Shown here in pieces: positions 1 through 32,133 of a stretch of 32,133 nucleotides of DNA (position 1 is its first letter; each line of letters starts with the position of its first letter). The notes beneath the pieces were generated by a model, which was not told the origin of the DNA, searched no databases, and saw only the letters and a program-made list of their open reading frames with translations. Where the stretch lies: positions 1 through 32,133 of the forward strand of contig CAIWRB010000022.1 in NCBI GenBank assembly GCA_903914955.1. Direction: 5' to 3'. The stretch is from an uncultured Chloroflexota bacterium (GTDB lineage: Bacteria > Chloroflexota > Anaerolineae > Anaerolineales > Villigracilaceae). The translations under genes and the position numbers were made by a program.

Positions 1-86
1 CTGATTCGGCGTGTTGGTTTTTCTGGCGCATCCACCAGATTCCAATCATAGATCAATTCGTGAGTGTTTTTCGGGCCTTCGAACAT
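1..86 (-). CDS. 5' end of an unidentified gene, cut by the window edge
   Basis: Only the first 28 or so residues are present, starting MFEGPKNTHELIYDWNLVD and continuing to the edge without a stop. The ATG at 84-86 is preceded by a good AGGAG ribosome-binding site 6 bases upstream, so translation start is well supported. It lies 27 bases downstream of the iorB stop on the same strand and probably belongs to the same operon. The N-terminus reminds me of the leader that precedes the catalytic barrel in some isopropylmalate/homocitrate synthase-like (HMGL family) proteins, but 28 residues cannot establish that. No function is claimed. Confidence 0.6.
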   Translation of the reverse strand, partial: MFEGPKNTHELIYDWNLVDAPEKPTRRI

Positions 87-113
87 GGTTTTACTCCTTT
101 GACAAAATGATCT

Positions 114-701
114 TCAACTCATCATTTCCTTGCCAGCTTGATAGGCTTTCAAATTGCCTTCCAGGTATTTTGCGGGAATTCGAAGTTTTATCGTCTTCTC
201 CCACAGATCCTGAGGAATGGGCAATATAGTGGACAACGCACCAAGCAGCACAACATTTGCCATGCGCCCATCGCCAAGGTCGCGTGCCATTTTGGATGCG
301 GGCAGGACGATGACGCGTAATCCCATTGATTTCAAATATTCGACAGTTTCGTGCGGATAGATTTTCTCCGCATCCGCGACCGAGGCGGGAATCAATTCAT
401 GATCATTAATAAAGATAGTTCCATTTTTTGGATCAACATAATGGGCAAAGCGCAGTGCTTCCAGTTTTTCCAGACCGATCACAGCGAACGCTTCGCCAGG
501 TGTGATGATGGGCGAATGGACTTTCGCAACTTGGTCGAAGCGCACATGAGTTTCCACACTTCCGCCGCGTTGTGACACACCGTGCACTTCGGTTTGTTTT
601 GTATCGTAGCCCGCACTGACCGCGGCCAGCGAAGTTATCTCGGCGATTAATAATGAGCCCTGACCGCCGACGCCCGCGAACATTAAACTGTATGTGTTCA
701 T
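114..701 (-). CDS. iorB: Indolepyruvate:ferredoxin oxidoreductase, beta subunit (copy 1)
   Basis: 195-residue small subunit of a two-subunit 2-oxoacid:ferredoxin oxidoreductase. IorAB enzymes convert arylpyruvates (indolepyruvate, phenylpyruvate) plus CoA to arylacetyl-CoA, CO2 and reduced ferredoxin in the cytoplasm. The gamma/beta-domain signature is clear: FAGVGGQG near residue 10, then EVHGVSQRGGSVETHVRF around residues 38-55. An upstream in-frame start (770) exists, but the start at 701 has a GGAGG ribosome-binding site, begins at the conserved domain and overlaps the iorA stop by four bases (ATGA), which indicates translational coupling. It is the last complete gene of the benzoyl-CoA degradation operon. 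It resembles the copy at 28116-28673 but is clearly diverged from it, so the two are not a recent duplication. Substrate specificity cannot be read from sequence. Confidence 0.88.
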   Translation of the reverse strand: MNTYSLMFAGVGGQGSLLIAEITSLAAVSAGYDTKQTEVHGVSQRGGSVETHVRFDQVAKVHSPIITPGEAFAVIGLEKLEALRFAHYVDPKNGTIFINDHELIPASVADAEKIYPHETVEYLKSMGLRVIVLPASKMARDLGDGRMANVVLLGALSTILPIPQDLWEKTIKLRIPAKYLEGNLKAYQAGKEMMS

Positions 702-2443
702 GCAAATGCCTCCGCTAATTTGATCGCGTCCGTCGGGCAAACCTGCGCGCAGACCGTACAGGATGTACATTCATTCGCGGCGATAACAGGAAAGTTTTGT
801 TCAGTGCGCGTAATGGCGGGGCACCAAACTTTGAAGCAAGCATCGCATTTTGTGCATAATTCCTCTTCCACAATAAAGGGGATGACATGCCGCTTCTTTA
901 TCTCTGGAAGTTGGTTGCATGGTCCGCGAGCGATCACCACTGATGGTCCTTTGTATGCGATGGCGCGTCGAATCGTGTTGACGATTTCCTTGCGCTGCCA
1001 GGTATCCACCACTTCAACGGAGCCAACACCCGTTGCGCGGCAAAAAGCTTCAAGGTTAAGTTTGGGCGTTTCTTCTCCTAAGAGATTTTTGCCTGATGCA
1101 GGATTCTGCTGACTGCCAGTCATGCCTGTTGCGGAGTTATCCAATATCACAAGCGTGAGATGACTCTTGTTATAGACCGCGTCGATCAATGGCGGAATGC
1201 CCGAGTGTATGAAGGTTGAATCTCCGATGATCGCGACAGTATCTTCGTGCCCGGCTTGCTCCAATCCAACCGCCACGCCGATGCTCGCTCCCATACAGAA
1301 GGTGGTGTGCTCTGCTTCATAGGGAGGCAACGCGCCCATGGTGTAACAACCGATATCGCCTGATACGGTGACCTTCAATTGCTTCAACGCGGCGAAGACC
1401 GTGCGATGTCCGCAGCCGACGCACATCATCGGCGGGCGCGGGATAAGGTTGACTTGTTCGGTAAACGGTTTGGGCGGATCGCCAAGGGCAAGTGCGCTTC
1501 GCAAACGTCCAGGAGAGTATTCGCCGATCAGGCCGAATATTTCCTTGCCTTTGAGATTTGCGATTTCCAAATTGCGCATGTATTCTTCAATGAACGGCTC
1601 GCCTTCTTCAATGACATAGACGGTTTCATATTGTGAACAAAACTCGCGGAGTAAATTTGCTGGTAATGGAAAGGTCATTCCTAATCGTAAGACTCCAGCA
1701 TTCGGCATAACCTCTTTAACGTATTGATATGCGATTCCCGAAGTCACCACGCCGATTGATTTATTATCATTGTGCTCCATGCGATTGAAGGAACATGTCT
1801 CAGCGTAAGCGGTGAGAGCATTCAGCGTTTTCTCAACTTCGGGTCGGCGTATCAAGCGATAGATCGGGACCGAGAAGCGCTTTGCGTCGCGCACAAACTC
1901 CTTCTTTTCAACTTCCCTGCGTTCTCCAACTTCGACCAGTCCCTTATGATGAGCGAGGCGCGTGGTGGTACGCAGCATGACGGGTGATTTAAATTGCTCC
2001 GATAATTCCAATCCCGCGATCATGAAGTCGTGACATTCCTGCGCGTCACTCGGCTCCAGCACGGGGACTTTTCCCACGCGAGCGAGATAGCGATTGTCCT
2101 GTTCATTTTGCGAGGAGTGCATTCCGGGGTCATCCGCAGAAATGACAACAAATCCACCGTTCGTGCCTGAATATGGAAAGACCATGAACGCATCTGCGGC
2201 CACGTTCAGGCCGACATGCTTCATTGTGACCAGCACGCGCAGTCCGCCAATTGCCGCGCCCATGCCTTCCTCGAATGCAACCTTTTCATTCGCTGACCAG
2301 CGTGGATTGGTTTCAGGGAAACGCATCGCGAGAGTCTCGATGATCTCGGTGCTTGGCGTGCCGGGATACCCCGAGACAAATTTCACCCCCGCTTCCCATG
2401 CTCCGCGGGCGATGGCTTCATTGCCTAACAAAAATTCGCGCAT
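698..2443 (-). CDS. iorA: Indolepyruvate:ferredoxin oxidoreductase, alpha subunit (copy 1)
   Basis: 581-residue catalytic subunit, thiamine-diphosphate dependent. Visible in order: an N-terminal pyrimidine-binding domain (GNEAIARGAWEAG, SGYPGTPSTEI, residues 7-35), the second TPP domain with CVGCGHRT, GDIGCYTMG and the GDS...DN cofactor motif (about residues 407-436), and a C-terminal ferredoxin module with two [4Fe-4S] Cys sets, CTKCDACFKVWCP and CTSCTVCAQVCP (residues 530-570). Both sets are complete. I place the start at 2443 (MREFLLGNEA) because GGAGG sits 6 bases upstream; the longer frame to 2506 runs into a repeat-derived spacer and adds non-conserved residues. It is coupled to iorB by an ATGA overlap. 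Its place behind the bcr and oah genes suggests it supplies reduced ferredoxin to the benzoyl-CoA reductase while making arylacetyl-CoA (inference). Confidence 0.9.
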   Translation of the reverse strand: MREFLLGNEAIARGAWEAGVKFVSGYPGTPSTEIIETLAMRFPETNPRWSANEKVAFEEGMGAAIGGLRVLVTMKHVGLNVAADAFMVFPYSGTNGGFVVISADDPGMHSSQNEQDNRYLARVGKVPVLEPSDAQECHDFMIAGLELSEQFKSPVMLRTTTRLAHHKGLVEVGERREVEKKEFVRDAKRFSVPIYRLIRRPEVEKTLNALTAYAETCSFNRMEHNDNKSIGVVTSGIAYQYVKEVMPNAGVLRLGMTFPLPANLLREFCSQYETVYVIEEGEPFIEEYMRNLEIANLKGKEIFGLIGEYSPGRLRSALALGDPPKPFTEQVNLIPRPPMMCVGCGHRTVFAALKQLKVTVSGDIGCYTMGALPPYEAEHTTFCMGASIGVAVGLEQAGHEDTVAIIGDSTFIHSGIPPLIDAVYNKSHLTLVILDNSATGMTGSQQNPASGKNLLGEETPKLNLEAFCRATGVGSVEVVDTWQRKEIVNTIRRAIAYKGPSVVIARGPCNQLPEIKKRHVIPFIVEEELCTKCDACFKVWCPAITRTEQNFPVIAANECTSCTVCAQVCPTDAIKLAEAFA

Positions 2444-2483
2444 AGTACCTCCGTGTTCATGGAATTGTTCCGCCGCAAAGAGC

Positions 2484-2501
2484 AATTGCGCTCCTCGCAA
2501 T
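2484..2501 (-). repeat. Interspersed ATTGCGAGGAG repeat, copy 1
   Basis: Short spacer element reading ATTGCGAGGAGCGCAATT on the minus strand, between the amidohydrolase stop (2510) and the iorA start (2443). It shares its first 11 bases with the element at 9191-9208 and 9 or 10 of them with the one at 13252. The sequence is partly self-complementary. It probably belongs to a dispersed intergenic repeat family of the genome; only three copies can be seen here. Confidence 0.5.
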
Positions 2502-2509
2502 GACATTAT

Positions 2510-3361
2510 TTACAGTTTTAAAATCCTTGCCGCATTGTCATAAAGAATGGCTTGCTTTGCTTTTTCCGAAATTGGGAACGCGCAAATTGCATTTGGATTT
2601 CTTTTCAAATCCGGGTTACCGGGCCAATCGGAACCATAAACGACTTTATCTGCAAGTTCTTCCAGCCGTGGAAAATATTCCAATAAATTTTTGGCGGGCA
2701 AACCCGAGATTTCCATATACACATTTGGATGCCGCCGCGCCATCCAAAACGCCTGTTCATACCAGAACGGTCTGCCCGAGTGAGCCATCAAAATATTCAG
2801 CTCTGGAAAATCAACCGCAACATCATCCAGCAGCAATGGGTCGCCATATTTGATGCGCGCACCTTTGAAAACTGATGAACCTGTATGTACCAGCATAGGC
2901 ACTCCAAGTTCCTGTGCCTTTGCATAAAGCGGATACATGCGCGGGTCGTTGACGTAATGATGCTGATAAGTTGGATACACTTTGATGCCACGGAAATCGA
3001 ATTCTTTTACGAGCCTCTCGAGTTCGGCGGCAAGATCATTGATGATGAATGGATTGATGCTGGCGAATGGAAGCAAGCGACCACTCGGACCTGAGGCGGG
3101 GTCGGTGATCCTGTTGGCTTCGGTGCAGAATTTGCCGACATACTCGTTGTCCGCGACCCCGGTTGTGATCGGCGAAACTTCTGCGAGACCGACAGCCCAG
3201 TCAATATCGTTCGCCTGCAAATATTGACGAATGCCTTGAGGGGTGAGTTTCTGTTCGATAAATTCATCAAAGTCTCCTTTGAAATTGGATCGCGTCCAAT
3301 CCATCACCGATGGGAGTTCATGCTCCGGGCGGCTGAGGTGTATGTGGAAGTCTATGATCAT
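2510..3361 (-). CDS. Amidohydrolase-2 family metal-dependent hydrolase/decarboxylase
   Basis: 283-residue TIM-barrel protein of the amidohydrolase_2 family (relatives include ACMSD-type decarboxylases and aromatic-ring hydrolases). Metal-site residues are recognisable: H6-x-H8 at the end of strand 1 (MIIDFHIH), H159 (MLVHTG), H194 (MAHSGRP) and D245 (VVYGSDWP). The set is complete, so an active metalloenzyme is expected. The ribosome-binding site before ATG 3361 is poor, so translation may depend on the upstream had gene, 25 bases away. Genes of this family occur near aromatic-degradation clusters, but I know of no assigned step in the benzoyl-CoA pathway. Hydrolysis or decarboxylation of a ring-derived intermediate is possible; the substrate is unknown. 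Confidence 0.8.
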   Translation of the reverse strand: MIIDFHIHLSRPEHELPSVMDWTRSNFKGDFDEFIEQKLTPQGIRQYLQANDIDWAVGLAEVSPITTGVADNEYVGKFCTEANRITDPASGPSGRLLPFASINPFIINDLAAELERLVKEFDFRGIKVYPTYQHHYVNDPRMYPLYAKAQELGVPMLVHTGSSVFKGARIKYGDPLLLDDVAVDFPELNILMAHSGRPFWYEQAFWMARRHPNVYMEISGLPAKNLLEYFPRLEELADKVVYGSDWPGNPDLKRNPNAICAFPISEKAKQAILYDNAARILKL

Positions 3362-3386
3362 GGTCAGTTGTCAGTGGCACGAACTA

Positions 3387-4409
3387 TTAAGGCACGATCA
3401 CCGAGCGGATGCCTTCTCCGCTGCGTAGTTTATCGAACGCGGCGTTGATATCGTTGAGCGCGAATTGCGCGGTGACAAGTTCCTTCACTTTTATTTTGCC
3501 CTGCCGTGCCAGTTCTAGTACACGCGGATAATCTACTGCGCGGCAACCAAGCGACCCGACAATTTCCATTTCGCGGTACATGACGCGCCCGGTATCGAGA
3601 GTCATTGGTTTGTCGGTAAAGCCGACCACCACGAAACGTCCGCCGGTGCGAATGCAGGAGAATGTTTGCGCCTGCGTCACAGGATTGCCGATGGCTTCAA
3701 AACCGATATCCGCCCCGCCGCCGGTCAACTTGCGGACTTCCTTATCCACGCGCTCGACAGTCTTCGCGTTGATCGTGACTTGCGCACCAAGCTTCTTCGC
3801 CCATTCCAATTTTGAATCGATCATGTCCACGGCGATGACTCGTGCGCCGACAGCTGCCGCGATTTGGATCAGATTCAATCCGATGCCACCACAGCCGAAG
3901 ACAATGACTGTGTCGCCGGGCTTCACTTGTCCGCGATTGACCACTGCATGATAGGGCGTCGTGACGGCATCTGCGATGATGGAACTTTCGATGAGCGGGA
4001 GTTCATCTGGCAGCGCGATAATATCCTTGGCAGGCGCGAGCATGTATTCCGCGTAACCGCCATCCACGTTGTTGCCGAACATCACCATTTTCTCGCAGAT
4101 GTTTTCGCGTCCAGTGCGGCACATGGTACATTGTCCACAGCCATAGACGGCGGGCAGCAGAACGCGCGCGCCTTCCTTCCATTGCGACACGCCCGCGCCA
4201 AAACTTGAAACAATGCCTGAGACTTCATGTCCCAGCACGAGCGGCGGCTTTTTGAAAGTCGGCACGCCATGATCGATGTAGTGCAGGTCGGTGTGACAGA
4301 CTCCACAGCCGGCCACTTTGACGAGAACCTCCCCCGCGCCCGGGGTTGGGGTTGGGATCTCTTCCACAGCCAATGGCTGATTAGGGGCATGAAAAACAGC
4401 AGCTTTCAT
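3387..4409 (-). CDS. had: Zinc-dependent alcohol dehydrogenase, probable 6-hydroxycyclohex-1-ene-1-carbonyl-CoA dehydrogenase
   Basis: 340-residue medium-chain dehydrogenase/reductase. Catalytic zinc ligands C38 and H61-E62 (GHE), structural zinc ligands C91, C94, C97 and C105 ([16 protein letters not shown]), a Rossmann motif GCGGIG at 172-177 and an acidic D195 at the end of strand 2, which favours NAD+ over NADP+, are all visible. In the benzoyl-CoA pathway Had oxidises 6-hydroxycyclohex-1-ene-1-carbonyl-CoA to the 6-oxo compound that Oah then opens. The assignment rests on family plus neighbours: oah and dch are in the same operon and no other candidate is present. Its ATG overlaps the stop of the thioesterase gene (ATGA). 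A generic alcohol dehydrogenase role cannot be excluded from sequence alone. Confidence 0.78.
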
Positions 4410-4825
4410 TTTATTTCTTCCTCCAATGCCTGACGAAATTGATCGGGGACGTGCTTTTTCTGGAAGGTCTTGCGGTCTGCAATCATGACTGTGATCTCGC
4501 CATTTGCCGTGAGACGATCTTTGGTTTCGTTGAAGATCTGAAAATCAAAACGCATACTTGAATTACCGATCTTCCCGGCGCGACAGTGAATTCTTAGGAT
4601 GTCGTCAAAATGCGCGGGCGCCTTGTATGATGCGTGCGAGTCCACATAGAGCATATCCATATTTTCATCGAGCATGCGCTGATAACTAAAGCCAGCGGAG
4701 CGCAGGTATTCAATCAATCCGACATCGAAATAATTGAGATACTGCGCGAAGTTGACGTGTCCTTGTGCGTCGGTCTCGTTGAATCGCACCTTGATTGTTG
4801 TGGAAAATGGATAAAGGTCCGTCAT
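4406..4825 (-). CDS. Acyl-CoA thioesterase, YbgC/4-hydroxybenzoyl-CoA thioesterase (hotdog) family
   Basis: 139-residue single-domain hotdog protein. The family signature is near the N-terminus ([19 protein letters not shown], residues 15-33) with the probable catalytic Asp19. The frame extends upstream to 4900, but ATG 4825 lies just 4 bases after the thiolase stop and starts at the conserved domain, so it is preferred. It hydrolyses CoA thioesters. In this setting it could release free arylacetate or benzoate from stalled CoA esters, recycling CoA; if the pathway uses free indoleacetate it might cleave indoleacetyl-CoA made by IorAB (speculative). It sits between the thiolase and had genes with four-base overlap or spacing on each side. 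Confidence 0.83.
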
Positions 4826-4829
4826 AAAA

Positions 4830-6032
4830 TTACTTTGCGCGTACTTCCAACACAATTGCCGCGGCAGTATCGCCGGCCGCGCAGCCTGTAAATAACCCAT
4901 AGCCGCCGCCGAGCATCACCAGTTCTTCGATCATCTCAATGATAAGTCGCATGCCAGTCGGTCCCTGCGGATGCCCCCAAATGAGCGATGAGCCGTAGTT
5001 GTTCATCTTATCCAATCCAACGCCCAATTCGCGGCTGAGGAAAATATCGTTCAAGGCAAAGGGATTATGGGTCTTGATGACTTTGATGTTTTTTATATCC
5101 ACGCCTGATTGCGCCAGCGCTCCGTGCACAGCGGGGACGTTTGCTTTTGGCATGAAGCCTTTTGCTGTGCGTCCTTCGCTGAAGGAAAGCAATTGGATCT
5201 CGATCTTTGAATCTTTGCTGAGTTCGCGTGCTTTTTCCTGCGTCGTGACGATCATGCCCGCATTACCATCGGCGGGGAAAGTTTGTCCGCCAAATGTGAC
5301 CGTTCCATCGGGCGTGACAGGTTTGAGTTTTCCCAAGCCTTCAGCAGTCGAAGGGAAGATCCCTTCATCGTCGGTCACGGTCGCGATGACTTTTCTTCCA
5401 GACGGATTAACTTCCGCTGGGGTCATGTAAAGTTTGTGGAAAGCCGCGTCATTTTCAAGCGCTTTCTGATATTGTGCGTAGCGCATCAAAACGACCTCGT
5501 GCTGTTCAGTGGTGCTGATGACCGCTTCCTTCGCGACGTTCTCGGCTGTCTGCAACATGGTATTGCCAACAAAGGGGTCACGGTTGAAGTTGTCCCAGAC
5601 CCAATCTTCCGCCTCGCCGCGCGCGCCCGGGTTGTTCGGATTCGGATAAAGCAGGTGAGGTCCGTTGGATGTGCGGTCAGCGGTGATGCACAGGATGGAA
5701 TCGCTGCTGTCTGTTTCCACGGCTTGGGAAGCGCTGCCGATCACCCGCGCGGATGTGGCGCAGGCCTGCGAGAAAACGGGCCCCGTTACCCCTTCCGCGC
5801 CGATCATGCCAGCCAGCCAGGGTGCGCCGTAGAATGAACTTGTCGCGGGGACGGTCATGCCGAGATAAACATTGCTAAATATGACGGGTTGGATGTTGCG
5901 CGCCGCCAATGCTTTGCGCGTCACGTCCGCCGCGAATTTGATCGTATGTAAACTTGCAAAACTTCCCTGCCAGCGCGCAAAGGGCGAGCACCAATATCCG
6001 CCGTAGGGGATGAATGTTTTTTGGTACGCCAT
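4830..6032 (-). CDS. Thiolase family protein, probable 3-oxoacyl-CoA thiolase
   Basis: 400-residue thiolase. Nucleophile C91 (FSQACATSA), H354 in the GHPQGPTGMR motif and a second cysteine C384 near the C-terminus (FTGCAAGD) are present, so cleavage chemistry should work. Two motifs are unusual: the NEAF-type oxyanion motif reads HNPF (H322) and the last motif is CAAG rather than CxGGG. Start at 6032 (MAYQKTF) is chosen over the longer frame because it lies one base after the SDR stop and matches the domain start. Possible reactions here are cleavage of 3-oxopimeloyl-CoA after ring opening and/or of the 3-oxo ester that releases 2-aminobenzoyl-CoA plus acetyl-CoA. It is the only thiolase in the window. 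Confidence 0.85.
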   Translation of the reverse strand: MAYQKTFIPYGGYWCSPFARWQGSFASLHTIKFAADVTRKALAARNIQPVIFSNVYLGMTVPATSSFYGAPWLAGMIGAEGVTGPVFSQACATSARVIGSASQAVETDSSDSILCITADRTSNGPHLLYPNPNNPGARGEAEDWVWDNFNRDPFVGNTMLQTAENVAKEAVISTTEQHEVVLMRYAQYQKALENDAAFHKLYMTPAEVNPSGRKVIATVTDDEGIFPSTAEGLGKLKPVTPDGTVTFGGQTFPADGNAGMIVTTQEKARELSKDSKIEIQLLSFSEGRTAKGFMPKANVPAVHGALAQSGVDIKNIKVIKTHNPFALNDIFLSRELGVGLDKMNNYGSSLIWGHPQGPTGMRLIIEMIEELVMLGGGYGLFTGCAAGDTAAAIVLEVRAK

Positions 6033-6033
6033 G

Positions 6034-6801
6034 TTAAGCTCCCACGGTCTGACCGCCGTCAACGAAGATCGCCTGTCCAGTGATGAACGAAGCCTGATCG
6101 CTGGCCAGGAAGGCGTGCACAGCCGCGATCTCGGACGGCTCGGCAAAGCGTTTCAGCGGAATTTTCTCCAGCAAATTGGCCATGACGTTTTCAGGAATGG
6201 CGGCCGTCATGCGCGTCTTCGTGCCGCCCGGCGCGATGCAGTTAACCGCGATGTTGAAGCGCGCCCATTCCAGCGCGAGGGTTTGCGTCAGGCCGACCAC
6301 GCCAGCTTTCGACGCGGCGTAATTTGCCTGCCCGAAATGTCCGATTGCCGCAACCGAAGCGGTGTTGACGATCCGCCCGTATTTTTGTTTGATCATTTCC
6401 ACGGATGCAATTTGCGCGCAAAGCCATGTGCCTTTCAAGTTGACATTCAATACCGCATCCCACTGTTCATCAGACATTAATTTGACTTCGCCGTCCTTGA
6501 CGCGTGTGGTCAACGAGTCGCGCGTGATGCCTGCGTTGTTGATCAGCACGTCAAGCTTGCCGTGTTCTTTGATGATGGCGTTGACAACATTTTGAACATC
6601 TTCGCGCAAAGTAACGTTTGCTTTCATGGTTGTTACTTTGCCGCCCGTCTTTTCCGCTTCTGCGCAGGTTTCTTCCAAGCCTGCTTCATCCATGTCTATG
6701 GTCACGACCTTTGCGCCTTCTTCAAGAAAGCGCAAAACGATCGCCCGCCCAATTCCATTTCCGCCGCCTGTTATCAATGCAACTTTATCTTTTAGTAACA
6801 T
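6034..6801 (-). CDS. Short-chain dehydrogenase/reductase, probable 3-hydroxyacyl-CoA dehydrogenase
   Basis: 255-residue classical SDR (FabG-like). The nucleotide motif TGGGNGIG (11-18), D36 after strand 2 (indicating NAD(H)), NNAG (88-91), catalytic S149, Y161 and K165 (YAASK), and the PGGTKT segment are all intact. The ribosome-binding site GGAGGG precedes ATG 6801. In this operon it most likely oxidises 3-hydroxyacyl-CoA esters, either 3-hydroxypimeloyl-CoA formed by Oah or the 3-hydroxy-3-arylpropanoyl-CoA formed after hydration of 2-aminocinnamoyl-CoA. SDRs such as BadH play similar roles in aromatic pathways. The thiolase follows one base after its stop, which supports sequential steps. 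Confidence 0.85.
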   Translation of the reverse strand: MLLKDKVALITGGGNGIGRAIVLRFLEEGAKVVTIDMDEAGLEETCAEAEKTGGKVTTMKANVTLREDVQNVVNAIIKEHGKLDVLINNAGITRDSLTTRVKDGEVKLMSDEQWDAVLNVNLKGTWLCAQIASVEMIKQKYGRIVNTASVAAIGHFGQANYAASKAGVVGLTQTLALEWARFNIAVNCIAPGGTKTRMTAAIPENVMANLLEKIPLKRFAEPSEIAAVHAFLASDQASFITGQAIFVDGGQTVGA

Positions 6802-6849
6802 ACTGCCCTCCGATTTTAGTTTGGCGAAATTGATTTCGCTGTACAGTTT

Positions 6850-7299
6850 TTACGATTTTGTTTTCATCAGGAGAGTCCACTCTCCGTCAATAACGATTGC
6901 AGCGCTTTGATTTTTCACTCGCACGGCAAACTTAACAACGCCGCGGTCTGCTTTTGATGTGGGTTTCTTTTCCGATACTTCCATTTCAAGGTGGATCGTG
7001 TCGCCAAATTTCACCGCGCCTTTGTAACGTGTGACCTGTTCCATCAAAGCAATGGTGGTGCCTTCAAAGATGCCCATCCAATTTGCCATGCCTGTCGCCA
7101 TGGCGAGGATCAATACACCATGAGCGATTCTCTCGCCCACAGGCATTGACTTTGCAAACTCCGCATCGGTGTGCAGTGGATTGAAATCGCCAGAGAGGCC
7201 TGCGAAATTCACTATATCTGCTTCGGTGACGGTGCGCGCTTGCGAAGGGTAAATGTTTCCAATTTCAAATTCATCGTAGGTGAGTCCGCGTGATGTCAT
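6850..7299 (-). CDS. MaoC-like hotdog dehydratase, (R)-enoyl-CoA hydratase family
   Basis: 149-residue single hotdog domain. The hydratase-2 motif is intact: FAGLSGDFNPLHTD with catalytic D38 and H43, followed by RIAHGVL (58-63). These enzymes hydrate trans-2-enoyl-CoA to (R)-3-hydroxyacyl-CoA. The gene lies between dch and the SDR/thiolase pair, so hydratase, dehydrogenase and thiolase form a complete beta-oxidation set. A likely substrate is 2-aminocinnamoyl-CoA or an unsaturated dicarboxylyl-CoA (inference). The 48-base gap to the SDR and the 66-base gap to dch contain no recognisable signal beyond ribosome-binding sites. Confidence 0.83.
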   Translation of the reverse strand: MTSRGLTYDEFEIGNIYPSQARTVTEADIVNFAGLSGDFNPLHTDAEFAKSMPVGERIAHGVLILAMATGMANWMGIFEGTTIALMEQVTRYKGAVKFGDTIHLEMEVSEKKPTSKADRGVVKFAVRVKNQSAAIVIDGEWTLLMKTKS

Positions 7300-7365
7300 A
7301 GATTTTCCTTTTTCTTCAGTCTAGTTCTCAGCCGTAAGGAGAGGCCTAGAGTGAAGGAATGTATA

Positions 7366-8130
7366 TTATTTATGTTTCCAAACAGCAGTTCTTTTTTCCA
7401 TGAAAGCCGCCAAGCCTTCGTGCGCGTCTTCGGTTTTCATCAAATCATCCAAATAAAGTGTTTCCAATTCTGATGCCGATGTATCCCAAACGCCGAAGCC
7501 TGATTGCAAAGCGCGCTTGGTCAATTTAAGCGCGGTGCGGCTTAGGTTTGATAACTGCGTAGTCTTCTCTTGAACCCATTGCTCCAATTGGTCAACTGGG
7601 ACGACAGTATTTACGAGCCCGATCTTCAATGCTTCATCGGCGGTGAGGGTGCGGCCCGTGAGGAGCAAATCCGCTGCGGCGCGATAACCGATCATCAGCG
7701 GCAGTCTCATGGCGGCGATGGGTGCGAATGCGGCCAGTTGAATCTCAGGCTGTCCGATCTTCACGCTTTCCGTCATCACAGCAAGATCACAGCATAGAAC
7801 CAGCTCACATCCACCGCCCAGGGCATGACCGTGAACGACAGCTAGAGTGGGGCAGGGGAAATTCGCCAGCGCGCGGCAGGTACGGTCAAAGAGCGGGATC
7901 ATTTCGCGGACTTTATCGGGAGTGTGATCCGCAATATCCACGCCAGCCGAGAACATTTTTCCTGCGGCGCGCAGGATGAGGAGGCGAATATTTTCGTCGC
8001 GCGATAACTTTGCCAGCGTTGACTCTAGTTGACTCAAGGCGGCGATGTTAAGCACGTTTAGAGGAGCCCTATTCAAGGTCAGAGTGGCTGTGCCATTCTT
8101 CGTCTCAACACTGATGAATGAGTCGGTCAT
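7366..8130 (-). CDS. dch: Enoyl-CoA hydratase family, probable cyclohexa-1,5-diene-1-carbonyl-CoA hydratase
   Basis: 254-residue crotonase-fold protein. Oxyanion-hole segments FSAGVDI (60-66) and HALGGGCEL (102-110) are clear. The N-terminal signature NRAPLNVLNIA (20-30) is characteristic of the dienoyl-CoA hydratase branch rather than of EchA-type hydratases, which normally read NRPxxxNAL. Dch adds water to the dienoyl-CoA made by benzoyl-CoA reductase, giving 6-hydroxycyclohex-1-ene-1-carbonyl-CoA. The longer frame to 8202 is rejected: ATG 8130 overlaps the oah stop (ATGA) and starts the conserved domain. The order oah-dch, with had in the same operon, supports the call. Confidence 0.83.
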   Translation of the reverse strand: MTDSFISVETKNGTATLTLNRAPLNVLNIAALSQLESTLAKLSRDENIRLLILRAAGKMFSAGVDIADHTPDKVREMIPLFDRTCRALANFPCPTLAVVHGHALGGGCELVLCCDLAVMTESVKIGQPEIQLAAFAPIAAMRLPLMIGYRAAADLLLTGRTLTADEALKIGLVNTVVPVDQLEQWVQEKTTQLSNLSRTALKLTKRALQSGFGVWDTSASELETLYLDDLMKTEDAHEGLAAFMEKRTAVWKHK

Positions 8131-9164
8131 TTTAATTCTGCACCACATGCGCCGCAGTGAGTGAAATCTTCGGGCAGGGCTTTCGCGCCACAGGATGAGC
8201 AAGCTTTTTCGTAAGCGCCCCAGATGAACTCACTGCTCTTGCCTTGCGCAGCGCGTTCCCGCAGCATGCGATAGCGCGCGGGGCGTTTTTCAACGAAGGC
8301 AGTCATGCCTTCAAGCGGCTCCCAGGATGTGTAATGAGTGGACAGCCAATCACGCGCGGCACCGATGGTTTGATGCCAGCTGAAATTTTTCCAGAAGTTG
8401 GTCTGTTCTTTTGTGAAGCGTGTGCACTCTGCGAATTTATCCACGAGTTCCTGCGCGAGCGCTTCCACCATTTCATCGAGCTTGGAGAGGTCAATACTGT
8501 AACCATCCGCGCCTTTTTGCGCCTTGGAGATCTGTTCGGGAGTGGCATGACTAATGAACTCGCCATCTTTTTTGACGGATGGTGCTACTTCATTGACGAG
8601 TCCCCACTCCAGCGCCTGATATGCAGGGATTCGGCGATTTGTCATCAACATGTAGCGGGCGCGCCTGTCGCCGACAGTGATGGGCAGCCATTGAGTCCCG
8701 CCGCCCGCCGCGACGCTTCCGACTCCCGTGCCGACTTGTCCGACCCAGGCATGTTCCGCGATGATGGCGAGATCGCAAGCCAGGTTTGATTCATTTCCGC
8801 CACCGACTGCCATCCCATTTAATCTTGCAATAACGGGCTTGCCCGTGTTGACGATACTTTCGATGTACGCGCCGAAGAGACGCATATATTTCCAGTAGTC
8901 ATGCGGTGAGCGAGTGTAGCGTTCCTGATATTCTTTTACATCCCCGCCTGTGCAAAAAGCCTTGTCGCCCGCGCCTGTGTACACGATGACCGCTACTTCA
9001 TCGTCGAATGCGGCTTGGCGGAAAGCCTGCGCCAGTTCCTCCAGTGCGTTGGTGCTGTAGGAGTTGTAGACCTGCGGGCGGTTGATGGTGATGCGCGCCA
9101 CCCAATTCTTCTTTTCAAAGATGATTTCCTTGAAGTCGGTCTTTTGTTGTTTCAATATATCCAT
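8127..9164 (-). CDS. oah: 6-oxocyclohex-1-ene-1-carbonyl-CoA hydrolase with C-terminal zinc ribbon
   Basis: 345-residue crotonase-family ring-opening hydrolase (Oah/BamA). It hydrolyses the C-C bond of 6-oxocyclohex-1-ene-1-carbonyl-CoA to 3-hydroxypimeloyl-CoA. Diagnostic segments: NSYSTNAL (34-41), VYTGAGDKAFCTGGDVKEY (61-79, first oxyanion hole), YMRLFGAYI (93-101) and GMAVGGGNE (117-125, second oxyanion hole). They match the Oah/BamA pattern rather than ordinary hydratases. Beyond the usual end of the domain the protein carries about 24 residues with two CxxC pairs (C322/C325 and C337/C340), a typical rubredoxin-like zinc ribbon that I do not recall from characterised Oah proteins. A good AGGAG site precedes ATG 9164, and the stop overlaps dch. 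Confidence 0.88.
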   Translation of the reverse strand: MDILKQQKTDFKEIIFEKKNWVARITINRPQVYNSYSTNALEELAQAFRQAAFDDEVAVIVYTGAGDKAFCTGGDVKEYQERYTRSPHDYWKYMRLFGAYIESIVNTGKPVIARLNGMAVGGGNESNLACDLAIIAEHAWVGQVGTGVGSVAAGGGTQWLPITVGDRRARYMLMTNRRIPAYQALEWGLVNEVAPSVKKDGEFISHATPEQISKAQKGADGYSIDLSKLDEMVEALAQELVDKFAECTRFTKEQTNFWKNFSWHQTIGAARDWLSTHYTSWEPLEGMTAFVEKRPARYRMLRERAAQGKSSEFIWGAYEKACSSCGAKALPEDFTHCGACGAELK

Positions 9165-9190
9165 ATTTTTTATTCTCCTTTTGTTATCTC

Positions 9191-9208
9191 ATTGCGAGGA
9201 GTGTTCTT
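9191..9208 (+). repeat. Interspersed ATTGCGAGGAG repeat, copy 2
   Basis: ATTGCGAGGAGTGTTCTT between the paaX stop and the oah start. It matches 16 of 18 bases of the element at 13252-13269. The segment up to about 9254 ends CCCCGCGTGACAT, roughly the inverse of the left end (TCATTGCGAGGA), so the whole 9189-9254 spacer may be one degenerate palindromic element. No promoter is evident inside it. Confidence 0.5.
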
Positions 9209-9255
9209 ATAGCAACCTCTCTGAAACACGAGACTGCTTCATTCCCCGCGTGACA

Positions 9256-10098
9256 TCAGGTTTTTTCCTTGCCAAGCAATTCATCTACAAATTGATTGGC
9301 GGGTTTTTCCAGTATGCTGTGATAATCATCGAACAACTGCCGCGATTTGAATCCGATCCAATCTGAGGGAAGCAATGCGGCGGGCAGATTTGGGTCGATG
9401 CGTGGAAAATTCTGGTAGTGGTGTATCAGCCAGAAGCGGCGCACAAAACACTCATCCGGTGATGGTGCAAGTTTCCCGTTATTTTTGCAGTCCAGATATT
9501 CCTTTTCAAATTTTTTTAGAAACTCTTTATATTGAGTCGTCAGATTGGGCAGATCCCAACAACGTTGAACGAGCTGCTGGTCTTCCGAGAGTCCCATGTG
9601 GATCCCTGAAAATATTTCAATATGATCCTGGATGCCAAGTTCAATTCCTAGCGCTGTGATTTCTGTTTTGCGGTTATGCGGCGAGATCCACGTATTCGGG
9701 CCGAGTTGTCCAAACCCGAGCCAGGGCAGTTGCGTGCGGAAAGCGTGACGCAAACTACGCTTTTTCTCTGGCAACGAAAAGATCACGATTTGCCACAGCC
9801 CATCCCATTCTTTGAGCGGAGGTTCGTAGATGCGTTTGTTTCCTTGAATGAGCAAAGACCAACCGCGCGGAGTCAGTGAATATTGACTCCGGCGTCCTTC
9901 TTTGCGCGTTGCCAGCCAGCCTTTACGCGCCATGCGCGAGAGCGTGATGCGCGCAGCGTGCTCGCCAACATCTAAATGGCTCAAAAGGGACAGCAGGTTG
10001 GAAGTCCAGATTGAGCCGCCGCGCGCAAAAATGAATTCACCAAATAATGTGAAAATTACAAACTGAGTGCGAATGGATGGTCTTTCTGTTATCGCCAT
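9256..10098 (-). CDS. paaX: PaaX family transcriptional regulator
   Basis: 280-residue PaaX-like protein. The N-terminal winged helix (residues 1-90) reads TQFVIFTLFGEFI, then a recognition region around HAARITLSRMARKGWLATRKEGRRSQY-type residues 46-73, then LTPRG. The central and C-terminal PaaX domains follow (WDGLWQIVIFSLPE, WIS, and a C-terminal RFWLIHHYQNFPRIDPNLPAALLPSDW block). PaaX of phenylacetate degradation is a repressor released by an aryl-CoA ester. By analogy this protein would sense an aryl-CoA intermediate of this cluster (inference). It lies between the bcr genes and oah, on the same strand, and has inverted repeats directly upstream, so autoregulation is plausible. A strong AGGAGG lies about 13 bases before the ATG, longer than usual spacing. 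Confidence 0.85.
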   Translation of the reverse strand: MAITERPSIRTQFVIFTLFGEFIFARGGSIWTSNLLSLLSHLDVGEHAARITLSRMARKGWLATRKEGRRSQYSLTPRGWSLLIQGNKRIYEPPLKEWDGLWQIVIFSLPEKKRSLRHAFRTQLPWLGFGQLGPNTWISPHNRKTEITALGIELGIQDHIEIFSGIHMGLSEDQQLVQRCWDLPNLTTQYKEFLKKFEKEYLDCKNNGKLAPSPDECFVRRFWLIHHYQNFPRIDPNLPAALLPSDWIGFKSRQLFDDYHSILEKPANQFVDELLGKEKT

Positions 10099-10137
10099 GA
10101 TGATTTAGGATCCTCCTGTGATTGGCTGAAATCGAAA

Positions 10138-10173
10138 CACGAAGGATGCTAGCATTTAATTTTTCTCTTCGTG
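10138..10173. promoter_or_regulatory. Nested palindromes upstream of paaX, candidate operator
   Basis: A perfect 10-base palindrome ATGCTAGCAT (10146-10155) lies inside a wider inverted repeat CACGAAG (10138-10144) / CTTCGTG (10167-10173). The site is 40 to 75 bases upstream of the paaX start. The geometry suits a dimeric winged-helix regulator, but no binding consensus is known for this protein. No convincing -35/-10 pair was found next to it. Confidence 0.35.
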
Positions 10174-10174
10174 A

Positions 10175-10207
10175 CCTCACAGTACTTCACCCGCCAGTGC
10201 TGTGAGG
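10175..10207. repeat. Inverted repeat (hairpin) between the activator gene and paaX
   Basis: CCTCACAGTAC (10175-10185) and GTGCTGTGAGG (10197-10207) form an 11-bp stem with one mismatch or G-T wobble and an 11-base loop. It begins 12 bases after the stop of the activator gene. In the direction of transcription it is followed by A-rich rather than T-rich sequence, so it is not a classical Rho-independent terminator. It could attenuate or protect the bcr message ahead of paaX, or serve as a protein-binding site. Confidence 0.45.
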
Positions 10208-10218
10208 TGGATATTCTG

Positions 10219-11040
10219 TTAAGAAGGTGTTACTTTTACTCCTTCTTTCTCCAATTTTTCCATGCGACGGAAGCCGAGAATCGCCGCGCCTAATGCGGTG
10301 ACGAATTGAACCATGTCGCCTTCCGCCACATTGACGTCGGTCTTGAGTTGCTCGCGTACGACGAGCCCCATGGATTCATAGCGCAGGATGCCGCCAATTA
10401 AAGTGAATTCTGGAGTCAAACCGACGCGCTTGATCAATTGCGTGGAACGGGCAACCAGTGAGACGATGGCTCCGTACATAATATCGGAGGGGGAGGATCC
10501 CTGTGAAAGATGGTTGATGACTTCTGATTCAGCGAACACTGCGCACACGCCCGAAATGGGTACCGCTTGCTTCGAGACAGCCGCCAGTGTGCCGATCTCT
10601 TCGGTTTTGTAGCCCATGTAACGCGCCGTCTTTTCGAGGAACGCGCCTGTGCCTGCCGCGCATTTATCATTCAAACGAAACGACTTAACCTTTCCGCCTT
10701 CAATAAGTTGGATGGCTTTCATCGTCTGCCCGCCGACATCCAAAATTGTGCGCGTGTTTGGAAAAAGAAAATTCGCGCCGCGTGCGCTAGCATTGATATC
10801 GGTGACGTTGATGTCGCGGAATGTGACGAGGTGCCGCCCAAAGCCAGTGGTCACCAGATAGGAACAGTCAGCCTCTTGAAGTCCCGCCAGATCGAGTGCG
10901 TTATGATATGCCTTGCGAGCGGCTTCTTCGAGTCGAAATCCTGTACTAAGCATGGAACGACTGACGATCTCTTTTCCGTCACGCAGGATAACGGCCTTTG
11001 TGTACGTGGAACCAACATCAATACCTGTAACGTAAGTCAT
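10219..11040 (-). CDS. Benzoyl-CoA reductase ATPase/activator subunit, BcrA/BadF family
   Basis: 273-residue ASKHA-fold ATPase that drives low-potential electrons into the catalytic BcrBC subunits with ATP hydrolysis. Visible: phosphate motif [12 protein letters not shown] (6-17), [10 protein letters not shown] (101-110), and the two cysteines expected to bridge a [4Fe-4S] cluster at the subunit interface, C127 ([11 protein letters not shown]) and C166 ([12 protein letters not shown]). The helix-cluster-helix segment is complete. The loop usually GGQDTK reads GGQTMK here, unlike its partner gene. Start 11040 is chosen over the long upstream frame because it overlaps the partner's stop (ATGA) and begins the domain. 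One of the two is BcrA and the other BcrD (or BzdP/Q, BadF/G); I cannot tell which. Confidence 0.87.
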
Positions 11041-11852
11041 GCAACCTCCTTTGCGCTTGAGGGAGCGCGGCTTGAAACGATATGATCGAATGCAAACAAT
11101 GCGGCTCCGAGTGCGCCGATGTAATGCGAGTCGTCGCTGATATTTAATTTGAAACCTATCGCCTGCTCGAGTGCTTTGATCACCCCCGGGTTTTTCGTAA
11201 CACCGCCTGTGAAGGTCAATTCCTCTTCGATACCAACGCGGCGCAACAAGCCAACAGAGCGCGATGCAATGGAGAGATGCACGCCCCAAAGAATATCTTC
11301 GATCTTTTTGCCTTTGCCCAGCCACGAGAGAACTTCTGATTCAGCGAAGACTGTGCAAGTAGTGCTGATCTTTACGGGTCTTTCTGATTGCATGGCAACG
11401 GTGCCGAGTTCGCTGAGCGGGATATCCAGCGCGGCAGCAGCGGCTCCGAGGAAACGACCTGTTCCAGCGGCGCATTTATCGTTCATGCAGAAGTCCAGCA
11501 CTTCACCGTTTGGGCTGACGCGAATCGCTTTCGTATCCTGTCCGCCCATATCCAGCACGGTTTTTGTGTTGGGGAACATGTGCGAAGCGCCGCGCGCGTG
11601 ACAGGAGATTTCCGTCACTTGTGCATTTCCAAACGTCACGCGATACCTGCCGTAGCCTGTTCCGATCACATACTCAACTTCTTCTTCCTGGATGGCGCTG
11701 TTCCTGAGCGCTTCGTCGTACGCGTTCTCAGCCGCGAGGACGACGTTTGCGCCGGTATCGATCAGAGCCCGCCCGACGATTTCCCTTGCCTCGTTGATGA
11801 TGATCGCTTTTGTTTGCGTCGAACCTACATCTACACCTGCGGCGTATGCCAT
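11037..11852 (-). CDS. Benzoyl-CoA reductase ATPase/activator subunit, BcrD/BadG family
   Basis: 271-residue second ASKHA ATPase, paralogous to the neighbouring activator. Motifs fall at the same residue positions: [12 protein letters not shown] (6-17), [10 protein letters not shown] (101-110), cluster cysteines C127 ([11 protein letters not shown]) and C166 ([12 protein letters not shown]). A good GGAGG ribosome-binding site precedes ATG 11852. Having two different activator genes behind bcrC and bcrB is typical of heterotetrameric class I benzoyl-CoA reductase. The related 2-hydroxyacyl-CoA dehydratases usually have a single homodimeric activator, so the pair argues for a true ring reductase. 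Confidence 0.88.
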
Positions 11853-11879
11853 GGTAACCTCCAACAATAATCTTGTTTC

Positions 11880-11929
11880 GTAGTGGCGGCTTCAGTCGCT
11901 CGTATGCAAACGACTAAAATCGTTACTGC
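11880..11929. repeat. Imperfect inverted repeat between bcrB and the first activator gene
   Basis: Two 24-base arms (11880-11903 and 11906-11929) with a 2-base loop. In the plus-strand reading they pair throughout except for four C-A oppositions, with several G-T wobbles. All differences between arms are transitions, as in an ageing palindrome. It begins one base after the bcrB stop codon. It resembles a REP-like intergenic element and could stabilise the upstream bcrCB message or adjust subunit ratios. Confidence 0.5.
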
Positions 11930-11930
11930 G

Positions 11931-13229
11931 TTATGATGCAGTCTTTGCTGCCGTTAAGCGGCGCGATGCCAGACCTTCAAAGAAGGCGTCCGCGCGATTT
12001 TTCATTTGCGCTTCAGAGACAACACGCTTGTCCATCATGTCTGATTCAATGAAAAGACTTGGCGTGTCCGTGGCCGCCATCATCGCGCGGCGTCCATCCG
12101 CCAGACCTGTCGAGACTGTGCGGCATGATTTGATCGGATGGTAGATGACGCCATCCAGTTCATAATCTTTGACCATTTTAATGATCATGCGGTCATGATG
12201 GAACATGCTGTCCATTGCGTCGCGGATGTTGATCAACGCGCCTTCCGCCAAACTTTCAATGGGACGGTTCACATCGTATTCAAATCCCATATTGGCGCCG
12301 CCCGAGGCGAAATTCAGATATGTGGAGTGGACGAACGCGCCGCCCCATTGTGTGAACATCTCGCTGAAACGGCGGAAGATGGGATAGCACGGCACGCCAA
12401 CGAACGCCAGTCGATATTTTTCCTCGGTCTGTGTGCCGATGCCGCGCGCGGCTTTGTATTCCATTTCTTCCACAAGGTTCTTGAAATATTGGCTGCCCTC
12501 TTTCGTGCCGCGAAAATTATTCGAGACTCCCAGGTACGCCGTGCCATCGGTCAATGCATTGAATAACGACGGTTTACTTTTGTTGAGCTCAAGCACGCGC
12601 TTCCAGCCGATATTCATGTCGTTGGCATAAGCCAGCGTTTCGCGCAGGCGGTCAATGTCGAACTTCTTTCCCGTAATATTTTCGCATAAAGTGATCAATT
12701 CCCTGATCTGCGCTTCCACGTATTTGCAATCGCGCGCAAAGTCGGAACTGCCTGGTTGGAATTGTCCGCCGGCCTGGCGCGTGGCTGGAATATCCAGAAC
12801 GAATACGGGGATACCGTACATGCGCTCCCAGATCTCTGCCCATTTGACATAGGTGTTGCAGGCGTTGGTCAACACGGTCAACGAGGGCTTGGGGATTTTC
12901 CCCATCGGGTGTTCTCTTTCGCGCAAGTGAACGCCGATGTCCGCTTTGACGTATCCACAAATATCAGGCGAATATCCATAGTCTTCTGCGACTGTCAGAT
13001 ATTCGTCCGCGACGCGCCGCACTGCGGTTTGCAGGGCGGTGATCTCAGGAAAGACAAGCGGAAAATCGAATGTCTTCAATAATTCCGCCATGCTGCCCAT
13101 CACAAAGACATAAGCCGCGCCTTGATTATTTTTCGCCGCGTCGGTTAATTCCGCAAACCATTCACGGAACAGGTTAGCCCCTTCCACGTTACCACGTCCA
13201 ACGATGTCAACTTTTTTATCTTCTGTCAT
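11931..13229 (-). CDS. bcrB: Benzoyl-CoA reductase catalytic subunit B
   Basis: 432-residue member of the BcrB/HgdB family. With BcrC it binds the aryl-CoA and reduces the ring by two electrons to the cyclic 1,5-diene, using ATP through the activator subunits. Three cysteines in family-typical contexts can ligate a [4Fe-4S] cluster: C91 (PDICGYVKADIG), C124 (TNACNTYVKW) and C369 (IKSCRTVSTG). Other benzoyl-CoA reductase-type segments are FDIDRLRETL (190-199), NNFRGTKEGSQYF (237-249) and PSLFIESDMMDKR near the C-terminus. Length matches characterised BcrB (about 430-440). A ribosome-binding site AAGGTGA precedes ATG 13229. In the proposed pathway the substrate may be benzoyl-CoA or 2-aminobenzoyl-CoA. 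Confidence 0.92.
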   Translation of the reverse strand: MTEDKKVDIVGRGNVEGANLFREWFAELTDAAKNNQGAAYVFVMGSMAELLKTFDFPLVFPEITALQTAVRRVADEYLTVAEDYGYSPDICGYVKADIGVHLREREHPMGKIPKPSLTVLTNACNTYVKWAEIWERMYGIPVFVLDIPATRQAGGQFQPGSSDFARDCKYVEAQIRELITLCENITGKKFDIDRLRETLAYANDMNIGWKRVLELNKSKPSLFNALTDGTAYLGVSNNFRGTKEGSQYFKNLVEEMEYKAARGIGTQTEEKYRLAFVGVPCYPIFRRFSEMFTQWGGAFVHSTYLNFASGGANMGFEYDVNRPIESLAEGALINIRDAMDSMFHHDRMIIKMVKDYELDGVIYHPIKSCRTVSTGLADGRRAMMAATDTPSLFIESDMMDKRVVSEAQMKNRADAFFEGLASRRLTAAKTAS

Positions 13230-13251
13230 TTTTTCACCTTTACAAAATATT

Positions 13252-13269
13252 ATTGCGAGAAGTATTCTT
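13252..13269 (+). repeat. Interspersed ATTGCGAGGAG repeat, copy 3 (degenerate)
   Basis: ATTGCGAGAAGTATTCTT in the 57-base spacer between bcrC and bcrB. It matches 16 of 18 bases of the copy at 9191-9208; both mismatches are G/A transitions. No other signal is visible in this spacer. Confidence 0.45.
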
Positions 13270-13286
13270 TGCGGCTCGTGCTGATA

Positions 13287-14453
13287 TTAGCCAAACAAAA
13301 TATTTTCCGTGAACGTCTCAAGTTGGATTTCCATTTGATCGAAACTGGTCATGCTTTCCTCAAATTCGCTGACGAAGTAGGGGATCCCTTTTTCGTCCAG
13401 CGCTTTTGTGTAAGCCACCTGTTCTTCAAGACCAGGTTCGCACATCTTCGCGGCGGTGATGATGGCCGCCTCCGCGCGTGCGTTGGCGATCCTCTCCAAA
13501 AGCATTTTTTCCTTTGGTTTGCGCGAGTCGTGCTGGACGGGACTGTAACTTGATTTCTCCAGGTACGCTTCCGCCAAATTGAACAATGGATCGCCTTCGA
13601 GTGATACGTCTTCAAGGATCCATCTCAAGCCGATTAATAGATCATCGTCCACCACGTAACAGGATTGTGAGATGGTGCGGATCAGATCAAGTGGAGGCTG
13701 TTCGCAGAAGCCCCCCTCGAAGACCACCCGAATCTTATCGTGACGTTTGATGGGTCGAGTTTCGATCATCGGCATCACGGCTTTGAGTATTTCATTATGT
13801 TCCTCGCGCATGATCATCCCGCCAACGTTTGTTAATAAATAGGTTTCATAGGCCGAGATCAGCCAGGGTTGCTCGCGCTTAATTTCGTATAACTGGCGCA
13901 ACAGGCTTCTATTTTCATTAAAGATAGATAGGGAATTTTTTAGCGCTTCCTTCGTGACTTTGTTCCCCGTTATCTTTTCAATATCCGCCTGTACGCGCGC
14001 GTACTCTTCGCACAAGTAAGTCGCAGATGCGGCGGAGTTCGCATTTTGGGGCAGGTATAGGATCTGGCAGGGATAATCGAAATTACGTCCCCAGACCGCC
14101 GCGAGGTTGCGCGCCGCATCGCATATCGGATGAGTGATGAAAATATCCAATTCGACTTTCTTACTCATTACAAGTTCGAGCGAGGTCTTGAGGATCGAAC
14201 ACAGGTAGGAGCCAAAATGAGAATCTGAATGAGTACAATCGATGGCTGCACCGCGGATTTTCAGCGGCAGCATCCCCGCTGCGTGAGCGATCTCTTCTGG
14301 AAAGTAAACCTGAAAATGGCCGAGAACTTTCCCTCCCGCTTCGCGCCAACGCTTCACTGTTGGAAAGTCGGCGTCCTCCACTAATTCCCGACATTCCGCG
14401 ATAACCCCATCCAATGACTGACCCTGCCACTTATTGAATAATCGTAAATCCAT
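13287..14453 (-). CDS. bcrC: Benzoyl-CoA reductase catalytic subunit C
   Basis: 388-residue BcrC/HgdC-type subunit, partner of BcrB. Cluster-ligand candidates are C85 (SYLCSILK), C111 (HPICDAARN) and C338 ([11 protein letters not shown]). Strong family segments include [10 protein letters not shown] (57-66), [17 protein letters not shown] (176-192), EEHNEILK (217-224) and [12 protein letters not shown] (247-258). Length fits characterised BcrC (about 385). I chose ATG 14453 over the longer frame: GGAGG lies 6 bases upstream, and the longer start would fall in the promoter's 5' region. It is the first gene after the strong promoter at 14541-14568 and heads the order bcrC-bcrB-activator-activator. 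Confidence 0.92.
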
Positions 14454-14495
14454 GAAGAACCTCCAATCGTGAGGATATAAACGTCTGTGAATAAT

Positions 14496-14536
14496 ACATC
14501 TCACTATTGCGTGATAGCGTAAAAAAAGTGAGATGT
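14496..14536. promoter_or_regulatory. Palindrome at the bcr transcription start, candidate operator or 5' UTR hairpin
   Basis: Perfect 9-base arms ACATCTCAC (14496-14504) and GTGAGATGT (14528-14536) separated by 23 bases. On the minus strand the upstream arm begins 4 bases after the -10 hexamer, so it covers the predicted start site and the first transcribed bases. This position suits repressor binding (the PaaX-type protein encoded downstream is the obvious candidate) or a structured 5' leader about 85 bases long before bcrC. The loop carries a T7 run on the transcript strand. Confidence 0.6.
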
Positions 14537-14540
14537 GTTT

Positions 14541-14568
14541 AGTATAAAACTTTTTTTGGATTTGTCAA
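14541..14568 (-). promoter_or_regulatory. Sigma70-type promoter of the bcr operon
   Basis: On the minus strand, a perfect -35 TTGACA (14568-14563), a 16-base A-rich spacer and a -10 TATACT (14546-14541). The predicted start is around 14533-14536, about 80 bases upstream of bcrC. It is the only convincing promoter I found in the window. It separates the hyuB end (14609) from bcrC and so divides the island into two transcription units. No terminator is visible between hyuB and this promoter, so read-through from the upstream unit is possible. Confidence 0.7.
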
Positions 14569-14608
14569 CTTAAAAATTACCAAATCACAGCTTATGTTCT
14601 GGTGTCAT

Positions 14609-16288
14609 TTAAGGTTTTGGTTTTTCATCCGCAATATCCACTCCATAATCCTTTTTGGCTCCAGCCGCAGTAACCTTTCCAGCGCGCACATCATTTAGCA
14701 GGGCATCCAGATCACGCTCGCGCGGGTCGCCGAATCCGCCTCCGCCGGCTGCGTCCATGGTCACCACATCTCCGGGTTGAAGTCTTGTCAAGCCGTAAGG
14801 ATTTCCCGGCTTTCCGTTGACTAGGAACTGCGCGTGCGCGCCGGGCTGACCCCCAAATAATCCCTGCGGGGCGAGTCGAAATCGCCCGGATTGGATTCCC
14901 AGATTCACCGGCGGAAGAGGCGCGGTCTCATCGTCAGGCACGCGGTAGACAATGCGACAACCCAGGCCTCCGCGTAGTTTTCCCGCGCCGCCCGAATCAG
15001 GCAATAGTTCGCGCATCTCCACGATCAGAGGGGTGTCGCTTTCCATAATTTCCGCTGGAGTATTGGCTCCGTTTGCCGGGAAGATATAACATTGCTCGCC
15101 GTCATTCAGGCTGCTGGCTCCCATACCTCCGCCGCGGATGATCGCCGAATGCCAGGAACTGCCATCGTTGCGGCGTCCGTAAAATATGTTCATCGTCGCG
15201 GGAGTTCCTCCGCTGCTGGCGATGACTCGATTCGGTAGAGCATCCGCCAGAGCGCGATAAATGATTTCCGTCATGAAGTGGCCGACCTGCATCCGTGCTG
15301 CTACCGCTGCCGGGAAACGGCAGTTGACCACACTTCCTTCAGGAGCCTTTAAAATTAAAGGTGAAACGCTGCCATGATTGTTGGGGATGTACGGGTCGAA
15401 GATACTTTTGATCGCCATGTGGACGTATGCGAAGGTGAAGTTGTATACCACGTTGCCGCCCCAATCTACCTGGGGCGAAGAACCCGCGAGATCTACAATA
15501 ATGTCGCTGCCGGTAATTTCCACAGTGGCTTTGATGACGATATCCGCGCGCCCTTCCATTTGTTCGATGACGCCTTCGGCGCGGTAGATGCCGTCTGGAA
15601 CTTGCTCGATGGCGGCGCGGACACTTTTTTCGCTGCGCGTGATGATCTCATCGGCGAGTTCATCCAACACGTCGAAGTTGTAATCTATCAGCATCTGGCG
15701 GATCTGCTCCGCGCAGACGTGGTTTGCCGCGATTTGCGAACGGAGGTCGCCGACGATATTTTCCGGCATGCGCACATTCCAGCGGATCATGTCCATCACC
15801 GCCTGATTCAACTCACCGCGCTCGTAGAGTTTTATCAGCGGAATGAAAAGCCCTTCTTCAAAAACATCGTGATTGTCGGAGGCCACTCGCCCGCCTATAT
15901 CCGAATGGTGCAAGACGCATGCGGTAAACGCCACCAAACGATCCTGGTGGAAAATCGGGCTAAACACACAGACGTCATTCAAATGTCCCGCCAATGCCCA
16001 TGGGTCGTTGGTGATAAAGACATCGCCTGCGTGGAAGGAATCCGCAGGGATTTGTTCCACAAGTTTCCTGATGCCCAGCGCCATTGCCCCAGATTGTCCC
16101 GGGGTTGCAAAAGAACCCTGCGCCAGTTCCCGCCCATGTTGATCGGTGAACATGCAGGTATAGTCGTGAGCGTCTCGAAGCACGCTGGAAAATGCCGTGC
16201 GGGCGACAGTGGCGTCGGCTTCGTCCACTATGGAAATCAGTCGCCGCCAGAGAATTTCAAGTGTGATAGGGTCAATTTTAGAGATCAT
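14609..16288 (-). CDS. hyuB: HyuB: N-methylhydantoinase B/acetone carboxylase alpha family subunit
   Basis: 559-residue HyuB-type subunit (hydantoinase_B domain nearly full length). Conserved segments: DPITLEILWRRL (residues 6-17), DYTCMFTD, GHLNDVCVFSPIF, a His-rich HHSDIGGR motif, and the C-terminal GGLGCRIVYR and GGGGFGDPRERD. With HyuA it forms an ATP-dependent enzyme that opens cyclic amides (5-oxoproline, hydantoins) or carboxylates ketones. In the anaerobic indoleacetate pathway a hydantoinase-like pair hydrolyses the oxindole lactam to (2-aminophenyl)succinate; I propose that role. ATG 16288 is preferred to the TTG at 16291 because CGGAG lies 6 bases upstream. It is the last gene of the long upstream operon, directly before the bcr promoter. 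Confidence 0.85.
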   Translation of the reverse strand: MISKIDPITLEILWRRLISIVDEADATVARTAFSSVLRDAHDYTCMFTDQHGRELAQGSFATPGQSGAMALGIRKLVEQIPADSFHAGDVFITNDPWALAGHLNDVCVFSPIFHQDRLVAFTACVLHHSDIGGRVASDNHDVFEEGLFIPLIKLYERGELNQAVMDMIRWNVRMPENIVGDLRSQIAANHVCAEQIRQMLIDYNFDVLDELADEIITRSEKSVRAAIEQVPDGIYRAEGVIEQMEGRADIVIKATVEITGSDIIVDLAGSSPQVDWGGNVVYNFTFAYVHMAIKSIFDPYIPNNHGSVSPLILKAPEGSVVNCRFPAAVAARMQVGHFMTEIIYRALADALPNRVIASSGGTPATMNIFYGRRNDGSSWHSAIIRGGGMGASSLNDGEQCYIFPANGANTPAEIMESDTPLIVEMRELLPDSGGAGKLRGGLGCRIVYRVPDDETAPLPPVNLGIQSGRFRLAPQGLFGGQPGAHAQFLVNGKPGNPYGLTRLQPGDVVTMDAAGGGGFGDPRERDLDALLNDVRAGKVTAAGAKKDYGVDIADEKPKP

Positions 16289-16291
16289 CAA

Positions 16292-18367
16292 TTACTCCGA
16301 TTGCATTTCGATCCACAAAAATCCATACTCATCTATCCGAACGGTGGCGTCTTCGCCGACGATCACGGTCGATTCGCGCTCCTCGATAATTGCCGGACCG
16401 GCGAATGTCGCGTCTGGGGATAGTTTATAGCGATCATAGACTTTGAAAGGAATAAAGTCATGCCTTTTTTCGGAGTACGCCATGCGTTCCCCTTTGAAAG
16501 CTTTGTTTAGACCGCCTCGCATTTTTAAGCGCGGCAGTTCCAGCGATTGGACTGGCAGGCTGGCGCGTACCCTAAAGTTGACAAATTCAACGGGAATCTC
16601 GGAATAGGTGCGCCCATAAAGATGTTCATAAGCTTGATCAAACTGACGGCGCAAATCTGACGGATCCAAATCTGCGAATGAACCATCAGGGAGAGGCAGG
16701 TTGGTTTCGTAGCCTTGTCCGATAAAGCGCGCTTCCACTGAGCGGAAAAAGGAGACTTTATCAGTCGCGCCTGCTGTTCGCAGGGTACGTTCGCCGTCGG
16801 CTTCCATGGCGCGGAACAAGGTTTCCACTTCGTCAAAGTTTGACCCGATCAATGGTGTTTTATGGCTGCGAACCAGGTCGAAAGCGCGGGGCGCGGTAAA
16901 GAATCCCAAAGCCGAGCCGACTCCCGCGTTGGGCGGGACGATCACTCTCGGAGCGCCGAGTTTGCGTGCTAGTCCATACGCGTGAACCGGTCCCGCGCCG
17001 CCAAAGGCTGCCACTGTTACCAGTTTTGGATTCCCGCCGCGTTCCGCGATGTGGGTCTTCGCCGCCGCCGCCATTGTCTCGTTGATCAAATCGTGAATGC
17101 CCCAGACTGCCTGAATGTAGGATACTCCCAGCGGTTCGGCGAGGCGTGTTTCGATAATTTTCCGCGCCGCGTCAAGATCAAGTTTCATGTCCCCGCCGAG
17201 GAAATATTTTGCGTCCAGATAGCCGAGCAGAAGATCCGCATCGGTGACTGTCGGCTCTGTACCGCCCAAGCCATAGCAGATGGGACCCGGATCGGCTCCC
17301 GCGCTGTCCGGTCCTACTTGCAGAGTCCCCAGACGACTCACTCTGGCAATGCTGCCGCCCCCCGCGCCAACCTCCATCAGATCCACCACTGGGACTTGGA
17401 TCATCAGTCCGCTGCCTTTCATAAAGCGCTGCACACGACCAACTTCAAAAGTGGGGACGACCCCGGCAACTCCATCCTGTATCAAACAGGATTTGGCGGT
17501 GGTGCCTCCCATATCAAAGCAGAACATTTCAGGCAGATCAAACAAGCGGCTATAGTATTGACCGGCGATCACAGCCGCTGTCGGTCCCGACTCAATGATC
17601 CGCACCGGGAATTCGGCAGCCGTCTCTACGGAGGTAATGCCGCCGCTGGACAACATGATGAATAATTGTCCGTTGAAACCGAGGGAATTTAATCGGTTGA
17701 AGAGTTTCTTAAGATAACTTTCGGTGAGCGGTTTAACGTACGCGTTGGTGACCGTCGTGCTGGTGCGTTCATACTCCCGTATTTGGGGCAGGACTTCGTA
17801 GGATATGGAAATGGAAATTTCCGGGAATTCTTTGGCGATGAGTTCTTTGAGCGCGAGTTCGTGCGCGGGATTCTCAAAGGAGTTGAGCAGGCAGACCGCG
17901 ATCGAAGTCACGCCTTCCCCAGCCAGTGTGCGAATCGTTTCCAAGGCTTGGTTTTCATCCAATGGTTTCAGAATATGACCATCGGTGCGGACCCGTTCAT
18001 CCACCTCCAAACGCAGCCAGCGCGGCACGAGTGGTTCGGGATATTCGGAAAAAACATCGTAAGGCGCATAGCGGAATTCCCGCCCAAGTTCCAGCACGTC
18101 GCGAAAACCTTTTGTGGTGATTAATCCTGTGCGGGCGCCTTTACGCTCGATGATGGCATTGATTACCAAAGTGGTGCCGTGGATCACTTCCTTCATTTTC
18201 AGTGGCAGATCGGGCACGCGCATGGTTAACGCCCGAATCCCTTCCTCGATGGCGTCGGATGGATCGCCCGGTGTGGTCAGGCATTTGTAGACCAGGATCT
18301 GTCCAGTTTCATCGTCGAGAAGTACGAAATCAGTAAAGGTTCCGCCAATATCACAGCCGAGACGCAT
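16292..18367 (-). CDS. hyuA: HyuA: N-methylhydantoinase A/oxoprolinase ATPase subunit
   Basis: 691-residue ATP-binding partner of HyuB. Visible: N-terminal phosphate motif GCDIGGTFTDFVLLD (4-18), EVIHGTTLVINAIIERKGA (60-78), a second nucleotide motif FDMGGTTAKSCLI near 285, GAGGGSIA, DSAGADPGP and FGGAGPVHAYGLA. These are the standard features of HyuA/acetone carboxylase beta-type proteins. ATP is used to phosphorylate the amide or enol oxygen and so activate the lactam. The gene is 14 bases from the mutase large subunit and 3 bases from the hyuB ATG. Alternatives are 5-oxoprolinase or an acetophenone carboxylase-like function. The mutase, CoA-transferase and Mo-hydroxylase neighbours favour the oxindole hydrolase role. 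Confidence 0.85.
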   Translation of the reverse strand: MRLGCDIGGTFTDFVLLDDETGQILVYKCLTTPGDPSDAIEEGIRALTMRVPDLPLKMKEVIHGTTLVINAIIERKGARTGLITTKGFRDVLELGREFRYAPYDVFSEYPEPLVPRWLRLEVDERVRTDGHILKPLDENQALETIRTLAGEGVTSIAVCLLNSFENPAHELALKELIAKEFPEISISISYEVLPQIREYERTSTTVTNAYVKPLTESYLKKLFNRLNSLGFNGQLFIMLSSGGITSVETAAEFPVRIIESGPTAAVIAGQYYSRLFDLPEMFCFDMGGTTAKSCLIQDGVAGVVPTFEVGRVQRFMKGSGLMIQVPVVDLMEVGAGGGSIARVSRLGTLQVGPDSAGADPGPICYGLGGTEPTVTDADLLLGYLDAKYFLGGDMKLDLDAARKIIETRLAEPLGVSYIQAVWGIHDLINETMAAAAKTHIAERGGNPKLVTVAAFGGAGPVHAYGLARKLGAPRVIVPPNAGVGSALGFFTAPRAFDLVRSHKTPLIGSNFDEVETLFRAMEADGERTLRTAGATDKVSFFRSVEARFIGQGYETNLPLPDGSFADLDPSDLRRQFDQAYEHLYGRTYSEIPVEFVNFRVRASLPVQSLELPRLKMRGGLNKAFKGERMAYSEKRHDFIPFKVYDRYKLSPDATFAGPAIIEERESTVIVGEDATVRIDEYGFLWIEMQSE

Positions 18368-18381
18368 AAAAAAATCTCCTA

Positions 18382-19974
18382 TTATAGATTCACCGGCTCT
18401 GGAAATTTGCCGAATACGTCTTTCATCACGCCAGTAATTTCGCCCAAGGTTGCGTAGGCTCGAACGGCTTCCATTAGGGATGGCATGAGATTTTGATCGC
18501 TGCCGGCGGCGGCGCGAACCTTTTCCAGCGCAGCTTTGACGGCACTGGAGTCGCGGCGCGCGATCACTTCCGCTGTGCGGCGAATCGCATCTTCCGCTTG
18601 ATCGGGGTTATAGGTGTGTAAAGCCACATCCCGTTTTTCTTCTTCCATGCGATAACGGTTGACTCCTACCTTCGGGATGGAGCCGTCCTGAATGCCCTTT
18701 TCGTACGCAAAGGCCTGATGGGCCACTTCCCCTTGAACGATACCTTCACTGACCGCCTTCACGATCCCGCCCCACTCATCCTCCACGCGTTTCATCTCTG
18801 TCACAATGCGCGCTTCGATCTCGTTAGTCAGGCTTTCGACGTAGTACGAACCAGCCAGCGGATCCACGGTATCGCCAACGCCCATTTCTTCGATCAGCAT
18901 TTGCATGGTGCGCAATGAAATCAGCGCGGCTTTTTCGGTGGGGATGGTATAAGCTTCGTCGTAACTGCAGAGCGCCATGGTCTGAGTGCCGGAAAGCGCG
19001 GAGATGAGCGCATAATACGCGCCGCGAACGATATTGTTTTCTGGCTGTTCGATGGTCAAGCCGCCACCCCCGCCTCCGGCGATCATCTTCATCATCATGG
19101 TGTTTGGATTTTTCGCGCCGAATTCATCGCGGATGATGCGCGCCCACAAGCGCCGCGCCGCGCGGAATTTGGCGATCTGTTCGAAGAAGTTGCCGAAGAT
19201 GTCTAGGTTGAACGAGATCTGCCCCGCGAAATCGTCAACGCCTAATCCGCGCCCCAATCCACGTTTGATATATTCCTTGGCAATGGCATAGGCATACGCG
19301 ATCTCTTGTACGGGGTTGGCGCCTGATTCGCGAATGTGGTAGCCGCAAACCGAGACTGGATAGTATTTAGGCGCATGGCTGGCGCAGAATTCTATGGTAT
19401 CGCCAATCAAGCGGACAGCTGGCTCTACCGGAAAAATCCAAGCCCCACGTCCGATGTATTCTTTTAGAATATCGTTTTGGGCGGTGCCGCGCACTTCCGC
19501 CAATGGGATCCCCTGCTTTTCGGCGACCACGAAATACATTGCCATGATGGGAGCGGCTACAGCATTGATAGTGAGTGATACGCTGATCTGATCGAGGGGA
19601 ATTCCCGTGAAAGCGACTTCCATATCGGCCAGTGTGTCCACCGCCATCCCAACCCGCCCAACTTCTCCTTCTGCCAACGGATCGCTGGAATCCAATCCCA
19701 TTTGGGTGGGGAGATCGAATGCTACGTTGAGCGCGTTCTGCCCGTTTTCGATCAGGAATTTGAAACGCTGATTGGTTTCGTGTGGTGCGCCAAAACCCGC
19801 ATATTGGCGCATGGTGAAGGGGCGCTGCCGGTACATGTAAGGATGAATGCCGCGCGTGAAGGGAAATTCCCCCGGCTGTCCAATCTCGTTTTTGGGATCA
19901 ACATCTTCAGGGTTGTAAACCGGTTTGACTTGGATACCGGATTCCAGAACAACATCTCGGATTTTAGAACTCAT
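18382..19974 (-). CDS. B12-dependent acyl-CoA mutase, large (catalytic) subunit
   Basis: 530-residue TIM-barrel subunit of a methylmalonyl-CoA mutase-type enzyme, lacking the B12-binding domain (encoded by the next gene upstream). The substrate motif RPFTMRQYAG has Y58, and ILKEYIGRGAWIFP has R176. These match the Tyr/Arg pair that binds the free carboxylate in methylmalonyl-CoA mutase (Tyr89/Arg207 in the Propionibacterium enzyme). Isobutyryl-CoA mutase has Phe/Gln there, and 2-hydroxyisobutyryl-CoA mutase has Ile at the first position. So the substrate should be a dicarboxylic CoA ester. Given CaiB, an epimerase and a Glu-less dehydrogenase nearby, I infer it converts (2-aminophenyl)succinyl-CoA to (2-aminobenzyl)malonyl-CoA; ordinary methylmalonyl-CoA/succinyl-CoA interconversion is the alternative. 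Confidence 0.85.
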   Translation of the reverse strand: MSSKIRDVVLESGIQVKPVYNPEDVDPKNEIGQPGEFPFTRGIHPYMYRQRPFTMRQYAGFGAPHETNQRFKFLIENGQNALNVAFDLPTQMGLDSSDPLAEGEVGRVGMAVDTLADMEVAFTGIPLDQISVSLTINAVAAPIMAMYFVVAEKQGIPLAEVRGTAQNDILKEYIGRGAWIFPVEPAVRLIGDTIEFCASHAPKYYPVSVCGYHIRESGANPVQEIAYAYAIAKEYIKRGLGRGLGVDDFAGQISFNLDIFGNFFEQIAKFRAARRLWARIIRDEFGAKNPNTMMMKMIAGGGGGGLTIEQPENNIVRGAYYALISALSGTQTMALCSYDEAYTIPTEKAALISLRTMQMLIEEMGVGDTVDPLAGSYYVESLTNEIEARIVTEMKRVEDEWGGIVKAVSEGIVQGEVAHQAFAYEKGIQDGSIPKVGVNRYRMEEEKRDVALHTYNPDQAEDAIRRTAEVIARRDSSAVKAALEKVRAAAGSDQNLMPSLMEAVRAYATLGEITGVMKDVFGKFPEPVNL

Positions 19975-20021
19975 AAAGACTCCTGTCTGTATTATTGTTT
20001 TGTAACCGCTGAAAGGTAGAG

Positions 20022-20423
20022 TTATTTATCCGCCATGCAGGTTTGGATAAAGGCAGTGATTTCATCGAAAGAACTGCCGGTTGGAAATACGCCCAAGACG
20101 CCAATCGCTTTCAGAGATGGAATATCTCTTTCGGGGATATTGCCGCCAATTAGAACGATCTTATCGTTCATGTCTGTATGTTTCAATTTAGCCATCAACT
20201 TCTCGGCAATGGGCAGGTGCGCGCCGGAAAGAATTGACAGACCGATAACATCCACATCTTCTTGAAGGGCGGTATCGAAGATCTGCTCAACTGTTTGGTG
20301 AAGTCCCGTGTAGATCACTTCAAAGCCGGCATTCCTCAAGGCTAAGGCGACCACTTTTGCACCTCGGTCGTGACCATCGAGTCCCGGCTTGGCGATGAGA
20401 ATCCGTATAGCTTTTGTTGTCAT
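20022..20423 (-). CDS. B12-binding small subunit of the acyl-CoA mutase
   Basis: 133-residue cobalamin-binding domain. The base-off/His-on signature is intact: KPGLDGHDRGAKV with D16-x-H18-x-x-G21, then GLSILSGAH and VLIGGNIP. This length is normal for a stand-alone subunit of a split mutase. The frame runs upstream to 20702, but that part is the antisense of the acyl-CoA dehydrogenase gene's 3' end; ATG 20423 has a GGAG ribosome-binding site and starts the domain. The mutase large subunit starts 47 bases downstream, and the dehydrogenase stop lies 55 bases upstream. No MeaB-type G-protein chaperone gene is in the window. Confidence 0.9.
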   Translation of the reverse strand: MTTKAIRILIAKPGLDGHDRGAKVVALALRNAGFEVIYTGLHQTVEQIFDTALQEDVDVIGLSILSGAHLPIAEKLMAKLKHTDMNDKIVLIGGNIPERDIPSLKAIGVLGVFPTGSSFDEITAFIQTCMADK

Positions 20424-20478
20424 GTATATTTCTCCAGATATATGTGACACTGCAAGTGTAGGTGTGATATTTGAGTCT

Positions 20479-21639
20479 TTACTTTTTACGATTTGCGGGC
20501 ACGCCCATTTCGCGGGCAATGTTGGTGCGCAGAATTTCTGATGTGCCGCCGCCATACAACAGGAAACGCGCGTCACGATAGTAGCGTTGTGCGTCATATT
20601 CCATGGCGAAGCCATAGCTGCCATAAATACGGGTACATTCATCTGCGATAAAATTGGCGGTCTCCGTCGCGAATAACTTTGCCATGGATGCCAATTTAAC
20701 ATCGCGGCGACCCGCGTCTATATCCCGCGCGGCGCGGCAGACCAGCGCGTCGGCAGCTTCGAGCTGCGTGCCCATTTCCGCTATTTTATGTGAGACCGCC
20801 TGAAACTCGGCGATCGGTTTTCCGAATTGCTGTCTTTCGTTGGAATATTTGATCGCAGAATCCAGCGCGGCTTGTCCCAACCCCAATGCCAGCGCGCCGG
20901 TCATGACACGGATCTGGCACAGGATCTCCCCTAAATTCTTGAAGCCGGTTCCCTGTTTGCCCAGCAAGTTTGCAGATGGAATTTGGACGTTATCCAAAAT
21001 CAATTCTGAAGTTTCAGAGGCACGCACGCCTAGCTTATTGATCTTGCGTCCCACGCTTACTCCTGGCATTCCCCTTTCGACCAGAAAAAAGTCGATTCCT
21101 TTGAATCCCGCCTCGGGGTCGGTTTTGGCGGCGACTGTAAAGAAATCCGCCATGGTCGCGGAGGTGATCCACATTTTCTGCCCAGTTATGGCCCAGCCAT
21201 TTTCAGTCGGTGTGGCGCGCGTTGTGATGCCGCCCAGGTCGGAGCCGAAATCCGGTTCTGTCATTGCGATGGTTCCGATTTTTTCGCCTCTCAGCGCTGG
21301 CTCAATCAACCGCTGCCGGTGATCGTCGGTGCCAAAGCGAAAGACGAGGTCGGTACCCATCAATGTCTGCATGGCAACCACAGCGCCCAACGAGAGAGAA
21401 CCGCGTGCCAACTCTTCCATCATTATGCAGTAAGTGAAAAAATCAGCGTCCATACCGCCCACGGCTTCGGGATAGCGCAAGCCGAAATAACCATTGACCG
21501 CGCAGCGTTGGAAAAGTTCACGCGGAAATTCGCCCTTCTCATCCAGTTCTTGCGCTGTGGGGATGACTTCCCGATCTACAAAGCTGCGAACAGAATTGCG
21601 GAAAAGTTTTTGTTCTTCAGTCTGTGAAAAATCTTTCAT
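20479..21639 (-). CDS. Acyl-CoA dehydrogenase lacking the canonical catalytic Glu, probable decarboxylating (IaaF-like)
   Basis: 386-residue FAD-dependent acyl-CoA dehydrogenase fold. FAD/substrate segments are present: GTIAMTEPDFGSD (about 120-132), WITSATMADFF, RQQFGKPIAEFQ, and RIYGSYGFAMEYDAQRYYRDAR near the C-terminus. At the usual base position, the Glu of YEGTxxI, the sequence is GGGTSEI (G364). The alternative base position in helix G (LDxER in isovaleryl-CoA dehydrogenase) is also not Glu (LCQIR). An enzyme that removes CO2 from C2 of a malonyl-type CoA ester needs no proton abstraction there. Benzylmalonyl-CoA dehydrogenase (IaaF) of Aromatoleum works this way, so I infer (2-aminobenzyl)malonyl-CoA to 2-aminocinnamoyl-CoA plus CO2. 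Start 21639 follows the CaiB stop by 5 bases. Confidence 0.85.
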   Translation of the reverse strand: MKDFSQTEEQKLFRNSVRSFVDREVIPTAQELDEKGEFPRELFQRCAVNGYFGLRYPEAVGGMDADFFTYCIMMEELARGSLSLGAVVAMQTLMGTDLVFRFGTDDHRQRLIEPALRGEKIGTIAMTEPDFGSDLGGITTRATPTENGWAITGQKMWITSATMADFFTVAAKTDPEAGFKGIDFFLVERGMPGVSVGRKINKLGVRASETSELILDNVQIPSANLLGKQGTGFKNLGEILCQIRVMTGALALGLGQAALDSAIKYSNERQQFGKPIAEFQAVSHKIAEMGTQLEAADALVCRAARDIDAGRRDVKLASMAKLFATETANFIADECTRIYGSYGFAMEYDAQRYYRDARFLLYGGGTSEILRTNIAREMGVPANRKK

Positions 21640-21644
21640 AGGAT

Positions 21645-22847
21645 TTATAAGATTCCCTGTGATTGAAGGGCTGCCACATCGCAACCCAACGCGCCGAATA
21701 CAACTTCGTTATGCTCACCTAACCGTGGAGGAAATTCCAGTATCATCCCGCGCTCGAGGAGGTGGGCGGGGATGACCGGCGGCGGGGAAATGGCGATTTC
21801 GATTCCCGTTCGGGGATCGCGCGCTTTCACCAAATTATCAGCGATCAACGGGTCGGCGCACACTTCGCGGATGCGGTTAACTTTGGAAATGGGGACTCCA
21901 ACATTGTTGAAGTTATTGATTATTTGATGGGTGGATTGTCGTTTTATGATTACTGCCAGTTTCTGGTTTAGTTCCTTTGCTGCCTCAATACGCCCGGAAT
22001 TACGAATGTATTCGGCTTCAGCAAGGGTTTCAAATCCCGGCAGGCGCGTGATAGCTTCCCACTGCTTATCGGTGCCGACTGCCAGATACACAAAACTATC
22101 CGCAGTGGCAAATACCGATACCGGCGCGAAGAATTGATGGGTGTTCCCGTGGCGCGTGACAGGGATGTTGAAACTGTGCGAAAGCATGACGGGCGAGACC
22201 ATCCATGAGACAGCTGATTGGAACATGGAAATATCCAATCGGGCGCCCTCTCCGGTGACGGCGCGTTGATAAAGCGACTTCATCACCAAGCCGTAAGCAT
22301 GTTCGCCCGCGCCTAAGTCCACCATTGGCAAGCCAAAGACCGTCGGGTCGCCGTCAGGTTCACCGGTCAGTTCCATGAGACCGGCGCGCGCCTGTAGGAT
22401 TGGATCATAAGCCGCTTCGTTGCTCTGCGGACCAAATCCCGTGATCCCGACCCAGATCAGATCCGTCTTGATAGCGCTCAAAGTTTCGTAATCAATGCCG
22501 AGTTTTTTGTACGAACTGGGACGTTGGTTGGTGGCAAAAATATCAACCGGTAGTTCGCGAATTAGCTTATGTAATAATTCCTGCCCCGCTACAGTGCTCA
22601 TGTCGAGAGTGATGGATTGTTTTCCCAGATTATTGGGCAGGAAATAGGCGTTCATTCCCCGCTCGAATCCCGTCTCACTTTCTTGATTGGCTAACACTGG
22701 CAATCCCACCCACCGGTTAGGGTCGCCTCTTGGCGGGGACTCAACGCGAATGACTCGCGCTCCATCCATCGCCAACTTAAGTGTTAGGTAGGGCAGGGTG
22801 GTTGCTTGTTCTATGGAGAGGATGGTGAGAGATTTGAAAAGAGTCAT
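21645..22847 (-). CDS. CaiB/BaiF family (class III) CoA-transferase
   Basis: 400-residue family III CoA-transferase. Conserved features: N-terminal Rossmann-like LKLAMDGARVIRVESP (23-38), NLGKQSITLDM, FATNQRPSSYKKLGIDY, YDPILQARAGLMELTG, and the catalytic Asp177 in the MVDLGAG segment. Start is uncertain: a GTG at 22859 overlaps the epimerase stop as GTGA, while ATG 22847 has GAGTGA upstream and matches the family start better; I use the ATG. These enzymes move CoA between organic acids without free hydrolysis. In anaerobic auxin degradation a family III transferase (IaaL) activates phenylsuccinate-type acids, and an equivalent role, making (2-aminophenyl)succinyl-CoA, fits the neighbours here (inference). 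Confidence 0.86.
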   Translation of the reverse strand: MTLFKSLTILSIEQATTLPYLTLKLAMDGARVIRVESPPRGDPNRWVGLPVLANQESETGFERGMNAYFLPNNLGKQSITLDMSTVAGQELLHKLIRELPVDIFATNQRPSSYKKLGIDYETLSAIKTDLIWVGITGFGPQSNEAAYDPILQARAGLMELTGEPDGDPTVFGLPMVDLGAGEHAYGLVMKSLYQRAVTGEGARLDISMFQSAVSWMVSPVMLSHSFNIPVTRHGNTHQFFAPVSVFATADSFVYLAVGTDKQWEAITRLPGFETLAEAEYIRNSGRIEAAKELNQKLAVIIKRQSTHQIINNFNNVGVPISKVNRIREVCADPLIADNLVKARDPRTGIEIAISPPPVIPAHLLERGMILEFPPRLGEHNEVVFGALGCDVAALQSQGIL

Positions 22848-22855
22848 AAAACAAT

Positions 22856-23299
22856 TCACTCAGCGTGTTGGATGGGCTTTTTTTCTGCCAGATGGATCAG
22901 CACGCCAAAAGCGTCCTTGGGATGCACGAATGCCTCCCGCCAGACTTTGCCTTCGAATGTAACGCCTTCGCCATATGTATGACGATACGCAATGCGTCCA
23001 CCACGCTGCTCCAGTTCGGCAATCGCGGCGTCGAGATCGTCCACTTCAAAAGTGATGTGATGGACGCCGGGTCCGCCATTCTTTTTGAGGAATTTCGCCA
23101 CCGGGCTATCATCGCGGGTGGGCTCGAGCAATTCCATCTTGCTTTCACCGATTTCAAATGGGCGGTAGCGAATACCCATATCCTCGATCAACTCTTCCGG
23201 GGCAAACTCTGCTCCGAACCAAGTCTCAAAGAAATGTTGCGCCTCCTCCAGGTTGGGAACAGCGAGGGCAACGCGTTCGATTTTTTTTACGTAGGTCAT
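22856..23299 (-). CDS. VOC-fold epimerase, methylmalonyl-CoA epimerase-like with altered metal ligands
   Basis: 147-residue vicinal-oxygen-chelate protein most like methylmalonyl-CoA epimerase: MELLEPTRDDSPVAKFL (55-71), GVHHITFEVDDLDAAIAEL (78-96) and VHPKDAFGVLIHL. It would invert C2 of a malonyl-type CoA ester. The metal site differs from the standard enzyme: the first ligand His (HIGIAV) is Arg9 in RVALAV, and the last ligand Glu (VLIEL) is His136; His81 is kept. The ligand set is therefore rearranged and the usual substrate cannot be assumed. A stereospecific dehydrogenase following the mutase would need an epimerase, so (2-aminobenzyl)malonyl-CoA is a reasonable substrate. The ATG overlaps the aminotransferase stop, and the stop overlaps the CaiB GTG. 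Confidence 0.82.
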   Translation of the reverse strand: MTYVKKIERVALAVPNLEEAQHFFETWFGAEFAPEELIEDMGIRYRPFEIGESKMELLEPTRDDSPVAKFLKKNGGPGVHHITFEVDDLDAAIAELEQRGGRIAYRHTYGEGVTFEGKVWREAFVHPKDAFGVLIHLAEKKPIQHAE

Positions 23300-24462
23300 A
23301 CCCGCTCCATAAGTTTTAATTTTGACTCTACAGATGTTCCTGCTGGGATTCCAAGTTTTTCGCGTAGGATGATCTCCGTTCTGGCAATAAAGATGGCATT
23401 CTCCTCCGGCGTTCCCACCGTAATTCGCACCCCGTTTGGAATTCCAAATCCGGCGGTGTGGCGGACGATGATACCGCGCCGCAACAAAGCTATCTCCAAT
23501 TCCGCTGGCGGGATAGGCGGGTCGATCAAAAGAACCGAGTTCATGTGACTGTCCAGGCAGCTCAAGCCCAGCGCGCGCAGTGAGTCACGTAAAAATGCCC
23601 GCCCTGCCAGAATAGTCTTCCGGTTGTGTTCATGGAATTCATAGTCATCCATGCTTGCCATGGCCGCTGCCAGCACGATATCGGAAGTATGAAAAGGCAG
23701 TTGGGCATGCCGCACGTAATCCGCAAGCTCTATGGGCGCAATCAGATAACCGACTCGCAGGTTGGCAAGTCCGGAGGTTTTGGAAAAACTGCGTACGGCA
23801 ATGATGTTTTTCCCGGCGCGGATATAATCCAAACTGTCTGGGTAATCCTCCGATTCCACATAGCGGTTATAGGATTCATCCAATACGACGAGAACGTGAT
23901 CGGGAACTTTGGCGAGGAAACCATCCAACTGGGATTTAGTGATGATCGTTCCGGTAGGATTGTTGGGCGAACACAGGAAGACGATCCGCGTTTCATCGTC
24001 AATCTGCGCAAGCATTGCCGGAAGGTCGTGGCAGTAATCCGCTGTGTAAGGCACCTGGCGATTCTCTCCGCCGTACATGGTTACGAAAATATGATAGAGC
24101 GGAAAAGTTGCGGAACACATCACCGCGTTGCCACCCTCGAACAAAAAAGCCTGAGTGATCATCCTCAAAATATCTGAGCCGCCGTTACCGGTGACAAAAT
24201 TATCTTCCGTGAAACCGTCGCCGAAGCGTCCGGCAAGTTTTCGACGGAGGTCGCGTTCGCCTATGCCTGGATAACGATGGGCGTCTTTTAATGCACGCTG
24301 GATGGCTTCCAATGCCATCGGTGAAGGACCGTTGGGGCTTTCGTTGGACGCCATCTTGATCACGTCTTCCAAGCCAAATTCCTCTTTAACGGCTTCAATG
24401 GATTTGCCCCCAATGTATAGCGGAACCTTTAACAAGTTTTGATTAAACCGCATTCCGGTCAT
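23296..24462 (-). CDS. PLP-dependent aminotransferase, HisC-like (class I/II)
   Basis: 388-residue fold type I aminotransferase. PLP residues are clear: SPNNPTG (165-171, N168), VVLDESYNR with D195 and Y198, RSFSKTSGLANLRVGY with the Schiff-base K228, and R236. The best superficial match is histidinol-phosphate aminotransferase, but no other histidine gene is nearby and the HisC family includes aromatic aminotransferases. In this operon, with IorAB three to five genes upstream, transamination of tryptophan (or phenylalanine/tyrosine) to the arylpyruvate is the more economical reading (inference). It overlaps the molybdenum subunit stop (ATGA); a second in-frame ATG at 24453 is possible. Confidence 0.85.
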   Translation of the reverse strand: MTGMRFNQNLLKVPLYIGGKSIEAVKEEFGLEDVIKMASNESPNGPSPMALEAIQRALKDAHRYPGIGERDLRRKLAGRFGDGFTEDNFVTGNGGSDILRMITQAFLFEGGNAVMCSATFPLYHIFVTMYGGENRQVPYTADYCHDLPAMLAQIDDETRIVFLCSPNNPTGTIITKSQLDGFLAKVPDHVLVVLDESYNRYVESEDYPDSLDYIRAGKNIIAVRSFSKTSGLANLRVGYLIAPIELADYVRHAQLPFHTSDIVLAAAMASMDDYEFHEHNRKTILAGRAFLRDSLRALGLSCLDSHMNSVLLIDPPIPPAELEIALLRRGIIVRHTAGFGIPNGVRITVGTPEENAIFIARTEIILREKLGIPAGTSVESKLKLMERV

Positions 24463-26795
24463 TCAGTTGTCTCCTTTTGCATAATTGCCGCCAGCACCCG
24501 CTCCGGGGTCATGGGGAGTTGCGTCATCCGAATCCCAATGGCGTCGTAGATGGCGTTGGCGATCGCCGCGGCGGTGGGTGTGCCGCCCATCTCGCCCACG
24601 CCCTTTGCGCCAAACGGTCCTGTGGGATCGTCGGTTTCTACGATAATGGATTTGATCTCGGGCATATCAGCGGAAGTGAATAATCGGTAGTCAAGCAGAT
24701 CTGGGTTGAGTATTTTGCCGTCCTTGACGATTAATTCTTCCGTTAGCGCGTACCCGAGTCCCATCTGCGCGCCGCCTTCGATCTGACCTTCGACCGCCAT
24801 CGGGTTGATGGCGAACCCGACATCGTTCGCACAAACCAGCCGCAAGACTCGTACCTTGCCGGTTTCCGTATCCACTTCCACTTCAGCCATCTGTGCTCCG
24901 AATCCATAAGCGGCTGAGATGTTTCCCTTATATGTATCCTTATCTACAAGTTTGGTGGGCGGGTCGTACCAGCCTTCACCAAGGATAACTTTTCCGCCTT
25001 CTTTGAAATGACGGCTGCGAGCGGCTTGCGCGATCGTCAGAGAGCGTGCTGGGTCATTTTTGACCGTCACACTGCCATCATATGATTGCAATTCTTCCGG
25101 TTTGGCTTTTAATAGTTCCGCCGCGGTTTCGAAAATTTGATTGCGTGCATCCAACGCAGCTAGTTGAGCCGCATTACCGGCGATGAAGGTTGTCCGGCTG
25201 GCATGCACGCCAACGTCCCAGGGTTTTATATCGGTATCGCTGTTGAGGACCGTGATGTCTTCCATTTTCACGCCCAAAGTTTGCGCCACAATTTGAGCTA
25301 GTACGGTTTCAGAGCCCTGCCCGATCTCGGTGGAACCGGTGATCAGGGTAACGTGTCCGAAATCATCCACTTTGACCGTCGCGCCGCAACCATCGCTGCG
25401 ATAGATGCGCGCGCCGCCGCCAACATTTAGCGTAGCGGCAAAGCCAATTCCGCGCTTCAAGTGCGGTGGATCTTCTTCGATAAGCGGACGGCTGTTTGCC
25501 ATGTTTCGCGTAGGGTCGGAAACCGGAGCGCTTGAGGTGTGTTTGGCGCCCTGATCCGCATTTGCCGCGACAGTTTCCAGACATTCCTTCATGCCGCAGG
25601 ATGTGATGATCAATCCCTGTGGCGTCTCTGAATTGGGAACATTGGCATTTCGGACGCGGAACTCCACCGGGTCCATTTTCAAAGCCTCGGCTAAACGATC
25701 CATGATCGTCTCGACGAAGAAAGTTGATTGAGGATTGCCGTAACCGCGCATTGCACCGGTGATCAAATTATTGGTGTAAACGCAGTCGGCTTGGAAGCGA
25801 ACATGAGGAACTTGATACAACGAGGCGGTAGTTTCCATCATCACCAGCGGAGTCACCGACCCCCAGGAAATATACGCGCCGACATCCAAAACGCTGGAAA
25901 CATCGCGGAAGGTGAGCGTGCCGTCCGACTTCGCCCCGGCGCGAATGGTGACTTCCACGGGCTGGCGCGCGGGCCCGGCGGTAAATTCTTCGTGACGTGA
26001 AAACGCCAGGCGCACGGGCTGTCCCGCCTTGCGCGCCATTAACGCGGCGATAGGTTCATAGGGATAGATATCCAGTCCGCGCCCGAATGCGCCTCCAACG
26101 GCGGTTTGGATAATGCGGATCTGGCTGCCTGAGATCCCCAGCGCTTCGGAGAGATCACGTTGTAACAGAAATGGGATCTGAGTGGTGCTCCACAAGGTCA
26201 GGTGATCGCGGAGGTCAAATTGAGCGACGACAACGCTGGTTTCCATGCAAGCGTGGGTCACATAGGGAACCGTATAACTGGCTTCGACCACGACATCCGA
26301 CTCGCGCTCGCCCTGTCCCAAATCTCCATGCGTATAGCGATAACTGTGGAACATATTGGATTGAGATTTGCGCTCAGGGTGAATCAAAGGCGCGCCTTCC
26401 GCCAATGCCTCTTTAGGTGAAAAAATTGCAGGCAGCGGTTCGTATTCCACCGTGATGAGTTCGAGGGCTTCTTCGGCAATATCAGGATCGATCGCGACCA
26501 CTCCCGCGATTTCGTCACGCAAACTGCGGGCAATATCTTTGAAAGGTTTGTTGTCTTTGCCGTATCCAAAAAGATGGGATGGATTATCAGCTGAAGTAAG
26601 GACGCACTTCACACCGCGTAGATTTTTTGCACGCGATGTGTCAATATTCAATATCTTGGCGTGAGCATAGCGGGAATATAAAATTCTGCCATGCAACATC
26701 CCAGGTAGGCGGATGTCGTGACCATAAGTGGCTTTGCCAGTGGCTTTAGCGGATGCGTCCAGCTTGGGGACGCGTTGACCGATGATCTGATCCAT
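24459..26795 (-). CDS. Xanthine dehydrogenase family hydroxylase, molybdopterin-binding large subunit
   Basis: 778-residue molybdenum subunit of the xanthine oxidase family. Seen in order: GQRVPKLDASAKATGKATYGHDI at the N-terminus, YTVPYVTHACMET, the MCD-cofactor motif AVGGAFGRG, MRGYGNPQS, GSTEIGQGSET, and near the end GAKGVGEMGG with the expected catalytic E735 followed by AAAIANAIYDA. The motif set is complete. Start 26795 (MDQIIG) overlaps the stop of the [2Fe-2S] gene (TAATG); the longer frame is rejected. Such enzymes hydroxylate N-heteroaromatic rings or dehydroxylate aryl-CoA with water as oxygen source. I propose 2-hydroxylation of the indole ring of indoleacetate or its CoA ester to the oxindole. 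Confidence 0.88.
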   Translation of the reverse strand: MDQIIGQRVPKLDASAKATGKATYGHDIRLPGMLHGRILYSRYAHAKILNIDTSRAKNLRGVKCVLTSADNPSHLFGYGKDNKPFKDIARSLRDEIAGVVAIDPDIAEEALELITVEYEPLPAIFSPKEALAEGAPLIHPERKSQSNMFHSYRYTHGDLGQGERESDVVVEASYTVPYVTHACMETSVVVAQFDLRDHLTLWSTTQIPFLLQRDLSEALGISGSQIRIIQTAVGGAFGRGLDIYPYEPIAALMARKAGQPVRLAFSRHEEFTAGPARQPVEVTIRAGAKSDGTLTFRDVSSVLDVGAYISWGSVTPLVMMETTASLYQVPHVRFQADCVYTNNLITGAMRGYGNPQSTFFVETIMDRLAEALKMDPVEFRVRNANVPNSETPQGLIITSCGMKECLETVAANADQGAKHTSSAPVSDPTRNMANSRPLIEEDPPHLKRGIGFAATLNVGGGARIYRSDGCGATVKVDDFGHVTLITGSTEIGQGSETVLAQIVAQTLGVKMEDITVLNSDTDIKPWDVGVHASRTTFIAGNAAQLAALDARNQIFETAAELLKAKPEELQSYDGSVTVKNDPARSLTIAQAARSRHFKEGGKVILGEGWYDPPTKLVDKDTYKGNISAAYGFGAQMAEVEVDTETGKVRVLRLVCANDVGFAINPMAVEGQIEGGAQMGLGYALTEELIVKDGKILNPDLLDYRLFTSADMPEIKSIIVETDDPTGPFGAKGVGEMGGTPTAAAIANAIYDAIGIRMTQLPMTPERVLAAIMQKETTE

Positions 26796-27262
26796 TATGA
26801 GGCTTCCCTCGCGACGCTCATCACCGCTTCGACAATTTTGACATACCCAGTGCAGCGACACAGATTGCCGGAAAGCCACGCCCGCACTTCTGTTTCGGTC
26901 GGGTGAGGATTCTCTTTAAGCAAAGACAATGTGTTCATCACAAATCCTGGCGTGCAAAAGCCGCACTGAATTCCGCCTTTCTCGATCAAGGCGCTTTGAA
27001 TGGCGTGAAGTTTGCCGTCGGCCATGATTCCTTCCACGGTCAGCACTTCGGCGCCGTCCCAATCGGCCGCAAGCATCATACAGGAGGTTACCGGCAGTCC
27101 GTTTACCAGGACCGTGCATGCCCCGCAATCGCCAGAGTCACAGCCGCGGTGCGCGCCTAAGAGTCCCAAATCGTTGCGCAACACATCCAACAGGGTGCGG
27201 CGGGTATCAATATAAAGTTCGTGGGTATCGCCATTGACGTTGAGCGTGATCAGAGTTTTCAT
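26795..27262 (-). CDS. Xanthine dehydrogenase family hydroxylase, [2Fe-2S] small subunit
   Basis: 155-residue electron-transfer subunit with two [2Fe-2S] clusters. The plant-type cluster ligands are C41, C46, C49 and C61 ([16 protein letters not shown]...SC). The second cluster ligands are C100, C103, C135 and C137 ([16 protein letters not shown]). All eight are present and the length is standard (about 150-165). The gene is coupled by four-base overlap to the FAD subunit before it and by one base to the molybdenum subunit after it. Confidence 0.93.
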
Positions 27263-28110
27263 TGGATTGACTTAATGCCTCGTTTCAATAGAACTTCTAC
27301 CATGCGCCGCCGGTACCAAGCCGCACCGCGCACATCGTCAATCGGAGAACATTCCTGCCCAGCAGCTTTGGCGGCTTGGAGGATACGCTCTTCGGTGAGA
27401 TTCTGCCCCGCTAGGACATCTTCGCTTTGATGGGCCCGTAGCGGCACCGGCGCGACCGCGCCAAGAACCACTCTCGCCTCGCGGCACGCGAAGCGATCGC
27501 CCTCAAACTGAATTCGTACCGCAACGCCTACTATGGCGATATCCATATAAACCCGTGGGGAGTGTTTGAGGTAAGCAGTCTTTCCTACAGGCGGAGGCAG
27601 CGTAATTTCTTTAAGCAATTCTCCGGGCTGTAGGGCGGACTTGCCCGGACCCACGAAGAAATTTTCCAATGGTATTCGTCTCTCACCCGCTGAACTGATC
27701 AGGTTGACCGAAGCGCCCAATGCGATGAGGGGCGGGGCCAGATCTGCGGAGGGAGCGGCGTTACAAAGATTTCCTCCCACGGTGGCGAGACTGCGGATCT
27801 GTTCGGATGCCATAATGTGAGCTGTCTGTGCCAGAACCGGGTAATGTTCAAAGATGATTGGGGAGCGGGTGAGTTCTCGAAGTGTTGTCAAGGCCCCAAG
27901 TTTCAGTCCGTCAATTGCATTAAATGTGAGACAGTTTAGATTCGGCAATCGTTTTATATTGACGACTACATTCGATTTTCTGAGACCGGCTTTCATCTTG
28001 AGCAATAGGTCGGTGCCGCCGGCGATCACAGATGTTTTACCATTGTGTTCTGCCAGCAAAGATAAGGCTTCAGAAAGAGTAGTTGGAGTGAAATGGTTGA
28101 AGGGACGCAT
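27259..28110 (-). CDS. Xanthine dehydrogenase family hydroxylase, FAD-binding medium subunit
   Basis: 283-residue CoxM/FAD_binding_5-type subunit. FAD motifs [12 protein letters not shown] (28-39) and [19 protein letters not shown] (about 111-129) are intact, and the CO dehydrogenase flavoprotein C-terminal domain follows ([15 protein letters not shown]-like region). Length is ordinary. There is no roughly 40-residue insertion with four cysteines, the extra [4Fe-4S] site of 4-hydroxybenzoyl-CoA reductase subunit B, so that enzyme is unlikely. The order FAD, [2Fe-2S], Mo and the overlapping junctions show one three-subunit hydroxylase. It lies 5 bases after the iorB stop. Confidence 0.9.
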
Positions 28111-28115
28111 AATTT

Positions 28116-28673
28116 TTACGCTGAAAAAATTTTCATACCTGCCTGATAACCTGTTTCCAACGCCTTCAAATTTAATTCAGAGTTACGTGTTGAAGCCTTC
28201 TCAACTGTTGCGGTCATTTTTTCCATGGGAATACCTAAAGCGGGATGAGCTACGACAAAGCCTGCCATAATAATATTAGCGATGGAGGAGGAACCAATTT
28301 CAAACGCGAGACTGCTGGCAGGCAGGTTCATGACCTTGATGTTTAGCCTTTCGAGGTGAGGTTCCACTTCGGGGAGCAGTCCATTGTCGGCGTTGACAAA
28401 AACGATTCCCTCGCGCCGGAGCAAACCTAGATTCCTGACAGCTTCATTCGAGTCCAGAGCTATCATAAAGTCAGCAGTTCCCCTTTGAATGAGAGGAGCT
28501 TCATCGCCATTGATCTTCAAATACGAGATCACAGAGCCGCCGCGTTGGCTCATTCCGTGAGTTTCAGATACCATCACTGAATGCCCGAGCGCGACCGCAG
28601 TTTGAGCGAACAAGCGCGTTAGAAAAACAATACCCTGTCCGCCGTTACCGGTGATAATGAGTTTAATATCCAT
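28116..28673 (-). CDS. iorB: Indolepyruvate:ferredoxin oxidoreductase, beta subunit (copy 2)
   Basis: 185-residue IorB with the signatures ITGNGGQGIVFLTRL (7-21) and SETHGMSQRGGSVISYLKI (36-54). No Shine-Dalgarno-like sequence is visible before ATG 28673, and a 64-base AT-rich spacer separates it from iorA, unlike the coupled copy at 114-2443. It acts with IorA to oxidatively decarboxylate arylpyruvates to arylacetyl-CoA. Being at the head of the operon with the hydroxylase and aminotransferase, it would feed indoleacetyl-CoA into the pathway (inference). Confidence 0.88.
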   Translation of the reverse strand: MDIKLIITGNGGQGIVFLTRLFAQTAVALGHSVMVSETHGMSQRGGSVISYLKINGDEAPLIQRGTADFMIALDSNEAVRNLGLLRREGIVFVNADNGLLPEVEPHLERLNIKVMNLPASSLAFEIGSSSIANIIMAGFVVAHPALGIPMEKMTATVEKASTRNSELNLKALETGYQAGMKIFSA

Positions 28674-28737
28674 AAATGATTATTGGTTGATATTCGATAT
28701 GATTGCAGTTGTTGTTGATATAACGAACTATGGAATA

Positions 28738-30627
28738 CTATGATGGGGAAATTTCCAGCAATTTCGGAACAATAAAACCTTTATGACAGGCGTCAATACA
28801 CTGTCCGCAGTCAACGCAAACGCTATAATTAACATCCACGCGGCTTTTATCGGGACGCAGGACAAGCGCCGGACACTCGAAAGCTTCCGTGCAGTACCGG
28901 CATCCATCGCATTCTTCCGTGATCACAACCGGGATGGGATATTCCAATATCGGACTCTGATCATATAACGTACAGGGACGTTCCGCGATAAGAACGGCTA
29001 CTCCCCCGTCCGGAGATTGGGCGTGAGCCTGCGCTTCTTTTAAAATGCGGATGAAATCTTCCTGATCATAAGGATCGGCAATGTTCACATATTCCACGCC
29101 GCACGCGCGCACAAGATCGGGGATGGAAACTTTGCGGGGGGCTTCGGTTCTATCCGCGAGATAATCGTTTGCTGCGGTGGGTTGAAAACCGGTCATCGCG
29201 GTAGTGTGGTTATCAAGGATGAGCAGGACGAACCGCGCCCCGGTGTGAACGGCGTTGATCAATGGCGCGACGCCTGAATGCAGGAATGTGGAGTCACCGA
29301 TCGTGGCAACTACCGGGCGTTCGTCTTTCACCAGACGATTGGCTTGAAAGAAACCGTTCGCCATCGTGATCGAAGCGCCCATATCTACGAAAGTATCCAC
29401 TGCCCGCAGGTTAGTTCCTAGCGTATAGCAGCCAATATCACCGGGATAGATTGCATTCGATCCAAACGTGCGTTTCATGGCGAAGAAGGCGGAGCGATGC
29501 GAACAACCAGGACACAAACGAGGAGGTTTTACCGGCAAAGGGAGTCCCTTGATCAGGGTTGCCAGTTCCACGTCTTCAGGCGACGGATTTACTTTATAAC
29601 CAGCCTCTGACAGAGTTTTACTCAAAATCGAGAAAACCACCTCCGGGGTCAATTCGCCAGCCCCCGGCACCGAGCCATGCAACTCGAGCCTCCCTTTCAC
29701 ATGGTTCCGATCTTGGATTTGCATCTCAATGCAAGCATCCGGCTCCTCAAGCACGATCAAGGTTTCAAATTGAGCGCAGAATGAATTAACCAGTTTTTGA
29801 GGCAGCGGAAAAGGCGTGCCAATTTTGAGGATCGGAACCCGCACGCCTAATTCATGAAGCGCTTGTTGAGTGGTATGGAATGCAACGCCAGAGGCGATGA
29901 TTCCTACCTTACCTGCGCCATCCGCTTCTACGATGTAATTGAGTGAGGAATCAGAAAATTCGTCCGCAATATCGATCAACTTTTTGTTCAGCTCAATATG
30001 CAGCAGGTTGCGGAATTTTGGCGTGGCGGTCCAACGCGGTGGATCTCGCTGGAATTTTACAGAAGGAATCCCATCATCCGAAGAATGGTCGCCGTCAATG
30101 ATCAGACTCTGTACCGCGTGACACAATCGAGTTGTAGGGCGCAGGATAACGGGAATTTTATATAGTTCTGAGAGTGTGAACGCATCCTTTACCATCTCCC
30201 GCGCTTCTGCGGGAGTAGATGGATCGAAGACAGGTACCTTGGCGACAAGAGCCATTAAACGTGAATCTTGCTCGGTCTGAGATGAGTGGGGGCCAGGGTC
30301 GTCAGCACAGATAATAACAAAACCTCCTCGTACGCCGGTGTATGCGGCGCTAAAGAGCGGGTCTGACGCAACGTTTAGGCCAACTTGTTTCATCGCCACC
30401 GCAGCCCTCAGTCCAGTCCAACTGGCGGCTAAGGCAATTTCGAAAGCTACCTTTTCATTAATAGACCATTCTGTGTACACATCCCTCTCAAGGCGTTTCT
30501 TATGCTTTATAACCCCCGCCAGAATTTCAGAGCTGGGCGTCCCTGGGTAGGCTGTCACAACGCGACAACCATTTTCTATGATTCCTATCGCGATTGCTTC
30601 GTTTCCTAAGACTGTTTGAGAAATCAT
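28738..30627 (-). CDS. iorA: Indolepyruvate:ferredoxin oxidoreductase, alpha subunit (copy 2)
   Basis: 629-residue TPP-dependent catalytic subunit. N-terminal GNEAIAIGIIENG and TAYPGTPSSEI, then LCPGCSHRS, GDIGCYTLG, GDSTFLHSG...DN (TPP motif), and a C-terminal two-cluster ferredoxin module CDGCRYCTEAFECP (573-586) and CVDCGQCIDACHKG (603-616). All cluster cysteines are present; the second set ends CH instead of CP. It is about 48 residues longer than the other copy and clearly diverged from it. The start has only a weak ribosome-binding site. It heads the 12-gene unit; a 104-base spacer with two hairpins separates it from trpB2. Confidence 0.9.
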   Translation of the reverse strand: MISQTVLGNEAIAIGIIENGCRVVTAYPGTPSSEILAGVIKHKKRLERDVYTEWSINEKVAFEIALAASWTGLRAAVAMKQVGLNVASDPLFSAAYTGVRGGFVIICADDPGPHSSQTEQDSRLMALVAKVPVFDPSTPAEAREMVKDAFTLSELYKIPVILRPTTRLCHAVQSLIIDGDHSSDDGIPSVKFQRDPPRWTATPKFRNLLHIELNKKLIDIADEFSDSSLNYIVEADGAGKVGIIASGVAFHTTQQALHELGVRVPILKIGTPFPLPQKLVNSFCAQFETLIVLEEPDACIEMQIQDRNHVKGRLELHGSVPGAGELTPEVVFSILSKTLSEAGYKVNPSPEDVELATLIKGLPLPVKPPRLCPGCSHRSAFFAMKRTFGSNAIYPGDIGCYTLGTNLRAVDTFVDMGASITMANGFFQANRLVKDERPVVATIGDSTFLHSGVAPLINAVHTGARFVLLILDNHTTAMTGFQPTAANDYLADRTEAPRKVSIPDLVRACGVEYVNIADPYDQEDFIRILKEAQAHAQSPDGGVAVLIAERPCTLYDQSPILEYPIPVVITEECDGCRYCTEAFECPALVLRPDKSRVDVNYSVCVDCGQCIDACHKGFIVPKLLEISPS

Positions 30628-30665
30628 CTATTTTCACTCATCTTGATTCAGGGGGTACGTATTAG

Positions 30666-30681
30666 CGCTTATTTTTAAGCG
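30666..30681. repeat. Short hairpin adjoining the long palindrome
   Basis: CGCTTA (30666-30671), loop TTTT, TAAGCG (30676-30681): a perfect 6-bp stem. It shares its last two bases with the 17-bp palindrome next to it, so the two hairpins are back to back and cannot both form fully. Confidence 0.45.
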
Positions 30682-30717
30682 TTCATTCCTCCAACTCCAA
30701 AGTTGGAGGAATGAACG
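30680..30717. repeat. Perfect 17-bp palindrome between trpB2 and iorA
   Basis: CGTTCATTCCTCCAACT (30680-30696), loop CCAA, AGTTGGAGGAATGAACG (30701-30717). The stem is perfect and starts 14 bases after the trpB2 stop. No T-run follows on either strand, so an intrinsic terminator is not convincing. Perfect conservation suggests either a recently inserted intergenic palindrome (REP-like) or a functional RNA processing/3' end signal for trpB2. It also contains GGAGG on both strands. Confidence 0.6.
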
Positions 30718-30731
30718 AAGTGGGTTTACTG

Positions 30732-32114
30732 CTAAAAAGCAACCTGCGGTAAATTCTTCATGGATTCTGCGATCTTTTCTTCGGGATACTCGAATTTCTC
30801 CAGTTTGCCTTTTCTGTAATCGTCATACGCAGTCAGGTCAAAGAAGCCGTGACCGGAGAGATTGAAAACGATAACCTTGGCTTTTCCTTCTTCCTTGGCT
30901 TTCATCGCTTCGTTGATCGCTGCGCGCACCGCATGGGAGGATTCTGGCGCAGGGAAGAGACCTTCGGCGCGGGCGAACATCATCGCGCCTTCGAAGGTAT
31001 CCAACTGGTCGAGTGCTATGGCTTCGACATGACCGCTATCCACCAGCGCGGAAACGTGCGGCGCCATGCCGTGATAGCGCAAGCCGCCCGCGTGAATTCC
31101 CTGTGGGACGAAATCATGGCCGAGCGTGTGCATCTTGACGATTGGCGCCATCTGCGCGGTGTCGCCATAGTCGAAGGCGTATGTGCCTTTGGTTAGGGTC
31201 GGGCAGGCGGTGGGTTCGACGGCCACGATCCGCGTTTTCTTGCCCTTGGTCAGGTTTTCGTGAATGAAGGGGAATGCGATTCCGGCGAAGTTACTGCCGC
31301 CACCCACGCAGCCGATCACGACGTCGGGATATTCACCCGCCATTTCCATCTGCTTTAGCGTTTCCTGCCCGATGACGGACTGGTGCATTAGGACGGGACC
31401 CAATACTGAGCCGAGCGAATATTTATACTTGCCGTTGGATGTCGCTGCCGCCTCGACTGCTTCGGAGATTGCCATGCCAAGCGAGCCCGGAGTGTCCGGA
31501 TACAATTCCTGCATTTTGCGCCCGTAGCTGGTTTGATCCGAAGGACTGGCGACGACGCTTGACCCAAAACTTTCCATAATAATGCGGCGGTACGGTTTTT
31601 GGTGGTAGGAAACTTTCACCATATAGACGTGACATTCCAAACCAAACATGTTAGTCGCCATCGCGAGCGCAGTACCCCATTGTCCCGCCCCGGTTTCGGT
31701 CGTGAATCCCACACAGCCTTCCTGTTTGGCGTAAAACGCCTGCGGGACAGCCGTGTTGGCTTTGTGCGACCCGACCGGGGAAGCGCCTTCATATTTGTAG
31801 TAGATGTGGGCGGGGGTGTCGAGAGCTTTTTCGAGACGCCGCGCGCGGATGAGCGGCGTGGGCCGCCAAAGCTTGTAGATCTCCTGCACTTCATCGGGGA
31901 CCTCGACCCAGCGCTCCATGCTTACCGCTTCACCAATAAAACGCTGGGTAAAAAGAACGGACAGGAATTCCGGAGTGACCGGTTCCTTGGTTTGCGGGTT
32001 TAACACCGCATTCCAGGCTGTCTTGGCCGGGTCTATCGGCATGTCCGGGTTGATGTTGTACCAGGATGTCGGCAAATCCTTTTCGGAAAGATTGTACTTA
32101 TATTGATCGCTCAT
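30732..32114 (-). CDS. trpB2: Tryptophan synthase beta-like protein, TrpB2 type
   Basis: 460-residue PLP enzyme of the TrpB2 branch, longer than standard TrpB (about 400) with an extended N-terminus (LPTSWYNINPDMP). PLP lysine K118 lies in GASPVGSHKANTA. The phosphate loop VGGGSNFAG, TETGAGQWGTALA and LSGHGFFDL are present. TrpB2 makes tryptophan from indole and L-serine (or phosphoserine in some archaea) independently of TrpA, so it is an indole-salvage enzyme. A good AAGGAG site precedes ATG 32114. Its position at the head of a tryptophan/indoleacetate-like cluster suggests it could convert free indole to tryptophan for degradation, although it may just be a housekeeping neighbour. Confidence 0.9.
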   Translation of the reverse strand: MSDQYKYNLSEKDLPTSWYNINPDMPIDPAKTAWNAVLNPQTKEPVTPEFLSVLFTQRFIGEAVSMERWVEVPDEVQEIYKLWRPTPLIRARRLEKALDTPAHIYYKYEGASPVGSHKANTAVPQAFYAKQEGCVGFTTETGAGQWGTALAMATNMFGLECHVYMVKVSYHQKPYRRIIMESFGSSVVASPSDQTSYGRKMQELYPDTPGSLGMAISEAVEAAATSNGKYKYSLGSVLGPVLMHQSVIGQETLKQMEMAGEYPDVVIGCVGGGSNFAGIAFPFIHENLTKGKKTRIVAVEPTACPTLTKGTYAFDYGDTAQMAPIVKMHTLGHDFVPQGIHAGGLRYHGMAPHVSALVDSGHVEAIALDQLDTFEGAMMFARAEGLFPAPESSHAVRAAINEAMKAKEEGKAKVIVFNLSGHGFFDLTAYDDYRKGKLEKFEYPEEKIAESMKNLPQVAF

Positions 32115-32133
32115 GGGTGTTCTCCTTTGGTTA

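Follow-up and report, generated by a model that had tools for sequence, protein, structure and literature searches.

The acyl-CoA dehydrogenase encoded at positions 20,479–21,639 of the reverse strand of the window, by which we mean the whole 32,133-nucleotide stretch of DNA analyzed here, is very probably (roughly 85%) an orthologue of benzylmalonyl-CoA dehydrogenase (IaaF): an FAD-dependent 2-carboxyacyl-CoA dehydrogenase, most likely acting on (2-aminobenzyl)malonyl-CoA, that would release CO2 and need no acid-base residue. The IaaF of Aromatoleum aromaticum EbN1 converts benzylmalonyl-CoA to cinnamoyl-CoA and neither forms nor uses phenylpropionyl-CoA, and the A. aromaticum enzyme carries FAD and is enantiospecific (PMC8360864). 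That paper (Schuhle et al.) presents GGG in place of YEG as the mark of a subclass and proposes, for A. aromaticum IaaF, loss of the C2 carboxy group instead of deprotonation, with the Gly providing a cavity. A word search of its main text returned neither helix nor mutagenesis; with no mutagenesis there, the mechanism rests on the reaction and on alignment. A 2024 paper makes the same point, that the motif Glu is missing from benzylmalonyl-CoA dehydrogenase (PMC11659651). The missing motif Glu is therefore already known and explained in print, and the window protein joins a known enzyme group for degradation of the plant hormone indoleacetate, while a base-free mechanism of the IaaF type is still an unproven proposal. 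New here are a second site (residue 243), natural variation at residue 242 and an epimerase-like neighboring gene. They strengthen the sequence support for the published mechanism, and the proposal built on one motif becomes sharper and testable: the clade has given up both known places for the base Glu.

Absence of Glu from both known base sites in the dehydrogenase and its clade

The open reading frame is complete, starts with ATG and encodes 386 amino acids with all three acyl-CoA dehydrogenase domains (N-terminal, middle and C-terminal) in Pfam. An AlphaFold2 model of the protein alone, without FAD or substrate, was built from a 46-sequence alignment (pLDDT 95.2, pTM 0.93) and matches solved acyl-CoA dehydrogenases along nearly its entire length, including the human short-chain enzyme (8sgs; Z 56.7, r.m.s.d. 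1.6 over 380 residues) and human isovaleryl-CoA dehydrogenase (IVD) (1ivh; Z 54.6, r.m.s.d. 1.8 over 380 residues). We represented EbN1 IaaF by an A. toluclasticum protein (L027) in the tree, the alignment and the neighborhood comparisons; compared with the published 22-base EbN1 iaaF primers, the ends of its gene differ by 5 and 4 bases, and the protein is 52% identical to the window protein. No NCBIfam model names either protein as IaaF, and the best model for both is acryloyl-CoA reductase (331 bits for the window protein and 307 for L027; cut-off 640).

Maximum-likelihood analysis of 94 rows puts 37 rows called IaaF on one side of a 100/100 branch, and the window protein and L027 share that branch. 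Counts for the clade refer to 45 rows, namely these 37 and eight relatives from the window genome's own order (L109–L116) that were added outside the tree by identity (70–95%). The 57 other dehydrogenases are not a random sample, being mostly the nearest relatives from a pattern-limited scan (among the matches listed) together with three from the window's own genome; the groups without the motif Glu that are named in PMC8360864 were not deliberately sampled among them. Before counting we dropped L048 (the same 376 residues as L017) as well as L005 and L006 (which represent a single fragment of an own-genome gene). Rows begin at the tblastn match and may lack their N-terminal ends, and clade row L028 contains at least one X (a stop or an ambiguous base). 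Selenocysteine was considered for the in-frame stops in L010, L011, L012, L115 and L116 and rejected, as each stop follows KEMGV, KDLGV or KELGL, a normal protein end. One own-genome dehydrogenase (L003) groups with Chloroflexota in the tree. Within the same order, 16 of 400 genomes searched have a match at an E value of 1e-105 or better, the window's own genome included.

Residues 357–370 of the window protein read ARFLLYGGGTSEIL and hold the motif LLYGGGTSEIL between the last two helices. The alignment places G364 where the catalytic Glu usually stands, so that G363-G364-G365 (codons at 20,545–20,553, reverse strand) stand as GGG instead of YEG, the motif described in PMC8360864. In IVD, according to PMC5798300, a Glu in helix G replaces the usual one, and 364 and 243 are therefore the two known Glu sites. 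Helix G spans residues 232–268 of the model (NLGEILCQIRVMTG), and its residues L240-C241-Q242-I243-R244 are encoded at 20,908–20,922 on the reverse strand. Three rows that combine LDYER with IGAGT (L053, L073 and L081), which we take to be IVD-like from this motif, define the column of the IVD Glu; in the window protein this column holds I243. The window protein thus resembles IVD in its fold and in a C-terminal motif without Glu but differs in having Ile243 where IVD uses its helix-G Glu (PMC5798300). The preliminary description had read GGGTSEI as replacing a YEGT-type motif and LCQIR as standing where IVD has LDxER, and had concluded that neither known site carries a catalytic Glu; the alignment bears this out and extends it to all 45 clade members.

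Among the matches listed, residues 363–365 are GGG in 43 of the 45 clade members and GAG in two, which makes residue 364 Gly in 43 and Ala in two, and residue 243 is Ile in all 45. By comparison, 53 of the 57 other dehydrogenases listed have Glu364, and the remaining four (L050, L053, L073 and L081) all have Glu243; every sampled dehydrogenase outside the clade keeps one base site and the clade members keep neither. The window's own genome yielded five other acyl-CoA dehydrogenase matches, and Glu is present in all four motifs that were read (L002, L003, L004 and C399:100-1002, with G000:C399:1356-2435 left out). Because the double absence is common to 45 of 45 clade members, it reflects neither chance nor a broken gene. 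The available part of PMC8360864 mentions the IVD-type Glu for IVD and does not discuss its absence from IaaF. Among the matches listed in our literature search, no title or abstract opening dealt with IaaF helix G or with this cluster in Chloroflexota.

Two exceptions concern the motif itself. The two GAG rows (L031 and L035) are Chloroflexota clade members, and the published GGG motif is therefore not strictly universal. Outside the clade, L050 combines IGGGT with LEAER, that is, GGG with a Glu of the IVD type, and GGG alone therefore does not identify IaaF.

Less probable alternatives: relocated bases and other reactions

If the clade does use a protein base, the likeliest candidate left is the acid at residue 242, immediately preceding the IVD position. 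Such a relocated base, a version of the IVD arrangement moved along helix G by one residue, is the strongest of the alternatives, albeit with only a small probability. In its favor, residue 242 is acidic in 34 of the 45 clade members (31 Glu and 3 Asp) but is Glu in just 4 of the 57 others (among the matches listed), and L027 has LAEIR in helix G with Glu at 242. Eleven clade members have no acid there: nine have Gln, the window protein among them, L020 has Val and L030 has Lys. Since both mutase genes and the CoA-transferase gene adjoin the dehydrogenase in all nine Gln242 members, residue 242 is probably not the base, and its acid would be dispensable if these members catalyze the same step, as their gene context suggests. 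Nor did we find any position at which all eleven carry an acid and <40% of the others do. As possible compensating acids we examined four positions (64, 174, 209 and 349) that passed a threshold of ≥85% acidic among the eleven (10 of 11 at each) and <40% among the others; they were discarded, and because none is a known base site these acids seem to reflect common descent within a single group. In a continuous helix, residue 242 would point about 100 degrees away from 243. Finally, residue 241 is acidic in 51 of the 57 other dehydrogenases and is Ala, Ser, Cys or Asn in 42 of the 45 clade members (among the matches listed); with an acid at 241 in most other dehydrogenases, the 242 acid may do the structural job of that residue, moved along by one.

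Still less probable is an ordinary acyl-CoA dehydrogenase whose substrate is non-carboxylated and whose base, Asp or another residue, is supplied from elsewhere, as in the cyclic-diene-forming dehydrogenases. Ring-dearomatizing genes are present in the window, and cyclohexane-1-carbonyl-CoA dehydrogenase is among the matched NCBIfam models, but the window protein scores far below the cut-offs of this model (NF043006; 259 bits, cut-off 650) and of the cyclohexanecarboxyl-CoA-related model TIGR03207 (183 bits, cut-off 575). The clade does have a specific acid at D333 (43 Asp and 2 Glu in 45 members, against an acid in 7% of the other rows, among the matches listed). In the model, however, D333 lies in a helix (residues 314–344) one turn before R337 and is predicted to be away from C2. 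R337 and the adjoining stretch presumably bind the FAD of the neighboring subunit. The preliminary description had offered an Asp base as its alternative, and this is not supported here: neither 364 nor 243 is Asp or Glu in any of the 45 members, the nearby residue 242 is not conserved and the tree places the protein within IaaF. Among the other groups without the motif Glu named in PMC8360864, cyclohexanecarboxyl-CoA-type dehydrogenases use a motif Asp (GDG) as base, whereas the window protein has Gly364.

Least probable of all is a non-redox enzyme of the same fold that only decarboxylates, comparable to 3-sulfinopropanoyl-CoA desulfinase, which likewise eliminates a leaving group from an acyl chain, has AGG for YEG (PMC8360864) and supplies the second-best model for L027 (281 bits): on the window protein its equivalog model (NF042439) scores 251 bits, far below the cut-off of 600, and the window protein sits in the tree with the Aromatoleum protein, the EbN1 enzyme being described in that paper as one that oxidizes and never forms phenylpropionyl-CoA.

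Under the preferred reading, that of an IaaF orthologue, the 2-carboxylate of the substrate would sit where other acyl-CoA dehydrogenases have the proton and the base, and would presumably face Gly364 and Ile243. CO2 would leave C2 to give an enolate as the hydride from C3 is transferred to N5 of FAD, and the product would be 2-aminocinnamoyl-CoA. Gly364 and Ile243, filling both Glu places, would create an apolar space that favors decarboxylation. We infer the substrate of the window protein and the role of Ile243 here, whereas the loss of the 2-carboxy group in place of proton abstraction, which the preliminary description also invoked, is the published proposal (PMC8360864). Glutaryl-CoA dehydrogenase similarly combines oxidation and CO2 loss in one active site but keeps the YEG Glu, where the window protein has Gly364, takes its proton from C2 and releases the γ-carboxy group (PMC8360864), and its helix-E Arg binds the carboxylate (PMC5798300); its model (NF045552) scores 278 bits on the window protein, below the cut-off of 470. 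In helix E, the clade-specific residues M90, Q91, M94 and G95 each occur in 45 of 45 members, and column 85 is Ala in 37 members and Gly in 8 (among the matches listed); L004, L068 and L089 have Arg at column 85 instead. Judged from the alignment, the clade's helix-E residues and Ala/Gly85 are consistent with a carboxylate held in apolar surroundings and not by a salt bridge. Arg55 is also invariant in the clade (45 of 45 among the matches listed). A reading of L004 as a glutaryl-CoA dehydrogenase, presumed from its motif, was dropped: its best NCBIfam model is FadE and all models are below cut-off.

Gene cluster in the window and at related loci

The dehydrogenase gene lies in a cluster whose genes fit an indoleacetate-type pathway around IaaF (genes given with coordinates are on the reverse strand). 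The iaa gene roles that go beyond PMC8360864 are presumed, as are the names IaaH and IaaG for the mutase subunits. An acyl-CoA mutase is encoded by a B12-binding subunit (IaaH-like; 20,022–20,423, start placed at an internal ATG; TIGR00640, 139 bits, above cut-off) and a large subunit (IaaG-like; 18,382–19,974; TIGR00641, 600 bits, above cut-off). A CaiB/BaiF-type CoA-transferase (IaaL-like; 21,645–22,859) matches NCBIfam models below cut-off only, the best being succinate--glutarate CoA-transferase (183 bits of 750). Hydantoinase-type subunits A (16,292–18,367) and B (14,609–16,291) together span 14,609–18,367, match caprolactamase and acetophenone carboxylase models below cut-off and are proposed as IaaCE, whose role we take to be opening of the oxindole ring. 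A three-subunit molybdenum hydroxylase of the xanthine dehydrogenase type (24,459–28,110) matches 4-hydroxybenzoyl-CoA reductase and xanthine dehydrogenase models, again below cut-off.

Profile models also identify, at 3,387–14,504, benzoyl-CoA-reductase-like subunits (below cut-off), two activases (above cut-off) and ring-hydrolysis genes (dearomatizing alcohol dehydrogenase and oxo-acyl hydratase models, below cut-off), perhaps a ring-reduction and hydrolysis set for 2-aminobenzoyl-CoA. A PaaX-type regulator was found with Pfam at 9,256–10,098. Two indolepyruvate:ferredoxin oxidoreductase pairs and a TrpB-like enzyme occupy the cluster ends (114–2,506, 28,116–30,627 and 30,732–32,114); one α-subunit is above and one just below cut-off, and both β-subunits are below. 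These pairs and the TrpB-like gene suggest that the pathway starts from tryptophan. The window also encodes an aminotransferase just above the hisC cut-off.

Compared with EbN1 IaaF, as represented by A. toluclasticum L027, the window protein shares the GGG motif, the lack of an IVD-type Glu, the 100/100 branch and a neighborhood of mutase, CoA-transferase and hydantoinase genes. The link to IaaF made in the preliminary description is thus supported by branch, motif and gene cluster, and the alignment with IaaF that it had called for, with L027 as stand-in, gave the shared GGG and no Glu of the IVD type. The two differ at residue 242 (Gln in the window protein, Glu in L027) and in the epimerase-like gene that adjoins the window protein, for which no match was found near L027. 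The window cluster adds the aminotransferase, the two indolepyruvate oxidoreductase pairs and the benzoyl-CoA-reductase-like set.

Across 25 named clade loci, the mutase is found in 19, CaiB in 19 and hydantoinase-type subunit A in 17, with at least one of the three in 23. The window mutase is most similar, among the named loci, to Anaerolineae mutases (75–77%); together with the grouping of L003, this makes Chloroflexota the probable phylum of the genome. Six loci without a nearby mutase have a mutase-like gene elsewhere in the genome (45–77% identity), although the best such gene for L030 (45%) may be an ordinary methylmalonyl-CoA mutase. A clade subgroup of three (L105, L106 and L107), at 57% identity, combines mutase and CoA-transferase genes with hydantoinase-type ones. 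As no molybdenum hydroxylase match occurs in the 19–20 kb covered at each of these loci, they may make oxindole another way or use a different substrate.

Epimerase-like neighbor and electron acceptor

A gene for a methylmalonyl-CoA-epimerase-like protein (22,856–23,299, reverse strand) overlaps the CoA-transferase gene. The protein falls slightly short of the epimerase model (TIGR03081, 109.5 bits; cut-off 114.95), and its closest solved chains are methylmalonyl-CoA epimerases. The gene adjoins IaaF in 12 of 19 loci from the searched genomes (78–98% identity), several of the others being short contigs, and has a weak match in 2 of the 25 named loci. At two places the protein departs from the solved epimerases, with Arg aligned to His and His aligned to Glu; we take those His and Glu positions to be metal ligands. 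This conserved neighbor hints at a way in which an enantiospecific dehydrogenase could be supplied with substrate. As a tentative extension, which we consider possible but doubtful as a whole, the IaaF clade would be a base-free branch in which both sites are apolar (Gly/Ala364 and the invariant Ile243) and C2 is activated by decarboxylation only, and the window lineage would have its own epimerase, derived from methylmalonyl-CoA epimerase with changed metal-ligand residues, to supply the enantiomer used by IaaF.

For the electron acceptor, no match to the ETF pair of the same genome was found within the window. The genome has one ETF-α match on another contig, preceded by an ETF-β-like ORF. 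A search of the genome for the ETF-quinone oxidoreductase domain (PF05187) gave no match, and one for the haem-copper oxidase family gave three; oxygen may therefore be available as acceptor for the window protein. Of the 25 named loci, five (L019–L023) have an ETF pair close to IaaF. In L020 (7,887–11,119), the GGG dehydrogenase directly follows the ETF pair, whose α-subunit opens, by reading, with a ferredoxin-like stretch. This 21-kb locus has no mutase, CoA-transferase or hydantoinase match, and the L020 genome carries a 57% identical mutase away from the dehydrogenase locus.
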